Positions 1 to 64,000 of a DNA stretch of 64,000 bases are shown here, in pieces. Every line of letters begins with the position of its first letter. Position 1 is the first letter of the stretch. A program made the position numbers and the translations under genes. The DNA comes from Nitrosospira sp. NpAV (lineage in GTDB: Bacteria; Pseudomonadota; Gammaproteobacteria; Burkholderiales; Nitrosomonadaceae): contig NZ_JXQM01000019.1 of assembly GCF_000832065.1 (NCBI RefSeq), forward strand, positions 62,001-126,000, in the 5' to 3' direction. The notes below the pieces were generated by a model that ran no database searches, had not been told where the DNA came from, and saw only the letters and a program-made list of their open reading frames with translations.

Positions 1-1
1 A

Positions 2-835
2 GACTTTGAAGGCGGCAACGTCAAGGGAGAGATTGAAACCGCCGGAACCGGTACCGGTTCTGGAGACCTGCCCAGCAAAAACATCGCGGCGTTGAAATTT
101 GAACCCATCGTCCTCCACGCCGGCATATCCATGGGAAAAAGCCTGCGTGAATGGGTGATGGGCACGCTCGACCAGATAAACCTCCGGAAAAGCGGCTACG
201 TCGTCGCTTGCAGCGTCGACTGCCAGGCTACGGCATTCCGGCACTTCGATAACGCGCTTATCACGGAAATCACAATCCCCAGGCTGGATGCAACCCGCAA
301 GGATAGCGCTTTCTTTTCCATCAAGATCAACCCCGAGGAGATTACCTTCAAAGACGGTGACAAATCCGTGCTTGCTGGCGTGATAAATACCAGAAATAAG
401 CAATGGTTATGTTCAAACTTCCGCATGCGCCTGGGCGATCTCCCCTGTGAGCGCGTGAGCAAGATCGACGCTTTCACGATAAAGCAACATGCCATGCTGG
501 AAACAAGCGGCGATTTCCGTGTCTCGGGAAAAGAAATCACCAAGCTGGAGATCCCGAATCTTAAAGTCACATTTGCGGAGGCGGATATCAAACCATGGGC
601 GGCCTGGTTCGATGAATTCATCGTCAAGGGGCGAAATGGCCAGGAGAATGAATTGACGGGGGTGATCGAATTCCTCGATCCAAGCCACTCGGAAGTTCTG
701 GGCTCGGTCGACTTGCGCCAAGTCGGCATCTTCTCGCTTTCCGTAGAAAAACCCGAGGCAGGAGTCGATAAGATCTCGCACTACGTTGCCGAACTTTATG
801 TCGAAAAGATGAGTATTAACCTCCTCAATGTGTGA
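2..835 (+). CDS. Phage tail-tube (gp19)-like protein, 5'-partial
   Basis: The reading frame is open from base 2, so the N-terminus lies outside the window; 277 residues are visible. An early block (FEGGNVKGEI, then FEPIVLHAGISMGKSLREW) resembles the T4 gp19-like tail-tube family found in phages and contractile injection systems, where a beta strand plus a W-containing helix follows the N-terminal lobe. The rest (ITEITIPRLDATRKDSAFFSIKI and beyond) is unfamiliar and makes the protein longer than the usual ~150-residue tube protein, so an extra C-terminal domain is likely. A TTG at 92 could be read as a start but would cut the family-like N-terminus. The next gene, mscS, is on the opposite strand, so no tail operon continues to the right. 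The assignment is by motif memory only. Confidence 0.45.
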   Translation, partial: DFEGGNVKGEIETAGTGTGSGDLPSKNIAALKFEPIVLHAGISMGKSLREWVMGTLDQINLRKSGYVVACSVDCQATAFRHFDNALITEITIPRLDATRKDSAFFSIKINPEEITFKDGDKSVLAGVINTRNKQWLCSNFRMRLGDLPCERVSKIDAFTIKQHAMLETSGDFRVSGKEITKLEIPNLKVTFAEADIKPWAAWFDEFIVKGRNGQENELTGVIEFLDPSHSEVLGSVDLRQVGIFSLSVEKPEAGVDKISHYVAELYVEKMSINLLNV

Positions 836-919
836 TTGCCAGACAACCGGCATCCTGCAGCGCCCACGCTCTGCAACGGCTAGATAACGGATTTCCTTAC
901 ACCACTCATCCTGCTGCTT

Positions 920-1843
920 TCACGGCTCGTCCGCTTTCATGGCGTTTCTCTGATTGATCAGCCCCGCCATCAAGACGTTGCCGCTCTCGCCAAAGTAAAT
1001 GGAATGATAAGGAAAAGGGATTTCGATATCCGCGTGCTCAAACGCAAGCTTAAGCCGGCGTCGATATTCCCGCCCCACATTCCATTGCTTGATCGGCCTG
1101 GTACGCAAACGTCCCTTGATGACCACCGCGGAATCCTGAAAGCTGTCAACACCGTATATCTCGATATCTTCCATCATTAAGGGGCCGAACGTCTCATCCT
1201 TACGTAATGCCGCGCCAACATTGCGCATGACGGTCATGACTTTATCCACATCTTCCCTGTAGGCGACGCGGATCTCAAACACATAGGCCGACCACTCCTG
1301 GGTCATATTCGCAAGTGTGGTAATGGTCCCATTGGGAAATACATGCACAGTCCCCGCTTCATCACGCAGAACGATAGTACGGAAATTAACCCGCTCCACC
1401 AGGCCACCGGTACCATTGACGATGGCCACATCACCCACCCTGATCTGGTTTTCCAGGATCATGAAAAATCCCGAAATCACATCACGCACCAGATTCTGCG
1501 CCCCAAAGCCGACGGCGAGACCGACCACACCCGCGCTCGCGAGAATGGGTGCTATCTCGACATTCAATTCCCTCAAAATCACCAGACCTACAATTACCCA
1601 GACAATAATCACCACCGCCTGGCGTAGCAGCCGGATCAGCGTTTCAATACGCTTGGCGGCTTCAGTCGCCATTTCTCCCTGCTCACTGGCCCTGCTGATG
1701 AGCGACTGTTGCAGCCGGCCCAGTAACAACTTGATGACTGCCAGCAATATCCATGCCGCCATGCTGATAAGCAGGATTCGCAGCGTTGCGAACATCAGTA
1801 TTTGCCAATTGAATTGATTGAGAAACCGGGCAATCAGATCCAT
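920..1843 (-). CDS. MscS-family mechanosensitive ion channel
   Basis: 307 residues, about the length of E. coli MscS. Three membrane helices are visible (about residues 14-40, 73-95 and 98-127); the third is the glycine/alanine-rich pore helix (ILASAGVVGLAVGFGAQNLV) followed by the conserved RDVISGFFMILENQIRVGD. The beta domain continues with VERVNFRTIVLRDEAGTVH and PNG. The C-terminal cytoplasmic vestibule domain is intact. The protein should sit in the inner membrane and release solutes on hypo-osmotic shock. The start is set by AGGAGGGA six bases upstream of the ATG. Single gene; its neighbours face away or converge on it. Confidence 0.93.
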   Translation of the reverse strand: MDLIARFLNQFNWQILMFATLRILLISMAAWILLAVIKLLLGRLQQSLISRASEQGEMATEAAKRIETLIRLLRQAVVIIVWVIVGLVILRELNVEIAPILASAGVVGLAVGFGAQNLVRDVISGFFMILENQIRVGDVAIVNGTGGLVERVNFRTIVLRDEAGTVHVFPNGTITTLANMTQEWSAYVFEIRVAYREDVDKVMTVMRNVGAALRKDETFGPLMMEDIEIYGVDSFQDSAVVIKGRLRTRPIKQWNVGREYRRRLKLAFEHADIEIPFPYHSIYFGESGNVLMAGLINQRNAMKADEP

Positions 1844-2172
1844 TTTATCCCTCCTGATTTATCAGTCCACGAAAATCCCTCTGCCCCTTACATTTTGTAT
1901 ACATTATTGAAAAAACTGAATAAATCCTTCCCGAGCATTATTGACCCAACTGGCAGGGTTCTTTGATAGCCGGCGGCTGCAAATATGCCGGAAACTTGAT
2001 GATTCTCTGGGTTAAAAACTTGCGGGCAGGTTATTCGGATCGGTGGGGGGTGAGGAAGATGTAATTGCATTATCCAGCATAAAGACTCGCATCTATGTGC
2101 GCTAGCTAACGAAGCCGCGAATGTCTCTTTGATAAACTGAGGGCTGGTAAACTTTTTTAGTGGAGTTCTCTC

Positions 2173-2439
2173 ATGGATAACGATCTTTTTCTGTTCCCTA
2201 TTACGGGATGGGAAATAAAAACAGTACCGGTTGACGGCGTTCTTTCCGTGCGCTTTCCGTTTCTTTCTCATGATCGACAGAAACTCTCCGACGCTGACCC
2301 GGGCAGACCGTATGTGATGCACGCAGATCAGGCGCGGGAACTCCGGGACGCGCTATCGCGGGCAATCACGCAGATTGAAAATCAAAAATTCGAACCTGCC
2401 GAGTCCACCGCATTGCCAACCGGCCTGCTCATCTACTAG
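2173..2439 (+). CDS. BssS-like small protein
   Basis: 88 residues. The pattern GWEIKTV, a middle LSVRFPFL strand, then ARELRDALSRAITQIENQKFE matches the layout of the enterobacterial BssS family (GWDISTV ... AR ... I..IE), whose founding member modulates biofilm formation. The ATG has GGAG eight bases upstream. No signal peptide or membrane segment, so it is likely cytosolic. The link to biofilm control is by family resemblance only. Confidence 0.65.
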   Translation: MDNDLFLFPITGWEIKTVPVDGVLSVRFPFLSHDRQKLSDADPGRPYVMHADQARELRDALSRAITQIENQKFEPAESTALPTGLLIY

Positions 2440-2642
2440 CCTTATGCGGCGACTGATGCTCGTGTATGAGTTCAATCCCCTGATTCGTAGGGACTTTCTA
2501 TTTCATGTAAAAGCCGCTAGGCAAGCCTGCCACAGATAGGTTTAATGATACAGCCACCTTGCGTGGGGTACACTATGCAGGGAGCACAGCTTAAAGTATT
2601 TAGCTGTGTTCCACACATTTGTTTACTTCTCCACAAAAGATC

Positions 2643-2957
2643 ATGGCCATTTATCAGCTTACGTTTTGCTACCCCTATCTAAAGGAATATGCGGTAACGA
2701 TACGGCATATCCGCGATGAAGTTGAAGCCCTGTCCGGCAGCGATTGGCGGATCGTGACATCAGGCGAGCATGTATGCGCCATTGTCTTTGAGACGAATGT
2801 CGGCCCCGAACAGCTGGTAAGCACCCTTGGAAATTACGGGAGCGATAGTTTTCAATTTCTTCTCACGGAAGTTGCTGTGGCAGTGGCGGGATATTTGCCC
2901 CCGGATGTCTGGGAATGGGTGGATAGCCGTTTTCCACGAACCTTGAAACTTCTCTGA
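2643..2957 (+). CDS. Hypothetical protein
   Basis: 104 residues from the ATG; a TTG at 2619 in the same frame would add eight residues with no better ribosome site. It has a mixed alpha/beta pattern (MAIYQLTFCYPYLKEYAVTIRHIRDEVE ... DWRIVTSGEHVCAIVFET) and ends in a hydrophobic stretch then WEWVDSRFP. No signal peptide, no motif I recognise. Coding-like codon use and clean stop support a real gene. Opposite-strand frame 2760-3128 is a shadow. Confidence 0.6.
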   Translation: MAIYQLTFCYPYLKEYAVTIRHIRDEVEALSGSDWRIVTSGEHVCAIVFETNVGPEQLVSTLGNYGSDSFQFLLTEVAVAVAGYLPPDVWEWVDSRFPRTLKLL

Positions 2958-3030
2958 GCCGGAAATAATACGCACTGCTTGGAACACCGCGTCGATTGTC
3001 AACGCGGAATCGAACGGGGACTGAGCGCGG

Positions 3031-3050
3031 TCAACTGCCGGATGTAGGAT
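3031..3050 (+). repeat. Copy of the start-associated repeat, upstream of nhaA
   Basis: TCAACTGCCGGATGTAGGAT, preceded by TGAGCGCGG, matches the core repeated at 6881-6900 and, inverted, at 6521-6540, 18129-18146 and 18697-18716. It ends 18 bases before the nhaA start and points toward it. Confidence 0.75.
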
Positions 3051-3068
3051 AAACGCACTATGGAATAA

Positions 3069-4913
3069 ATGACGCCCGAAACCCCCGCCAATCGGCTTGA
3101 CCGGCCTGTCGACGAGGCATATGACCATATATTGGGGCCATCCGATGCCGAGATCACACTAGTCGAATACGGCAGCTATGCGGATCCCTCCTCCCGCGCC
3201 GCCCACGAGCGTGTTGCTGAAATGCGCAATCGCTTCGGCAATCGCTTACGCTACGTCTTCCGCCATCGGCCGCTGCCCGGCAGTGATATCGCCCGCCGCG
3301 CCGCCGAACTGGTGGAATCATACAGCGACCCGGCACGCTTCTGGCACGTGCATGTCTCGCTGATGACCCACGCCGCCACGCTGACCGTGGACGACCTGCA
3401 CACTATCGCCGCCGACCAGATTCTTGAAGAGAAAAACGCGCCTCGGAACGAAGAGGGTACGCTGGGCGCAAAAGCACGTGTGGATGCGGATATGGAGAGC
3501 GCCGACGCCAGTGGCGTCATCGTCACACCTACATTTTTCATCAATGGCCGCCGCTACGACGGCCCCTGGGACGCCAACTCGCTTTCCGAGGCGATGCTTG
3601 GATCCCTGGGTCATGTCGTCCACGCGGCCGCGCTGGATTTCGCCAAATGGGCGCCGTCGACCGGTATTCTTCTGCTGCTGACGACCGCGATTGCCATTGC
3701 GCTGAGTAATTCCACCTTCGGTCCGGACTTTAATGAATTCTGGGACCAGCCCTTTGGAATCGCCTTTGGCAGCGCATCATTTGATCTCTCGCTGCGCCAT
3801 TGGATAAATGACGGACTGCTGGTCATTTTTTTTCTGGTGGTCGGCCTGGAAATCAAGCGGGAATTCACGGTAGGCCATCTCGCCAGCCGTCAATCCGCGA
3901 TGTTACCGGTCGCGGCGGCCATTGGCGGCATGGTGATGCCGGCGCTGGTATATCTGCTACTGGTGCCGGGAGGGCCAGAAGGCGCGTGGTCGCTGGGATG
4001 GGGCGTGCCGATGGCGACGGACACCGCATTCGCGGTCGCGCTGATTGCCATGATGGGCAGGCGGGTACCGGTCGAACTGCGGGTTTTTCTGACCGCGGCC
4101 GCGATTGTCGACGATATTGGTGCCATTATCGTCGTGGCGATCTTTTATACCGATGCGCTGCACGGCAATTATCTCGCCGGTGCCGCGGCTATCACGGGAT
4201 TGCTGGCGCTGATCAACCGCAGCGGCATCTATCGCGCTTCACCTTATGTATTTCTGGGAATCGGCCTCTGGGCCTGTGTACATGCCAGCGGGATCCATGC
4301 GACCCTGGCGGGCGTCATTCTCGCGCTCTTTATTCCGACTCGCCCGCCGCCCAACCTCAGGGCGCTGATGCTGCAAGCCGATGCGATTCTGACGGCGGAA
4401 ACCAAGCGGGGCCAGGAAGTCATGCGCCATGGGCCGTCCGAACCCTCGCTGGAAGCGTTGGACGCCATCCATGACCGGCTGGAATCCCCGGCTGAGCGCA
4501 TGCTGCGTCACGTTGCGCCGAGATCGAGCTACGTAGTCCTGCCCCTCTTCGCACTGGTCAATGCCGGTGTGGCGGTAGAGATCGGTGCGCTCGGCGGCCA
4601 GATGGCGCTCATGGCCGGTACCGCGGTCGCGCTGGTGGTCGGCAAACCGCTTGGGTTCGTCGCCGCGGCGGCGCTGGCCGTCCGGCTGGGCATCGCCACC
4701 AAACCTTTGGCATACTCCTGGCGTCAACTGGGCGGTGCGGGAGCCCTGGCGGGTATCGGCTTCACCATGTCGCTTTTCATAGCGAGCCAGGCCTTTGAGG
4801 CGGAAGCCGATTTCGCCGCCGTCAAAATTGCGATCTTCGCGGGCTCCATGGTATCGGCGATCATTGGGACCGCAGTATTGTGGAATGCCAGGTCCGGTTC
4901 CAATTCAACCTAA
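3069..4913 (+). CDS. nhaA: Na+/H+ antiporter NhaA with N-terminal thioredoxin-like domain
   Basis: 614 residues; ordinary NhaA is about 390. Residues ~25-185 form a DsbA/FrnE-type thioredoxin fold ([18 protein letters not shown] ... YVFRHRPLP ... FWHVHVSLM ... [17 protein letters not shown]). The usual CxxC is replaced by ADPS, so disulfide chemistry is not expected from it. From ~195 the NhaA membrane domain follows with the ion-site motifs ATDTAFA and VDDIGAI, and a late [11 protein letters not shown] helix. The antiporter part looks functional and would expel Na+ in exchange for H+ across the inner membrane, which fits a genome with an N-ATPase. The ribosome site is weak (GGA only). Confidence 0.93.
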
Positions 4914-4940
4914 ATCCTGATGCGACCACGCGGGATGTAG

Positions 4941-4966
4941 GTCGGGTTAGCGCAGCGTAACCCGAC
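4941..4966. repeat. Palindromic repeat GTCGGGTTA/TAACCCGAC
   Basis: Arms GTCGGGTTA and TAACCCGAC around GCGCAGCG form a 9-bp stem. It lies between the convergent ends of nhaA and the 106-aa gene. An inverted variant lies at 15237-15262. Sequences of this type recur in many proteobacterial spacers. Confidence 0.8.
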
Positions 4967-4975
4967 AATCCAGCA

Positions 4976-5296
4976 TCACTGACGCAGCCAGTAAATCACG
5001 CCATTGAAATCGACGGGGTTGAATGCCGCCCTGGACATATCTGTTGTATCCTGCCCTCCCGTCGATTTTATGTAGTCTTCGAAGTAGCTGTCGCGAATCA
5101 AATCCGTGCCGGGCGCGTATGTCGAGAATGAGGCAACGGGATCGATATTTCTCTCAAATGCATTCAGCGCTTTCAATTCCTCCGAATATTCTTCGGAAAA
5201 CCGGTAGTTCAATTCCTGCTTGAGCCAATTGATACGCGTTAATAGATCCCTGGAATTTATTATATTGTCTGTATTGGTGATGGGTTTTGACTCCAT
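4976..5296 (-). CDS. Hypothetical protein
   Basis: 106 residues, polar and helical, without signal peptide or membrane segment. It contains ELNYRFSEEYSEELKALNAFERN and ends NGVIYWLRQ. GAGGAA ten bases before the ATG supports the start. I recognise no family. Its upstream region carries a degenerate copy of the start-associated repeat (5335-5350 on this strand). Confidence 0.65.
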   Translation of the reverse strand: MESKPITNTDNIINSRDLLTRINWLKQELNYRFSEEYSEELKALNAFERNIDPVASFSTYAPGTDLIRDSYFEDYIKSTGGQDTTDMSRAAFNPVDFNGVIYWLRQ

Positions 5297-5334
5297 GAAT
5301 TTGTTTCCTCGTTCCTCAAAAAAGATGATTTAAC

Positions 5335-5350
5335 CCTGAATCCGGTAGCG
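5335..5350 (-). repeat. Degenerate copy of the start-associated repeat
   Basis: On the minus strand this reads CTACCGGATTCAGG, preceded by GGGTGAGACCG, which also occurs at the hairpin arm of the longer copy near 18.2 kb. It lies about 40 bases upstream of the minus-strand gene starting at 5296 and points toward it. Confidence 0.5.
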
Positions 5351-5494
5351 GTCTCACCCAAAAGCTAAGCCTCGCAAGGACCTCGCACCTCTCCAATGGA
5401 GTGGTAATATTTATACAGGCGGAGTATATACACTAAACAGCCATCCCGGTTCAACCCGGATCATCCCTTTCACATTTCCGCAAAGAGGAAAATC

Positions 5495-6505
5495 ATGACT
5501 ATCAAGGCAATGTACGTGCAGCCGGGCGGCGGATTGGATCGTGTGACGCTGGGCACGTGCGATTCATCAACGCCACAAGCCGGTGAGATTACGGTCCGGA
5601 TCCGGGCGAGTTCGCTCAACTATCACGATTACGCGGTGGTCAGCGGCATGTGGGCGCCGCCGGTCCCTCGCATTCCCATGTCGGATGGCGCTGGAGAAGT
5701 CATCGCGGTGGGTGGCGGCGTGACCGGCTTTGCGATAGGCGATCATGTCGTCAGCACTTTTTTTCCCACCTGGCTGGACGGCGAACCTGAGATTGAGAGT
5801 ATGGAGACCGTTCCGGGCGATGGCATCGATGGCTTCGCGCGCCAGCAGGTAACCATGCCGGCAACTGCATTCACTCGGGCACCGAAGGGTTATAGCCACG
5901 CAGAGGCGGCGACACTTACCTGCGCGGGATTGACGGCCTGGCGGGCGCTGATGGTGGACGGCCCATTGAAACCTGGCGAAACCGTGCTGGTTCAGGGAAC
6001 CGGCGGCGTTTCGATATTCGCGTTGCAATTCGCCAGAATGGCGGGCGCGACAGTAATCGCCACATCGTCGAGCGACGAGAAGCTCGCCCGGCTTGAGGCG
6101 CTGGGTGCGGATCATCTTATCAACTACCGTAAAGATGAAAACTGGGGCGATTCGGTACGCCGATTGACTGGAGGACGCGGTGTCGATCATGTCATTGAAG
6201 TAGGCGGACCGTCTACGCTGGCACAATCCCTGGTGGCGGCACGTATCGGCGGACACGTCGCGGTGATCGGCATTCTCTCCGGTGTGACCGCAACACTGCC
6301 GTTGCTTTCGGCCCTGACACGGCAATTGCGCCTCCAGGGGTTGGTCGTTGGCAGCCGGCACCATCAGATGGATATGATTCGTGCAATCGACGCCACCGGG
6401 CTGCGGCCGATAATTGATCGTCACTTCATGCTGGAGGAAATCGTCCAGGCATTCCGCTATCAGGAAACCAACCGGCATTTCGGCAAGATATGCCTCGATA
6501 TTTGA
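5495..6505 (+). CDS. Zinc-independent MDR alcohol dehydrogenase/quinone reductase-like oxidoreductase
   Basis: 336 residues, typical of medium-chain dehydrogenases/reductases. The N-terminal GroES-like half has SLNYHDYAVVSG instead of the catalytic-zinc cysteine motif, and no structural-zinc cysteine cluster is present. The Rossmann half shows VLVQGTGGVSIFALQFA and ATSSSDEKLARLEALGADHLINY, an NADP(H)-type pattern. The C-terminal GKICLDI is typical of the family. It should reduce or oxidise small carbonyl, enone or quinone substrates in the cytosol; the substrate cannot be read from sequence. The ribosome site AGAGGAAAATC precedes the ATG. No partner gene is adjacent. Confidence 0.88.
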   Translation: MTIKAMYVQPGGGLDRVTLGTCDSSTPQAGEITVRIRASSLNYHDYAVVSGMWAPPVPRIPMSDGAGEVIAVGGGVTGFAIGDHVVSTFFPTWLDGEPEIESMETVPGDGIDGFARQQVTMPATAFTRAPKGYSHAEAATLTCAGLTAWRALMVDGPLKPGETVLVQGTGGVSIFALQFARMAGATVIATSSSDEKLARLEALGADHLINYRKDENWGDSVRRLTGGRGVDHVIEVGGPSTLAQSLVAARIGGHVAVIGILSGVTATLPLLSALTRQLRLQGLVVGSRHHQMDMIRAIDATGLRPIIDRHFMLEEIVQAFRYQETNRHFGKICLDI

Positions 6506-6520
6506 ACCTGAACGTCCATA

Positions 6521-6900
6521 ATCCTAAATCCGGCAGTTGACCGCTCATTTAATAGATCAGTGTTATGCGTAATATCAATATTTCGTATTACTTGACTCTC
6601 ACCTTCCGGGTGAGGCTGCTACGGGGTGAATTGCAAAGTTTTTGCGGCACATGGCTGCGTTGCAACTTCTTGGAATGGCGCGCCCCGGAGCGTGGCGCGA
6701 GGGGCCCCGCGAAGTGGGGATCGGGCAGCGCAGGGGATGCCGCGACCGCGTTCCGAGGCACCCGCATCCCGCTGCGGGGTCACACCTTCCTGCGGAAAGC
6801 ACTGCTCCGCCCTGCGCGGTCGCACCATTCCGCGTCGTTGCGCCTTGCCCCGCACCCCAAAAACCGCGTACCTCACCCGTTCAACTACCGGATTTAGGAT
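6521..6900. mobile_element. 380-bp element bounded by inverted copies of the start-associated repeat
   Basis: The left end is ATCCTAAATCCGGCAGTTGA (6521-6540). The right end (6881-6900) is its reverse complement with one mismatch, TCAACTACCGGATTTAGGAT. The left ~110 bp recur at 18129-18236 and include the hairpin CTCACC-TTCCGG-GTGAG around 6598-6614. The interior 6640-6870 is strongly GC-rich and contains no convincing gene; overlapping frames there on both strands are shadows. It has the layout of a miniature inverted-repeat element, but no target-site duplication is evident, so the mobile nature is inferred. Its right end lies 26 bp from the start of the next gene. Confidence 0.55.
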
Positions 6901-6926
6901 AATCATTTTTCTCCATAAAGAAGAAA

Positions 6927-8198
6927 ATGAGAAAAGAAATAGTCGTCATCGGAGGTGGTTTTGCCGGAATAAACTTGGTAAAGCATCTGGCCAATGAGGC
7001 TGGTTTTCATGTCACGCTCGTCGATATGAATAATTACAATTTCTTTCCTCCGCTTCTGTATCAAGTATCCACGGGTTTTCTGGATGTATCCAATATCTGC
7101 TACCCTTTTCGTAAGCTGTTTCATGACAAGAAGAACATAAGCTTCCGTTTGGGCAGCCTGCAAAAGGTTATTCCCGAAAAAAACAAAGTACTCCTGTCCA
7201 CCGGGGAATTGGCTTACGATTACCTCGTTCTTGCCACCGGCACCGAAATCAATTACTTCGGCATGGAAAATATTCGCAAGGCCGCACTTCCCATGAAAAC
7301 GGTGGATGACGCCATAGAAATACGAAATTACGTTCTGCAAAAAATGGAAGAGGCCACCCTTACGACGGATGAAGTCGAAAAGAGGATACTCACTACTGTC
7401 GTAATCGCCGGCGGCGGGCCCACCGGTGTCGAGATCGCGGGCATGCTGGCGGAGATGCGCAAAAGTATCCTGCGGAAGGATTACCCAGAATTGGCAGGCC
7501 ATAAAGCACATATCTACCTGGTGGATGGCGCATCCGCGTTATTGACGTCAATGAGCGGGCGATCACAAAAATATACTTATGACACATTAATGAAAATGGG
7601 CGTAAAAGTGCGCTTGAACGCGCAGGTAAAGGATTATATAAACGATACGGTGATCTTTGCGGATGGGGAAACCATTCAAACTAAAATCCTGTTCTGGACC
7701 GCGGGCGTTACCGCAAGGGTATTCGAGGGCATGCCGCCGGAAAGCTATGGACGGGGCAACCGCTTATCTGCGGATGAATATAATAAAGTGGCTGGAACGC
7801 GGAATATCTATGCTATCGGCGATACCTGCTTACTGACTTCCGATAAGGACTTTCCCCAGGGACACCCCCAGCTGGCGCAAGTGGCGCTTCAGCAGGGTAA
7901 AAACCTGGCTGACAATTTTATCGCCTCACTGCATGACAAGCCATTAAAACCGTTTATCTATCATGACAAAGGGTCGCTTGCGATTATCGGAAGAAGCAAA
8001 GCAGTGGCGGATCTCCCTGATCCGGGAATCCACTTCAATGGATTCGTGGCGTGGGTAACGTGGCTCTTTGTCCATCTTTTTTCCTTGATTACTTACCGCA
8101 ATAGACTCATGACGATGGCTAATTGGGCAGTGGCTTTTTTTACAAGAGATCAGTCCTTGAGAATGATTATCAGAGCAAACCGGGTGCGAAAAGAGTAG
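6927..8198 (+). CDS. ndh: Type II NADH dehydrogenase (NDH-2)
   Basis: 423 residues. FAD site VVIGGGFAGINL at residues 6-17; second Rossmann NAD(H) site VVIAGGGPTGVEIAG near 156-170; the FAD-ribityl/quinone region NIYAIGDTC and HPQLAQVALQQGK; and an amphipathic C-terminal tail (FNGFVAWVTWLFVHLFSLITYRNRL) for peripheral membrane binding. It would oxidise NADH and reduce quinone without proton pumping. Composition is visibly A+T-richer than the flanking genes and the wording (VDMNNYNFFPPLLYQVSTGFLD) recalls Bacteroidetes NDH-2, which hints at transfer; this is not proven here. It begins 26 bp after the end of the inverted-repeat element. Confidence 0.92.
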   Translation: MRKEIVVIGGGFAGINLVKHLANEAGFHVTLVDMNNYNFFPPLLYQVSTGFLDVSNICYPFRKLFHDKKNISFRLGSLQKVIPEKNKVLLSTGELAYDYLVLATGTEINYFGMENIRKAALPMKTVDDAIEIRNYVLQKMEEATLTTDEVEKRILTTVVIAGGGPTGVEIAGMLAEMRKSILRKDYPELAGHKAHIYLVDGASALLTSMSGRSQKYTYDTLMKMGVKVRLNAQVKDYINDTVIFADGETIQTKILFWTAGVTARVFEGMPPESYGRGNRLSADEYNKVAGTRNIYAIGDTCLLTSDKDFPQGHPQLAQVALQQGKNLADNFIASLHDKPLKPFIYHDKGSLAIIGRSKAVADLPDPGIHFNGFVAWVTWLFVHLFSLITYRNRLMTMANWAVAFFTRDQSLRMIIRANRVRKE

Positions 8199-8418
8199 TC
8201 GTGGGCATGCCTTTTTTTGGCAATTCGGATGATGCAGCATGATTTCGTGCAATATTTCCCGTTGTATTATGGCGCAATTCGGACTCGTCGACGCTTTCTG
8301 CATCTTTCCAAAAAATGTTCTATATTGAAAGTAGCAAAAGGAATCAGGTTTGGAAGATGGCAATGGCGGATACGGGTGCGCGAGTCGAGGTTCGATCGTC
8401 ATTTTATCCGGGGGAAAA

Positions 8419-9015
8419 ATGGTTGGTGATGGGAAATCGGTAGTTCTATCGTTTGATGACGGCCCGGCGCCGGTGAGCGCACTGGAGAGCATCCTGCAAA
8501 CGTTGAAGACGAATGAAATCAGGGCGGAGTTTTATGTTCTCGGCAGCGAGGTGAAACAGTATCCCGATGCGGCGAGGATGATTGTCCGCGAGGGACATGA
8601 TATCCAGAATCATTCTTGGAGCCATCCGGATCTCGCGAGGGCGACCGAGCAGAACGTGCGATTGGAGCTGGAAGATACCCAGAATATCATCGCCAATGTC
8701 ACGGGAGTGACGCCCACGAAAATCCGGCCGCCATACGGGGCGGGAGGCTTTCGTGGGAATCTCGACCCGGAACTGGTTGAAGTTGCCGATGACCTGTCAC
8801 TCGCCATTGTGACCTGGGATATCGATACCGAGGACTGGAAAGCACCAAAAGGACTGGGACCCGAAAAGATAAGAAATATCGATGCGCAGTTCACGCAGCA
8901 GTGGCGCAAGGTTTCCTTCAATATACTCATGCATGTGCAGCCGGCGACGGCCAGGGATCTGCCCTCCTTTATCTCTCAGCTGGAGGAATGGGGCTTCACC
9001 ATCGCGGAACCATGA
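8419..9015 (+). CDS. Polysaccharide deacetylase (NodB domain)
   Basis: 198 residues from the ATG at 8419, which follows GGGGG at a short distance; an in-frame ATG at 8350 would add 23 residues of no family character. The NodB motifs are present: SFDDGPAP (catalytic Asp and metal Asp), HDIQNHSWSHPDL (metal-binding H-x3-H), RPPYGAGG and WDIDTEDW, with a late ILMH motif. Such enzymes remove N- or O-acetyl groups from chitooligosaccharides, peptidoglycan or exopolysaccharide. No signal peptide is seen, unusual for a secreted deacetylase. The following small exported protein begins immediately after the stop, suggesting a two-gene operon. Confidence 0.9.
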   Translation: MVGDGKSVVLSFDDGPAPVSALESILQTLKTNEIRAEFYVLGSEVKQYPDAARMIVREGHDIQNHSWSHPDLARATEQNVRLELEDTQNIIANVTGVTPTKIRPPYGAGGFRGNLDPELVEVADDLSLAIVTWDIDTEDWKAPKGLGPEKIRNIDAQFTQQWRKVSFNILMHVQPATARDLPSFISQLEEWGFTIAEP

Positions 9016-9018
9016 TTG

Positions 9019-9516
9019 ATGGTAGCGGCATCATCGGCATTAGGCTGGCGGGTGCGGGTCGGTGTTCCATGTGGATTCGTGCCGCTATTTGCATTGTTGT
9101 GGAGCCCGGCGATGGCGTTTGCGGAGGGACACAGAGAATATCATTGCACGCCTGACACCCAGTATGAATGTATAAGCGGCCGGTGCGAAAGGGTAACCGA
9201 TAGCTTCCAGCATGCCGAGTCATTCATTTACAACACCAAAAACAACGAACTCTCGGCGTGCCTGTGGACGAACTGCTATGCAGCGACTGCGGTGGTATTA
9301 AAAGATGAGGCTGCCGGAACGCTCACCGCGACCGGCAAATTGAAACCCGCCTTGCATCTTGGTAATGAATCCGTCATTGTTTCCTTGACGATCCGCGCCA
9401 ACCCTACCCGTGATATCTTTGGCAAAAAAGTCGATGGCTTTACCGCTGTCTGGGGCTACGGAAATAAGGGACTGACGCTGGACACCGGCAAGTGCGAGAC
9501 CCGGAAATCACCATGA
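9019..9516 (+). CDS. Small exported cysteine-containing protein
   Basis: 165 residues from the ATG; the TGA of the deacetylase abuts a TTG-ATG pair, so the two genes are probably co-translated. A long signal peptide ends near SPAMAFA. The mature part has several cysteines (HCTPDTQYECISGRCERV, ACLWTNCYAA, GKCETRKSP), consistent with disulfides in the periplasm or outside. No recognised domain. Function unknown; it may act on or bind the same glycan as the deacetylase, but that is only from position. Confidence 0.75.
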   Translation: MVAASSALGWRVRVGVPCGFVPLFALLWSPAMAFAEGHREYHCTPDTQYECISGRCERVTDSFQHAESFIYNTKNNELSACLWTNCYAATAVVLKDEAAGTLTATGKLKPALHLGNESVIVSLTIRANPTRDIFGKKVDGFTAVWGYGNKGLTLDTGKCETRKSP

Positions 9517-9782
9517 CATATCGATGGACGCTCGCGCAGGAGAATGCCGGACGATTGCATTGCCAAGCCCTTAGCAAGATTGCCGGGTAGCGGGAATTCT
9601 GTTATTCCATTTCCGGGCGATATTTCCTGCTGGGCGCGATTGCGTAAATTGACCCGGCACAATTAAATCTGATCGGCATTTAATGCTATGATGATTGACG
9701 GAACGGAGGACCTGAAGCTTCCCTTTGTACCATCAATAATCAGATTATTCTTATCCAGCATCGTTAGATCAGGGAGAAATAC

Positions 9783-10391
9783 ATGAAGCGATTAGTTCCA
9801 GGCATCATTATCTTACTCAGCTTGGCGGGTTGCGCTTCCGTCAATGAAAAATCAGCGGGCGACAACATGCAGGCGGCCGCCGCCGCCCGGGACCGGGGAG
9901 ACTGGGACGCAGCGCGCAAAATTTACGCTCGTTCGTTCACCGATGCCAATCTGGCCCAGACCAGCCCCCGCTTCAGGGCTGTTCTCCATTATGAATATGG
10001 TCGCTCCCTCGGCGTAACGTGCCATTTTAAGGAGGCGGAGCAAGAACTTACGGCTGCTCACGACCTGGACAAGAAAAGCGGAGGGGTATTTTATATCTCG
10101 CTGACAGAGTTAGGGCGCCTCAATCTTGTTCAAAAAAAATACACTGAAGCTGTCACTTACTTTGAAGGTGTCTTAACCGAATTGGAGCCCGAAATCGCCG
10201 CCAAAAAAGCGCCCGACTTCTACGTTGCCGTACTTGACGATTATGCGTTGGCCCTTTCCGGAGCCGGGCGACCGAAGAATGCTGAAACTGCCGCGAAGCA
10301 GGCTGCGGAGATCAGAGCAACCGCACCGGCGGCGCAATCATGGGCAGGCTCCGATCGCACTCCCTACGGTACGCAATGTGCCAAAACCTGA
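9783..10391 (+). CDS. TPR-like lipoprotein
   Basis: 202 residues. The signal sequence ends in the lipobox LAGC at residues ~14-17, predicting a lipid-anchored protein. Helical pairs follow with TPR-like spacing: AAAARDRGDWDAARKIYARSF, RFRAVLHYEYGRSLGVTCHFKEAEQEL, LGRLNLVQKKYTEAVTYFEGVL, DDYALALSGAGRPKNAETAAKQA. A GGGAGAAATAC ribosome site precedes the ATG. Such proteins scaffold envelope assemblies; no partner is apparent next to it. Confidence 0.85.
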   Translation: MKRLVPGIIILLSLAGCASVNEKSAGDNMQAAAAARDRGDWDAARKIYARSFTDANLAQTSPRFRAVLHYEYGRSLGVTCHFKEAEQELTAAHDLDKKSGGVFYISLTELGRLNLVQKKYTEAVTYFEGVLTELEPEIAAKKAPDFYVAVLDDYALALSGAGRPKNAETAAKQAAEIRATAPAAQSWAGSDRTPYGTQCAKT

Positions 10392-10581
10392 CGCGTCGCG
10401 CTACCTGAGCGGTATTGCCGAAAAGGGTCGAGGTTTTGCTATTCTGGCAGAGTCAGGCTGATAGTGTGGATATTCCCCCTGACCGGCCCAAAAATTATCG
10501 GAACCGGTCGTGAATGATGGCATGTGGAAGATTGTTGAGTTCTAGTTAGCGCCGCCCGCCTTTGCTGGCGAAATATCCGCG

Positions 10582-11775
10582 CTAGTCCCCTCCCGCCGCT
10601 TTCTTGCCCAGATAGGCAGCCTGGCCGAGTCCGAATATGGAAAGCAGGGTTGCATCGACATCCGGCATTGTGACCACGCGGCGGAATTCGATGTGATCCA
10701 TAAACTCAACCGCTGAGATCGCATAGATAATCACCGCCAGGATGGTGATCGCCACCATCTGAAAGTCGCCCAGGTCGGTGTGATTGGAATCGTCGGTGAC
10801 AAGATCCAGAACCTTGGGGGCATCGGCGCTGACTTTCATGTCTGTTCTGCCCTCCGCGGTGGCTTTTTCGACCTTACCCACGGTGATGGCTTTGGCGGCC
10901 GTAAAAGTGAGCACGCTGATTCCCGAGAGAATGAGCAGGTTCGGCGGGATATCCACCCCGCCTACATAGCTCCAGCCAGCCGCAAAGATGCGGTGGAATA
11001 CAATGGCGATATAAGCACTGATGACGAGCGAGAACCAGAGCAGGGTCTGAAACTTGGAACTGCTATAGCGATTGTCCGCGCCCAGGAAAAGTGCTGTCGG
11101 ATGGCCTTTGGTGAAAACGTAGGCCATAGCGAAAAGCGCCGCCATGGCGCCGAGGAGCGACCACCAGCGTGCGGCGCGACCCACCGATTTACTCTGCCAT
11201 TCGAGGGATTTCACGGAGTTGGTGCCATCCGTCGCATTCATGCCGCCGCTGCGCACATAGGTGGCCATGATGCCGTCACCGGGACGCATGGCTGATACAA
11301 GCGGCTGGAACTGGGTGCTTGTCTGGAGCGGAACATTGACTTCGTTCTCGGGCTTATCCAGGTTCCGGGTCCTGACAATGAGCCACGACATATCGGCGGC
11401 GATCTCCTTGATGGTGCCGATAATGGTCGCGCCGATAATCGTGATTTCATTTTTAAGTCTATCGCCTTTGGGCGTGGGTTCGTAAGTCAGCGAAACCAGA
11501 TCGCCAGGCTTAGGCTGGGTGAAGTAGGCCGGGCCCTGTTGATCGGGAGGAAGAAACGTCCGCACCTCTCCACTCACCGACTTTACCTCCAAGGGTTCCG
11601 CTTGAATGACGATGCCATCGAAGCGGGACGATGACATTTCCGGATTCCGCGCGGCCGATCCGGCCTGCGCCGCTCCGGTTGCGGTAACGCCAGCGGGCTG
11701 CGGTGAGTCTTGCGCGTAAAGCGGCGCCGCGATCAGAAGAAAGGCAAGGGCGGATATATATTTTGACTTGAGCAT
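10582..11775 (-). CDS. Conserved membrane protein with periplasmic N-domain, unknown function
   Basis: 397 residues. A signal peptide (residues 1-21, ending LYAQ) is followed by a soluble region rich in beta strands (residues ~45-190) and then four hydrophobic segments (near residues 195-215, 230-255, 265-285 and 335-355). The C-terminus VTMPDVDATLLSIFGLGQAAYLGKKAA recalls a conserved, uncharacterised membrane family in many bacteria. GAGGATGAGTC precedes the ATG. It lies 138 bp downstream of the 1071-aa membrane protein on the same strand, so the two may be an operon. No enzymatic motif seen. Confidence 0.8.
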   Translation of the reverse strand: MLKSKYISALAFLLIAAPLYAQDSPQPAGVTATGAAQAGSAARNPEMSSSRFDGIVIQAEPLEVKSVSGEVRTFLPPDQQGPAYFTQPKPGDLVSLTYEPTPKGDRLKNEITIIGATIIGTIKEIAADMSWLIVRTRNLDKPENEVNVPLQTSTQFQPLVSAMRPGDGIMATYVRSGGMNATDGTNSVKSLEWQSKSVGRAARWWSLLGAMAALFAMAYVFTKGHPTALFLGADNRYSSSKFQTLLWFSLVISAYIAIVFHRIFAAGWSYVGGVDIPPNLLILSGISVLTFTAAKAITVGKVEKATAEGRTDMKVSADAPKVLDLVTDDSNHTDLGDFQMVAITILAVIIYAISAVEFMDHIEFRRVVTMPDVDATLLSIFGLGQAAYLGKKAAGGD

Positions 11776-11913
11776 GACTCATCCTCGTCTGCATAGAAAA
11801 CCGGTCGCCGCCAATTTCCAGGCTTATTATGCAACATAGGTTACAACCCCGTTTAATGCAAGGAAGCGCCATTCGACAGGTCTTTCCTATGCGGTATCAG
11901 GCTTTCCGGTTCC

Positions 11914-14900
11914 TCAGAATGCCGTCGCCAGATACTCGAACAAGAGAATAAGGCCATACCCCCCCGAGGGCAGCGCTATCGCGGCACCGAATACCGGATG
12001 CTTTGTGAACGGCAGAAAGGCGCCCTTTTGATTGTCCCTGATCGCCTCCAGTGTCCACTCGATCTCTTCCTTTTGCGATTCCTCATCCGCTGCTTGATCC
12101 GGTATTTCAATAAGCTTCTTTTCCAGCCGCTTGATGGCCTCTTGTTTGGCCATTTCGGCGGAATGCCGCAATGCCATGGCGTTGACAAAGAGAAGTGCCG
12201 CATTGACGGTGAAAATGATGCCAAGCGTGGCCGGAAAACCCCAATGGTCGAAGTAGTTGTGGCGGGCCATTGCCAGAAGAAACATGATGACAAAGGGAAA
12301 ATAGATGAAATTGCCGATAACCTTTGTTCGCTCGGCAATCAATTCAATGCCGAGCCATTCATCCAGATTTTCTTTGTCCATGCCCGCGCTTGTGCCTTGC
12401 CCGCGTTCCCTGGCTATTTTTGTAAACCTGCCATGGGCCCACTGGATTCTTTTTATGGCAACACAATCAACCCATCTGCGGCACAGACGTGTCGCGTCTA
12501 TCACATAGAATATCAGGATCAGCATGATGATCACGCTCAGGATTATGATGGCATCGTTAATCTCAAAGCAGCCTTCGCCTCGGCAGGGCGTGTTGGGAAA
12601 ACCGAAAAGGACCGTCATCAGGAATGCAAAAAACAGCGCAAGCGCCACCTGCGGCGTGCATCGCATGGCGAGATTCCCCAATTGGCCGAGTACCGCGTAT
12701 TCCTGCCAAAGATGCGCGGCATGGACATGATCAGCTTCTTGTGGCCGCCAGGCGTGTATTCCCACGCTGCGGCGAGGCGACCACGTGGATAAACCGGGGG
12801 GTTCGCAGTCCAGTTTATCCGCTGGCTTGGCGTCTTCGTCTTTGAGATTGAAGTCATGCGCGAGAATACGCTCATTATCTTTCATCTTTCGCCAGGAATA
12901 GCTGAGGAAAGCCACGCTCATCCCGATTGCGAGCAGGCAAATTGACGCTGCCGGCCATGCGCTGATTCCCTCGGTCAGCGTGAACGGCTCGTTTTCCGCC
13001 GGATTCGGCATCATCGAGGTCACCCATGCCACCACGCCGTAAGTTGCCGCACCGGCCACGGCGAGCCCCAGCCAAAACAACCTGTTCGAGGCAAGCTTGA
13101 GGCAGGCATCCGCCACCGCACTGCTGATCAGCATGGCGACGAGGCCAAGCGCAATAGCCGCAAGGGCCGCCCCGGCTATCCATTTCAGATTTCGGCCGGC
13201 GCTGGAGTCCGCCTCCAGATCCGGACGCGGCGCATGAATGCTTAAGTAATCCGAATCCTGTGAGTTGCCATTTGTACTGATATCGTCGGTGGCGCCGGTA
13301 CTGATGTCAAAGGCGCCATGCCGTCCAATTTCATACAATCTTGGCGCCGCATTCCCTGAAAATATCATCGGCTCCGGCTCCTTACCCGCCATCGTGCTCA
13401 ACTGGAAACAATCCGGACAATCCGCGCTTGCCGAGAAGTGCTCCAAAGCCCATAAGGCGGTATAAAACAGCGACGTCTGGTAGTTATCGCGGAATGGAGG
13501 AATGTGTGTTTGCAGCGTTCGCTGGAGCTCCAGTCCGAAGTGCGATGCGACAATGAGATTTCGGGTAAATTGCCACTGAGGAGGGTAAGCCAATCTCGCG
13601 TTAAGATCGGTAGTGAAAAAGATGGCGCGGGGGAATATCTGTCGCAGCGCCTGCAGAATCAAAAGCTTGTCATAGACATCGCTGCCCAGCACGCCGATTG
13701 CCTTGAACTCCTGTCCGCTTCGCACCTCCTCCTGTTTCAAAGCCGCCGCCAGCCTGAGGAGATAGTCCAGTTGACTGCGGCCTTCGGGGCGCTGCCCCGT
13801 GTTCTGCGGAGTATCCTGGAGCTTGCCTTCATACCATGCCTTCACCCTGGCCTGGATCCCCTCCGTTTTTTTGTCATCCTCTTTGGTCGGCAATTCACCA
13901 TCCAGGCCCGCGAGGTATGAGTGCGGGGTAATCCAGCCGGGCCATTCGTCGCGGCGCAATTTATTGATTTCGGATTCCAGTGCCGGGCCGGCCTTGCCGG
14001 AGCCGTTATTCATCGCGACCGCCGCAAAAGTGCGTGGAAGCGAACGGCCATAAAGGGTATCCCATTCCGAAATCAACGCAATTTTTGGATTGCAATCCTT
14101 GTCAGGGCAAGGCTTCAAATCAACCTGGCGGCGCTTCAATTCCTGGAGAAGGTACTCCGCCAGCATGGCATCCGTTGCGATCGTCCTGATGAATTCGATT
14201 CTTGGGTACTTGAATAGCTGCTCCACGGTACTTTTCATTTCCTGGCCGCCGCTGGACGAACCGGATAAGCCGGGTGCGCCAGACTGGCCGGGCAGATCAT
14301 CCAGCAAAAAGGTGTCCTCCGCCGTTACCCAGGGGGAAAAGAGTTTGAGATGTTTTAACGTGCTGAAAAGCGGCTTCGCAAGCAGATTGGATTGCATGTT
14401 GCGCAATTCCTTCAGCATGGCGCTCAAGGTCGCGGAGCTTCGTGGTCCCAGTACACTGTATACGGGCTCTATTTGCGGCAGGCTTTTGCCGAGCGCTTCA
14501 TCGAGATGGGCCAGCAGATTATCCAGCCGCACGAAATCCTGGTCTTTGAGCCATACGACCAGAACGTGCTTGCCAACCTCCGTATTCCGAAGTTTCGCCT
14601 TCGGGATGAACAGCTCGACTGGGACCAGCAGGGAAGATGCATCGGTCTCCAGCGTTTTTTCCTGCTCCCACTTGAATAACCGGATGTGTTCGCCGGATTC
14701 GGGCACATAACCCGCCGCACCGAGCGCCGAAACCATGGCGTAGCGGTCCTTGAGCCGGGACTCGACACTACTGACATAGGGGCTTCCATCCACAAACACG
14801 GGCAATATGCGCAAACCGGATGAGATGCCGGATTTCTTGATGACCTTGATCAGGTTATTCAGTGTATGCGGATCGTCTTTCAACCCCGGACGTTTCGGCT

Positions 14901-15129
14901 GTTTCGCTTCCTGGAGCCGGTGCGTTTCGACGGCTTCGAAGGGGTCCTGCCATAGACGCGCCTGCACCAGGCCCTCCTCCAAGAATACTTTGCTTGCCGC
15001 TTCCTTGTCGATAGGCCGGGAGGTTCTCAGCGAAATTCCCTCATAGATGAGGAAACTGCTTATGATCGCCACCACCGCGAAGATCCCGGCGAGCGGCAGT
15101 TTGGATTTTTCGTCTTGTTGTTCCGCCAT
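11914..15129 (-). CDS. Large multi-pass membrane protein with long N-terminal soluble region, unknown function
   Basis: 1071 residues from the ATG; a GTG ten codons upstream (15159) is an alternative and neither has a clear ribosome site. One N-terminal membrane anchor (residues ~10-25) is followed by ~620 soluble residues, probably extracytoplasmic, then about eight hydrophobic segments from ~residue 645 to the end. The soluble part has alternating alpha/beta stretches: KIALISEWDTLYGRSLPRTFA, AIGVLGSDVYDKLLILQALRQIFPRAIFFTTD and TRNLIVASHFGL. These remind me of periplasmic-binding-protein-like folds, but I cannot name a family. A large insertion between helices carries HAWRPQEADHVHAAHLWQEY. 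Likely co-transcribed with the 397-aa gene downstream. Confidence 0.75.
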   Translation of the reverse strand: MAEQQDEKSKLPLAGIFAVVAIISSFLIYEGISLRTSRPIDKEAASKVFLEEGLVQARLWQDPFEAVETHRLQEAKQPKRPGLKDDPHTLNNLIKVIKKSGISSGLRILPVFVDGSPYVSSVESRLKDRYAMVSALGAAGYVPESGEHIRLFKWEQEKTLETDASSLLVPVELFIPKAKLRNTEVGKHVLVVWLKDQDFVRLDNLLAHLDEALGKSLPQIEPVYSVLGPRSSATLSAMLKELRNMQSNLLAKPLFSTLKHLKLFSPWVTAEDTFLLDDLPGQSGAPGLSGSSSGGQEMKSTVEQLFKYPRIEFIRTIATDAMLAEYLLQELKRRQVDLKPCPDKDCNPKIALISEWDTLYGRSLPRTFAAVAMNNGSGKAGPALESEINKLRRDEWPGWITPHSYLAGLDGELPTKEDDKKTEGIQARVKAWYEGKLQDTPQNTGQRPEGRSQLDYLLRLAAALKQEEVRSGQEFKAIGVLGSDVYDKLLILQALRQIFPRAIFFTTDLNARLAYPPQWQFTRNLIVASHFGLELQRTLQTHIPPFRDNYQTSLFYTALWALEHFSASADCPDCFQLSTMAGKEPEPMIFSGNAAPRLYEIGRHGAFDISTGATDDISTNGNSQDSDYLSIHAPRPDLEADSSAGRNLKWIAGAALAAIALGLVAMLISSAVADACLKLASNRLFWLGLAVAGAATYGVVAWVTSMMPNPAENEPFTLTEGISAWPAASICLLAIGMSVAFLSYSWRKMKDNERILAHDFNLKDEDAKPADKLDCEPPGLSTWSPRRSVGIHAWRPQEADHVHAAHLWQEYAVLGQLGNLAMRCTPQVALALFFAFLMTVLFGFPNTPCRGEGCFEINDAIIILSVIIMLILIFYVIDATRLCRRWVDCVAIKRIQWAHGRFTKIARERGQGTSAGMDKENLDEWLGIELIAERTKVIGNFIYFPFVIMFLLAMARHNYFDHWGFPATLGIIFTVNAALLFVNAMALRHSAEMAKQEAIKRLEKKLIEIPDQAADEESQKEEIEWTLEAIRDNQKGAFLPFTKHPVFGAAIALPSGGYGLILLFEYLATAF

Positions 15130-15236
15130 ATAATAGGTTTTTTTGGCAGGGCCACGCACGCGTATGATGGTGCGCCGACATTACTTATAACATGAATAGC
15201 GGTAAAAGCACTTCAATGCCTATAACATAGGCTTGC

Positions 15237-15262
15237 GTCGGATTACGCTGCGCTGATCCGAC
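15237..15262. repeat. Palindromic repeat GTCGGAT/ATCCGAC
   Basis: An inverted variant of the 4941-4966 palindrome: arms GTCGGAT and ATCCGAC around TACGCTGCGCTG. It sits in the spacer between the flavodoxin-like gene and the large membrane protein, both on the minus strand. Confidence 0.75.
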
Positions 15263-15306
15263 CTGCAATAACTTGCCTTTTCATATGCAGTCTCACCATG
15301 CAGCAA

Positions 15307-15936
15307 CTATCCCCAAACCCGCCCAGATCGGGGGGTGTCGATCTGGTAATCCGTGGCGTGGCGCTTGAAGAAATCCCGGCCAAACTGCTGGGCGCGCACG
15401 AGGGGCTGATCAGGATCCCGCGCTACATCGGCCCGAGAGTTTCCGTAGCCGTGGACCAGGCCGACGAAAGTCGACCGCGTGTAGCGGCTATATTCCTGGA
15501 TCTGCTGGACGATTCCGGCCGAAACAGTCGGAAATGTCTCCTCCGAACTCAAAATCAGGCCGATTCGCTTTCCCATCATGCGCTCCACGACCGAAGGCGA
15601 TTGCGGATAGGAGGCGGCAATGTAACAAAACATGCGATCGAAGAAGGCCTTGAGCTGGGACGACATGCCGTACCAGTAAATGGGTGTCGCCGCGATGAAG
15701 CCATCGGCGGGCAGGAACTCCTCCAGAAACGCAGACCGAAACCCATCCTCGATCGCGCATTCGCCGTCAACTTTCCGGCATTGTCGGCAATCCTTAAGAA
15801 AGCTGGTGACAACATCGTCGGCGAACAGGACCTTTGCCTCATGGCCGGATTCCTCCAGACCTTTCGCTGCCGCCTGTGCCAATGCGGCTGAATTGCCATT
15901 TCGCCGGGGGCTGGAGCTGAAAACCAATGCCTGCAT
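15307..15936 (-). CDS. Flavodoxin-like NAD(P)H-dependent FMN reductase
   Basis: 209 residues from the ATG preceded by GGGAGGA. The N-terminal FMN phosphate loop reads SSSPRRNGNSAALAQ, followed by CRQCRKVDGECAIEDGF, a cysteine motif common in the iron-sulfur flavoprotein/multimeric flavodoxin group, and the second FMN loop ATPIYWYGMSSQLKAFFDR. The third motif is VHGYGNS. A cytosolic flavin-dependent reductase of quinones or other acceptors is likely; the physiological substrate is unknown. The cysteines are too few to state an iron-sulfur cluster. Confidence 0.87.
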   Translation of the reverse strand: MQALVFSSSPRRNGNSAALAQAAAKGLEESGHEAKVLFADDVVTSFLKDCRQCRKVDGECAIEDGFRSAFLEEFLPADGFIAATPIYWYGMSSQLKAFFDRMFCYIAASYPQSPSVVERMMGKRIGLILSSEETFPTVSAGIVQQIQEYSRYTRSTFVGLVHGYGNSRADVARDPDQPLVRAQQFGRDFFKRHATDYQIDTPRSGRVWG

Positions 15937-16144
15937 GTATCCTCCCTGGTAGGGCATTCGGCACCCCGCGGAGATGTTACTTGCAATTGAATTAGCCAGT
16001 CAAATTATGTAGGCTGGAACAGGCAAATAAACTGTCCGGAATTACGCCCCGCTCTCATATGGGGCCTGCTTCGGCGGATTTTCATGCATATGGATTACGT
16101 TCATATCCACCCGCTCAAGTACGGTATGCCCAGTTTGAAGACTT

Positions 16145-18154
16145 TTAATGATGGGCCTGGCTTACGCGTCCCGCGCCATCCGGCAAGGCGATGCGGACGT
16201 TTTGCATCATTCCCTGGTCTTCATGGTCGAGGATATGGCAGTGCAGCACGAATTCGCCGATATAGCGCTGATAACGGGTGCGCACCACCAGCGTGTACTG
16301 GCCGGGCGGCTTGCCTGGCGGTACCAGGTTTTTCACCCATAGCGTATCTTTCCACACGCCCTTCAGCGCACGGTATTGCGGGTCGGGTGCATCAATGGCA
16401 TCCACGGCGTCCGGTGTGCTGACGTCCTTTCCGTTGGGGTCCAGAATCTTGACGATCTGGAAAGGGTTGACATGTATATGAAAGGGGTGGCTGACGAAAT
16501 CGGACTTCAACGTCCACTCGTCCACGCCGCCCAATGTAAGCACCCGGTCGATCCTGCCCGGATCATAGGGTTTGCCGTTCACCTGGAACTCCACCGGATT
16601 CTTGTTGACGTCTATATTGAAGCGGAGTTCCTGGGTGCCGGTAACCTCATCATCCTTGATGTCGGCATGCGGCACGAATTTGGTTAGCTTCAAGCCATGG
16701 CGCAGGTCGCTTGCCACCCTGGACTGGATGGGTTCAGGCATGTTGAGCCTGGCCGCAGCGACGAGCTCCCGGGTCAGATAGGCAGTGATGTCCCGAGGAA
16801 CGGAGTGGCCTTGCTCGACGGTGACGAGGCCCAGCAGTTGGCGTGACGGGGGAGCCTGTTCCACACTCGCAGATGGCGGGGCGGCATCGTCAATCACGCA
16901 GTAGACGCCCGCTTGAGGAAAAACCATCAGCGTGTCCCAGCGATAGGCGGGTTGATAGACAGTGACATCGGTCTTGATCACGGCCTTTGTGGTCAGCCCG
17001 TCGGCCGCGATCAAGTGTTGTGGCAGCGCGGGACCGGTGCAGTTCTCTTGCACATACGCGTTATGTTGGGCCGCCGTCAACAGGGTGGGGCTGCGGCCGC
17101 CCGCCTTGAGTTTGCGGAACTGTAGATTGATAGTGTCGCGAACACCGCCATGGATGACTCGCCAGCGTTCAATCTGCCCCGTCCTGGCGCCGCTGAAGGT
17201 GGGGAGAATCTGGCCGTTGATACTGGTATAGCGGCCCGAAGCAGGCCACGTTCCGGGGCCGAACTGATCGTATCCCTCGACACCGCCGACATCGCCCGGA
17301 TCGCATTTGTAGCTGCCATCCGCATTTGTCTTGATCTTCCCCTGCGCGTCGCGGCAAGCGTACTGGATCTGCTGCATAACCAGCAAACGCTCGGTAAAAG
17401 GCTGGGTACCGGTGGGCACGAGCAAGGTATCGATATCGCCGTTCGCCTCCTGCGACGGGAAACGCGTGCCCCGGATGATGAGTGCCCCAGCCATGCCGCT
17501 GCCCACCTGCAATGCGGTGGAGCCATGCCGATGTGTGTGATACCAGAATGTGCCCGCCGGATGGTCGGACGGTACCTTGTATTCATACTGGAAGCTGACA
17601 CCAGGATTGATGGAGATAAGCACGTTGTCGCCATTGCCCGCGGGATTCACCCACAGGCCGTGCGTATGCAGGTTCGTACCGTTGAAGCAGTGGGGTATGT
17701 TGACGTCCTTGCTCTCCTTGGTGCAGCTGGGGTCCGGCGGGAGCTGATTATGCAATGTCATGCGGATCGTCTCACCAGGGAGGATGGAGATGGTGGGCGA
17801 CACGTAAGGAACGTCAGGATTGACCTCCTTGCCTTGGTAGCTTCGCAATCTCACTGCGTCGTAACGTTGCTCGGCGGGATTCCAGATCTTGCCATTGGTA
17901 TAGGTGACGTTCAGATCCAATGCCGCCTCCGCCGCTGGCGCGGGCATGCCCCCGGGTGCGGCCATGCGCGCTTCAGGGCGCGGTCCAGCCGGGCGGATGA
18001 TCTCCAGCAATGGCGGGTTTTCAACCACGCGAGGGCTTTCCAATGGATCTTCCGGCTGGGCATTCGCCAGGGATGCCAGGGCGCACAATGCGAATGCGGA
18101 CAGCGTGGAGACGCGGAACGGAATTAAACCTGAATCCGGTAGTTGATCGCTCAT
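16145..18154 (-). CDS. Multicopper oxidase (laccase/CotA-like)
   Basis: 669 residues. All four copper-ligand motifs are present: NLHTHGLWV, FWYHTHRHG, HPFHIHVNPFQ and FVLHCHILDHEDQGMM, so type 1 and trinuclear centres should be complete. A hydrophobic signal (STLSAFALCALASLANAQ) predicts export. The first nine codons, MSDQLPDSG, lie inside a dispersed repeat (18129-18154), and no other plausible start exists between it and the signal peptide, so the repeat appears to supply the start codon. It is the last gene of a minus-strand tyrosinase-lipoprotein-oxidase set. It could oxidise phenols, bilirubin-like compounds, Cu(I) or Mn(II); sequence does not decide. Confidence 0.93.
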   Translation of the reverse strand: MSDQLPDSGLIPFRVSTLSAFALCALASLANAQPEDPLESPRVVENPPLLEIIRPAGPRPEARMAAPGGMPAPAAEAALDLNVTYTNGKIWNPAEQRYDAVRLRSYQGKEVNPDVPYVSPTISILPGETIRMTLHNQLPPDPSCTKESKDVNIPHCFNGTNLHTHGLWVNPAGNGDNVLISINPGVSFQYEYKVPSDHPAGTFWYHTHRHGSTALQVGSGMAGALIIRGTRFPSQEANGDIDTLLVPTGTQPFTERLLVMQQIQYACRDAQGKIKTNADGSYKCDPGDVGGVEGYDQFGPGTWPASGRYTSINGQILPTFSGARTGQIERWRVIHGGVRDTINLQFRKLKAGGRSPTLLTAAQHNAYVQENCTGPALPQHLIAADGLTTKAVIKTDVTVYQPAYRWDTLMVFPQAGVYCVIDDAAPPSASVEQAPPSRQLLGLVTVEQGHSVPRDITAYLTRELVAAARLNMPEPIQSRVASDLRHGLKLTKFVPHADIKDDEVTGTQELRFNIDVNKNPVEFQVNGKPYDPGRIDRVLTLGGVDEWTLKSDFVSHPFHIHVNPFQIVKILDPNGKDVSTPDAVDAIDAPDPQYRALKGVWKDTLWVKNLVPPGKPPGQYTLVVRTRYQRYIGEFVLHCHILDHEDQGMMQNVRIALPDGAGRVSQAHH

Positions 18155-18236
18155 TTAATAGATCAGTAATAATGATTAATAAAAATATTTCATGTTATTT
18201 GACTCTCACCTTCTGGGTGAGACCGCCACAGGGTGA
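18129..18236 (-). repeat. Long copy of the start-associated repeat, spanning the oxidase start
   Basis: About 108 bp align with 6523-6630: CCTGAATCCGGTAGTTGA, then CGCTCATTTAATAGATCAGT, an A+T-rich tract, and the hairpin CTCACC-TTCTGG-GTGAG whose stem is kept although a loop base changed. Read on the minus strand it offers a hairpin, an A+T-rich promoter-like region with TATTAA, then the ATG used by the multicopper oxidase. Confidence 0.75.
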
Positions 18237-18308
18237 TTAGAGCAATAGCGGATTCACAAAACCGTCGCGTACCCGGTAACGCGTGTTTCCCAAGTGCCCG
18301 CCAGGCTG

Positions 18309-18731
18309 CTAAAAGCTGATCGGCACATAAATCAGATTGATGCTTTCCACTTCACCCGGTTGCGGCGCGCGTGCAGGCACGCCTGGTGTATCGACGGTAA
18401 GGCGCAAATGGACGCGATTATTCGTGATAGTGTTTTGGGGAAGCGGAATGGTGTATGTGACGGCCTCCCGCCCCTGCTGCGCACCGAAGGGCGATACGGT
18501 ACCGAGTAGTATTCCTTTGCGTGTGCTGACCCGTATTTCCGTCCCGCGCGGAAGCGTGCCCGCACGGATCTCCAGCCACACCGCTTCCTTCGAGGTGGCC
18601 GGCCGGGTAAGGGCCAGCTCGATAATTCCCTGATGGTGGTCATCCTCGGCTTTCGTGCAGCTTACGCACGTGGCAGAAAATACCAACACGATAATGATCC
18701 TAAATCCGACAGTTGACCGCTTATATTTCAT
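18309..18731 (-). CDS. Small lipoprotein between tyrosinase and multicopper oxidase
   Basis: 140 residues. The N-terminal MKYKRSTVGFRIIIVL is followed by FSATCVSC, giving a plausible lipidation cysteine. The mature part is beta-rich (ELALTRPATSKEAVWLEIRAGTLPRGTEIRVST ... AVTYTIPLP ... VHLRLTVDTPGVPARAPQPGEVESINLIYV), with the look of an immunoglobulin-like fold. Residues 5-11 are encoded by another copy of the start-associated repeat (18697-18716). The gene starts six bases after the tyrosinase stop, so the two are almost certainly co-transcribed. It may be a copper chaperone or adaptor for the tyrosinase, by position only. Confidence 0.75.
   Translation of the reverse strand: MKYKRSTVGFRIIIVLVFSATCVSCTKAEDDHHQGIIELALTRPATSKEAVWLEIRAGTLPRGTEIRVSTRKGILLGTVSPFGAQQGREAVTYTIPLPQNTITNNRVHLRLTVDTPGVPARAPQPGEVESINLIYVPISF
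18697..18716 (-). repeat. Copy of the start-associated repeat inside the lipoprotein start
   Basis: ATCCTAAATCCGACAGTTGA on the plus strand differs from the 6521-6540 end by one base. On the minus strand it falls 15 bases into the lipoprotein coding sequence. Confidence 0.75.
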
Positions 18732-18737
18732 TCCCGC

Positions 18738-20450
18738 TCAGTGCGCTTCCACCACGATGGAAAGGACATTGGCCTTTGCTTCCATGCCGGGCTTCGCCGC
18801 CAGTACCCGATGCGCGGCCATCTGCTCCGGCACGATCCGGATATCGAGTGGCGCATCCGCTTTCAGGAGTTTCCCCTCATGCATCGCGGCGAGCGTAGTT
18901 GACAATGGTATGGTAAAGGTGACGGGCGCATGCACCACGTGATGACCGAACATGGAGAGCGTGCCTGCATAGTGCGGGCTCGAGGGGTCGGCACCCGCCG
19001 CGCCGGCTGGCGCATTGACCAGAACGGCAAAATCGCGGCCATGCGCCAGCGGAGGCAGGGCAATCGTCACCTGCGCAAAAAGCCTTGGCGCCTCCGGTCC
19101 CGTTCCCGCCTGGAGCAGCGCTGGCGGAATCATCACGGCACCGCTCGCGGTCTCGGCCGCGCTTGCCGTCGGCCTGGTAATTTGCGCGCTGAAACGCTCT
19201 ATTCGGGTAACCGCCTCCGCCCTGAGCGCTCCGGCGGCAGGGGCTGACGGCACCACTTGCTCGCCCGATCCCGGCTGATAGGCATAATTGAAATCGCCGA
19301 TCGTGGCGTAGTCGCCGGCGGTCGTTTTGCTCACGGGCCGCCCCTTCGAATCGACAAAGAACAGAAACGGCTCCGCAGACCACGCCTCAAGATCCGCACC
19401 TTGCGGCAGAACGGGGTAACCACGCGCCTGTTGCTTGCGGGTCCATACGTCCCACAACCGGTCGATATTCGAGTGATGCAGGAAAAAGAGGGGATCGACG
19501 GGAGACAGGTTGGCTTGCATGAATCCGCCGCTATTGGTGGTGTTGCCGTTGGGATCGGTAAAGATACCGCCCACGCAATTATGTACTCTGTTGTGCGGTT
19601 GACCCTCCAGAACGCCGAATCCGGTCAATCCGCTGTGCCCCATTGTTTTGGGGCTCGCAAAAGTGAGGAAATCGCGCGGTGCGAGCGCATCCAGCAGTGT
19701 TTGCAGGGAAACAGCCTTCGCCGTTTTACCATCTAGTCCCGGTTTCGCTTTTGTCACGCCGCGGGCATGGGCCTGGTCAAAAAAGAACGCGCCGCGCGGG
19801 TCGTCGATGATGTCGAACCAAAGGTCGTCGGGTGTGCGGATACCGCGAGCGAGGAGCTGGCCATATTGAGTTCGATCGTCAAATTCACCACTGGGTTTAT
19901 AGATACGCTTCCAATAATCCGCCTTCGCCACTATGTCCCGGTAGCGAGCCTGGAATTCCCTGTAGTGCGCGATATAGATGGGATCAGTGGGGGTAAGCAC
20001 ATCCTCGAACATGACAGCGGGGACGCTTGGCTGAAACGGCTTTCGCGGGTCTGCGTTCTCGCTCCAATCCCAATAGGGCAGCGCGAAGGCTGAGTCGCCG
20101 CTGAGTTCCCGGCAAATCTGCTCGAACCAGCCAATGTAGCCGCGATGCCATACCAGGAACCACCAATTGCCATGCGGACAGTCCATGGTATGTGTCAAGG
20201 CGATACGATACCAATTACGCGGATCGGACGGCGGCAGGGCGAGCATCGCGCGGATTGCCCTTTTGTAACTCTCGATGGTGCGTTTCGCCTCCGGGCTTGA
20301 GATGTTGAGGCGCCGGTACTTCGCGGATTCTTGCGCGAAGAGCTTGCCAAATGGAAGGGTGGCTGCGCCTACCGCGGTAGCGGCGGCGGCCGTTGTTTTC
20401 AGAAACTCCCGCCGGGACATGGATAATGATTGCAGTTCACTATTTTGCAT
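18738..20450 (-). CDS. Tat-exported tyrosinase
   Basis: 570 residues from an ATG with AAGG eight bases upstream; in-frame ATGs at 20507 and 20486 would lengthen it. The twin-arginine motif SRREFLKT and an alanine-rich core predict folded export. The copper-A region is THTMDCPHGNWWFLVWHRGYIGWFE with the following PYWDW; copper B is PHNRVHNCVGG and DPLFFLHHSNIDRLWDVW. These are the hallmarks of tyrosinase/hemocyanin type-3 copper enzymes, which hydroxylate and oxidise phenols to quinones. A C-terminal ~190-residue beta-rich extension may act as a lid or caddie domain. It heads the minus-strand set with the lipoprotein and the multicopper oxidase. Confidence 0.93.
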   Translation of the reverse strand: MQNSELQSLSMSRREFLKTTAAAATAVGAATLPFGKLFAQESAKYRRLNISSPEAKRTIESYKRAIRAMLALPPSDPRNWYRIALTHTMDCPHGNWWFLVWHRGYIGWFEQICRELSGDSAFALPYWDWSENADPRKPFQPSVPAVMFEDVLTPTDPIYIAHYREFQARYRDIVAKADYWKRIYKPSGEFDDRTQYGQLLARGIRTPDDLWFDIIDDPRGAFFFDQAHARGVTKAKPGLDGKTAKAVSLQTLLDALAPRDFLTFASPKTMGHSGLTGFGVLEGQPHNRVHNCVGGIFTDPNGNTTNSGGFMQANLSPVDPLFFLHHSNIDRLWDVWTRKQQARGYPVLPQGADLEAWSAEPFLFFVDSKGRPVSKTTAGDYATIGDFNYAYQPGSGEQVVPSAPAAGALRAEAVTRIERFSAQITRPTASAAETASGAVMIPPALLQAGTGPEAPRLFAQVTIALPPLAHGRDFAVLVNAPAGAAGADPSSPHYAGTLSMFGHHVVHAPVTFTIPLSTTLAAMHEGKLLKADAPLDIRIVPEQMAAHRVLAAKPGMEAKANVLSIVVEAH

Positions 20451-20546
20451 GGGAAGAGCCTTATTTTGGTTGTTGTTGTATCCCATGATTAGATAATTAA
20501 ACGGCATCCCCGGATAGCTGTAAGATTTTACAGGTTGAGAAAATTC

Positions 20547-20714
20547 TCATAGAGTGCCATGCACCTCGCTCATTGCCTGCGTTTCAATGGCTGCTAACCG
20601 GGCCTGCAGGTGCTGTTGCTGCCCGGTTGAGGTTCTCGGCGGCATCCCTAATAGCCTTGGCGCCTGCGGAGGCCCGAGACTCGCCGGGAAGGCTACAGCC
20701 ATGAATTCATTCAT
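20547..20714 (-). CDS. Small hypothetical peptide upstream of tyrosinase
   Basis: 55 residues, MNEFMAVAFPASLGPPQAPRL... ending MSEVHGTL. A good ribosome site (CAGGAGCC, six bases before the ATG) and same-strand position just upstream of the tyrosinase support translation. No signal peptide or known motif; proline- and glutamine-containing. It could be a leader peptide or a short partner, but the coding call rests mainly on the ribosome site. Confidence 0.45.
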   Translation of the reverse strand: MNEFMAVAFPASLGPPQAPRLLGMPPRTSTGQQQHLQARLAAIETQAMSEVHGTL

Positions 20715-20774
20715 GATTGGCTCCTGTGGAAAAATGAATGCTGAAACATGCATAACCTACGGGTCAGCTTGCGG

Positions 20775-21092
20775 TCACTCCGGCAAAAACCCGTACTCGA
20801 CTGGAAATTTGACGTAAAACAGATCCACATTCTCGGCTTGCAATAAATTCAGAAAACGCCTGGCCTCTTCTTCATCCAGGACAAACTCCACTTCCACTGG
20901 CAGATCCGCAATCAGTTCAAGGAAAGTCTCGCCATGCAATATGCCATGCCGCCCGAAACCGGCCATGGCACGAACCGCGGTGCCTCCATGAATCCCGCAT
21001 TTTTTCGCACGCTCCAGCAGCCATTCGTATAGAAGTATGCCGTTGTGTTCACGGTATTCGTTTACATAAAACTTGAGAAATGTGCCTTGCAT
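20775..21092 (-). CDS. DUF190 family protein
   Basis: 105 residues. The layout LKFYVNEYREHNGILLYEWLL, AKKCGIHGGTAVRAMAGFGRHG and DLPVEVEFVLDEEEARRFLNLL matches DUF190, a ferredoxin-like fold with resemblance to PII-type signalling proteins and often found near ion channels or CrcB. GGGAGGAATGC precedes the ATG. Cytosolic and probably trimeric by family analogy. The divergent neighbour is the N-ATPase operon. Confidence 0.88.
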   Translation of the reverse strand: MQGTFLKFYVNEYREHNGILLYEWLLERAKKCGIHGGTAVRAMAGFGRHGILHGETFLELIADLPVEVEFVLDEEEARRFLNLLQAENVDLFYVKFPVEYGFLPE

Positions 21093-23319
<2,227 letters not shown>

Positions 23320-23327
<8 letters not shown>

Positions 23328-23700
23328 AGAAGCGGAAAAAAAAGTGGGAAGGAAAAAGACCGGGGAGATGGGCACCACAGGCGGGGGCGAGCCGGAATTA
23401 AGCCGCCGGGTGGGCGTCAGGGCGGCGCACAAGCTCATGGCGCGGCGCCGGGGTACGCAGACGGTCTGGTCGGGGCTGGGCATGATAGGGCTGGTGGGCT
23501 GGTCGGTAGTGGTACCGACGCTGGCTGGCGCGGCGCTGGGTGTGTGGCTGGATCAAAACGTCCCGATGAAGCATTCCTGGACACTGATGCTATTGTTTAT
23601 TGGTCTGATCATGGGTTGTGTGAATGCCTGGTATTGGGTAGACAAGGAGGATAAAGAAACCCATGAGGAGCCGGAGCAATCCGACAAGGAGAAATTATGA
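23320..23700 (+). CDS. atpQ: N-ATPase accessory membrane protein AtpQ
   Basis: 126 residues: a charged N-terminus, then two membrane helices (about residues 52-70 and 86-103) of the AtpI/F1Fo gene-1 type, and a charged tail ending SDKEKL. N-ATPase operons carry this gene between atpC and atpR; it is thought to help assemble or stabilise the c ring. It overlaps both neighbours. Confidence 0.88.
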
Positions 23701-24056
23701 TGAGTGAATTATGGAGCCCGGCATTGGCGGTGGTAACGGGGATTCTTCTGGGGACGATTTTCTTCGGCGGCCTGTGGTGGACTGTGCGCCGTGGCATTTC
23801 ATCCAGCCGGACGGGCCTCTGGTTCATGGGCAGCCTGCTCCTGCGGATAGGCGTCGTCATGACGGGTTTTTATTTTCTGCTGGACCTGCCGGGGGACAGC
23901 TGGAAAACCCTGCTTGCGGGGCTGTTGGGATTCACCATCGCGCGGCTGGCGGCAACGCGGCTTTTTCCGGCTCCTTTGTCCGCGCCTTTATCCACTGGAT
24001 TACCCGCCGAGCCGCTGGCGGGCAAGCCTGTACGGGGGGCCGGACATGCATCTTAG
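23697..24056 (+). CDS. atpR: N-ATPase accessory membrane protein AtpR
   Basis: 119 residues with three membrane helices (about 8-30, 43-62 and 67-86) and a short hydrophilic tail. An arginine lies within the second helix (SLLLRIGVVMTGFYFLLDLP), as in the N-ATPase AtpR family, where it was proposed to interact with the c-subunit glutamates. It starts in an ATGATGA overlap with atpQ and overlaps atpB by eleven bases. Confidence 0.88.
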   Translation: MMSELWSPALAVVTGILLGTIFFGGLWWTVRRGISSSRTGLWFMGSLLLRIGVVMTGFYFLLDLPGDSWKTLLAGLLGFTIARLAATRLFPAPLSAPLSTGLPAEPLAGKPVRGAGHAS

Positions 24057-24774
24057 TCCCGACCATATCGTTTTCTGGGAATACGGCTTCCTGAAGCTGA
24101 ATGCCACGATTGTCTATACCTGGGTATTGATGTTTGTGCTGGCCGCAGGTTCAAAAGCCATTACCGGCAGGCTCTCCATCGGACTGGAACGTTCCCGCTG
24201 GCAGAACCTGCTGGAAATCATTGTTATCGCCATCCGCAACCAGATCAGGGAAGTGGGCTTGCGCCAGCCGCAAACATACTTCGGTTTTCTCGGCACGCTG
24301 TTCGTATTTATCGCGGCGGCAAGTCTATTTACCGTTATTCCCGGCTATGAACCGCCCACCGGCTCGCTCTCGACCACCACGGCGCTGGCGATCTGCGTCT
24401 TTATCGCCGTACCGATATATGGCATAAAGGAGCAAGGACTGGGCGGCTACCTGAGTTCCTATCTCAAGCCGACGCCTCTCTTGCTGCCATTCAACATCAT
24501 CGGCGAGTTTTCGCGCACGCTGGCATTGGCTATCCGCCTGTTCGGCAACATGATGAGCGGAACGATGATTCTCGCGATCCTGCTGACCATCACGCCGTTT
24601 GTCTTTCCGATTGTCATGAGCGCACTCGGCCTGGTGACAGGCATGGTGCAAGCCTATATTTTCAGTATTCTGGCCACGGTCTACATCGCGGCCGCTACCT
24701 CCGACCATGCCAGCCATGGTGATCAACGCGCGGCCGCACCCCAGGAACCGGATAAGGAAAAAATCGGAAAATAA
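24046..24774 (+). CDS. atpB: N-ATPase subunit a
   Basis: 242 residues from the ATG after a GGGGGG stretch; the longer open frame from 23914 is read-through of atpR in another frame. The essential arginine is in RTLALAIRLFGNMMSGTM, and the last helices are intact (LVTGMVQAYIFSILATVYIAAAT). Subunit a forms the ion half-channels next to the c ring. A 135-bp gap separates it from atpE, unusual in an operon otherwise packed with overlaps. Confidence 0.94.
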   Translation: MHLSPDHIVFWEYGFLKLNATIVYTWVLMFVLAAGSKAITGRLSIGLERSRWQNLLEIIVIAIRNQIREVGLRQPQTYFGFLGTLFVFIAAASLFTVIPGYEPPTGSLSTTTALAICVFIAVPIYGIKEQGLGGYLSSYLKPTPLLLPFNIIGEFSRTLALAIRLFGNMMSGTMILAILLTITPFVFPIVMSALGLVTGMVQAYIFSILATVYIAAATSDHASHGDQRAAAPQEPDKEKIGK

Positions 24775-24909
24775 AATGATGGGGGCGAGGCTCATATATC
24801 CACGTTGGTATTTATGCAGAATAAATATGACGATCAATCATATGGAACCCGTATATCAAACCAGCGCCAAACCGATAGTCCGTAACGCAAATAAGCACAA
24901 GGAGAAGCC

Positions 24910-25191
24910 ATGGACAGCATGACCCTCATCGCAATCGTATCGATTCTCGCGGCTGGTCTGACGATCAGCTTGGGCGTGATAGGCCCGGCGCTGGGCGAAG
25001 GCAAGGCGGTTGCCACGGCGCTAACATCTCTGGCGCAGCAACCCGATGCCTCCGCGACCATCACCCGCACGCTATTCGTCGGCCTGGCGATTATCGAGTC
25101 GCTGGCAATTTACTGTTTCGTGGTTTCCATGATCCTCATTTTTGCTAATCCGTTCTGGAATCACGTTATTGCACAGGCCGCGGGAAAATAA
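24910..25191 (+). CDS. atpE: N-ATPase subunit c (two-glutamate, Na+ type)
   Basis: 93 residues, two helices. Helix 1 carries GPALGEGKAVA with Glu30; helix 2 carries GLAIIESLAIY with Glu63, Ser64 and Tyr68. The ES-x-x-x-Y set in helix 2 plus the extra Glu in helix 1 is the sodium-binding arrangement described for N-ATPases. AAGGAGAAGCC precedes the ATG. The polar loop (LAQQPDASATITR) is typical. Confidence 0.95.
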   Translation: MDSMTLIAIVSILAAGLTISLGVIGPALGEGKAVATALTSLAQQPDASATITRTLFVGLAIIESLAIYCFVVSMILIFANPFWNHVIAQAAGK

Positions 25192-25194
25192 TCC

Positions 25195-26121
25195 GTGCTA
25201 ATCGACTGGTTCACCGTTGTTGCTCAAGCCGTCAATTTCCTCATTCTGGTGTGGTTGTTGAAACGTTTTTTCTATAAACCCATTCTCAAGGCCCTTGAGG
25301 CGAGAGAAAGGCGGATTGCAGCCGAACTTGCCAGTGCCGACGCGAAAAAAGCGGAAGCGGAAAAAGAGCGCTCCGAGTTTCAGCACAAGCTTGATGAGCT
25401 GGAGCAACAGCGGGCGGTGTTTTTGAGCAATGCCTCGGCCGAGGCGTATGCCGAACGCCAGCGGCTGATCGCCACCGCGCGAAAGGATGCGGATAATTTG
25501 CGCGCCAGACGAGAAGAGGCCTTGAGACGTGAATATCGGAGCCTGAGCGAAACACTCACACGGCGAATAGGCACGGAAGTATTTGCCATTGCCCGCAAGG
25601 TGCTGGCCGATCTCGCCAATACCACGCTCGAGGCGCATATTGCGGAAGCCTTTATCCGGCGCATGCGCGAGTTGAGTCCAAATGAAAAGGCGCGGCTGGC
25701 TTCGACAATCAAGACGCCACCCTCGCCAGCCATACCGGCGCCCGCGGTATTGGCAACGGCGGGAACGGCAGGCAGCATTTTGGTTCGCAGCGCGTTTGAT
25801 TTGCCGGTGGCGCAGCAAGAGGCGATTCAAGCGGTGATCGAGGAAAGCCTGGGTGCGGATATTTCCGTCCGGTTCGCGACCGAACCGGAACTGATCAGCG
25901 GCATTGAACTCGTCACGCACGGACACAAGGTGGCCTGGAGTATCGCGGGTTATCTCGCGTCGCTGGAAAAGGAGATAGGCAAGCTGTTGAAGAACCACAT
26001 TGAAGCCGGGCTGGAATCGGAATCCAGGCCTGAAGCTGAGGCTCAATCTGAAGCGGAAAGCAGCGTCAACGAAAGAAACAAAGGGCAGGAGAAGGTTACG
26101 GTACTGAAACCCCGAACCTGA
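25195..26121 (+). CDS. atpF: N-ATPase subunit b with delta-like C-terminus
   Basis: 308 residues with a GTG start; ordinary subunit b is about 156. An N-terminal membrane anchor (DWFTVVAQAVNFLILVWLL) and a long charged coiled coil (residues ~30-125) form the peripheral stalk. The last ~100 residues (GSILVRSAFDLPVAQQEAIQAVIEE ... ELISGIELVTHGHKVAWSIAGYLASLEKEIGKLL) follow the pattern of the delta-subunit C-terminal domain (VDPSLIGG..V..G....D.S). No separate atpH exists in the operon, so this gene probably supplies both functions. Confidence 0.93.
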   Translation: MLIDWFTVVAQAVNFLILVWLLKRFFYKPILKALEARERRIAAELASADAKKAEAEKERSEFQHKLDELEQQRAVFLSNASAEAYAERQRLIATARKDADNLRARREEALRREYRSLSETLTRRIGTEVFAIARKVLADLANTTLEAHIAEAFIRRMRELSPNEKARLASTIKTPPSPAIPAPAVLATAGTAGSILVRSAFDLPVAQQEAIQAVIEESLGADISVRFATEPELISGIELVTHGHKVAWSIAGYLASLEKEIGKLLKNHIEAGLESESRPEAEAQSEAESSVNERNKGQEKVTVLKPRT

Positions 26122-26136
26122 AATCTTCTTAAACCC

Positions 26137-27735
26137 ATGAACACGCCCTCCAAAAATTTGCAAAGTGTCTTCGATGGCGCATTCGCGCAATTAGCGCAGG
26201 CACGAGAATCCTGGACGCCGCAACTCGCATTGCGCGAGACAGGCCTTATCACGAGCATCGCCTCCGGCATCGCGAAAGTATCCGGTCTCCCCGGCGTGGG
26301 CTTCGATGAGGTGTTGAAGTTCCCCGGTGATTCATATGGCATCGCATTCAATGTCGAGGAGAATGAGATCGGCGTGATTCTGCTCGATGATTATTCGCAG
26401 CTGCATACCGGCGATGAAGTGGAGCGGAGAGAGCACGTGATGGATGTACCGGTGAACGACCGTCTGATCGGGCGAATCATCGATCCGCTGGGGCGTCCGC
26501 TCGATGGCAAGGCGCCGGTCATTGCCACCAGGCGTCTGCCGATCGAACGCACCGCCCCGCACATCATGGATCGCGCACCCGTCACGGCGCCGCTGCAAAC
26601 CGGCATCAAGGTGATCGATGCGCTCATACCGGTGGGCCGCGGTCAGCGCGAATTGATTCTGGGCGACCGGCAGACAGGCAAGACCGCCATCGCGCTCGAT
26701 ACGATCCTCAACCAGCGAAACCAGAATGTACTGTGCGTTTATTGCGCTATCGGACAGCGTGCCTCGGGCGTGGCGAAGGTGGTTGCCACCCTGCGCGAAA
26801 ATGGCGCGATGGAGTATACCGTCGTCGTGGTGACGGAAGGCGACGACCCTCCCGGCCTCGCTTACATCGCACCCTATGCCGCCACCAGCATAGCGGAATA
26901 TTTCATGGAACAGGGCCGCGACGTGCTGATCGTATACGATGACTTGACCCACCACGCACGCGCCTATCGCGAACTCTCGCTGCTGCTACGCCGGCCGCCG
27001 GGACGCGAGGCTTATCCTGGCGACATTTTTTATATACATTCGCGTTTGCTGGAACGTGCCACGCATCTGCGCGGCCCGCTCGGTGGCGGCTCGTTGACCG
27101 CGCTGCCGATTGTGGAGACGGAGGCGCAGGATATTTCCGCCTATATTCCCACCAATCTGATTTCCATCACCGATGGTCAGATCTACCTCTCCCCGTCATT
27201 ATTTGAATTAGGCGTACTGCCCGCCATCGATGTCGGCAAATCCGTTTCACGCGTTGGCGGCAAGGCACAGCGCGGCGCTTACCGCACGGCGGCGGGCGAT
27301 CTGAAACTGGATTATGCGCAGTTTGAAGAACTGGAAACTTTTGCCCGTTTCGGTGCCCGGCTGGATGAGGACACCCGGGGAATTATCGAACACGGGCGGC
27401 GTATCCGCGCCTGCCTCAAGCAGCCCGAGTCCACCCCGGTTACCGTGCCTGAACAGATTGCCGTACTGCTGGCGCTGACCGCCAGACTGTTTGACGATGT
27501 GCCGCTCGACCGCATGACAGATGCCGAGCACGCTATCCAAGCGGCGGCGGCGGACATTCCACCCAGGATACGCGCGCGCGTCGAAACCGCCGCGGATCTG
27601 AGCGATGAAGATCGAGAATCCATACTGGAAATTTTACGCAAGGCACTGGCCGGATTTCAGCTCCCGCTGCAACCGGAATCCGAGGCGGACCTTGAGAACG
27701 AACCCGGGGCCGGTTCGGGGCAGGAAAAACCATGA
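26137..27735 (+). CDS. atpA: N-ATPase subunit alpha
   Basis: 532 residues. The P-loop is [15 protein letters not shown]; the alpha-type signature continues with [44 protein letters not shown], and [10 protein letters not shown] with the conserved arginine. A C-terminal acidic tail ([15 protein letters not shown]) is a lineage feature. The start at 26137 has only a weak ribosome site and follows atpF by 15 bases; the stop overlaps the atpG start. Confidence 0.96.
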
Positions 27736-28682
27736 GCCAGACCACTGCAAGTTTGCGCCGGAAAATCGAGGGTGCCAGGGATCTGCGCGCGGTGGTTAGC
27801 ACCATGAAGGCGCTGGCGGCGGCGAGCATCGGACAATACGAGAAGTCGGTGCATGCGCTGGATGGCTATTACCGTACCGTGCAGCTTGGTCTGAGCGTCT
27901 GCTTCCGCACCGGCGGACCCGCGGCAGCGGCGGCGGAACGGAAAAAAGATATCGGCATGACAGGCGCGGTGGTGTTCGGTTCGGATCAGGGGCTGGTGGG
28001 GCAATTCAACGATGTCGTGGCAGATTACGCCGCCCAGACACTGGCGGCTCTGCCCGGCAACAAAAAAATCTGGGCGGTAGGCGAGCGCGTGCATGACCGG
28101 CTGGCGCTTACAGGCACGCCGTTGGCGGGACTTCTCGCTGTTCCGCTTTCGGTCAAGGCCATTGCCCCGCTGGTAGGACATATCCTGCTGCAAATGCTCG
28201 CGCCGGAACGGGTGGACGGCGATGTCCAGTGGAGAAGGGAGGATAGGGACAAGATATCGAAGCTTTATCTTTTCTACAATAACTCGAAGTCAGGAGCCGT
28301 ATATGCGCCCATCCATCAGCGCCTGTTGCCCCTGGATGCTGCCTGGCGGCACGATCTGGCCAAACTCCGCTGGCCAACTAGGAACCTGCCGGAGGTAATG
28401 GGTGGCGGTCCCGCGACGCTACAGGCGCTTATCCGGGAGTACCTGTTCGTCTCGCTTTTCCGCGCCTGCGCCGAATCCCTCGCAAGCGAGAATGCAAGCC
28501 GCCTGGCGGCGATGGAACGTGCCGAAAAAAACATCGATCAATTGAGTGCGGATCTTCACCAGACGTTTTATCGCCTGCGCCAAAGCAAGATCGACGAGGA
28601 ATTGTTCGATGTCATAGCAGGTGTGGAAGCGCTGGCGGGGACGCAGCAGGCAATACGGCCGGTGGATAGAGGGGATGGATGA
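27732..28682 (+). CDS. atpG: N-ATPase subunit gamma
   Basis: 316 residues. The N-terminal helix [24 protein letters not shown] and the C-terminal helix [45 protein letters not shown] form the rotating shaft. The central globular part ([17 protein letters not shown]) is conserved. It is the last gene of the operon and is followed by 470 bp of spacer. Confidence 0.94.
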
Positions 28683-29152
28683 TCGATGAGGACAGGACGC
28701 GTTCCCGCGGACTGTTCGCGTGGCCCATGACACGTGGGGCACGCGGGAATGTGGCGCGCATATCCAGCGGCTTCATCCAGCAAGCTGGGTGGATGTCTTG
28801 AATACAGGGGCATCGAAGATCCCACAAACGCACCTGTAAAATGTTACAGCTATTCGTAAATAGCCGTTTGTTATTTAATGCCTGACTGCATCTCGGGCAT
28901 AAGGGAACGGGTTAGTTTGCAAACCCTCTGCCAGATCTGTTTTTAGCATGGGCATTGTACGCCCAGCCTGCTGTCGCAATATCAACCTGGAATGGTAACG
29001 CGGGTGCCAGGAGCAAGCAACATCGCCCCACCCTGGCCGTACGGCACGTACCGGCGGCAGTTACGTTGATCCAGGGCGACGGAATATCGAATTAAAGCCC
29101 GGCTTGCTCCGAATTTTTTTGCGCACGGTGGATCCGCACCCAAGGAAGAATC
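28683..29152. other. Spacer after the N-ATPase operon
   Basis: 470 bp without a convincing gene; short frames here are shadows running out of atpG. An inverted repeat TTCCCGCG (28702-28709) and CGCGGGAA (28742-28749) could be part of a transcript-end structure, but no T-run follows. AAGGAAGAATC near 29141 is the ribosome site of the histidine kinase. Confidence 0.4.
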
Positions 29153-32100
29153 ATGACGATCCGGAAACTGAGTCATATCTTTTACCTCGTAACCGGGGTG
29201 CTTCTTTCCCTGCTCGTGTTTTTTATCGCGCTCCGTTTCTTCGGGCAGCAGGAGCTCGATGAAGTCCAAAGTGTTCGCTACACCTCTTTCCTCGTTGCTG
29301 ACGAGCTGCGCCAGTCTTCGGATGATATGACCACTATGGTCCGCGCCTATGTGGATACCGGCGACCCGAGGTTTGAACGTTGTTATTGGCAAATACTTGC
29401 GATCCGCAACGGCGAGCTGGAGCAGCCCCTTCACTATGAGCGTAGTTACTGGGATCTCATAATCGGCGACCCCAAATTCCAGCCCGATACGGAAGGCCAG
29501 AAGATTTCCTTGCGAAGCCGGATGGAGGAGGCCGGATTCACCGCGGCGGAGCTTGCAAAGCTTACGGAGGCCGAAAATATTTCAAACCAGTTGGTACAGT
29601 CGGAACGCAGCGCATTCAACGCAATGAAAGGACGCTTTCAAGACCCCACCGGTCAGTTCGACACACGGGGAGCCCCTGACCCCGAGTGGGCCCGCCGCAT
29701 CCTACATGGTGAGGACTATCATATCGCCAAGGCCGAAATGATGCGGCGGGTTAACGAGTTCTACGAATTGTTCGATGCGCGCACGCTCGATGCGGTCGCT
29801 GCCGCCCAGCGTCGCACCACTTTCTATGTCTACGGTGTCTTTTTCACGCTCGTTCTTGTCGCGACGTGGCTCGTGCTCTCTTACCGGGTCGTGCGGCGAA
29901 AAGTACAGAATCTCGTTCGGCTCGAAGACGAAACCAGGCATGTCGAAAAAATGGACCCCGCCCCTCAATTCGAGATCGATTCAAGTGACGAAATAGGCAG
30001 TCTTTCCCGTGCCTTTATCGCCGCGCAAACGGAACGCGATCGCTACTTTGACCAGTCCCTGAATTTTCTTGCCATCTCGGGTTCCGATGGTTATTTCAAA
30101 CGGTTGAACCCTGCCTGGAAAAAGCTCCTGGGCTTCTCGCCGGAGGAGTTGCTGTCCCGGCCGTTCCTGGAATTTGTCTGGCCCGGTTCCAGTGAGAGCA
30201 CTGCCCGGGAGCTGGATAAACTCGTAACGGGTACGCCCGTCTCCTTTGAGAACCAGATGTGCTGCAAGGACGGTTCTTTCCGCTGGGTTTCGTGGAATAT
30301 CACCACCACACTGGAAATCCAGGAGTTTTACTTTTCCGGTCAGGACATCACCGCAAGGAAGAGTATCGAGATGGAGCTGCACAAAGCGCGGCTGGCAGCC
30401 GAGGCTGCCAGCAGTGCCAAGAGCGAGTTTCTGGCAAACATGAGCCACGAGATCCGCACGCCGATGAATGGCGTGCTGGGGACGATCGGTCTGCTTCTGA
30501 ATAGTTCGTTAACCGCATCGCAGCGCGAACTGGCGGGATTGGCACGCGCAAGCGGCGAAACGTTGCTCACCATTATCAATGACATTCTTGATTTCTCCAA
30601 AATCGAGGCGGGTAAACTGGTTATCGCACCCGTTCCGTTTGACCTGCTTCAGGCTGTTGAAGAAGTGGCGGGCATGATCGCCATGCAACCTTCCAGAAAG
30701 AATGACGTGAATGTGATCGTGCGCTACCCCCCGGATGTGCCACGCCATGTCATCGGTGATATGGGACGTATCCGCCAGATATTGACGAACTTGACCAACA
30801 ATGCCGTTAAGTTCACCGATAAGGGCCATGTACTCATCAATGTCGAAACCGACTCGATCGATGACGATGAGGTCGAGCTCCGCATCAGTGTCGAGGATAG
30901 CGGGCTGGGCATCACGGCGGACAAATTGGAGACGCTTTTCGACAAATTCACGCAAGCGGATACCTCCACCACGCGCCGCTATGGGGGTACAGGCTTGGGT
31001 CTTGCTATCAGCAAGCAGCTGGTGAAATTGATGAATGGAACCATCGCCGCGAAGAGTCGTGTTGGCATTGGGTCAACGTTCTGGTTTACCCTTCGCCTGC
31101 CCCTGCAGCAGAATCAGCCGGCCGCGCTGAGCCCGCATATGGAACTGGCACGTGCCCGTGTATTAATCGTGGACGATAACTCGGTCAACCGCCTCGTGCT
31201 GCAGGAGCAGATCCGCGTCTGGCGAATGCGCATCGGCAGCGCCGCAACCGGCGCGGAAGCGCTCCGGGCATTGCGTGGAGCTCATGCCGCCGGCGACCCG
31301 TATCAGATCGCAATCCTCGATTATCAAATGCCGGGGATGGATGGAGAAGGCCTGGGCCGCGCCATCAAAACAGATCCTTTGCTGCACGACACCCAGCTGG
31401 TGATGCTGAGTTCTCTGGGACAAGAGGGCGATATCAGGGAACGGCTCAAGAAAATCGGTTTTTCAGCCTATCTGGTCAAGCCGGCGCGGCAATCGGAATT
31501 ATTGTCGACACTGGTGGACGTCTGGGACGCATACTGCCGCCGCCGCTCCATAGATCTCATCAGCGATCGCCAGCCTATTCCGGAAACTCGTGAGGACCAG
31601 GTAACCGAAAGTTTGAACTCCCCATTCACTGGCATGCATGTGCTTCTGGCGGAGGATAATGCCACCAATCAGATTGTCGGCGCGATGATGCTGAGAAATC
31701 TAGGCTGCCATGTGGATATCGCCGCCAATGGCCGGGAAGCCACGCAGATGGTAGAGGCGTTTCCCTATGACATGGTGTTCATGGACTGCGAGATGCCGGA
31801 AATGGATGGCTTCGAGGCCACTGCTGCGATTCGCCGCCGGCCCGGCGCAAAATCGCAGCTTCCCATCATTGCGGTAACGGCGCAGGCCATGCAGGGAGAC
31901 CAGGAGTACTGTCTGCTCGCCGGCATGGATGACTACATCAGTAAACCGGTGAAACAGGAAGATTTTGCCGCCGCCTTGAAACGATGGGGGCAAAAGAGCG
32001 GCTGGGAACAGAAAAATGATGCCCAGCCATCCCGGACGGAGAATGAGAAAACGGTTCCTGTCGATCCCCCTGCCCCTTCCTCATCGCCAGGGCCTTCATC

Positions 32101-32485
32101 TCCCACCAATATTCCGTCCGCATTGAGTGCCGAAGTCATTGTAAATCTACGCGCCTTGGGAAACGCGACGGAGCCTTCTTTGGTTCGCCAGATATTCATG
32201 TCGTTCCTGAACGAGAGCGTTGAGCGCATCGGCATCCTGCGAACCGCCCTGAATGGGCGCGATATCGAACTTCTGCGCAAGACGGCTCACGCCCTCAGAG
32301 GCGCCAGTGGCAGTGTCGGTGCGCAGCAGATGGCGGATATTGCTCAGAAGCTGGAAGCGCTGGGTAAAGCCGGCAGCATGACCGGAGCGGTCGTATTGAT
32401 GGAACGGATTGAAGACGAATTCGACCGCGTGAAGGCCGAAATTGCCGTACTGGAGGATATGCATTCCGAACCTCCCATCCCATAG
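29153..32485 (+). CDS. Hybrid sensor histidine kinase (PAS-HisKA-HATPase-REC-REC-HPt)
   Basis: 1110 residues. Membrane helices at ~9-29 and ~222-243 enclose a ~190-residue periplasmic sensor. A PAS domain follows (~297-405), then HisKA with phospho-acceptor His432 in NMSHEIRTPMNG, the ATPase domain (NLTNNAVKFTDKG, DSGLGI, GGTGLGLAI), receiver 1 with Asp723 (ILDYQMPGMDG), receiver 2 with Asp878 (FMDCEMPEMDG), and an HPt domain with His1046 (RKTAHALRGASGS). This makes a complete internal phosphorelay. The next gene, ten bases downstream, is a REC-GGDEF protein, the likely recipient of phosphate. The periplasmic signal is unknown. Confidence 0.95.
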   Translation: MTIRKLSHIFYLVTGVLLSLLVFFIALRFFGQQELDEVQSVRYTSFLVADELRQSSDDMTTMVRAYVDTGDPRFERCYWQILAIRNGELEQPLHYERSYWDLIIGDPKFQPDTEGQKISLRSRMEEAGFTAAELAKLTEAENISNQLVQSERSAFNAMKGRFQDPTGQFDTRGAPDPEWARRILHGEDYHIAKAEMMRRVNEFYELFDARTLDAVAAAQRRTTFYVYGVFFTLVLVATWLVLSYRVVRRKVQNLVRLEDETRHVEKMDPAPQFEIDSSDEIGSLSRAFIAAQTERDRYFDQSLNFLAISGSDGYFKRLNPAWKKLLGFSPEELLSRPFLEFVWPGSSESTARELDKLVTGTPVSFENQMCCKDGSFRWVSWNITTTLEIQEFYFSGQDITARKSIEMELHKARLAAEAASSAKSEFLANMSHEIRTPMNGVLGTIGLLLNSSLTASQRELAGLARASGETLLTIINDILDFSKIEAGKLVIAPVPFDLLQAVEEVAGMIAMQPSRKNDVNVIVRYPPDVPRHVIGDMGRIRQILTNLTNNAVKFTDKGHVLINVETDSIDDDEVELRISVEDSGLGITADKLETLFDKFTQADTSTTRRYGGTGLGLAISKQLVKLMNGTIAAKSRVGIGSTFWFTLRLPLQQNQPAALSPHMELARARVLIVDDNSVNRLVLQEQIRVWRMRIGSAATGAEALRALRGAHAAGDPYQIAILDYQMPGMDGEGLGRAIKTDPLLHDTQLVMLSSLGQEGDIRERLKKIGFSAYLVKPARQSELLSTLVDVWDAYCRRRSIDLISDRQPIPETREDQVTESLNSPFTGMHVLLAEDNATNQIVGAMMLRNLGCHVDIAANGREATQMVEAFPYDMVFMDCEMPEMDGFEATAAIRRRPGAKSQLPIIAVTAQAMQGDQEYCLLAGMDDYISKPVKQEDFAAALKRWGQKSGWEQKNDAQPSRTENEKTVPVDPPAPSSSPGPSSPTNIPSALSAEVIVNLRALGNATEPSLVRQIFMSFLNESVERIGILRTALNGRDIELLRKTAHALRGASGSVGAQQMADIAQKLEALGKAGSMTGAVVLMERIEDEFDRVKAEIAVLEDMHSEPPIP

Positions 32486-32494
32486 GGTCCAATT

Positions 32495-33388
32495 ATGAAG
32501 ATATTAATAGCTGAAGACGATACCACCTCACGGCTTTTGTTTGGCGCGACACTCAGGAAATTAGGGTACGCGGTAACGGCCGTGGAAAATGGGCAGAAGG
32601 CTTGGGAAGCCTGGAAACAGGATGAATATTCCCTGCTCATCTCCGATTGGATGATGCCGGATATCGATGGTCCGCAATTGTGCAAAATGATTCGCGCCGA
32701 ACCCAGCCTGCAATATACGTACATCATTCTTTTGACCGCGCTGGATAGCAAGGGCAGCTATCTTGAGGGCATGGACGCGGGTGCCGATGACTTCATCACC
32801 AAGCCGTTCGATGAAGAACAGCTGGCAGCCCGCTTGCGGGTAGCGGAACGAATACTTGCATTGCATAAAAAACTGCATATGCAGGCTACGTACGATCGCC
32901 TTACCGGCGTATGGAATCGGGCCGCAATCATGGATCACCTGGAGGAAGAAGTAGAACGGGCGACGTGTCAGAGCACTTCCATTGGTGTTATGGTAGCCGA
33001 CCTCGATCACTTCAAGCGAATCAACGATACCTACGGACACCCCGCAGGCGACACGGTATTGCAAGAAGCAGCCCGGCGCATGCGCCTTGTGCTGCGCCCT
33101 CATGATCGGATCGGGCGTTATGGAGGAGAAGAATTCCTCATCACGATACCGGCCTGTACGGGGAATGATGTGATAACCCTGGCCGAACAAATTCGTAATT
33201 CCATTAGCATGGATCCTGTTGACAGCCAGTCCGGGGCAATTCCCATTACAGTAAGCTTGGGGGTAACGATTGGCGGCAGCCGGGTTGAGGAGGATGCGGG
33301 CACACTCATCGCAACCGCCGATAGGGCGCTTTATCGGGCAAAGATAGCAGGCCGCAATCGCGTTGAATTCTCAAATCCGAAAGTATGA
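32495..33388 (+). CDS. Response regulator with diguanylate cyclase (REC-GGDEF)
   Basis: 297 residues. The receiver domain (1-120) has the acidic pair EDD at 7-9, phospho-acceptor Asp51 (LISDWMMPD), and a KPF lysine. The GGDEF domain begins with the DRLTGVWNR motif and has an active GGEEF at residues 210-214. An RPHD five residues before it is an allosteric I-site, so c-di-GMP feedback inhibition is likely. It would make c-di-GMP from two GTP when phosphorylated, presumably by the hybrid kinase just upstream. No strong ribosome site is visible; translation may depend on coupling. Confidence 0.95.
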   Translation: MKILIAEDDTTSRLLFGATLRKLGYAVTAVENGQKAWEAWKQDEYSLLISDWMMPDIDGPQLCKMIRAEPSLQYTYIILLTALDSKGSYLEGMDAGADDFITKPFDEEQLAARLRVAERILALHKKLHMQATYDRLTGVWNRAAIMDHLEEEVERATCQSTSIGVMVADLDHFKRINDTYGHPAGDTVLQEAARRMRLVLRPHDRIGRYGGEEFLITIPACTGNDVITLAEQIRNSISMDPVDSQSGAIPITVSLGVTIGGSRVEEDAGTLIATADRALYRAKIAGRNRVEFSNPKV

Positions 33389-33412
33389 CTATGACTCTAG
33401 GTAAGACACCCT

Positions 33413-34516
33413 CTATTCAGCCGCGGCATCAATGGGAGACAGCCGGAAGAAATTGAATTTCCCGGTTTGTTTGATATCGATGGTGATCCAGGGATGCATA
33501 TCGCCGTCAATTACGAGGCCTTCCGCTTTCTCGAGCCCGGCGGGAAGTTTCCAGTACGCGCCGCGATCCAGCGAGACTTTGTCTTCGTCAGGCTTCAGAA
33601 TCTTTTGCAGCCGAATCAGGGTGGCGCTCTCCTGCGAGAGCAGGTAAACGCTTCCGTCCGGGCCGAGCGTGATTTCGCTTGCATCCGTGGCGAGTTCGCG
33701 CAGGCGCCCGGAGAATTCCCATGTCTTCAATGCCACCAGCCTGCGTTGAACAGGAAAAGTGGTCCGGTTTGCGCGATAGACAATCGGTTCCTCGGAATCC
33801 GTTTTCAACCCGGCGAATGCTTCGCCTTTCTCCAGGAAAGTGGACGGCCCGTAACCGATCGGAGCGTCGCCTTCCGGGCCGAATTCAACAAGCATCGCGG
33901 GCTGCTTTTCCTTGAGAATCAGAACATGGCCCTTTTTCATGAGTATCATCCCCTCGCCTCGTGAATTGGGGCGTGCCTCCCAGGCCAAGTCGAGGTAGCC
34001 GATACTTGAAACATCCAGCGTGAAACTTCCCAGGTGGCGCTCCAGGCGATGGTCGAGGCAGGTGATTTCGCCACGGTTCTCACTCAGCATGCAGACCGTG
34101 TTTCTTCCGTCCGTTGCGATCGCCTCCCACTGGGAGGTGTCCGCTTTGCGCGTGCGCATCATATCCGCGACATCCTGCGTATCAATAATGGCCGCGCCCG
34201 ACGACCCATCGATATGAAATCGGGCGATCTCGTAGCTGCCATCGCCAATAGCATAAATGTTGATGCCCTCCTCGCCCGCTTCCACGCTCCGGTTTCCGTC
34301 TTTTATAGGATGCGCGATGGCGAGTCCTGATAGCTCGGCAATGGGAACGTTAAACTCCTCTATGATAGTCAGCGTTTTTTGCGGGGCTCCGGAGCTGGCT
34401 TCTGGACCGGAAAAGGCGGCATTGCCGAAGCTGCCCAGGACGCAGGTAAGACAGATGCAGGCGGCACGCGTCAGCTTTGGTAATTCACACAAGTCTCCCG
34501 CCAAGATAAACCTCAC
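33413..34516 (-). CDS. Exported beta-propeller-like protein coupled to the GMC fusion
   Basis: 367 residues. The GTG start overlaps the TAG of the upstream gene by one base (TAGTG); a TTG eight codons later has a better spacer from GGGAG. A signal-like stretch (AACICLTCVLGSFGNAAFSG) predicts export. Short beta-rich blades follow: AELSGLAIAHP, WEAIATDGRNTVCMLSENRGEITCLD, ASEITLGPDGSVYLLSQESATLIRL, EKAEGLVIDGDMHPWITIDI. The spacing and the AEGLV/ISGLA phrases resemble SdiA-regulated or esterase-like phytase propellers. Translation coupled to the GMC/hydrolase gene suggests a shared substrate. Confidence 0.75.
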   Translation of the reverse strand: MRFILAGDLCELPKLTRAACICLTCVLGSFGNAAFSGPEASSGAPQKTLTIIEEFNVPIAELSGLAIAHPIKDGNRSVEAGEEGINIYAIGDGSYEIARFHIDGSSGAAIIDTQDVADMMRTRKADTSQWEAIATDGRNTVCMLSENRGEITCLDHRLERHLGSFTLDVSSIGYLDLAWEARPNSRGEGMILMKKGHVLILKEKQPAMLVEFGPEGDAPIGYGPSTFLEKGEAFAGLKTDSEEPIVYRANRTTFPVQRRLVALKTWEFSGRLRELATDASEITLGPDGSVYLLSQESATLIRLQKILKPDEDKVSLDRGAYWKLPAGLEKAEGLVIDGDMHPWITIDIKQTGKFNFFRLSPIDAAAE

Positions 34517-37068
34517 TAAAGCGCTTTTATCTGGATTTTGCGGAACGCTACCCGCCCGGTATGAGTTTGCAGGCCGATAAAACTGGGGATGCTTCCCGAA
34601 CTGGGCAGGCCGCGCGCCGCATCGGGGTTGTCATACTCGGTGATTATTATGCCATTGAGAAACACCGTATAGTGTTGTCCCTGGACATGAATTTCGAATT
34701 CATTCCATTCGCCCGCCGGTTTTACCGGCAGATTATCGGGATCATTGGGCGCGGCAAAGCCGTAGATCGCGCCGGTCTTGCGAATGGTCGCACCGTCGGG
34801 ACGCGCGAGCTGGTCGATCTGGATTTCGAACCCGAAATCAATCGCGACGTAGGCGGTATTGTTGTAATTTTTGCTATCCGGGTGCGGAAAGCGGATGAAC
34901 ACGCCGGAATTGTCATCCTCGCGCCAGCGCAACCACTCAAGTTTAAGCACGAAATCCCGAGGTGTCGGGTCGGCATGCCAGAACATGCCTACGTCATTCC
35001 CGGGCACCGCTTCCAGGGCACCGTCCATCAGCAGCAGGCCGCCGGGATTATTATTGGGCTGATTCCGGATGGTCGACATATGCCATTTGCCCACATTCAC
35101 CCCATCGAACAGCATGGTGAATCCCGCATCCGGGTGAAACGGTGCGACGGTGAATTGTTCCGCCAGACGGCGTGCCAGCGCAACGCCTGTGAGCATGGGG
35201 TTGGGTGAACCGACAGTCGGGAACAGGGCTGGCCCGGCGACATAGGCATTATCGACAAAGTGGAAACGAGCATTGGCACCGGTGACGGAGGTATCGGGAT
35301 TCTCGCCCATCCAGAGCGGCCCCGCCTCATGGTGGGTGGTGCCCATGCCGTCGCGGCGCCCGCCCTGCCGGCCCGGTTTATAGGGGACGAGTTGCTTCAA
35401 GTCAGCCGTCGGTGCAATGGTCTGGGGACCGGTTGCCGTGAAGACGGTAAAATCGTGACCGCCGGCGAATACCTTGGCTACGTCATCAGAGGCTTTATCC
35501 ATTGCATCCCACAATTCAAAGTCGTTCACGCCAAGATTGTAAGTGACCATTGCACGCTGCACACCGACCTCGTCGGTCTCATCCGCCAATGTGACATTGC
35601 TGCCCGGATTCTGCCCCTGTGTTTCGCCGATGCCGCGAATGGTGATGACCACCGTATGGTCGTTCACTTCCTGCAAGGGAAGCACACTATCGAGGTCGGG
35701 AATCTTCTTGAAAAGCTCCGCTTCCGAGTCTGCGCTGAGCTTGTTGAGCCCCGCCGCGGTAATCTGCAAATGGAAATAGCCGTTGCCCGAGCCATCGGTG
35801 AAGGCATGCCTGCCCTTCACGAACAAGGCAGAGGCCTGTAGCGCTTTCACCGCCGGGCTGAGACTGGACAACGACGTGCGCGGGATGCTGATGGTGAGAT
35901 TGGAGCGCAGGTGTGCCATCAAATTCTGGCCTATCCTGTCGTAGTTTGTGATTCCCCGGAAGGAAAGCAGGGCAAGTCGGGCGCTTTCTATGGTACCCAG
36001 CGCAATGACGACGTTGCCATTATCCGCCACGGGAATCGTCACACGCTGTTTCTGCACGTTGGCGGCATCGCCGCCAACCGGCACATAAGTCTCGCATTCC
36101 ACCCCGGTTACCCGCCCATGCCCATTATCGATAGCCGTGACAAGCCGGATTACGCGGCAGTGCGGCACCGCCATGAATCGCTTCTTCACATCGTCCGGGT
36201 AGCCCACGGCATGCATCGATTCGGTGGAAGCCGCGCGTGCGGCTTTGATCAGCAGCGGCGCCGCGCTGAATTTGTTAAAGGGAAAGAGTCCGGAACCCGC
36301 GCGGCTCTGGACCGCCAAGGGCGCTTCCAGCTTGCATTGTTCCTTATGCTCGGCGGATGTGGCGGGCGGCACATGCAAATGCAGGGGTAGTTCAGCCGGC
36401 TTGATGGCCTCGGGGACCTGATTGCCGTTGATGCCGTCAAACAATTGCTTGCGCAACGCATAATGCATGGCGCCGCTGATGAAATCATTCGTCTGGTCGG
36501 TGCCGATTTGTTGTGCGGCTTCCGCAAAATATCGGGTATTCAGGTCGCTCGTTACGCTGGCGGGCCAGCGGTCCGGCGGCATTTCCGTATCGGTGGCAGT
36601 GTCGAGCAATTGTGGAGACCAGCCGCCGAAGTAGAGGGAGCGTCCACCAAAACAATAGGCCAATCCGGGGAATCCACCCGGTACCTTCGCGGGGTCCGCG
36701 CGCCACGGCAGACCCCAAACCTCGGCGCGTGGCACGAACGGATCGGTTTCGGTGGGTGGCGGCACGCCCAGTCCGATCGGAGGATAGTTTTGCACATGCT
36801 CCGTCAGCATCAGCGAACCGGCATCGAGCACCAGGATGCGGTGGCTGTGGGTCTTATCTTGCGAAAATAGGTGTTGTGCAAATACGGGCCCGAAGCTGCC
36901 GCCGCCGACCACTATCACATCAAAGGGCCTGGCATCGCTGGCGGGAGAACCATCCGGCCGCTGCCCGTTCTTATCGGTGCTATGCAGGGCCTCATCCAGC
37001 CCATTGGCGATGTAGCGGCCCAGAACGTCCTTGGTAAAGTCGGTGGTCTGGGATTTGCTTGCGGTCAT
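34516..37068 (-). CDS. GMC oxidoreductase fused to a 3-keto-disaccharide hydrolase (DUF1080) domain
   Basis: 850 residues from the ATG preceded by GGAGAAGG; a start twelve codons upstream is possible. The N-terminal FAD site is DVIVVGGGSFGPVFAQHL, with the GMC-type FGGRSLYFGGWSPQL and the C-terminal VDNAYVAGPALFPTVGSPNPMLTGVALARRLAEQ. From ~residue 635, DAGFTMLFDGVNVGKWHM ... GMFWHADPTPRDFVLKLEWLRWREDDNSGVFIRFP ... GEWNEFEIHVQGQHYTVFLNG and a final RVAFRKIQIK are a complete DUF1080 (3-keto-disaccharide hydrolase) jelly roll. The fusion would oxidise a glycoside at C3 and cleave the 3-keto product. No signal peptide is clear. It is translationally coupled to the propeller-like gene. Confidence 0.88.
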   Translation of the reverse strand: MTASKSQTTDFTKDVLGRYIANGLDEALHSTDKNGQRPDGSPASDARPFDVIVVGGGSFGPVFAQHLFSQDKTHSHRILVLDAGSLMLTEHVQNYPPIGLGVPPPTETDPFVPRAEVWGLPWRADPAKVPGGFPGLAYCFGGRSLYFGGWSPQLLDTATDTEMPPDRWPASVTSDLNTRYFAEAAQQIGTDQTNDFISGAMHYALRKQLFDGINGNQVPEAIKPAELPLHLHVPPATSAEHKEQCKLEAPLAVQSRAGSGLFPFNKFSAAPLLIKAARAASTESMHAVGYPDDVKKRFMAVPHCRVIRLVTAIDNGHGRVTGVECETYVPVGGDAANVQKQRVTIPVADNGNVVIALGTIESARLALLSFRGITNYDRIGQNLMAHLRSNLTISIPRTSLSSLSPAVKALQASALFVKGRHAFTDGSGNGYFHLQITAAGLNKLSADSEAELFKKIPDLDSVLPLQEVNDHTVVITIRGIGETQGQNPGSNVTLADETDEVGVQRAMVTYNLGVNDFELWDAMDKASDDVAKVFAGGHDFTVFTATGPQTIAPTADLKQLVPYKPGRQGGRRDGMGTTHHEAGPLWMGENPDTSVTGANARFHFVDNAYVAGPALFPTVGSPNPMLTGVALARRLAEQFTVAPFHPDAGFTMLFDGVNVGKWHMSTIRNQPNNNPGGLLLMDGALEAVPGNDVGMFWHADPTPRDFVLKLEWLRWREDDNSGVFIRFPHPDSKNYNNTAYVAIDFGFEIQIDQLARPDGATIRKTGAIYGFAAPNDPDNLPVKPAGEWNEFEIHVQGQHYTVFLNGIIITEYDNPDAARGLPSSGSIPSFIGLQTHTGRVAFRKIQIKAL

Positions 37069-37130
37069 ATCGATACCTTCTCCATATCCGGCCATTATTG
37101 CCACTTCAGGGATCTTCGTCGGGCAGGCTG

Positions 37131-37154
37131 CTAGGGTCTGTTAACAGGCCCTAG
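37131..37154. repeat. 24-bp near-perfect palindrome upstream of the GMC fusion gene
   Basis: CTAGGG-T-CTGTTAACAG-G-CCCTAG reads the same on both strands except for one T/G pair. It lies 63 bases upstream of the GMC ATG, so it could be an operator; it also resembles ends of some insertion sequences and could be a terminator for a transcript from the right, though no T-run follows. Confidence 0.5.
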
Positions 37155-37558
37155 TTATCTATAGACCACTTCAGAGAGTAATTCAAAAATTCTCGCAGAA
37201 CCTTTATTTGAACGAACCTTCGGATTGAAGTCCGCGATCCCGCTGATTTTGTCCCCCTGTACTTCCGTCCAATAGGCAACATAATCAAAGAAGGTAAGAT
37301 ACGGCTTAAGGAAGATACAAAATCTTCCTTCATGGTAACGGGACGATTTGGCCCGGCGGCAGTAATCCTCCGCCGGGCATTTTTCTGACTGTTGCGACTG
37401 TTGCAACAATGATGGGAAACCAGGACGCAAACCTGGGCCAGCTATTTCGCCAAACGGGTCCGAAATGGCGCTGGAATCTGATTTCTAACCCCCCGGCTTC
37501 CGGTGAAAATATCCGGACTATCGGAGCTTGGCCATCCGGGGAACTGCAATCAGGGGAA
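37155..37558. other. Spacer without a supported gene
   Basis: 404 bp. A 91-codon frame on the minus strand (37155-37430) ends KISGIADFNPKVRSNKGS... but has no ribosome site or family match. Short plus-strand frames are shadows. I see nothing else definite. Confidence 0.4.
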
Positions 37559-37987
37559 CTACGATGCCAGCTTGGCATCCATCGTGATTTTTGCCTTGAA
37601 TAGCTTGGATACGGGACATCCCATTTTTGCCTTGTTGGCGATTTCCTCGAATTTCGCTTTATCCGCACCGGGAATTTTTGCCGTTACGGTAAGATGGCTT
37701 GCAGTGATCTCAAAGCCCTCGCCGACCTTGTCCAGCGTCACATCGGCGTGCGTCTCGATCTTCTCGGCGGTCAGCCCCGCCTCGCCGAGCATCAAGGATA
37801 GCGCCATCGAAAAACAGCCGGCATGCGCCGCGCCGATCAACTCTTCGGGATTGGTGCCTTTACCGTTTTCGAACCTTGACTTGAATCCATAAGGCGCTTC
37901 TTTCAACACGCCGGTTTCGGTGGAGATGGTGCCGCCGCCCTCCTTGATGCCGCCCTGCCAGACTGCCCATGCTTTCTTCGTCGTCAT
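37559..37987 (-). CDS. osmC: OsmC-type peroxiredoxin
   Basis: 142 residues, the normal OsmC length. The two catalytic cysteines are Cys58 (HAGCFSMAL) and Cys124 (KMGCPVSKLF), and the family motif NPEELIGAAHAGCF is exact. Cytosolic thiol peroxidase that reduces organic hydroperoxides, usually with lipoylated protein as reductant. AGGAGCAATC precedes the ATG. Monocistronic by spacing. Confidence 0.95.
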   Translation of the reverse strand: MTTKKAWAVWQGGIKEGGGTISTETGVLKEAPYGFKSRFENGKGTNPEELIGAAHAGCFSMALSLMLGEAGLTAEKIETHADVTLDKVGEGFEITASHLTVTAKIPGADKAKFEEIANKAKMGCPVSKLFKAKITMDAKLAS

Positions 37988-38260
37988 GATTGCTCCTGGT
38001 TGATAAAAAGCTATCAGATTGCGCCCGAAATCATCTCGGGTCTGTTCGGTGTCATACGGATCGGGAACGGAAGCTGTAGGATGGGTGAAGTAAAGCGGGA
38101 TGGGTTAGATACCACCGGTGAAAAAGGATGTCGATTTCGATGGCGTAATTTACCGGCTACGCCAACGAAACTGAAGGACTGCGGGCAAGGACGTTACGAT
38201 GATTCAGTTGGCGATTACCGTTTTCTTTCCGATAGAACCCGGTACACGGTATTTTGTGGG

Positions 38261-38965
38261 TCATTTCGCCAGAACCAGCAATGAAAAACCGCCAAGCGTC
38301 CTTACCGCCACATCCTCATCGATCAGGAACAATAGCTTCCTCGGAAGCTTCATCAAATCCGCTTTCCAGCCGCGATTGGGGAGTTCGATCGATCCGCAGG
38401 TGTAACAATAGTCCACTATTTCATAACCCGTATCTTCCAATGTGGCCAAAGCCGTTTCCTTGGTGAAATAGTGGATGTGGCCCACGGAATGCCTGCTTTT
38501 GATGATCGGCGAAACACGCAGCACCGCCTGCACCGACAAGTCAAGCGGGATATGGAATACTTTATGATCTCCCCTGGAGCGCAACTTGCGCAAGAACCCA
38601 AGGTAATCCTCCACGTGCTCGAAAACATCGATAACCATCAATACGTCGACGGCTTGTTCGGTTTCCTCCAATGGATCCATGAGAGAGAAATGAAGGTTCC
38701 GTTTTTCTTTTTTTCTGCAAAGCTCAAATGCCTGAGGAGAAATCTCATACCCATGGAACATCACGCCATTCCCGTATTGGTGCGACAGGCAGTTCAGTAT
38801 TTCGCCAGCCCCGCACCCGAATTCCGCCACGGTCGAAGGGGAGACCCCGTTTTTCTGCAGCATCTTGGCGATCTGTGCGGCCTTCCACCCTGAATCCTCC
38901 GCATGCCACATCGGGCGATTGGCAAGGTAGGTCCCATCCTCATAAATGCTATCGTTAGTAGTCAC
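38261..38965 (-). CDS. Class I SAM-dependent methyltransferase
   Basis: 234 residues with a GTG start ten bases after AAGGAG. Motif I is VAEFGCGAGEILNCL (residues 46-60), with the acidic motif II region HGYEIS, then VDVLMVIDVFEHVEDYLGFL and a final HYFTKETALATLEDTGYEIVD typical of Methyltransf_11/23 enzymes that act on small molecules, sugars or lipids. No substrate can be named. It lies downstream of the PEP-CTERM genes on the same strand, which may be incidental. Confidence 0.9.
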   Translation of the reverse strand: MTTNDSIYEDGTYLANRPMWHAEDSGWKAAQIAKMLQKNGVSPSTVAEFGCGAGEILNCLSHQYGNGVMFHGYEISPQAFELCRKKEKRNLHFSLMDPLEETEQAVDVLMVIDVFEHVEDYLGFLRKLRSRGDHKVFHIPLDLSVQAVLRVSPIIKSRHSVGHIHYFTKETALATLEDTGYEIVDYCYTCGSIELPNRGWKADLMKLPRKLLFLIDEDVAVRTLGGFSLLVLAK

Positions 38966-39352
38966 GTTTCGAAGACTCCTTCAGTCCCGGGCAAGTCAGA
39001 AATCCCGAGGAGGTCAGAAAATATCGTTGACGGCAAACAAAGTATCCACCGGTTCGACTTCTTGCGTCTTGCCATGAAACCGACCAGACCAAATCCGGCA
39101 GGCATCAAAACATAGGATGAAGGTTCAGGGATAGGCAAGCAGCCCTCCCTGATTATTGATTTCATAGGTTTTCGTTAGAACAACCCAGCCGGTGCACTAC
39201 CGGCGAATTTAGGTTCGCCATGCCCTCGCCATTGGAATTCATGACGTATGAGGGACGAATTGGCCGAAAGCCGGAGATACGAAACTTAGACCAGTACTCA
39301 AAACTGCGGCCAAAACAACATTGCGGCCTTTGAAAAAACTGGTGATTTTATG
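38962..39352 (-). pseudogene. Internally deleted HAF-repeat/PEP-CTERM gene
   Basis: On the minus strand the upstream part reads ITSFFKGRNVVLAAVLSTGLSFVSPAFGQ, matching the signal peptide of the next gene (ITDCFQVRNFVLAAVLGTGLSLVSPVFGQ), but the ATG has become ATA. A TGA follows, then in another frame SNGEGMANLNSPVVHRLG (compare PNGEGMTDLNSLVSLPTG), and in a third frame the sorting tail PEPSSYVLMPAGFGLVGFMARRKKS. All internal HAF units are missing. It is a dead third copy lying 3' to two intact tandem relatives. Confidence 0.8.
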
Positions 39353-39444
39353 ATGCGCTGTTCCCGCCAGCGATGCCGTTGAAAAAATTCAGTTCACTGC
39401 CAAGGTAAATGACAGATTCGAAATTGTCAAGGCTGAAAAGAGAT

Positions 39445-40650
39445 TTAATCTTTGACAGGAACGCGGAAAATAGCGCCACCATCAGCCTGCTTCGCCGACT
39501 TCTCGCGCCTTGCCATGAACCCGACCAAGCCCAGACCGGCAAGCATCAAGGCATAGGCTGCGGGTTCGGGGATGGGGGCAATGGCGACGATCTGCCCGTG
39601 GTTATTTATTGCCAACGCCTCGGTTAGAACAATTCCGGTTGGCAAACTCACTAGCGAATTGAGGTCCGTCATGCCCTCACCATTGGGGCCGGTGATGAAA
39701 GCATGTTGACTTCCGTCCGCAGTGTCGGAATGTCCAACCACCTGCCCAGCGTCGTTGATGCCCCGAGCGAAACTTTGACTTCCACCCAGCGTATCCAGAT
39801 CGGTCATGCCTACACCATTGAGGCCGGTGATAAAAGCGTGGACGTCGCCTCCGGAGGTGCCAGATTCTCCCACCACCCGTCCGGCAGCGTTAATGCCCCA
39901 GGCGAAACTGAAATCACCGCCCAACGTACCGAGATCGGTCATGCCCACACCATCGGGGCCAGTGATAAAAGCATGATAATGACCACTAGTGGTAGAATTT
40001 CCTGCTACCTGCCCGGCATCATTGACGCCGCCCAGAGCGTCACTCGCATCAGCGGAGCTGGGATTGGTGCTTCCGCCCAGCGTACCGAGGTCAGTCATAT
40101 TTACGCCATTGGGGCCGGTGATAAAAGCATGAGTTGTACCACCTCCGGGCAGGTCGGCGCTGGTCGCGCCCGCCACCTGCCCGGCAGCGTTGATGTCATA
40201 AGCGATACTGAAAGCTAGATCGTCCGTCCCCAGCGTACCAAGATCGGTCATACCCGTGCCATTGGCGCCGGTGATAAAAGCATGCTGATTGCCTATGGAC
40301 GTCCGAGCCGCACCTACTACCTGACCGGCAGCGTTGATGCCATAAGCTGCACTGAAATCACCACCCAGTGTACCAAGGTCGGTTATGCCCACACCGTTGG
40401 GGCCGGTGATAAAAGCATGTCTACTTCCTTCAGCGGTGTCGGAATATCCCACCACCTGCCCAGGATCGTTGATCGCCTGGGCGAAAGTATCAGATCCACC
40501 CAAGGTTCCCAGTTTGATGAGCCCCGCGCCGTTGAGATCCACGATATATGATATGTTTTGGCCGAAAACTGGGGACACCAAACTTAGACCAGTGCCCAAG
40601 ACTGCGGCCAAAACAAAATTGCGTACTTGGAAGCAATCGGTGATTTTCAT
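39445..40650 (-). CDS. HAF-repeat PEP-CTERM protein
   Basis: 401 residues from the ATG at 40650; the frame extends upstream without a better start. A signal peptide ends at SPVFGQ. Six copies of a ~40-45-residue unit follow (HAFITGPNGVGMTDLGTLGG ... INDAGQVVG), the extracellular HAF family. The C-terminus is a sorting tag: PEP in IPEPAAYALML, a hydrophobic helix (LAGLGLVGF) and a basic ARREKS cluster, followed by an unusual 14-residue hydrophilic extension. Proteins of this type are cut by an exosortase (not in this window) and end up in the envelope or biofilm matrix. Confidence 0.92.
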   Translation of the reverse strand: MKITDCFQVRNFVLAAVLGTGLSLVSPVFGQNISYIVDLNGAGLIKLGTLGGSDTFAQAINDPGQVVGYSDTAEGSRHAFITGPNGVGITDLGTLGGDFSAAYGINAAGQVVGAARTSIGNQHAFITGANGTGMTDLGTLGTDDLAFSIAYDINAAGQVAGATSADLPGGGTTHAFITGPNGVNMTDLGTLGGSTNPSSADASDALGGVNDAGQVAGNSTTSGHYHAFITGPDGVGMTDLGTLGGDFSFAWGINAAGRVVGESGTSGGDVHAFITGLNGVGMTDLDTLGGSQSFARGINDAGQVVGHSDTADGSQHAFITGPNGEGMTDLNSLVSLPTGIVLTEALAINNHGQIVAIAPIPEPAAYALMLAGLGLVGFMARREKSAKQADGGAIFRVPVKD

Positions 40651-40786
40651 GACGGGCGCGCTCCTGCAATAGACGCTACCTAAAAAGTTTAGCCATGCTA
40701 TCAAAGTTAGATGATAGATTTGATGTCAAGGCAGAGAAGAGATTTCATTTTTGGCAGGAGCACGGAAAATAAAGTCGCCCGTCATC

Positions 40787-41932
40787 CTATTTCGCTGACT
40801 TCTCGCGCCTTGCCTTGAAGCCGACCAGGCCCAGGCCGGCAAGCATCAAGGCATAGGCTGCGGGTTCGGGAACAACGCCAATAACGATAACCTGTCCCGA
40901 ATTATTAATGGCAAGCGCCTGCGTTAGAACATACCCATCCGGCAGACTCACCAGCGAATTCAAGTCCGTCATGCCCTCGCCATTGGGTCCGGTGATAAAA
41001 GCATGTAGGGAGTGTTTGCTTTCAGCAGTGTCGGAATATCCTACTACCTGCCCGGCATCATTGATGTCAAGAGCGCTACTGTAATCACCACCACCCAGAG
41101 TACCAAGATCTGTTATGCCTACACCGTTGAGGCCGGTAATAAAAGCATGAGGGTTGCCTTCGGTTGGGTAGAAATTCCCCACTACCTGCCCAGTGGCATT
41201 GATGCCTGAAGGTGCGCTGTTGCCTTCACCCAGAGAGCCGAGAATGGTCATGCCCGCGCCATTGGGGCCGGTGATAAAAGCCTGATAGTTTTCTGTCCCG
41301 GTGTTGACAGTTCCCACCACCTGCCCGGCATCGTTGATACTAGAGGCTCCACCCTGATATGCTCCATCTGGAACACCAAGATCGATCATGCCGACGCCAT
41401 TGGGACCGGTGATGAAAGGATGATAATCACCTCCAGCGGTGGCGGAAAATCCGACCACCTGCCCGGCATCGTTGATGTCCTGAGCATTACTGTAATCACC
41501 GCCCAAAGTGCCGAGATCGGTCATGCCTACGCCGTTGGGGCCGGTGATAAAAGCATGTGTAAAAAATGTGGAGCCTATGAGTACGGGGGAATAGCCCACT
41601 ACCTGACCGGCAGCATTGACGCCACGGGCATAACTCTCACCTCCGCCAAGCTCACCGAGATCTGTCATGCCTATACCGTTGGGGCCGGTGATAAAAGCAT
41701 GAACGCGATTTCCCTCCGTCAGGGATTCTCCCACTACCTGACCGGCATCGTTAATGTCGCTTAAGCTAAAGTAAGATCCATCCAGGCTTCCCAGCCGGGT
41801 TAGTTCCCCGCTGTTGGAATCGACGATGTATGATATTTGTTGGCCGAAAGCCAGGGGCATGAAACTTAATCCAGCGCTCAAGGTTGCCGCCAGGACCAAA
41901 TTGCGGATTGGGAAACCATAGGTAACGTTCAT
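40787..41932 (-). CDS. HAF-repeat PEP-CTERM protein, second copy
   Basis: 381 residues; GGGGAG lies upstream of the ATG. A signal peptide ends PLAFGQ, followed by ISYIVDSNSGELTRLGSLDG and six HAF units with more divergence than in the neighbour (HPFITG, QAFITG variants). The tail is VPEPAAYALMLAGLGLVGFKARREKSAK, a standard PEP-CTERM without extension. It shares long stretches with the neighbouring copy, so the pair arose by tandem duplication. A structural or adhesive surface role is inferred from the family. Confidence 0.92.
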   Translation of the reverse strand: MNVTYGFPIRNLVLAATLSAGLSFMPLAFGQQISYIVDSNSGELTRLGSLDGSYFSLSDINDAGQVVGESLTEGNRVHAFITGPNGIGMTDLGELGGGESYARGVNAAGQVVGYSPVLIGSTFFTHAFITGPNGVGMTDLGTLGGDYSNAQDINDAGQVVGFSATAGGDYHPFITGPNGVGMIDLGVPDGAYQGGASSINDAGQVVGTVNTGTENYQAFITGPNGAGMTILGSLGEGNSAPSGINATGQVVGNFYPTEGNPHAFITGLNGVGITDLGTLGGGDYSSALDINDAGQVVGYSDTAESKHSLHAFITGPNGEGMTDLNSLVSLPDGYVLTQALAINNSGQVIVIGVVPEPAAYALMLAGLGLVGFKARREKSAK

Positions 41933-42160
41933 GTTGAAAATTCTCCCCGTAAAGACGCCGTATAGAATCGTTTGGCCGTATTGTCAGGGTAGATTACAAA
42001 TTCGGGTTGTCAAGGAAGAACCAAAGCTTGGAGAAATGGGGTCAGCCTATTGTTCTCCGTCACAACGTTGTTGGGGGCGAGATTTGGAAGAAATCCTATC
42101 GTATCGATCATTCTCCGTGAATTTTATGTGGCGGTTTTCGCAGCCATGCACACCACCCGC

Positions 42161-43798
42161 TTAGAAGGCAATTTGATATTGCAATACAAATTGACCTTTG
42201 CTGGAGGTTCTCAGTATTTCACCGGAGCTGGTAGTGTTGAATACGGGTCTATTCTGATAATCAAAGGTAATTTTGCTGTTGTGTCCTTTTATAAGCCAAT
42301 TGATGCCCACGTTGAAAACATTCATTTGGTTGTCCAGGCGTTCATAATTGGCGCTCATCAGCGAGACATAGGGCATCAGCTGGCCATTATTCGAACCGAG
42401 CAAATCCTTGTCCATGAGATACCCGATCTGGCCGTACCAGACATCTCCCGTGCCGAACATGGGAAAGGCATTGCCCGGGCCGTTGAAACTTCCTCCCGTG
42501 GGACTCGTGCCGCTGGCGGGATTCATTGCGCCATTGTTGCGAATATAACCCGGGCCATAGTCCAGGTTAAAATAGCCAAGATATGCGGAGATAGCCGTTT
42601 CCTTTATCCGGTCGACCGGTGCATCCAGATAGGCAGCGACCGACCAGAAGTTGATGTCGTGAAATCTTAGGTTATCCGGAGTGCCCGTCGAGGTGGCATT
42701 CTTTTGCGTGATGAAACCTGCTTCGAGATTCAATACGCTCTTCTTCCCGAGATAGGTTCCCTGCATAAAGGTATTGGTCATGGGTTCCGTATCCCAGAAA
42801 TTCCAAACAAAGAATCCCTGGTATTGCTTTGTATTGTTATTTGCAAAGGTTGCATTATCTGGAGAGAGAGGAGCGGGGGGCTGACCGGTAGTCGATATGG
42901 AGAAAGGATCGCTTGCAATCACACGGTAATTTAATTTTCCCACTTGCCCCCTTAAATAGAGGCTCAGTTTTCGGCTGAACAGGTCAGTCTGGTCTACCGT
43001 GGCCTGGGCAAAAATAGGAAGATCCATTGTCATGCTTGTCGCAGCGCTCGGATTGCTAAACCGGGAAAGCCCGTTGGCGATGGTAAGCCCGCCCCCTAGA
43101 ATGGCTTGGTGACCTTCTGTCAGCCGCAATTCACCAAAAGCGTCATGAAAGTAGGCTGAGATATGTCTATTGCCATTCATTTGAGACAGGAAGTTGAAAT
43201 TATTCATGCCGTACTGGGTATAAAAATATACACGATCGGTAAGCTGGCCCTGCAAGACGAAGCGGGTCCGGCGAAGCCCGATATCGGTGGTATCGTCCAC
43301 CGGTTTGTCGAGCACCAATGATCCGGGATTATTTTGTTCATACCGAAGCCATGTTTGATTTAACAGCCCGAACTTGATGTATTGGCTCCCATCCTCGTTC
43401 AAATTGAATTTAAAAGGATCCCTCTCCTTCCAGTTTGCATAAGCAAATCCCTTTGGAGATTCGTCGGTTTTTTGATTGCCTGGTGTCGATACCGTCGTCT
43501 GCTTGCTTTCCCGGCTTTGCTTGAGTGCGGCACCGCTGTCTGTCGCAGAGGTTACGCCTGAAGCCGCAGGGGGCGCCTGTTGCACGGGAACATCGGCGAT
43601 CTTCTGAAAAGATCCCATGCGAACCCTGCCTGTGCCCGGTTCCGAATAAATTTGCTTGGTCTGGGTATCGACATATAAATCGATGGCTGCCTCTTGAAGG
43701 GATCCGACGGCAGGATTTGCGGGCTCCCTGCTATGCGCAGGGTGAGGGGATAGGATGATGAAGAGAAGAAACGAAACCAGCGGAAGATTTAATTTCAT
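42161..43798 (-). CDS. Outer-membrane porin-like beta-barrel
   Basis: 545 residues from the second ATG (MKLNLPLVSFLLFII), which begins a clean signal peptide ending AHS. A ~110-residue linker rich in Q, S and P precedes a barrel with alternating hydrophobic strands and aromatic girdles (FGLLNQTWLRYEQNN, GLRRTRFVLQGQLTDRVYFYTQYGMNNFNF, YGQIGYLMDKDLL) and a terminal phenylalanine (FVLQYQIAF), the outer-membrane insertion signal. It resembles phosphate-selective porin O/P-like proteins; substrate unknown. An inverted repeat lies just upstream. Confidence 0.85.
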   Translation of the reverse strand: MKLNLPLVSFLLFIILSPHPAHSREPANPAVGSLQEAAIDLYVDTQTKQIYSEPGTGRVRMGSFQKIADVPVQQAPPAASGVTSATDSGAALKQSRESKQTTVSTPGNQKTDESPKGFAYANWKERDPFKFNLNEDGSQYIKFGLLNQTWLRYEQNNPGSLVLDKPVDDTTDIGLRRTRFVLQGQLTDRVYFYTQYGMNNFNFLSQMNGNRHISAYFHDAFGELRLTEGHQAILGGGLTIANGLSRFSNPSAATSMTMDLPIFAQATVDQTDLFSRKLSLYLRGQVGKLNYRVIASDPFSISTTGQPPAPLSPDNATFANNNTKQYQGFFVWNFWDTEPMTNTFMQGTYLGKKSVLNLEAGFITQKNATSTGTPDNLRFHDINFWSVAAYLDAPVDRIKETAISAYLGYFNLDYGPGYIRNNGAMNPASGTSPTGGSFNGPGNAFPMFGTGDVWYGQIGYLMDKDLLGSNNGQLMPYVSLMSANYERLDNQMNVFNVGINWLIKGHNSKITFDYQNRPVFNTTSSGEILRTSSKGQFVLQYQIAF

Positions 43799-43828
43799 GA
43801 AACGGCCTTTGAAAAAAGAGAGAGCAGT

Positions 43829-43860
43829 AATATCCATATGGTATAATGCATGTGGATATT
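43829..43860. promoter_or_regulatory. Inverted repeat AATATCCA/TGGATATT upstream of porin
   Basis: Arms at 43829-43836 and 43853-43860 are perfect 8-mers separated by 16 A+T-rich bases. They lie 31-62 bases upstream of the porin ATG, a normal place for an operator overlapping the promoter. No regulator gene is adjacent. Confidence 0.4.
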
Positions 43861-44225
43861 ATGCGCGTACTATCCCCGATAGTTAAACAATAAAAATTCA
43901 TTTGTTTATCTTTTTTCAAGGTAACCATGGCAAGCCAATTAATTATTTAATTATTTGATTATCAATGATATTTCTGATAGTTACAGGCGAGCGAATTTTA
44001 TCAAGAATGGATATTCTGTCGTCTATCCATTACATGACATATAAGTATAATATAAGGCTGATCGCCAGGACGTCTCGCCAGCGGATGGATCTGGCACGGC
44101 TTCACGGAATGCGCCCGGGGCAATGGGCAGTTGAAACGTAAAATGTAATTTTTGATTGTTAATCCATAAAAGGCCTCCTTACACCGAAACAAGTGGTTAA
44201 AACAGCATGCGGGTTTACCGGGCCA
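43861..44225. other. A+T-rich spacer upstream of porin
   Basis: 365 bp, strongly A+T-rich between 43870 and 44060, with no supported gene. It probably holds the porin promoter and the end of the upstream transcript. Confidence 0.4.
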
Positions 44226-44510
44226 TCATGGCGCTAGGTCGCGCAGGTATGTCCAGGGATAAATCCCGCGATCATGCCCGTCATTGAAAATAAACTGCAC
44301 GCCATACATTCCGGCGGGATGAATTCCACTGATGCGCAACTGGGGTGATACCACGTCAGTCGCCTTTCCTTGCAAGCGATATGATTTGCAGTGCGCACAC
44401 TGACACCGGGTACGTAAAAAAGCATGAGTGAAAAGTTGCCGTTTGCCGTCATTCCACAGAATCTCCAGCGTGCCATTTGGAATATTGCTGGAAATGGTTT
44501 TGACCTGCAT
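44226..44510 (-). CDS. DUF971 protein
   Basis: 94 residues. The pattern LEILWNDGKRQLFTHAFLRTRCQCAHC ... PAGMYGVQFIFNDGHDRGIYPWTYLRDL is the DUF971/gamma-butyrobetaine hydroxylase N-terminal-like fold, with a CxCxxC-type cysteine set that can bind metal. The family occurs alone or fused to Mrp/ApbC iron-sulfur carriers. The ATG overlaps the TGA of the HEAT-repeat gene (TGATG), so it belongs to the same operon. A role in iron-sulfur supply to the cluster's ferredoxin and flavoprotein is a guess. Confidence 0.85.
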   Translation of the reverse strand: MQVKTISSNIPNGTLEILWNDGKRQLFTHAFLRTRCQCAHCKSYRLQGKATDVVSPQLRISGIHPAGMYGVQFIFNDGHDRGIYPWTYLRDLAP

Positions 44511-45511
44511 CACAAATTCGTCCTTGATCTTTCACGTGCATGCCTTGCTGCTTCGCGATCGGTTGCCCGGATTTGGGCAATGGAAAGGCGGACGGATTTG
44601 CGTACTTCCGGATCCGGGTCGGTTTCAATTTGCTCAAGCGCAGGCAGGGCACCCGCAAAGCCTATCTCCCCCAGCGCCAGGGCTGCCTCCTTGCGCAAAT
44701 TGCTGATCGGGTGGTTTAGTGTTTCGATCAACGCAGGCACTGACCGAGGATCCCCAAGGCGGCCCAGCGCACGCGCTGCACATAACCGGACTTGCCAATA
44801 GTTGTCGCTTAAAGCGCCAATCAATTGTTCGACAGCATCCTTCAATCGAAGCTTGCCAATGGTTGCTGCTGCTTCTTCGCGCACTTGCCATGCCGAATCG
44901 GATAAGCCGCTCAGTAATGCTGGCAATGCTGCATCCCCGGATGCAAACCCTATGGCGCCTATGGCGGCTCGCCGTACTTCGGCTTCAGTATCGTTCGCAG
45001 CGAGGGCTGCTAAAGCGGGCAATGCCTGCGGCTGTTTCAGATAACCCAGCACCGCCACCGCCTCTCGCCTGACTGTCGCATCTTCATCAATCAGCCCAGT
45101 CAACGCAGGCTCGAAACTATTCATAACTCGTAGTTCGCGCAGTGCGCGAAATAGTGCGGCACGTACGGATGCCTCCGGGTTTGCGAGATGGGGAAATATG
45201 AACTGTGCCGATTCCTGGTTTTTAAGGTCATGCAGGCTACGGGCTGCGGCTTGCCTGACGGAAGGATCGGGGTCATCCAGAACGGCGATCAACGCGGCAA
45301 CACTCATACTATTTTCAAACGCCTCAAGCGCCTTGGCCGCCTCGGCACGGACCGCAGCCACGGGGTCCTGTAAACTGGCGACGATAAAAGGGACGTGGTC
45401 ATCGCCTTCAAAGTCGGCAATGTCCAGCAATGCAATGCGGCGCACCTCGCTATCGGCTGCGTTTAGCCGCATCTGAATATCCTGTAGTTCCGGGTTGTCC
45501 TGGGGATTCAT
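44510..45511 (-). CDS. HEAT-repeat protein
   Basis: 333 residues from the ATG preceded by GAGAGGAT. Almost the entire length consists of ~31-residue HEAT/PBS-lyase units (DPDPSVRQAAARSLHDL, DEDATVRREAVAVLGYL, DTEAEVRRAAIGAIGFA, SDSAWQVREEAAATIGKL, SDNYWQVRLCAARALGRLGDP, NHPISNLRKEAALALGEIG, ETDPDPEVRKSVRLSIAQI), about nine in all. Such solenoids act as scaffolds or, in PBS lyases, help attach bilins. Position between the ABC genes and the DUF971 gene suggests a cluster-specific assembly factor. Confidence 0.9.
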   Translation of the reverse strand: MNPQDNPELQDIQMRLNAADSEVRRIALLDIADFEGDDHVPFIVASLQDPVAAVRAEAAKALEAFENSMSVAALIAVLDDPDPSVRQAAARSLHDLKNQESAQFIFPHLANPEASVRAALFRALRELRVMNSFEPALTGLIDEDATVRREAVAVLGYLKQPQALPALAALAANDTEAEVRRAAIGAIGFASGDAALPALLSGLSDSAWQVREEAAATIGKLRLKDAVEQLIGALSDNYWQVRLCAARALGRLGDPRSVPALIETLNHPISNLRKEAALALGEIGFAGALPALEQIETDPDPEVRKSVRLSIAQIRATDREAARHARERSRTNL

Positions 45512-45542
45512 ATCCTCTCGCATGAAAATAGGGGTACGGGTA

Positions 45543-46382
45543 TCAGGAGATCACTCCAAGGGGAGTAAGGCGTTGCAACGGAAAGTCGGCACTTTGCGTA
45601 TGCAACAATTCGAGGCAATGACGCTTGAGTTGGATGAAACGATCCGACGTCAGCAATTCGGGCTTGCGCGGGCGCACAAATTCAAGAACGGTTTGCTCGA
45701 TGATCCGGCCGGGACGAGGGCTCATTATCAGAATCCGGTCGGCCAGGAACAGCGCCTCGTCAATGTCATGCGTGATGAACACAATAGTGGTCTTGATGCT
45801 TTCCCATACATCCAGCAACAGCTGTTGCATCATCATGCGCGTTTGCGCATCCAGCGCACCGAAAGGTTCATCCATCAACATTACCTTCGGATGATTAATC
45901 AGTACACGCGCGATCTCCACCCGCTGCTGCATTCCACCTGACAGCTGGAAAGGATAGTGTTGCTCGAAGCCTGCAAGCCCCACGAGTTCCAATAGCTCAC
46001 CTGCGCGTTTATGGCGTTCGGCACGCAATATCCCCTTCATTTTGAGACCGAAAGCAACATTGTCCATGACGGTTTTCCACGGAAACAACGTGTGTTGCTG
46101 AAAAACCAAACCGCGTTCCGGATGCGGGCCATTGAGCGGCAGCGAATCAACGTGAATACTGCCGTCACTAGGCTGCAAATGGCCGGCGAGCGCGCCTAGC
46201 AGCGTCGATTTGCCGCAACCGGAAGGGCCAAGCAGGCAAACAAACTCCCCGGGCTTGATTGAAACCGACACGTTTTGTACCGCCTCAAACGCCTGGTCGC
46301 CAGAGCCCAGCTGGATATAGAGGTTTTTAATTTCTATATGGCCTTGTATGCCTGGAGAGGCATGATTTGCGACCGGGCTCAT
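45543..46382 (-). CDS. ABC transporter ATPase (nitrate/sulfonate/taurine type)
   Basis: 279 residues. Walker A LLGPSGCGKSTLLGALAG, signature LSGGMQQRVEIARVL, Walker B VMLMDEPFGALDAQT and the switch histidine in VFITHDIDEALFLADR are intact. The FAVQNVSVSIKPGEFVCL start and the PGRI.... tail are those of TauB/SsuB/NrtD-type importers. The start overlaps the permease stop by four bases. It energises uptake of an unknown small anion. Confidence 0.95.
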   Translation of the reverse strand: MSPVANHASPGIQGHIEIKNLYIQLGSGDQAFEAVQNVSVSIKPGEFVCLLGPSGCGKSTLLGALAGHLQPSDGSIHVDSLPLNGPHPERGLVFQQHTLFPWKTVMDNVAFGLKMKGILRAERHKRAGELLELVGLAGFEQHYPFQLSGGMQQRVEIARVLINHPKVMLMDEPFGALDAQTRMMMQQLLLDVWESIKTTIVFITHDIDEALFLADRILIMSPRPGRIIEQTVLEFVRPRKPELLTSDRFIQLKRHCLELLHTQSADFPLQRLTPLGVIS

Positions 46383-47215
46383 GATTTCCTTATTTCGGAG
46401 GCGTGCCAGGGCATCAACCTATTTCCCAGTTTCTTGACCAATACGCTGCTGCCCATGCCCAGCAAACCGATCAGCAACATGCCAACCACTATATCTGCAT
46501 AATTTTGGATCGTATAAGAAGCCCAGGTGTAGTAACCAATACCGAACTGGCCCGCTATCATTTCCGCCGTTACGAGACAAAACCACGCCGTTCCCATGCC
46601 GATGGATAATCCGGTAAAAATGCTGGGTGCCGCCGCGGGCAGAATCACCTCGGTAAATACCGCGCGCCGGCCACTTCCAAGACTGCGGGCGGATGCAATC
46701 AGTCTTGCATCGACCGCTTCAACGCCATGGATAGTACTGAGCAGAATGGGAAACAGTGCGCCGGTAAAAGTGATGAATATCATCGACAATTCGGAAGACG
46801 GAAACATGAGAATCGATAGCGGAATCCAGGCGACTGCAGGGATCGGTCTTAGCATTTCCAGAGGCGGAAGCAAAGTATCTTCTGCAAAACGTGAACGGCC
46901 GATCATTAATCCTAGTCCGATGCCAATGACCGCGGCCCCCAGAAAACCGCTAAAAACGCGTGACATGCTGGCCGTCAGGTGGGATAGCATTTTCTGGGAT
47001 TCAAGCAGCTCCCGGGCAGCCGCCAATACTTCCGCGGGTGAGGGTACATTCTGAAAAGTTATTACCCCCAGATCCATATGTCTGGTGGAGGCCAGATGCC
47101 ATAACAGAACGCAAATAGCAATCGATGACACGCGCCGCAGCCTACGGCCAGCTTCGCGCCGGTTGAGATCTATTCTTTCAGCAGGGATGGAGTCAGCTTC
47201 CGTGATGCTACCCAT
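46379..47215 (-). CDS. ABC transporter permease (TauC/SsuC type)
   Basis: 278 residues with six predicted membrane helices. The cytoplasmic coupling loop is near GVEAVDARLIASARSLGSGRRAVFTEVILPAAAPSIFTGLSIGMG, the EAA motif of binding-protein-dependent permeases. AAGGAGCGCACTC precedes the ATG. It lies between the ATPase and the binding-protein genes. Confidence 0.94.
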   Translation of the reverse strand: MGSITEADSIPAERIDLNRREAGRRLRRVSSIAICVLLWHLASTRHMDLGVITFQNVPSPAEVLAAARELLESQKMLSHLTASMSRVFSGFLGAAVIGIGLGLMIGRSRFAEDTLLPPLEMLRPIPAVAWIPLSILMFPSSELSMIFITFTGALFPILLSTIHGVEAVDARLIASARSLGSGRRAVFTEVILPAAAPSIFTGLSIGMGTAWFCLVTAEMIAGQFGIGYYTWASYTIQNYADIVVGMLLIGLLGMGSSVLVKKLGNRLMPWHASEIRKS

Positions 47216-47227
47216 GAGTGCGCTCCT

Positions 47228-48685
47228 TTATTGGGCAATGACAGGCGCCAGGGACGACTTGGCGAGAGGCCCGGCGATCCCGGATGCAAAGACCGCCGTA
47301 ATGTTTTTTGCGGCGCCGAAATTAAGCACCTTGCCTCCGTTTGCCCGAGCCCAGGCATCCGCATCGTTTTTGAGCAAGAACCCATTCACCGCATTGTTGC
47401 CGTGAACAAACCAGGCATCGTTCGCGAGCAACTTGATGCCGCTATTGCCATCCTGCACATATACCACCCGGATCTGCTTACCTGCTTTCTCGAGTGCGTT
47501 CAGATCGGCAAAGGCGGATTCCGGCGATGCATAGTGCCGTACTAGGGGCTCGCCTTTAACCCAGATTTGTGCGGCGCGTTTGCTGTCGACGACAGGTTTT
47601 CCGGTATGGGCGTCTTTCGTGACAAGCGGTAGCTGGGCATAATTCTTCAGCTGTGCTTCATAATCGAGTCCGGCATGTCTGAAAGCGGCACGGATATATT
47701 GATCGTCAATGAATTTCTCTATATCGAGGTCCGCGGTCGTGCGCTTCATCAACCGCAAGGTCTCGATTGAGGTCTTTACCGCCTTCCGGTATTCTGGTTT
47801 CCAGGTGAAATCACGTGTTTGCAGCCCGAGTGGGCCATGAAACAGATAAATAACTTCGGCCTCGATACCGGTCACCTTGGAGATAAGTTCGCTGTATTTC
47901 TCCGGTTCTGCCGCAAGCAGCCTATCTGCTTCGATTGCTGCGCGCAGGAAGGCGATGACGATTTCGGGATGTTTTCTTGCATATTCAGCATCCACCAGGG
48001 TGCCATGCATGGTGGGCGCGTTGGCCTGCGATCCATCATAGACTTTTCTGGCAAAACCCCGATAAGGGTACAGTTCGGCGAAAGGCACAAAATCGGCATG
48101 CGCATCGATCTTATTGGCTTGGAGCGCGGAGCCCGCAATTTCCGGCGACTGCGTGATGATCGTTACATCTTTATCCGGATCCCACCCCTGTTGCGCGACT
48201 GCTCGAAGCAGCATGCCATGCGAGGTTGAAGCAAATGGGACTGAAATAGTTTTGCCTTTCAACTCAGCCAGAGACTGGACAGGAGAAGATTTGGGCACCA
48301 CGATGCCGTTGCCGCTGCCTGTGATACTGCCGGACAGGACGCTAATAAAAATGCTCTGTTTGCCTGCTTTCTGAAATGCAACGCCATTGAACGAACCTGG
48401 GAAATCGGCCATCGAGCCGATATCGAGCTTTCCCGCCACCATTTCGTTGGTTAGCGGGGCACCGGAGGTAAAGTTTTTCCATTGGATATCGTATTGGGTA
48501 TCCTTGTATTTGCCGTCATGGGGCAAATACTTTTCCAACAGCTTCAATTCACGGATCAGTGTGCCCCCGGCGGCGCAATTTATGGTGGTGTCTTGGGTGC
48601 CGATAGCGATGCGGAGAATTTCGGCGTGGACAGGACCGGCGAATAGGATGCTTAACCCCAAACCGATCAACCTCTGTAATTTCAT
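47228..48685 (-). CDS. ABC transporter substrate-binding protein
   Basis: 485 residues from the ATG after GGAGGGAAAT; upstream in-frame codons are not needed. The signal peptide ends near FAGPVHA. The NMT1/TauA-like fold is seen in RIAIGTQDTTINCAAGGTLIRE ... NEMVAGKLDIGSMADFPG ... LKGKTISVPFASTSHGMLLRAVAQQGWDPDKDVTI. It is longer than usual (about 320-350 residues), with a C-terminal extension (RAAQIWVKGEPLVRHYASPESAFADL ... GNSGIKLLANDAWFVHGNNAVNGFLL). The ligand is not evident; sulfonate, taurine, nitrate and aromatic sulfonate are all plausible. Confidence 0.92.
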   Translation of the reverse strand: MKLQRLIGLGLSILFAGPVHAEILRIAIGTQDTTINCAAGGTLIRELKLLEKYLPHDGKYKDTQYDIQWKNFTSGAPLTNEMVAGKLDIGSMADFPGSFNGVAFQKAGKQSIFISVLSGSITGSGNGIVVPKSSPVQSLAELKGKTISVPFASTSHGMLLRAVAQQGWDPDKDVTIITQSPEIAGSALQANKIDAHADFVPFAELYPYRGFARKVYDGSQANAPTMHGTLVDAEYARKHPEIVIAFLRAAIEADRLLAAEPEKYSELISKVTGIEAEVIYLFHGPLGLQTRDFTWKPEYRKAVKTSIETLRLMKRTTADLDIEKFIDDQYIRAAFRHAGLDYEAQLKNYAQLPLVTKDAHTGKPVVDSKRAAQIWVKGEPLVRHYASPESAFADLNALEKAGKQIRVVYVQDGNSGIKLLANDAWFVHGNNAVNGFLLKNDADAWARANGGKVLNFGAAKNITAVFASGIAGPLAKSSLAPVIAQ

Positions 48686-48775
48686 ATTTCCCTCCAGAAT
48701 TATTGACTTCAGTCCACAGCACAATGTTTCGCTACGTGGCGAGATACGAATGAAATAGAACTTAAGACCTCCGTG

Positions 48776-49009
48776 CTAGCGAAGCAGATAGGGAATATCG
48801 ACCGTCACCGCACCGGTGGGACAATCCTTCTCACACGGCATGCAATACCAGCATTCGTCGAATTTCATATAGGCCTTCCCCTTGGTAAAATCGATCGCCA
48901 GTACGTCGAGTGGGCAGACATCTACGCATACGGTGCAACCTTTGTCCGCGATGCATAACTCTTCATCGATCCGTACGGGAAGACTGGCAGGAATAAAAGC
49001 TGTTGGCAT
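48776..49009 (-). CDS. AprB-like 2x[4Fe-4S] ferredoxin
   Basis: 77 residues. Two cluster motifs are visible: CIADKGCTVCVDVCP (Cx5Cx2Cx3CP) and CWYCMPCEKDCP (Cx2Cx2Cx3CP), as in the beta subunit of adenylylsulfate reductase, but the AprB C-terminal extension is missing. AAGGAG precedes the ATG. It follows the flavoprotein gene by eleven bases and is likely its electron-transfer subunit. Confidence 0.92.
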   Translation of the reverse strand: MPTAFIPASLPVRIDEELCIADKGCTVCVDVCPLDVLAIDFTKGKAYMKFDECWYCMPCEKDCPTGAVTVDIPYLLR

Positions 49010-49020
49010 ATTCTTTCTCC

Positions 49021-50778
49021 TTAAATCGCGGCGGTGCTCGCTTCTGTCATTTTCTCGGCGGGAGCATTTTTTTGGATACGCATTCCCTGGTACGCCGCTT
49101 TCTCGTATTCATCCAGGTCGATGATGTAAGGGTCTATGGGGCGCTTAAAACAGGCCATCTTGTTGTCAATCTTTTTCAGTTGAACATGCACAAACCACTC
49201 GCGATCGTCCCGCTCGGGATAATCGATGCGGTTGTGATAAAGACCCCATCGGCTTTCGGTTCGATACAGCGATGCGCGCGCCGCCATTTCAGCGCAGTCG
49301 CGGATGGCATGCACCTCCAGCGCACGCATCAGTTCGTGCGGATCGCGCGCCCACAACATTTCGAGATCCCCTCTGATTTCTTCGAATCGAGTCAGGCCAA
49401 TTTCCATCTTCCGGGTGACTTTGGGAGGTTGCAGGTAGTCGTTGACCATGCGGCGCAATTTGTATTCGACTTGCGATGGCGGCAGCCCGTCGCTCCGCAG
49501 CAAGGGTGCTCGCACTCTTGCGGATTCCGCATCCACCTGCATTTGATCAACATCTGCAAGGGGGGTATCGGCGCAATAGCGGGCGGCGCTTTCGCCTGCG
49601 ATTTTTCCGTAGACAAAGGCTCCCAGCATGTAATTGTGCGGCACGCATGCCAGATCGCCGGCGGCATACAATCCTGGAACCGTGGTTTCGCCATGTTCGT
49701 TGATCCAGACCCCCGATGCGGAATGGCCACTGCATAGACCAATTTCCGAAATATGCATTTCAACCATTTGCTTGCGGTAATCGGTTCCACGCCCCTCATG
49801 AAAACGGCCACGACTCGGCCGTTCATTGGTATGCAGAATAGTTTCGATGGTACCGATGGTCTCGTCCGCGAGATGGTTCAACTTCAAGAATACCGGTCCA
49901 TCGCCCCCTTCCAGTTCACGATAGAACTCCATCATCATTTGTCCGCTCCAGTAATCGCATTCGATAAAGCGTTCACCTTTGCTGTTGGTGGTATAACCGC
50001 CCATTGGGCCCGTGACATAAGCGCAGGCGGGTCCGTTGTAATCCTTGATCAAAGGGTTTATCTGAAAGCATTCGATACCGCTCAGTTCGGCTCCGGCGTG
50101 ATAGGCCATGCTGTAGCCGTCCCCTGCATTGGTCGGATTCTCATACGTGCCGAACAGATAACCCGATGCGGGTAGACCCAGTCGTCCCGCCGCTCCGGTG
50201 CAAAGAATTACCGCCTTTGCGCGGATGATATGAAATATGCCAGTGCGGCAATCGAATGCCATGGCCCCGGCAACGCGTCCATCGGTTGCCATCAGCAGGC
50301 GCGTGGCCACCAGGCGATTGGTAATACCAACGCGGGTGCGCTTCAACCGCCTGTACAACACTTTTTTAATATCATGGCCTTCCGGCATGGGCAGTACATA
50401 CGTTCCCATGTGGTGCACTTTGCGCATTGCATAATCTCCGGTCTCATCCTTTTCAAATTTCACTCCCCACCGATCCAGTTCTTCAATCATGAGAAAACTG
50501 TTTTGCGCATAGGCCATTACGGTTTTCTGGTTAACGATTCCGTCATTGGCGATAGTGATTTCCTTCACGTACTGTTCCGGCGTGGCATGGCCCGGGACCA
50601 CCGCGTTGTTCAAGCCATCCATACCCATAGAGATAGCGCCGCTACGTTTCACGTTGGCTTTTTCCAGCAGCAGTACATGCAATGCCGGATTGGCCTCCTT
50701 GGCCTTGACAGCCGCCATGGGACCAGCGGTGCCGCCTCCGATGATTAATATGTCTACCGTGCGAGTTTCAGATTGCAT
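49021..50778 (-). CDS. AprA-like FAD-dependent oxidoreductase (fumarate reductase/succinate dehydrogenase flavoprotein family)
   Basis: 585 residues. FAD site DILIIGGGTAGPMAAVKAKEA; further FAD contacts in KRSGAISMGMDGLN, AVILCTGAAGRLG and VPGLYAAGDLACVPHNYMLGAFVYGKIAGESAARY. The segment GGYTTNSKGERFIECDYWSGQMMMEFYREL is like the AprA/SdhA capping domain. Paired with the two-cluster ferredoxin it looks like an AprAB-type enzyme, but whether it reduces APS or another substrate is unknown. No sat/qmo genes are present. It heads the operon after the GntR regulator. Confidence 0.9.
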   Translation of the reverse strand: MQSETRTVDILIIGGGTAGPMAAVKAKEANPALHVLLLEKANVKRSGAISMGMDGLNNAVVPGHATPEQYVKEITIANDGIVNQKTVMAYAQNSFLMIEELDRWGVKFEKDETGDYAMRKVHHMGTYVLPMPEGHDIKKVLYRRLKRTRVGITNRLVATRLLMATDGRVAGAMAFDCRTGIFHIIRAKAVILCTGAAGRLGLPASGYLFGTYENPTNAGDGYSMAYHAGAELSGIECFQINPLIKDYNGPACAYVTGPMGGYTTNSKGERFIECDYWSGQMMMEFYRELEGGDGPVFLKLNHLADETIGTIETILHTNERPSRGRFHEGRGTDYRKQMVEMHISEIGLCSGHSASGVWINEHGETTVPGLYAAGDLACVPHNYMLGAFVYGKIAGESAARYCADTPLADVDQMQVDAESARVRAPLLRSDGLPPSQVEYKLRRMVNDYLQPPKVTRKMEIGLTRFEEIRGDLEMLWARDPHELMRALEVHAIRDCAEMAARASLYRTESRWGLYHNRIDYPERDDREWFVHVQLKKIDNKMACFKRPIDPYIIDLDEYEKAAYQGMRIQKNAPAEKMTEASTAAI

Positions 50779-50835
50779 GAATAGCCTGGTTTGAGATCAA
50801 TGTATCCAGAGAGATTGCGCCTGAAGCAGGAGAAG

Positions 50836-51636
50836 CTACCGCAGCGGATCGTTGGCCTGGCTCTGGGGCGCGGCAGTCGCATCGACCGCGCGCCGCGCGA
50901 TTTGCAAGCGATATTGAAATGCATCTCCGCGAAAATAAAGGTATTCAAAATCCAGCGGCTTACCCGACGCCGTATGGGTAAGCCGTTCCATGCGCAATAC
51001 AGCGGAGCCTTCTTCTATCTTTAACTGGTGCGCCAAGTCATCGTCAGCCAGCATCGCGTCAATCTGCAAGTCCGCATATCCCAATGCGATGCCGAAATCA
51101 TTTTCAAGCACCAGGAATATATCGCGCGTGGGAAGATCGAAGCTACGCAAACGTTCGCCAATATCCTCCATCAGGTAAGTGACCTCCATTGATAAGGGTT
51201 CACGGTTGAGATAGCGCACGCGCCTGATTTCACTTACAGGTGTACCGGTTTCGAGCTTCAGTTTCTTTGCGACGATGGCCGAAGCAGGAACCGACTTATG
51301 GCTGATTACTTTGTTGTAAATCTCATAGCCCATACGCAGCATCGCCTCGGCAAATCCCTCGAGTTGCGTCAATTCCTGAAAGGCCTTGGGTTTGGCGACA
51401 AACGTTCCTTTACCGGGAATCCTGAAAATCAGCCCTTCATTTTGAAGATCACTCAAAGCCTGGCGAACGGTGATTCGGCTTACATCGAATAAGTTGCTCA
51501 TCTCGCTCTCGGATGGCAATTTTTGGTGCGCCTTGTACGTACCTTCCAGGATTCGTTCCCTCAAGATATCTTTAATCTGCGTATATAAGGGAAGGGGCGA
51601 CGGTATGAGGGTTAAAGAACTGATCAATGGTTTCAC
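50836..51636 (-). CDS. GntR-family (HutC/UTRA) transcriptional regulator
   Basis: 266 residues, GTG start. The N-terminal winged helix is LYTQIKDILRERILEGTYKAHQKLPSESEMSNLFDVSRITVRQALSDLQNEGLIFRIPGKGTFVAK; the UTRA ligand domain follows (ELTQLEGFAEAMLRMG ... VRYLNREPLSMEVTYL ... AVLRMERLTHTASGKPLDFEYLYFRGDAFQYRLQI). It is the first gene of the minus-strand cluster and probably controls it in response to the imported compound. A palindrome CATTACAGGTAATG lies 17 bases upstream of the start. Confidence 0.93.
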   Translation of the reverse strand: MKPLISSLTLIPSPLPLYTQIKDILRERILEGTYKAHQKLPSESEMSNLFDVSRITVRQALSDLQNEGLIFRIPGKGTFVAKPKAFQELTQLEGFAEAMLRMGYEIYNKVISHKSVPASAIVAKKLKLETGTPVSEIRRVRYLNREPLSMEVTYLMEDIGERLRSFDLPTRDIFLVLENDFGIALGYADLQIDAMLADDDLAHQLKIEEGSAVLRMERLTHTASGKPLDFEYLYFRGDAFQYRLQIARRAVDATAAPQSQANDPLR

Positions 51637-51653
51637 CTATTAATATAACTTGT

Positions 51654-51667
51654 CATTACAGGTAATG
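51654..51667. promoter_or_regulatory. Palindrome CATTACAGGTAATG, candidate GntR operator
   Basis: Perfect 6-bp arms CATTAC/GTAATG around AG. Its place right upstream of the GntR gene suits autoregulation. No second copy was spotted before the flavoprotein gene. Confidence 0.45.
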
Positions 51668-51784
51668 CTGCGTTGCTACAGCATAGTAGTGCGGGATCAA
51701 ATGGATTGAAACCAACATAAAGTGATTTAGTTATTACTAAAACAGATATTGGACTGACCTGCCCTACAAAATAGGAGTCCTTCG

Positions 51785-51912
51785 GAATTGCGGCGGTTAC
51801 GCCAACTGCAGGAAGAAACGGAAGAAGAAAACGGCAAATTGAAGCGGCTGGTCGCAGGCTCGAAGCCTGGACTAGCCCATGCTGCAGGATGTGCGGTCAG
51901 AAAAGCGCTGAA
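51785..51912 (+). pseudogene. IS3-family transposase OrfA remnant
   Basis: One frame reads ELRRLRQLQEETEEENGKLKRLVA, the coiled-coil leucine-zipper region of IS3-family OrfA (commonly LRRLRQLEEENRKLKRLVADL). After a frameshift another frame gives PMLQDVRSEKR, matching the MLQDVLRKK region. The rest of the element and its ends are gone. Confidence 0.7.
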
Positions 51913-52070
51913 GCCTTTCCGCTGTGTGGCTAAAGTTAATTTAAATAATTTTTGAGCTTTAGTGGAATTTCTTTATTATAGGGCTGGCAATTTATCATTT
52001 TTTTGTGAAATAATTGCAACTGAGGGTTGATACGCCATTCCCGGCTGCATTACCCTCCTCATGTCGTCTT

Positions 52071-52166
52071 AGGACTCTGACCATCCGTCCAGCAGCAGGA
52101 CTCTGAATACCTGTCCATCGGCGCAACGCCGGTTTACACCAAGGACTCTGACCATCCATACAGCAG
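52071..52166 (+). repeat. AGGACTCTGACC repeat cluster 1
   Basis: Units start at 52071, 52097 and 52142, consensus AGGACTCTGACCAYCCGTCC. The middle unit carries the perfect hairpin CGGCG-CAA-CGCCG and the phrase CTGTCCATCGGCGCAA, also found in clusters 3 and 4. Confidence 0.85.
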
Positions 52167-52200
52167 TTATCGTTTCACTAAAGGAATAGCAGGAATTCAA

Positions 52201-52272
52201 ATGTCAATAGCATTGAGCGGTGCGAAAGCAGCGGAAAGCGCGTTGGATCGCGGGGACAGCATGTCGCAATAA
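52201..52272 (+). CDS. Possible 23-aa leader peptide or gene fragment
   Basis: ATG to TAA encodes MSIALSGAKAAESALDRGD... and is preceded by AAGGAATAGCAGGAATTC. Its start resembles that of the 133-aa gene at 53634 (GGAATAGGAG, then a short polar start), and each follows a repeat cluster, so it may be the truncated 5' end of a similar gene. Too short to be sure it is translated. Confidence 0.3.
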   Translation: MSIALSGAKAAESALDRGDSMSQ

Positions 52273-52481
52273 TACTCTTTTCCGGCATTCTATTTTTTGC
52301 TGGACCAGGGTCCGGTCCATACCTTCGTCTTCAGCTTAATCTTCGATCGCTGGTTTTGCCTGCCCTGGGTAGTGCTTTCACATAGGAAATGAACTTACGG
52401 AAAAGAGGCTGCGTCGACTTGTTCAGAGTGCATTGTCTTCAACCACCATGGAATCTGACTTTTCACAAAAAGGAAGTACGT

Positions 52482-52985
52482 ATGAATTCACTCATTCAAA
52501 AAATCATTCTAGCTACTGACTTCTCAGAGGCTTCTCAGGACGCCATCAAGTATGCTAAGTGGATTTCCGCATCACTTGCCGCGGAACTCAAGATTCTGCA
52601 TGTATTTGAACCTAGCGGCTGGATGGTTCCTTCACCCTATTATTACACGCCTGGATTCGAAGAATGGGTGGAGACAAGTATTGAAAACACCCGGCAAAAA
52701 GGAAGGGAAGCACTCGAAACACTCGCGGAATCGTTTGGCGAACACACCGAAACCATCTTTATAGAAGGCGACCCCAGTAAAGAAATCGTACGAGTGGCTG
52801 CCGAACAAAATATCGATCTTCTAATTCTCGGCACGCATGGTTATACGGGGTGGAACCATTTAACTTTGGGAAGCATAGCGGAATATGTTGTCAGGCACGC
52901 TCCCTGCCCGGTGCTCACCATCAAGCCCAGCGGATCAAATGAATTGGGGACTCGCACTTTGCCTGTTCCGCCAAGAAACGATTAA
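52482..52985 (+). CDS. Universal stress protein (UspA family)
   Basis: 167 residues from the ATG after AAGGAAGT; an upstream in-frame ATG at 52389 adds 31 unrelated residues. The fold starts KIILATDFSEASQDAIKYAKWIS and ends with the ATP-binding pattern GTHGYTGWNHLTLGSIAEYVVRHAPCPVLTIK (G-x2-G-x9-GS), so it is of the nucleotide-binding subclass. It is followed at six bases by a 60-aa gene and a strong terminator, forming a short operon. Confidence 0.93.
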   Translation: MNSLIQKIILATDFSEASQDAIKYAKWISASLAAELKILHVFEPSGWMVPSPYYYTPGFEEWVETSIENTRQKGREALETLAESFGEHTETIFIEGDPSKEIVRVAAEQNIDLLILGTHGYTGWNHLTLGSIAEYVVRHAPCPVLTIKPSGSNELGTRTLPVPPRND

Positions 52986-52991
52986 GGCGAT

Positions 52992-53174
52992 GTGGAGAAA
53001 GAACGAAATGCAGTCTTTCCCCAGGCAAGCAAAGCAAGAATCGATCTCGAAGAAATAGGAAATGCAACGGCGGAGCGAAGAAAGGTTCTAGCAGCAGAGG
53101 AATATCTGCAGCTCCGTAAAATGTTGGGACTCTCCCACCCGATTATTGGGTTTTCTGCCAGACATACTCCTTAA
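52992..53174 (+). CDS. Small hypothetical protein downstream of uspA
   Basis: 60 residues, GTG start with TAAGG upstream. Charged and helical (ARIDLEEIGNATAERRKVLAAEEYLQLRKMLGL). It lies between uspA and a strong intrinsic terminator, so it is transcribed with uspA. No family recognised. Confidence 0.5.
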   Translation: MEKERNAVFPQASKARIDLEEIGNATAERRKVLAAEEYLQLRKMLGLSHPIIGFSARHTP

Positions 53175-53189
53175 TTGATTGATTCCCCC

Positions 53190-53228
53190 CCGGACTGGTG
53201 TGCAGTTTGCACCAGTCCGGTTTTTTTT
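53190..53228 (+). terminator. Intrinsic terminator of the uspA operon
   Basis: An 11-bp perfect stem CCGGACTGGTG/CACCAGTCCGG with a 9-base loop, followed by eight T residues. Confidence 0.92.
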
Positions 53229-53521
53229 ATTGAAAATCGCTTAACAAGAGGGAAACTGCCGGACACGTAAATGCGGAGTACTCGTCAGCTGATAATTCGC
53301 TATAGCGCTGGCAACTTCGATCGCTGCTTTGGCCTACCCATCTCGCATTGTGCTTTGACCACGGCTTTTCATTGGATTCATGCAACTTGCCTAATCGAAA
53401 ATCCCTGCCATTCAAATCAAATCGATATAACCCTTTCTACCTAAGGGTTTCCCCTAGAACAAAATCAGGGTTTCCCCAATATCATTTCAATGATGAAGAA
53501 ATTAATATGGATTCACATCTT
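53229..53521. other. Spacer between uspA operon and repeat cluster 2
   Basis: About 290 bp with no supported gene. The phrase AGGGTTTCCCC occurs twice in near form (53447-53456 and 53468-53476), separated by an A+T-rich stretch. Confidence 0.4.
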
Positions 53522-53603
53522 AGGACTCTGACCACCCGTCCAGTGTAAGGACTCTGACCATTCGTCCGGCAGTAAAAAGGACTCTGACTATCCGTCCGAT
53601 ATT
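53522..53603 (+). repeat. AGGACTCTGACC repeat cluster 2
   Basis: Three well-kept units start at 53522, 53548 and 53578 (spacing 26 and 30). The cluster ends 31 bases before the ATG of the exported 133-aa protein, so the units lie in its promoter or leader. Confidence 0.85.
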
Positions 53604-53633
53604 GACCTCATCAATTGGAATAGGAGAATCAAA

Positions 53634-54035
53634 ATGGCAACGACACTCGGCACAAAAGCAAAAGATACTTTTGCGATTTTTTCCCTGCTTGGTTTATTGG
53701 TTGTTGGCGCGCCCATAAGTACCGTAAAAGCAGAAAATCTTCCCGATGAATCAGCTACCCAGACTGTAGTATCCCCAAGTGAGCATAACGTTTTGGCGAG
53801 ACGCTTTGAAGATACCGCCAGGGAAATGCAGGCAAAGGCGGATGAGCAGAAGGCGCTGCTTGCCCAGTATGAGCAGACACATCTGTATGGCTGGCAATCC
53901 CACAATTTGAAATCGCGTACCGCAGCTTTGATACGCAAGTATGAACAAGCCGCGCGGGAAAGCATGAAGGAAGCCATGGATCATCGGCATATGGCGCAGC
54001 AACCCAGGCTCGATGGCACGATTCACGGCGGCTGA
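53634..54035 (+). CDS. Small exported coiled-coil protein
   Basis: 133 residues. A signal-like segment (FAIFSLLGLLVVGAPISTVKAE) precedes a charged helical region (HNVLARRFEDTAREMQAKADEQKALLAQYEQ ... LIRKYEQAARESMKEAMDHRHMA) likely to form a coiled coil in the periplasm. GGAATAGGAG precedes the ATG. Repeat units lie directly upstream and a perfect terminator hairpin directly downstream. Similar short helical proteins are frequent in this lineage; function unknown. Confidence 0.75.
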   Translation: MATTLGTKAKDTFAIFSLLGLLVVGAPISTVKAENLPDESATQTVVSPSEHNVLARRFEDTAREMQAKADEQKALLAQYEQTHLYGWQSHNLKSRTAALIRKYEQAARESMKEAMDHRHMAQQPRLDGTIHGG

Positions 54036-54080
54036 AATGCCGCAAACAGGAAGTAACTGACACAGGCTGTACCTGGCAGA

Positions 54081-54116
54081 ATAAACCCGCATGCAGCAGG
54101 AAGCATGCGGGTTTAT
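54081..54116 (+). terminator. Terminator hairpin after the 133-aa gene
   Basis: A 14-bp perfect stem ATAAACCCGCATGC/GCATGCGGGTTTAT with an 8-base loop, ending in TTTATCTTCTT. It may act in both directions. Confidence 0.85.
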
Positions 54117-54122
54117 CTTCTT

Positions 54123-54244
54123 AAGACTCTGCCCCTCCGTCCCCAGCAGGACTCCGAACACTTGTCCATCGGCGCAATGCCGGTTCATCCGGACTCCAAC
54201 CACTCCTCTGGCAACAAAAACGGACTCCGACGATCCACTCGAAG
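54123..54244 (+). repeat. AGGACTCTGACC repeat cluster 3 (degenerate)
   Basis: Four worn units start near 54123, 54148, 54190 and 54221 (AAGACTCTG, AGGACTCCG, CGGACTCCA, CGGACTCCG). The second keeps TTGTCCATCGGCGCAATGCC, as in clusters 1 and 4. Confidence 0.75.
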
Positions 54245-54392
54245 ACCCGTTGACCATGCTACAAGCTTTTCGATAATCTGGATTTGTCATTTTCTGTGAC
54301 ATAACTATAATAGTCATCGATAAATCCTTCCGGATATGCCAATTGCTTTCCTGTTGGCTGTCGTATTTGGACGCTGCTCTTCGTCCAACCTT

Positions 54393-54480
54393 AGGACTCT
54401 GAATACCTGTCCATCGGCGCAATGCCGGTTTATATCAAGGACTCTGACCACCCGTCCAATGTAAGAACCCCGACTCTCGT
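54393..54480 (+). repeat. AGGACTCTGACC repeat cluster 4
   Basis: Units start at 54393 and 54438, with a decayed third near 54464. The first unit is the CTGTCCATCGGCGCAATGCC type and is nearly identical to the middle unit of cluster 1. Confidence 0.8.
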
Positions 54481-54846
54481 TTCATATTGATCCAATGCAG
54501 GCACGGTTAAATATGGAGAAAACGGTCACGCATCGCCAACTGTCGCAGAGCGGCAATTTACCGGGATGGGCATCGGGTTGGCGCCCGTCGCATGCTCCCA
54601 TAAGAACAAACCGGACCTCGCAAATTGCTATACTGAGATAAGCTCATCGTTTTACGGGAGTGCTTTCTGTTTCGTCCGGCTAGCTTCGGCCGTGAAGCAA
54701 TGGTTCCGCGCAGGTGGAATAGGCGATGTATTCAGTGTAGCGGCGCGGCTCTTGGCTTCAGGCAAGAGAGGCATCGGTGGGTCGCGGTGCCAAAGGGATG
54801 GAAGAAGAGGAAAAAGTAAACAATTATTAATTTAACGGAGGAAATA
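54481..54846. other. Spacer upstream of ureA
   Basis: 366 bp; an 89-codon frame at 54566-54835 lacks protein-like character and a ribosome site. The purine-rich end with GGAGG near 54838 is the ureA ribosome site. Confidence 0.4.
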
Positions 54847-55149
54847 ATGGACCTTACACCAAGAGAAAAAGACAAGCTGCAGATATTCACCGCCGGATTG
54901 CTGGCGGAACGGCGCAAGGCGCGGGGCCTGAAACTCAATTATCCGGAAGCGGTGGCATTGATCACCTGCGCGGTACTGGAGGGTGCGCGCGATGGCCGCT
55001 CCGTGGCGGAATTGATGGCCGAGGGTACGAAAATACTGACCCGCGCCGACGTAATGGAAGGGATTCCCGAGATGATTCCCGACATTCAGGTGGAGGCGAC
55101 ATTTCCCGACGGCACCAAGCTGGTGACGGTTCACAATCCCATTCCCTGA
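54847..55149 (+). CDS. ureA: Urease subunit gamma (orphan)
   Basis: 100 residues, full length for bacterial Ure[55 protein letters not shown] and the end [18 protein letters not shown] are canonical. ACGGAGGAAATA precedes the ATG. The ureB and ureC genes that normally follow are absent; the next gene, 236 bp on, is a protease. It is either a relict, a second copy, or a subunit supplied in trans to a distant ureBC. Confidence 0.95.
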
Positions 55150-55385
55150 TATCAGGCGGTCACCAGATTGTTCCGTATATGTTAACGGCCCATTTATTTC
55201 GTAAAATCCGAAATACATGCCGCCACGCTCCCATGATTGCGATGTATGGAAGCCGCCATGGAGGGTAACTGCCGTAACATTGATCTTGCTGGCTGGAGTG
55301 GCGAGATTCAGCCCGCCTTGCATTTCCGTCAATACATGCTATTCATTATTGACGGCAAATGCCCACGCATCCCAGGAGGCAATCA

Positions 55386-57740
55386 ATGGCAAACAACAAT
55401 AACGGAAACCCGGCTACGCCCGCAGGTTTACCCCAACCCGGCACGGGCTACCGCCGTAGGGTAATCGTAAAATTCAAGGATCATGTCCAGCTGCCACGCG
55501 AAAACGCGGCGCGCATGGTGATGACGGGCGGCGCCGGGCCTTGGGAGGCGCTGGCGGCACAGTTCCAGGGCATCAAGCTGGAACCGCTTCTGACTTTCAA
55601 TCAGCCGGAGCAGCTCGGGGTACTGACGGAACGTGCCCGGGCGCTCGATCCCTCCTTCCGGCCCGCCAACCTGAGGGCCTACTTCGCCGTCCAGCCGCCA
55701 CTCGGGGCGGATGCCGAAGCGCTCGCGAAAGCGCTCTCCAGTTGGGAATCCGTAGCCACGGCTTATGTAGAGCCGCCCCCGGTCGAGCCACCCTTCGTCA
55801 ATGCGGCGGACGATCCGCGCAGCGTCAATCAGGGCTATCTCGACCCGGCACCCGACGGCATCGATGCCGAATACGCATGGAATTTTCCCGGCGGGGATGG
55901 TGCGGGGCAAGCACTGGTGGATATGGAATGGGGATGGACTTTCAACCACGAGGATCTCGCGGCGCACGGCATCGCCCTTATCTCCGGCCTGAATCACTCC
56001 TTCTTCTTCCACGGCAGCGGCGTGCTGGGAGAGATCGCCGCGGTGGACAATAACGTGGGTTGCGTCGGCATCACGCCCGCGCTGGCTTCCATTCGCTGTG
56101 TCGGCCAGCATCTGCCGGGGGGCGGATACAGTACGGCGCAACCGATCCTCGACGCCATTGCGGTCATGAGCTTCGGCGATGTGCTGCTGCTGGAAGCCCA
56201 AACCAATCTCTTCGGCTACAACCTTGTGCCCGTCGAGATCGAACCAGCTGTTTTCGATGTCATCCGCCTTGCGACATCGCTGGGCATCGTGGTGGTCGAA
56301 GCGGCGGGCAACGGTGGCGTTGATCTCGATACCGTGGTCAACCCCGCAGGCCAGCAGATATTCAACCGCTCAAGTCCCGATTTTCTGGACTCCGGCGCAA
56401 TTCTCGTGGGCGCGGCGAGTTCCACCGCGCCGCACGCGCGGCTTGGCTTTTCCTGCCACGGCAGCCGTATCGACTGCTACGGCTGGGGCGAGAACGTGGA
56501 TACGCTCTCTTCGGACGGCACCAATACCGCGACGGATCTCTATACGACAGGTTTCAGCGGCACGTCGAGTGCCTCGCCCATTGTTACCGGGGCAGCGCTC
56601 GCGGTGCAGGGCCTGTTCCAGGCGAGCCCGGCCGGCGACCGCCTTGATCCGGCGCAAATGCGCGCCTTGCTATCGGATCCCGCGAACGGAACTCCGTCGC
56701 AGAATCCGGCGGCTGATCGCATCGGCGTCATGCCCAATCTGCGCGCCATCATTGACGGCATGATGCTCAACCTGCCACCCGACGTCTACCTGCGGGACTT
56801 CGTTGGCGATAATGGCGACCCTCATCTTGGCGCCATCTCGTCCAGCCCGGACATCATCCTGCGGCAAACGGCCGTGGCGGACCCGCAGGGCACTTTCGGC
56901 GCGAGCAGCGGCACGGAGAATGACATGACGCTGGGTTACGAAGCGGAAGCCGGACAGGATAACTTTGTCTATGTACGCATACGCAACCGGGGCGGCTCCG
57001 ACGCCGCCAACGTGATAACCACCGTCTATTGGGCGCCGCCTTCCACCCTCCTCACGCCCGATCTCTGGACCCTGCTGGGAGCAACCACCCTGCCAAGCGT
57101 GCCGATGGGGGACCTTCTGACCGTCTCGGACGGCATTATCTGGCCCTCGGCGGCCATTCCCGCGCCGGGACACTATTGCTTTGTGGGCATCCTCAGCACG
57201 GCGCGCGATCTCGGCCCCGCCCCGGCTGATTTTCTTGACTGGGATAACTTCACCACCTTTATCCGCAATAACAATAACGTCACTTGGCGCAATTTCAATA
57301 TCGTCGATAATGTACCGCCGCCGCGCGTCAATCCGCCGGACTATGTACCCCTGTCCTTCCTTGCGGCAGGCGCGCCAGACAAGGCGCGCAGGATGCGCCT
57401 TGAAATCGTGGCGCGGCTTCCCGCCCGCGCCGAAGCCGTGCTGGAACTCCCTTCCGAATTCGCCGAGATCATTCGCGCGCGCCCCCGTCTTATGCCCTAT
57501 ACGCCGTTCACGAATGCCGATGGATGCCGCGCCGTCCACCTCCCCATCAACCACTGTGGCAGCACGCGATTCCCCGAAGTGGTATTTCCCGCCAAAGCAC
57601 GCATCCCGCTGCGATTGCTCGTGAAAATACCCAAGGAGCAACGCCGGCATGCATTCGAGCTTTTCGCGCGCCAGGTTTACCAGGGAGAGGAAGTCGGACG
57701 GGTCACATGGAGACTGGTGCCGCACAGGAAACCACAATAA
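55386..57740 (+). CDS. S8 family serine peptidase (subtilisin-like)
   Basis: 784 residues from the ATG after CAGGAGGC. After a ~130-residue N-region (RRRVIVKFKDHVQLP, like an inhibitor I9-type prodomain), the catalytic triad appears as Asp in ALVDMEWGW, His in FFHGSGVLGE, and Ser in FSGTSSASPIVTGAALA; the oxyanion Asn is in EAAGNGG. A beta-rich domain (DNFVYVRIRNRGGSDAANVITTVYW, CARDB-like) and a final ~120-residue domain follow. No signal peptide is visible (start MANNNNGNPATPAGLPQ), so export by an atypical route or an intracellular role is possible. Confidence 0.92.
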   Translation: MANNNNGNPATPAGLPQPGTGYRRRVIVKFKDHVQLPRENAARMVMTGGAGPWEALAAQFQGIKLEPLLTFNQPEQLGVLTERARALDPSFRPANLRAYFAVQPPLGADAEALAKALSSWESVATAYVEPPPVEPPFVNAADDPRSVNQGYLDPAPDGIDAEYAWNFPGGDGAGQALVDMEWGWTFNHEDLAAHGIALISGLNHSFFFHGSGVLGEIAAVDNNVGCVGITPALASIRCVGQHLPGGGYSTAQPILDAIAVMSFGDVLLLEAQTNLFGYNLVPVEIEPAVFDVIRLATSLGIVVVEAAGNGGVDLDTVVNPAGQQIFNRSSPDFLDSGAILVGAASSTAPHARLGFSCHGSRIDCYGWGENVDTLSSDGTNTATDLYTTGFSGTSSASPIVTGAALAVQGLFQASPAGDRLDPAQMRALLSDPANGTPSQNPAADRIGVMPNLRAIIDGMMLNLPPDVYLRDFVGDNGDPHLGAISSSPDIILRQTAVADPQGTFGASSGTENDMTLGYEAEAGQDNFVYVRIRNRGGSDAANVITTVYWAPPSTLLTPDLWTLLGATTLPSVPMGDLLTVSDGIIWPSAAIPAPGHYCFVGILSTARDLGPAPADFLDWDNFTTFIRNNNNVTWRNFNIVDNVPPPRVNPPDYVPLSFLAAGAPDKARRMRLEIVARLPARAEAVLELPSEFAEIIRARPRLMPYTPFTNADGCRAVHLPINHCGSTRFPEVVFPAKARIPLRLLVKIPKEQRRHAFELFARQVYQGEEVGRVTWRLVPHRKPQ

Positions 57741-57923
57741 CCGCCGGAACAGGCGCACCCAAGGCTCCATGGCTGGCGCCATTTTCAGCGCCTGATACGG
57801 CAAATGTGCCTCAACGTACAGACGAAAAAGACGGGTGCTCTTTATCCTATCGGTGTATGGATCTATTCAATTCAAAATGCAAAATGACTTATGGACCCAA
57901 ACTCTTATCGTCAGGAGAATGAG

Positions 57924-58382
57924 ATGGATAACGATAAAATCGTAAGCGTGCTGAATGGCCTGATCGAGATTTCACGCGATGGCGCCGAGGGCTTCAGGAC
58001 TTGCGCGGAGGATGTGGACGATGCGGCGTTGAAGCTATATTTTCGGAATCGCGCCGAGAGTTGTGAAAAAGCCATTCACGAATTAAACGCCGAGGTCAGG
58101 CGGCATGGTGGCGACCCCGATGCAGGCGGTACTTTAACCGGCACATTGCATCGCGCCTGGGTTAATCTGAGAACGGCGATCATAAGCCAGGACAATCTTA
58201 CCGTACTTGAAGAATGTGAACGAGGCGAAGCCGCCGCCGTGCTGGCCTATGAAAGCGCGCTGAGGGAAGAATTACCGGGCGAGCTGCGCGCGCTCCTTGA
58301 CAAACAGTTGGACGGCGCGAAAAGAAATCACGACCGTGTGCGCCAGCTGCGTGATGCGGCCAGGCATTCCAAAGTGACTTGA
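57924..58382 (+). CDS. PA2169-type four-helix-bundle protein (DUF2383)
   Basis: 152 residues from the ATG after CAGGAG. The pattern KIVSVLNGLIEISRDGAEGFRTCAEDV, LYFRNRAESCEKAIHELNAEVRRHGGDP, GTLTGTLHRAWVNLRTAI, VLEECERGEAAAVLAYESAL is the ferritin-like DUF2383 helix bundle. Stress-associated in other proteobacteria; no metal-site claim can be made by eye. Monocistronic. Confidence 0.9.
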   Translation: MDNDKIVSVLNGLIEISRDGAEGFRTCAEDVDDAALKLYFRNRAESCEKAIHELNAEVRRHGGDPDAGGTLTGTLHRAWVNLRTAIISQDNLTVLEECERGEAAAVLAYESALREELPGELRALLDKQLDGAKRNHDRVRQLRDAARHSKVT

Positions 58383-58560
58383 ACGTTATCGGAACGCCTG
58401 ATATCGGGTCGTTCCCTCAATGCCGGAATCTTTGAACCCATCGCGTATGCGGGACACCGCTTGGGCGGCGTACCAGCGCGGGTGATGGGCCGGACACCGC
58501 CTAGCCTGACGACGCCTTGTTACCGGCTGAGTCAACCTGCCGAAGACGCCAAGCTAAAAC

Positions 58561-59106
58561 ATGAAAATATCGACTATTGCAATCATATTGTCGTCATCCC
58601 TGGTGATCGGAATCATTGCGCTGGGCCTGGGGGCTTACAATATTCTTGCTACCGATAAACACTGGCCCGTAACGGAAGCACTCATCGAATGGATTCGCGA
58701 AAGTTCGATCAAGGCACGCGCGAAAGATGTGGAAGCGCCCGCGCTGGATGACCGGAGCCGTCTGTCGATAGGAGCGGGAAACTACGATGCGATGTGTACC
58801 GCATGCCATTCGGCACCGGGCCGCAAACCCACCGAATTAGCCCAAGGGCTCTACCCGCAGGCACCCGTGTTTCATGAGCGCAGGCCCGAGGCCAACGACG
58901 ACGAGCAAGCGCTGTATCGCGCCAAGGGATACTTCCTGGTGATCAAGCATGGCATCAAGATGACCGCCATGCCCGCCTGGGGTCTTACCCACGATGATGA
59001 AACCATTTGGGCGATGGTTGCATTCATCCGCAAGCTGGGCGGCATGACGGCGGAGCAATACAGGGAACTCACCGCATCGAGTCAAGGCCATCACCACAAA
59101 CACTAG
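58561..59106 (+). CDS. Membrane-anchored or exported cytochrome c
   Basis: 181 residues. An N-terminal hydrophobic segment (AIILSSSLVIGIIALGLGAYNIL) is an anchor or signal. A single heme site CTACH lies near residue 80, and the axial methionine is in MTAMPAWG; the fold is class I cytochrome c. The end is histidine-rich (SSQGHHHKH). It would carry electrons in the periplasm. Ribosome site weak. Confidence 0.92.
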   Translation: MKISTIAIILSSSLVIGIIALGLGAYNILATDKHWPVTEALIEWIRESSIKARAKDVEAPALDDRSRLSIGAGNYDAMCTACHSAPGRKPTELAQGLYPQAPVFHERRPEANDDEQALYRAKGYFLVIKHGIKMTAMPAWGLTHDDETIWAMVAFIRKLGGMTAEQYRELTASSQGHHHKH

Positions 59107-59177
59107 CGAACAAGCAGCCGGGATTGGCATGGAGCACAGCGCAACCCATTCCGCCCTATACGGATCCGTCGGCCCCG

Positions 59178-60575
59178 CTATTTCGAAATCCGGTGCAACG
59201 TCAATGGGGCGCCTTCCTTCACCGCCAGCGTTGCGGTATTCCCGTCGGCCGCCAGCTTGAATGAGCTCGTCTCCTTGCCGGAAAAACCCGCGCAGCCATT
59301 GGTATCATAGGTAAATCCTTTTATGGCTAAGGACCCCCCGGCATCGTAAGTGTAGGAAGCGAATTCCACTCCGGGATCACCGCAACTTTCGTGGCCGGGA
59401 CTGGCGGGATCCCCAATGGGATCGATCATCATGTACTTGCCGTTGGAAAAGAATACATAGGTGGGTGTCTTGATGGCGCCCGGCTCGGCTGCCCAGGCTC
59501 CGATGATGCCCTTAGGATCATTCTCCAACTTGAAATAACGGCTTTCCTTGACCTCGGTCTTGATAGGCTCCTTTGAGGAACTGATCTCCAGCGTGCCGGC
59601 GATATGAAAGAGCTCACCGAAAAGACTCTTTTGCTCCCGCTTCCTTTGCACCGTGAAAATATCCGAGGTAATCAAATCGGAGCCATCGCTGCGAATTCTC
59701 CAGTTCGGCCGCGGGTGCGACAACCCGGCGTGGAGATTGGTATCGATTACCGGTTGTGCCGCGAACTTGAATCCGCGGGTATCCACCTCGGAAAACTTTG
59801 CCGTGCCGAATTCCACGCCTGCTCTACTGACCAGATTACCGCCGCATACACGGTTGGTGTCGCACGAGTCATCCGGCGTGGCCTCCCCTACCAGGTACTC
59901 ACCTGAACCGTCCGCTGAAAAACGGATAACGGAAGCTGCCGCTCCATCTTGTCTGACCCAGATATTCGTGTTGAGCAGATTGACGCCCTGCGAAAGAAAA
60001 TGGGCATTGGCCTGTGCCGCGGTCTTGGCCGGGCCGGCGATGCCGCCCGCCTCTCTTGCCTTCTGTAATTCGGGGGATGCGGCGAATGCGGCGGGCTCAC
60101 TGTCCAGATTGAGAGAAGCGCTCACAGCGGAGGCAGCATTGGCGGGAATGGAAATACCATTCTCGGGATTGCCGTCCCCATCCAGGGATTGAAACAGGAT
60201 AAGCAGGTTCTTCAATCGCTTATCGCTGTCTCCAGCCAGTTCAATCGGCGTAACGATAATCGCGCCTTTTACTTTCCCCAGGCTCAGCGCTCCCAGCTTA
60301 AACTCAACGGTATCGCCATGAGTAAACTTGAAGGTACCCTTTTCATCCGTGGTGCCCGATCCGGAGGGCGCAACGTAAGCAACACCGCCCACCGCGGCAT
60401 CCAGCAACCTTCCCGTAGCAGGGCCTGTTTGCGGCTTGCCGGCGCTGCCACTCTTATCGCCGCCGCTATCGCCTTCGGGTTTGCTTCCATCGCCACAGGC
60501 GGCGAGACCCAGGGCAAATGCCAAAGGCATCAAGCGCGCCCACGCGATTTCTCTTTTTTTCTGATTGAATTTCAT
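59178..60575 (-). CDS. Large lipoprotein of unknown function
   Basis: 465 residues. The signal peptide ends with the lipobox LAAC followed by a Gly/Ser/Asp-rich linker. A beta strand block (TGRLLDAAVGGVAYVAPSGSGTTDEKGTFKFTHGDTVEFKLGALSLGKVKGA) is a carboxypeptidase-regulatory-like or transthyretin-like module seen in bacterial surface lipoproteins. The C-terminal half is beta-rich with paired cysteines (CDTNRVCGG, ESCGDPG, NGCAGF). No enzymatic motif. Single gene. Confidence 0.8.
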   Translation of the reverse strand: MKFNQKKREIAWARLMPLAFALGLAACGDGSKPEGDSGGDKSGSAGKPQTGPATGRLLDAAVGGVAYVAPSGSGTTDEKGTFKFTHGDTVEFKLGALSLGKVKGAIIVTPIELAGDSDKRLKNLLILFQSLDGDGNPENGISIPANAASAVSASLNLDSEPAAFAASPELQKAREAGGIAGPAKTAAQANAHFLSQGVNLLNTNIWVRQDGAAASVIRFSADGSGEYLVGEATPDDSCDTNRVCGGNLVSRAGVEFGTAKFSEVDTRGFKFAAQPVIDTNLHAGLSHPRPNWRIRSDGSDLITSDIFTVQRKREQKSLFGELFHIAGTLEISSSKEPIKTEVKESRYFKLENDPKGIIGAWAAEPGAIKTPTYVFFSNGKYMMIDPIGDPASPGHESCGDPGVEFASYTYDAGGSLAIKGFTYDTNGCAGFSGKETSSFKLAADGNTATLAVKEGAPLTLHRISK

Positions 60576-60935
60576 CCAGGTAGTCCGATTTAATTAAGAA
60601 TTATCAAGAATTATTATTTTAAACTATAACGCCATGGTCTAGCAGCCTACCCTATGCATGGAATGATGGGACCGGCCACGCATTATTCCTCCCACCAGGC
60701 TTTTTTGATTGTCCGGCATTGACATATTTTCTTTCGGTGAATTAAGAAATGGCGGGCGGATAGGTTGATAGCCGATCCGCCATTACTTATAAAAAACCGC
60801 GCAATTTTTGGCGAACAACACTATACCAAATGTAATGATTGATGCAGCCTTTTTAGTGTGAATAAGGATTCATACTGGCCGAAGATTGCCGTGAGAATTG
60901 AAGGAAGAATAGCGCCTATGGGGCCTATGAACCCT
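60576..60935. other. Spacer with one copy of the 60-bp repeat
   Basis: 360 bp without a supported gene. It contains the 60-bp block at 60808-60867 and the convergent or tandem ends of two minus-strand genes. Confidence 0.4.
60808..60867. repeat. 60-bp repeat, copy A
   Basis: Begins TTGGCGAACAACACTATACC and ends TTTTTAGTGTGAATAAGG; it matches 63083-63142 at about 53 of 60 positions. On the minus strand it contains GGTATAGTG, a -10-like box. Confidence 0.85.
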
Positions 60936-61877
60936 TCAAATCGTATACGCCACTTCCTCAATGAAGTGAGACCAGGCATCCACATTATGCAGGGCATCGG
61001 GAACCGGGCACTTTTCTTCCTTTGTCGCCCCCTGAAAGCAGTAGAATTCCTCGCGAAGATCCGTATTTTCATCTAATTGCGCCAAATGCGCGGCTTCGTG
61101 TATCAGGATTCTGGGAGTCAAATATACTTTGTTTATCTCGCCATTGAAGAATTGCGGACATACAACCAGGAATGTTCTTGCTTCATCAACATGCGCTATA
61201 GCCCCGCCGTTGCAATGTTTATCCTGACAAGTCCCGCATTCGATGGCCGAATTTCCTAATTTATCCGCCACGGCCTTGATGGTGCTGATAAATTTCCGTT
61301 TAGTCCTTTCAGTCAATCTGATATGGATATTGAAATAGTCTTTCGCGATTCTTTTTACCTGACCCTCGTTACCCGGCATGTTGATTGCCGCGATTGACCG
61401 GGTACACGTGCGTAAAGCGTGTTCCTTGATAATTCTAACCATGTTTAATTGAGCGCTGGAAAACTGGCAGCGCGCTTTTGTATCATCGACGGATTCATTG
61501 ACACATAGATCCTTCGATATCTGTTTCAGGTCCTTGGGTTTGTTTCCAGACCCCTGCGGGTTGCCGGATGTTTCGTCAGAGCCGTTTTTTTGACGATTGA
61601 TGATAGCTGATGGCCCCATCAAGCGAGTTGACAGGAGTCCGTGAACAAGACGTCGCCTGCCTTCCATTGTTGAAGTATCGACCAATCCGGCTTTGAGTTC
61701 TCCCGCGCGCGATTGCAACATCCGTTGCACTGCTTGATTTCCTATCGTGCGTTGCAAATGCAGGACAGGATCTGAACAATGATTCACATCTGATGTTGCC
61801 GTGAAAGGCAGAGTCCATTTCAAGGGCGCTTGCTTTTGAGATTGCTTCTGCTTTCTGATTATTTTAAAAGAACTCAT
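60936..61877 (-). CDS. HEXXH metallopeptidase-like protein with injection-system-type leader
   Basis: 313 residues from the ATG. After a basic start (SSFKIIRKQKQSQKQ) comes DPVLHLQRTIGNQAVQRML, the leader phrase typical of proteins linked to extracellular contractile injection systems (often before DUF4157). The usual DUF4157 domain is absent. The C-terminal half has an HEAAHLAQLDENTDLREEFYC zinc-protease-like motif and nearby cysteines (IECGTCQDKHCNGGA). The family is close to putative peptidase/DUF4157-associated toxins. No signal peptide. A tail-tube-like gene is at the other end of the window, but no injection system lies adjacent. Confidence 0.75.
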   Translation of the reverse strand: MSSFKIIRKQKQSQKQAPLKWTLPFTATSDVNHCSDPVLHLQRTIGNQAVQRMLQSRAGELKAGLVDTSTMEGRRRLVHGLLSTRLMGPSAIINRQKNGSDETSGNPQGSGNKPKDLKQISKDLCVNESVDDTKARCQFSSAQLNMVRIIKEHALRTCTRSIAAINMPGNEGQVKRIAKDYFNIHIRLTERTKRKFISTIKAVADKLGNSAIECGTCQDKHCNGGAIAHVDEARTFLVVCPQFFNGEINKVYLTPRILIHEAAHLAQLDENTDLREEFYCFQGATKEEKCPVPDALHNVDAWSHFIEEVAYTI

Positions 61878-61927
61878 GTTGTGTAGCAAAATGATTCAAA
61901 AAATAAGGATGCTAACGCATTGTTTTT

Positions 61928-62080
61928 TTATGATCTCTCTCCAGACTGACTGCTAAAAGGACAAAAAGATGAAGACTCCGTCACCGCCTCTTTCGGTTCT
62001 GAGTTGGCATGATTGGTCATGAGATCGGTGACGCGCCACTCGGCCTCTTGGGTCACGGCGGCATAGCTCCAGGTATTCAT
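61928..62080 (-). CDS. Possible small ORF after higA remnant
   Basis: 50 codons, MNTWSYAAVTQEAEWRVTDLM..., starting one base after the stop of the HigA-like remnant. No clear ribosome site. It may be a fragment of a larger lost gene. Confidence 0.3.
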   Translation of the reverse strand: MNTWSYAAVTQEAEWRVTDLMTNHANSEPKEAVTESSSFCPFSSQSGERS

Positions 62081-62081
62081 G

Positions 62082-62282
62082 TTACGCATGAGTGGCCTCT
62101 GCCTTGATATCTTTTAGGGTCAGAACCTTGGCCAGCGTATTTTCAGGCTCCGTCTCGGCCATAACAAGGTCATAGTGCGTTTGAAGATTCAGCCAGTAAG
62201 TCGGTAGCATGTCAAAGAAGCGGGCCAGGCGCAGGGCTGTAGCAAAATAATAGGGGAATCCTCGATATGTCGACCCATCCAT
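62082..62282 (-). pseudogene. Truncated HigA-type antitoxin
   Basis: The frame has ALRLARFFDMLPTYWLNLQTHYDLVMAE, the end of the HigA/VapI helix-turn-helix antitoxin family (~95-100 residues), but the DNA-binding first half is replaced by MDGSTYRGFPYYFAT, with no match. No higB toxin adjoins it. It starts on the last base of the NYN gene. Probably a decayed toxin-antitoxin module. Confidence 0.75.
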
Positions 62283-63058
62283 TATTCCTCCCGCTCGGCC
62301 CTTCCCTTTAGCTGAACCCAGTGACTGGCCCCATCCTTGCGGGTCACGAGCTCCGGGTAAGTCCGAATCATTTCCAGCAATCCAGAATAGCCAAATTGCT
62401 GGGGTGAAAATCCCGGATTGGTTCTGCGCATATACTGCCCCAATACCGGTAGCCCGACCCAGTCTTCCGAGGCATCCGCCGCCAGCAATGAAACCGCATC
62501 GACAAGCGCCTTGGGACGCTGTTTTTTGACTTTGGAGGGCTGGGCCTTGATGCTTTCGGATTCCGGCGGTTGATATTCAAAAAACTGGTCGCTGGCATTT
62601 CGCAGCGCATCGGGCGTCTTCTTCTCCCCCACGATGTACACCATGGAACCCCGCTCCCTCAGCTTGCGGCATAGGTAAGCGAAGTCGGAATCGCTGGTGA
62701 CCAGGCAGTAAGTCTCGGCCCTGTGATCGAATAAATCCTCCAGAGCATCCAGCGCAAGCGCGATATCCGACGTATTCTTTCCCGATGCATATTGATATTG
62801 GAGGCAGGGCGTAAACGCCAGCCGCACCAGCGCCTCTTGCCATTTATTGGCAAGTGTTGCGTGATTTCCATAACCACGGCGCACCACCACGCGGCCAAAC
62901 TGAGCGACGACACGCAGCGCATACTCAAGAATCTCGGGCGAGGTGTTATCGCAGTCGACCAGCACCGCGACACGATCCTCCTGGTTATCCAGCACTGATA
63001 CAGTCCCTTTCGGCAAATTAGATGAATCGGTGGAAATAGCCTGCAACCCCTTCGCCAA
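62282..63058 (-). CDS. NYN-domain protein with C-terminal OST-HTH/LOTUS domain
   Basis: 258 residues. The PIN-like NYN nuclease fold shows VAVLVDCDNTSPEIL, then VVRRGYGNHATLANKW, DIALALDALEDLF and LVTSDSDFAYLCRKLRERG, with the acidic metal-site residues kept. Residues ~175-250 (ALVDAVSLLAADASEDWVGLPVLGQYMRRTNPGFSPQQFGYSGLLEMIRTYPEL) form an OST-HTH/LOTUS RNA-binding domain. A LabA/YaeK-type RNA-processing enzyme is likely. One copy of the 60-bp repeat lies 25 bases upstream of the start. Confidence 0.9.
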   Translation of the reverse strand: MAKGLQAISTDSSNLPKGTVSVLDNQEDRVAVLVDCDNTSPEILEYALRVVAQFGRVVVRRGYGNHATLANKWQEALVRLAFTPCLQYQYASGKNTSDIALALDALEDLFDHRAETYCLVTSDSDFAYLCRKLRERGSMVYIVGEKKTPDALRNASDQFFEYQPPESESIKAQPSKVKKQRPKALVDAVSLLAADASEDWVGLPVLGQYMRRTNPGFSPQQFGYSGLLEMIRTYPELVTRKDGASHWVQLKGRAEREE

Positions 63059-63082
63059 TGCTTGAACAGCGCCACGCCATTG

Positions 63083-63142
63083 TTGGCGAACGACACTATA
63101 CCAAATGTAATGGCCGATGCAGACTTTTTAGTGCCAATAAGG
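63083..63142. repeat. 60-bp repeat, copy B
   Basis: Matches 60808-60867 at about 53 of 60 positions. On the minus strand the GGTATAGTG box is about 45 bases upstream of the NYN gene start, so it may be its promoter. Confidence 0.85.
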
Positions 63143-63273
63143 GTTTCGGTGTCGAGGCCAAACGTTTTTTTGAGAAGAAAGCGAAAACGAACGCCGTGGC
63201 TGCCACCAAAGCACCGGCGCATAAACTGGCGTGGGCGAGCCGCCACATCCTGAAACAAGAAACAGCCATTTGA
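63143..63273 (+). pseudogene. IS110-family transposase C-terminal remnant
   Basis: The frame reads VEAKRFFEKKAKTNAVAATKAPAHKLAWASRHILKQ, close to the conserved end of IS110/IS1111 transposases (FY..K..G..KTNGVVAVKALAHKLARA.YH). No N-terminal part is present. It ends in TGA at 63273. Confidence 0.7.
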
Positions 63274-63639
63274 CGTAAGGCGCTGTTTCGCCTGTAGCGG
63301 TTAAAGGTTGACAGGTCAGCCGGTATTGGGGCCGGATGTGAGTCAGCGGGTCTGAATGAATGGTGCTGGCTGGTTCGAGTATTAATGAGTGAAGAACTGA
63401 TCCTGAACAGGCCGGTCATGACCAGACTCAGCCGCCCGCGTACAGGCGGCTGAGTGCCAGGTTAGAGTGAAAAAATGGGGACAGACCACGGTTTCCTTGT
63501 TCTCTCTGGTTGCTCAGCATTGGCACAAATTGCCTTGCGGATCGCAGGCTACCGCCCCGCAATCGCTTGCATAACTGATAACATCGTCATTTTCAAAGGA
63601 CAGATATCCATACGAGGCCGCATCTCATCCAGATCCGCT
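63274..63639. other. Spacer after the IS110 remnant
   Basis: 366 bp without a supported gene. The phrase AAAATGGGGACAGACCACG near 63473 is of a kind found at the ends of mobile elements in this lineage; frames here are shadows. Confidence 0.4.
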
Positions 63640-64000
63640 TTACATCCGCGAGTTGCGCAATGTCAGCAGGAAGATGCTTTCGTGCAACCGGCTCAAGCCA
63701 CGTTCCTGAAAGCGCGGCTCTTGCGCAAGTATGTCCAGTTGCGCTAGCAACCGTATCTCGGCGTGCTCGCGGTAAAGCGCCTCCACCTCGCCTGGAGAAA
63801 TCGCAAACGGCGGCCCTTCCATTTCCGATTGGGGATAGTCGAGCGTAACGAGCAGGATTTGCGTTGCGGGGGGCAGAATGTTCAACAGGTGGCGTGCATA
63901 ACGTTCGCGCATTTCCGGCGGCAGCGCGACCAGTGACGCGCGGTCGTATACCGCACTCGTTTTCATCAGATCTTCCTTGCCCAGATCGAAAAAATCACCG
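63640..64000 (-). CDS. tpm: Thiopurine S-methyltransferase, 5'-partial at the window edge
   Basis: The minus-strand frame is open to the window edge, giving ~119 residues: GDFFDLGKEDL, then VYDRASLVALPPEMRERYARHLLNILPPATQILLVTLDYPQSEMEGPPFAISPGEV. This is the C-terminal half of bacterial thiopurine S-methyltransferase (about 215-220 residues), which methylates selenium, tellurium or thiol compounds with SAM. An ATG at 63966 is internal, not the true start. Confidence 0.92.
   Translation of the reverse strand, partial: GDFFDLGKEDLMKTSAVYDRASLVALPPEMRERYARHLLNILPPATQILLVTLDYPQSEMEGPPFAISPGEVEALYREHAEIRLLAQLDILAQEPRFQERGLSRLHESIFLLTLRNSRM

What the first reader, a model, noticed from the sequence alone, without database searches (positions are those of the whole stretch)
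44226..51667. Compact GntR-controlled cluster coupling an ABC importer to an AprAB-like flavoprotein/ferredoxin, a HEAT scaffold and DUF971
Eight minus-strand genes run 5' to 3': GntR regulator, AprA-like FAD enzyme, AprB-like two-cluster ferredoxin, binding protein, permease, ATPase, HEAT-repeat protein, DUF971. Stops and starts overlap or sit a few bases apart in several joints. There is no sat, qmo or dsr gene, so it is not a standard dissimilatory APS reductase locus. The gene set reads as uptake, then redox conversion in the cytosol, with HEAT and DUF971 proteins as assembly or cofactor-insertion helpers. I know of no named pathway for this set.
Basis: partly seen in the sequence, partly recalled or inferred. 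Interest (0 to 1): 0.8.

Follow-up and report, generated by a model that had tools for sequence, protein, structure and literature searches.

The report
Organosulfur uptake and desulfurization operon
A compact, mobile-looking gene set shared by quite different bacteria probably imports a sulfur-containing organic molecule and strips its sulfur with a little-known flavin enzyme, which could fill a gap in how microbes get sulfur from organic matter.

Summary
In detail: eight minus-strand genes at 44226-51636. In this genus a porin (42161-43837) follows in 4 of 4 other carriers found, so the unit has nine genes; its flanks differ in at least one. Flavoprotein, ferredoxin and HEAT protein stay together in Pseudomonadota, cyanobacteria and an actinomycete, where flavoprotein and HEAT are fused. 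Order, regulator (GntR, Crp, LysR) and Fe-S helper (DUF971 or Mrp/NBP35) vary around that core. The flavoprotein is a discrete family (PRK08275), beside AprA and PAPS reductase rather than SdhA/NadB, but its own clade and without the (P)APS-site residues. NADPH-ferredoxin donor genes are enriched nearby. Sulfur genes are enriched in the 80 closest loci but not significantly in a second set of 17; in five loci the flavoprotein lies downstream of ssuD-permease-ATPase. The window's own genome shows no SsuD, luciferase-like or TauD oxygenase. Best reading: uptake of an organosulfonate-type compound and NADPH-fed release of its sulfur by a flavoprotein-ferredoxin-HEAT complex. Substrate and chemistry (reductive cleavage, or electron supply to an oxygenase as proposed for asf) are unproven. 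A plasmid version is in print as a predicted sulfonate module. New variant of a known kind.

The parts
51648..51663 (.). Operator-like palindrome ACTTGTCATTACAGGT in front of gntR
   Evidence: Strict pattern in 35 of 72 regions upstream of gntR, the window included; only site in the window, 0 mismatches; with 2 mismatches allowed 6 of 100 shuffles reach the same count of 2 strand matches; also in 3 of 4 congeners
50836..51636 (-). GntR/HutC-type regulator (GntR + UTRA)
   Evidence: Pfam 78.8 and 119.6 bits
49021..50778 (-). FAD flavoprotein, family PRK08275; presumed catalytic subunit
   Evidence: NCBIfam NF006131 1085.6 bits, cut-off 587; best solved relative is the alpha subunit of M. thermolithotrophicus PAPS reductase, 223 bits
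48776..49009 (-). 77-aa ferredoxin with 8 Cys (two 4Fe-4S motifs) and a conserved CW54 motif
   Evidence: Pfam; 8 Cys and W54 at least 90% conserved in 88 rows; aligned to AprB
47228..48724 (-). SsuA/TauA-type substrate-binding protein (likely start 48685)
   Evidence: NMT1; TIGR01728 125.2 bits, below its cut-off of 163.5; best solved chains are aliphatic-sulfonate and taurine binders
47228..47689 (-). NosL-like C-terminal tail of the binding protein
   Evidence: Pfam NosL 23.9 bits, cut-off 24; 28.1 in the Methylocystis homologue; no NosL match listed for the Nonomuraea one; tail filled in 74 of 75 rows
46379..47215 (-). ABC permease, SsuC/TauC/NtrB type
   Evidence: Pfam and NCBIfam, below the curated cut-offs of the named models
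45543..46382 (-). ABC ATPase, TauB/SsuB type
   Evidence: Pfam and NCBIfam, below the curated cut-offs of the named models
44510..45523 (-). HEAT-repeat protein
   Evidence: HEAT_2 199 bits; matches positions 655-893 of PRK13800, a flavoprotein-HEAT fusion model; fused in Nonomuraea
44226..44513 (-). DUF971 / GBBH-like_N protein with C37-x-C39-x2-C42
   Evidence: Pfam 81.2 bits; the three Cys at least 90% conserved in 62 rows
42161..43837 (-). Outer-membrane porin, ninth gene of the cassette in this genus
   Evidence: Weak match to porin ExtI, 47.9 bits, cut-off 150, no Pfam match; downstream of the cluster in 4 of 4 congeners

Best explanation
A sulfur-scavenging cassette. The GntR protein controls its own operon through the palindrome at 51648-51663 and is released by a substrate-related signal (inferred). 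The porin and the SsuA-type binding protein/ABC importer bring an organosulfonate-type compound into the cytosol (importer type shown, substrate inferred). There the flavoprotein, with its 8-iron ferredoxin and held by the HEAT protein, carries out the key step. Electrons come from NADPH through a ferredoxin-NADP reductase or a second ferredoxin (gene association shown, direction inferred), and the flavin uses them to release the sulfur, most likely as sulfite (inferred from the AprA/PAPS-reductase kinship and from exporter genes in a few loci). Sulfite then enters cysteine synthesis. DUF971, or Mrp/NBP35 in cyanobacteria, serves Fe-S maturation (inferred from the replacement and the known role of Mrp/NBP35).
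For: Core conservation: in 115 loci pooled the ferredoxin is seen in 114, HEAT in 113 and the SBP in 98; three phyla. Flavoprotein-HEAT fusion in line with GntR, ferredoxin and ABC genes, with an SsuD-like gene beyond it on the other strand. In L041 and L043 ssuD-permease-ATPase runs directly into the flavoprotein (the L041 contig ends there); in the Methylococcales loci L035, L038 and L042 an SfnB-like gene and one 280-residue ORF lie between, then flavoprotein-ferredoxin-HEAT. Sulfur probes taken only from annotated plasmids hit 25 of 80 loci against 3 of 60 controls, p = 8e-5. Electron-donor genes (FNR, FdxA, PRK06567-like) hit 21 of 80 and 8 of 17 against 0 of 60, p = 4e-6 and 1e-6. Of 17 annotated loci read, 8 list a sulfur gene beyond the cluster's own importer. 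Nearest solved relatives are PAPS and APS reductases. The own genome (99.86% complete) has no match to the SsuD, Bac_luciferase or TauD models, so here the cassette cannot merely serve those oxygenases.
Against: No biochemistry or expression data. With independent probes the second locus set shows no significant sulfur enrichment: 3 of 17 against 3 of 60, p = 0.12; the 7 of 17 rests on a YeiH probe taken from a cluster locus. 55 of 80 loci show no sulfur probe hit, and 7 of 17 annotated loci list no sulfur gene. Exporter genes are few: TauE annotated in 2 loci, YeiH in 6 of 115. The (P)APS-site residues are gone, so the flavin-sulfite route does not simply carry over. 14 of 18 cluster-bearing genomes have SsuD, as do 18 of 20 without the cluster, so SsuD does not discriminate. 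The own genome holds one ring-hydroxylating Rieske protein that could be an oxygenase partner. The named hosts are, as I recall, aerobic or oxygenic, which fits an oxygen-using route as well. The binding pocket could not be modelled.
Confidence: 0.47

Rival explanations
1. Same organosulfur role, but the flavoprotein-ferredoxin pair only delivers electrons to a separate oxygenase that breaks the C-S bond, as proposed for AsfAB in aromatic desulfonation.
For: [quoted passage not shown] ssuD upstream of the flavoprotein in L035, L036, L038, L041, L042 and L043, and within the stretch held in L030, L114 and L163: 9 of 115 loci. A Rieske-domain protein follows the cluster in P. sprentiae.
Against: The own genome lacks SsuD, luciferase-like and TauD proteins, and G012 has no SsuD-model match either. 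A SdhA/AprA-type flavoprotein normally holds the active site (family knowledge). The columns aligned to the AprA pocket are nearly invariant in 28 sequences, but these are all at least 73% identical to the first, so this is weak.
Confidence: 0.25
2. The imported compound is not a sulfur source (for example a nitrogen or phosphorus compound), and the sulfur neighbours are incidental.
For: NMT1/NrtA-type binding proteins serve many ligands (family knowledge); 55 of 80 loci show no sulfur probe hit and the second set is not enriched; GNAT and amidase genes adjoin some loci.
Against: Enrichment in the 80 loci, the ssu arrangement in five loci, and SsuA/TauA as best matches of the binding protein.
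Confidence: 0.18
3. An APS or PAPS reductase with an attached importer.
For: Nearest solved relatives; clade next to AprA and MtPAPSR; AprB-like ferredoxin.
Against: W234, R265, R317 and Y95 equivalents changed in 14 of 14 members while MtPAPSR keeps W, R, R and Y; no cysC/cysD/cysN listed in the 17 annotated loci read (gene tables incomplete), unlike the true relative in Ilyobacter; own genome has two PAPS_reduct-family proteins.
Confidence: 0.04
4. A succinate dehydrogenase or fumarate reductase relative using a dicarboxylate.
For: Automatic annotation name.
Against: Distant from the own SdhA and NadB; the SdhA stretches SRDVVSR and NRLGTNS are replaced (alignment); no membrane subunit among the eight genes.
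Confidence: 0.02

Closest known systems
asf (asfRABC) aromatic sulfonate system
   Same: Substrate-binding protein, ABC transporter, reductase and ferredoxin in sulfur scavenging (PMC4267179 and PMC2864759, passages)
   Different: The CH34 pair that most likely is AsfA/AsfB (549-aa FAD protein + 111-aa ferredoxin beside ABC genes) is 24% identical over 415 residues and outside this clade. Here GntR not LysR, plus HEAT and DUF971, and no SsuD in the own genome
Predicted sulfonate cargo of Acidithiobacillus caldus plasmids (pTcM1)
   Same: Same flavoprotein-ferredoxin-HEAT trio with GntR; [quoted passage not shown]
   Different: Called APS reductase there, which the residues here do not support; no mechanism, spread or HEAT role in the passages seen
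MtPAPSR, PAPS reductase of Methanothermococcus thermolithotrophicus
   Same: FAD alpha subunit plus two-cluster ferredoxin-like beta subunit; highest-scoring solved relative
   Different: Its pocket W/R/R is not kept here; different neighbours
Dissimilatory APS reductase AprBA
   Same: Flavoprotein plus two-cluster ferredoxin; N74 and H398 equivalents kept
   Different: Own clade; APS-site residues lost; gene order flavoprotein then ferredoxin, the reverse of L110/L111 (L110 matches A. fulgidus AprA at 656.6 bits); 77-aa ferredoxin against AprB chains of 150 and 166
PRK08275 / PRK13800 protein families (NCBIfam)
   Same: Over the cut-off for PRK08275; PRK13800 spans flavoprotein and HEAT, and such a fusion is seen in Nonomuraea
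   Different: Both are named only 'fumarate reductase/succinate dehydrogenase flavoprotein subunit'
Isethionate reductase IsrBHDK
   Same: Precedent for anaerobic release of sulfite from a sulfonate for assimilation (PMC11423573, abstract and outline)
   Different: Nitrogenase-like and radical-SAM enzymes, unrelated proteins

Membership tests
PRK08275 flavoprotein family (NF006131) | Score over the curated cut-off of 587 bits | tested here: met
   1085.6 bits
AprBA dissimilatory APS reductase | AprA equivalog score over cut-off (TIGR02061, 641.75) | tested here: not met
   166.7 bits
AprBA dissimilatory APS reductase | APS-binding residues (Af W234, R265, R317, Q145; numbering and roles recalled except Q145) | tested here: not met
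   Y, L, gap and H in 14 of 14 family rows; the Q145 column shifts to V in another alignment
AprBA dissimilatory APS reductase | sat/qmo/dsr genes alongside | tested here: inconclusive
   None among the ten window proteins scanned or listed in 17 annotated loci with incomplete gene tables; not searched genome-wide
MtPAPSR-type PAPS reductase | Pocket W/R/R | tested here: not met
   Y, L and gap
MtPAPSR-type PAPS reductase | Location beside cysC/cysD/cysN | tested here: not met
   Seen in the Ilyobacter relative, not listed in the 17 annotated loci of this family
SdhA/FrdA | Place in the SdhA/FrdA clade | tested here: not met
   Split from own SdhA and NadB, 100/100; long branches noted
asf aromatic sulfonate system | Reductase + ferredoxin + binding protein + ABC transporter | tested here: met
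asf aromatic sulfonate system | AsfA orthologue | tested here: inconclusive
   P. putida S-313 AsfA was not available; the CH34 candidate is another family, its identity as Rmet_4334/5 inferred from position and neighbours
asf aromatic sulfonate system | LysR-type AsfR activator | tested here: not met
   GntR in the window; a LysR protein beside the cluster was identified in Pseudanabaena
asf aromatic sulfonate system | Growth on aromatic sulfonates lost on mutation | not testable with these tools
   Needs experiment
ssu/tau sulfonate oxygenase operons | SsuD or TauD oxygenase | tested here: not met
   No match in the own genome

The most novel reading that the evidence does not exclude
The flavoprotein-ferredoxin-HEAT complex is a self-sufficient reductive desulfonase: an AprA-fold enzyme re-tooled from sulfuryl-nucleotide to organosulfonate chemistry, which uses NADPH-derived electrons and no oxygenase to release sulfite from an imported C-S compound. 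It would have spread as a cassette across at least three phyla and be the only sulfonate-cleaving system in organisms such as the window's host.
Probability: 0.27. Interest if true: 0.85.

Novelty: new variant of a known kind. Interest (0 to 1): 0.58.

Why it matters
Soil sulfur is mostly organic and sulfonates are a large share (PMC4267179 and PMC10441942, passages seen). The known routes named there use the Ssu monooxygenase, with asf as an addition for aromatic sulfonates. This family carries an enzyme of another kind, for which I saw no assay in the listings. It comes with a clear gene set to express, a predicted operator, and hosts without SsuD in which one deletion would be decisive. It also bears on annotation: the annotated plasmid records read call it fumarate reductase/succinate dehydrogenase flavoprotein, and one paper's legend calls it APS reductase.

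Tried and rejected
Dissimilatory or assimilatory APS/PAPS reductase: rejected on residues, clade and context. SdhA/FrdA: rejected on clade. Direct identity with asf: tested on the C. metallidurans CH34 megaplasmid said to hold asfRAB (PMC2864759, passages). No close relative is there. A first candidate at 895 kb proved to sit by DctA and NuoF-like genes. A second at 928 kb, with a 111-aa ferredoxin and ABC genes, is the better AsfAB candidate and is a different family. No locus tags were shown for this record, so that assignment is inference.

Metal uptake through the NosL-like tail: considered; no Cys, His or Met of the tail reaches 80% conservation.

On rechecking, the sulfur enrichment was recomputed with probes from annotated plasmids alone: it holds for the 80 closest loci (25 of 80) and fails for the set of 17 (3 of 17, p = 0.12). 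For that reason I lowered the best explanation from 0.50 to 0.47, the novel case from 0.28 to 0.27 and the interest from 0.60 to 0.58, and raised the non-sulfur rival from 0.15 to 0.18.

A search for recurrent neighbours by clustering gave the PRK06567-like reductase (14 loci) and an ORF in 6 loci that looks spurious. A search for a shared inverted repeat first ranked a coding motif; the operator came out on the second look. A palindrome CATTAC-N2-GTAATG seen first was dropped. An IS3-like reading at 51758-51952 seen by eye has no Pfam match. Paper searches by the gene names: one search found 0 papers, one search listed 25 of 530, one search listed 15 of 605, one search listed 1; none of the titles was on this set, and passages of two P. 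phymatum papers were not either. Structure prediction did not run, so no fold search was made.
Full report
What is there. Families: GntR+UTRA regulator; FAD_binding_2/Succ_DH_flav_C flavoprotein; a 77-residue ferredoxin with eight cysteines; an NMT1-type binding protein; ABC permease; ABC ATPase; HEAT protein; DUF971. NCBIfam gives the flavoprotein 1085.6 bits for PRK08275 (cut-off 587), 305 bits for PRK06854, an adenylyl-sulfate reductase alpha model (cut-off 557), and 166.7 for AprA (cut-off 641.75). It also matches positions 13-578 of PRK13800 at 901.2 bits (cut-off 1196), and the HEAT protein matches positions 655-893 of the same model.

The unit is larger than reported. Of 101 genomes searched in the host's family, 5 (the host included) carry the flavoprotein over the cut-off, all in its own genus of 22 genomes. 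In the 4 other carriers the porin 42161-43837 follows on the same strand. In L186 the match to the window runs from 42161 to 51751 at 90.6 and 93.2% identity, and the rest of the 20 kb held (2.1 kb on one side, 8.2 kb on the other) matches nothing in the 64-kb window, so its flanks differ. It looks like an accessory, probably horizontally acquired, nine-gene cassette.

Regulation. A 16-base palindrome stands before gntR. The strict pattern C[CT]TGTN4ACA[AG]G occurs in 35 of 72 upstream regions examined, the window included, against 60 hits in all in 2.74 Mb of held loci, most of these loci included. In the window it occurs once, without mismatch, at 51648-51663; with two mismatches allowed 6 of 100 shuffles give as many matches, so the single site is notable mainly for its place and conservation. 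In 37 of 72 regions the pattern was not found, so the operator differs or is absent in other branches. Of four congeners three have it; in L185 neither a gntR match nor the site was found in the stretch held.

Spread and core. A capped scan of species genomes gave 592 stretches encoding a relative at E <= 1e-3; the best 80 loci were kept. At 60 bits the 80 loci contain ferredoxin in 79, HEAT in 79, GntR in 71, SBP in 67 and DUF971 in 49; some loci are cut by contig ends. In an even draw of 299 Pseudomonadota, the host included, 18 pass the cut-off, and the next best score falls from 1058.9 to 218.4 bits: a discrete family. Annotated plasmids show rearranged versions: DUF971-flavoprotein-ferredoxin-HEAT with a Crp/Fnr regulator and a separate ABC block in rhizobia and Methylobacterium; the window's order in Acinetobacter and Paraburkholderia and, without a DUF971 listed, in Cupriavidus and Aquabacterium; the trio without DUF971 in Methylocystis and A. 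caldus. Two cyanobacteria have flavoprotein, ferredoxin and HEAT followed by Mrp/NBP35 and no DUF971 match. An actinomycete has GntR-ferredoxin-SBP-permease-ATPase and then a 940-residue flavoprotein-HEAT fusion. Such reshuffling with the trio kept together speaks for one complex. The HEAT protein most likely docks on the flavoprotein. DUF971 has three conserved cysteines, and the Fe-S carrier in its place suggests ferredoxin maturation.

Electron supply. M. radiotolerans carries FdxA and ferredoxin-NADP reductase in line with the cluster; A. caldus pTcM1 carries FdxA and a 1153-residue reductase resembling PRK06567, below its cut-off. With those proteins as probes, at least one such gene is found in 21 of 80 and 8 of 17 cluster loci and in 0 of 60 other 20-kb regions. 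This suggests NADPH electrons flow to the flavoprotein, a reductase direction. Most loci have no such gene nearby, the window's among the loci where none was identified.

Sulfur context. Probes for sulfur genes taken only from annotated plasmids hit 25 of 80 cluster loci and 3 of 60 controls, p = 8e-5; in the second set, 17 loci from the phylum draw, they hit 3 of 17, p = 0.12, so the enrichment is not confirmed there. With two further probes from cluster loci themselves (an SsuD from L043, YeiH from L162) the counts are 26 of 80 and 7 of 17. The controls come from genomes of the phylum draw, not from the 80. Of 17 annotated loci read, 8 list a sulfur gene beyond the cluster's own importer, 2 are ambiguous (a TSUP transporter; MsnO8-type proteins) and 7 list none. 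The strongest items: in L041 and L043 ssuD-permease-ATPase runs directly into the flavoprotein; in L035, L038 and L042 the same block is followed by an SfnB-like gene, a 280-residue ORF, and then flavoprotein-ferredoxin-HEAT; in L036 an ssu block stands just before gntR.

The host lacks the usual tools. Searches of the own genome (99.86% complete, 315 contigs) found no SsuD, no Bac_luciferase protein and no TauD, with controls ringing in 8, 10 and 1 of 14 genomes. It has two PAPS_reduct-family proteins and, among three Rieske matches, one ring-hydroxylating protein elsewhere. Of 18 cluster-bearing genomes 14 have SsuD over the cut-off; of 20 without the cluster, chosen by me from the same draw, 18 do. 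So SsuD is not needed for the cluster to be kept. Of the 4 without it, 3 (G174, G281, G012) have an FNR gene by the cluster.

The enzyme. Best solved relative: MtPAPSR alpha subunit (223 bits), then AprA (142), then SdhA (98). A tree of 26 proteins places the family apart from a 100/100-supported AprA+PAPSR clade, both away from SdhA and NadB; the tool warns that long branches make the joins unsure. The alignment shows AprA N74 and H398 kept in 14 of 14 members; W234 to Y, R265 to L, Y95 to E and loss of R317 in 14 of 14; E141 to K/R. Residue roles are recalled, except Q145 and the loop discussed in PMC10322725 (section 9 read). MtPAPSR keeps W, R, R and Y. So the pocket is neither APS- nor PAPS-type. 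Those columns are nearly invariant in 28 sequences, but all 28 are 73% or more identical to the first. The ferredoxin shares the CW-x-C motif of AprB with a tryptophan conserved in at least 90% of 88 rows; by position it may match the Trp42 proposed for electron transfer in MtPAPSR, which I infer.

The binding protein. It is SsuA/TauA-like with a C-terminal tail that Pfam places just under the NosL threshold, and over it in Methylocystis. The tail is filled in 74 of 75 related proteins, the other being cut by the locus end. In plasmids it is found in 38 records; of the 30 listed, 27 are among the 40 flavoprotein records listed. Its role is unknown.

Relation to known systems. The closest in kind is asf, described as binding protein, ABC transporter and reductase/ferredoxin needed for aromatic sulfonates beside ssu. 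On the CH34 megaplasmid said to hold asfRAB, the best candidate pair is a 549-residue flavoprotein with a 111-residue ferredoxin beside ABC genes: similar architecture, 24% identity, another branch with a very long stem. The present system works like asf in outline but is not shown to be asf. [quoted passage not shown] In the listings of my searches by gene names (41 papers listed in all) no title was on this set; that library lacks most subscription journals.

Conclusion. A sulfur-scavenging role is the best supported reading, less firmly than one locus set alone suggests; the chemical step is open between direct reductive release of sulfite and electron supply to an oxygenase. The missing oxygenases in the host, the electron-donor genes and the enzyme's kinship favour the first; the aerobic life of the hosts (recalled) and the ssuD neighbours allow the second.

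Noticed in passing
L161:9995-15149: In Nostoc the flavoprotein and ferredoxin genes are separated by two HAD hydrolases, a methyltransferase, a GNAT and a VOC protein, and the set lies near metX and an O-acetylhomoserine aminocarboxypropyltransferase gene; these may act on the same substrate.
   Followed up: no
L162:6661-8676: Pseudanabaena has a LysR regulator fused to an NMT1-like domain similar to the cluster's binding protein, as if the regulator senses the imported ligand.
   Followed up: partly
L089:11922-14107; L161:17579-19426; L057:16299-19353: A GNAT gene and an amidase gene lie just after the trio in Methylocystis and Nostoc, and two amidase-like ORFs (by eye) follow it in Pandoraea; a hint that the substrate or product carries an amine or amide.
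   Followed up: no
L116:16767-18557: A Rieske 2Fe-2S protein follows the cluster in Paraburkholderia sprentiae; the window's own genome has a separate ring-hydroxylating Rieske protein (L181:1360-2463).
   Followed up: partly
L035:9122-9964, L038:4621-5463, L042:7089-7931: An unidentified 280-residue ORF stands between the SfnB-like gene and the flavoprotein in three Methylococcales loci.
   Followed up: no
52071-52166: Three imperfect copies of a 25-base direct repeat upstream of the cassette.
   Followed up: no
51758-51952: A decayed reading frame upstream of the operator looks by eye like IS3 OrfA; Pfam finds nothing.
   Followed up: partly
39445-41932: Two tandem paralogous proteins with repeated 'DLGTLGG...AFITGPNG' units and, by eye, a PEP-CTERM-like end, next to the cassette.
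   Followed up: no
21454-28682: ORFs that look by eye like an ATP synthase operon (beta, a, b, alpha, gamma).
   Followed up: no
16145-20507: By eye, a multicopper oxidase and a tyrosinase-like protein in a row.
   Followed up: no
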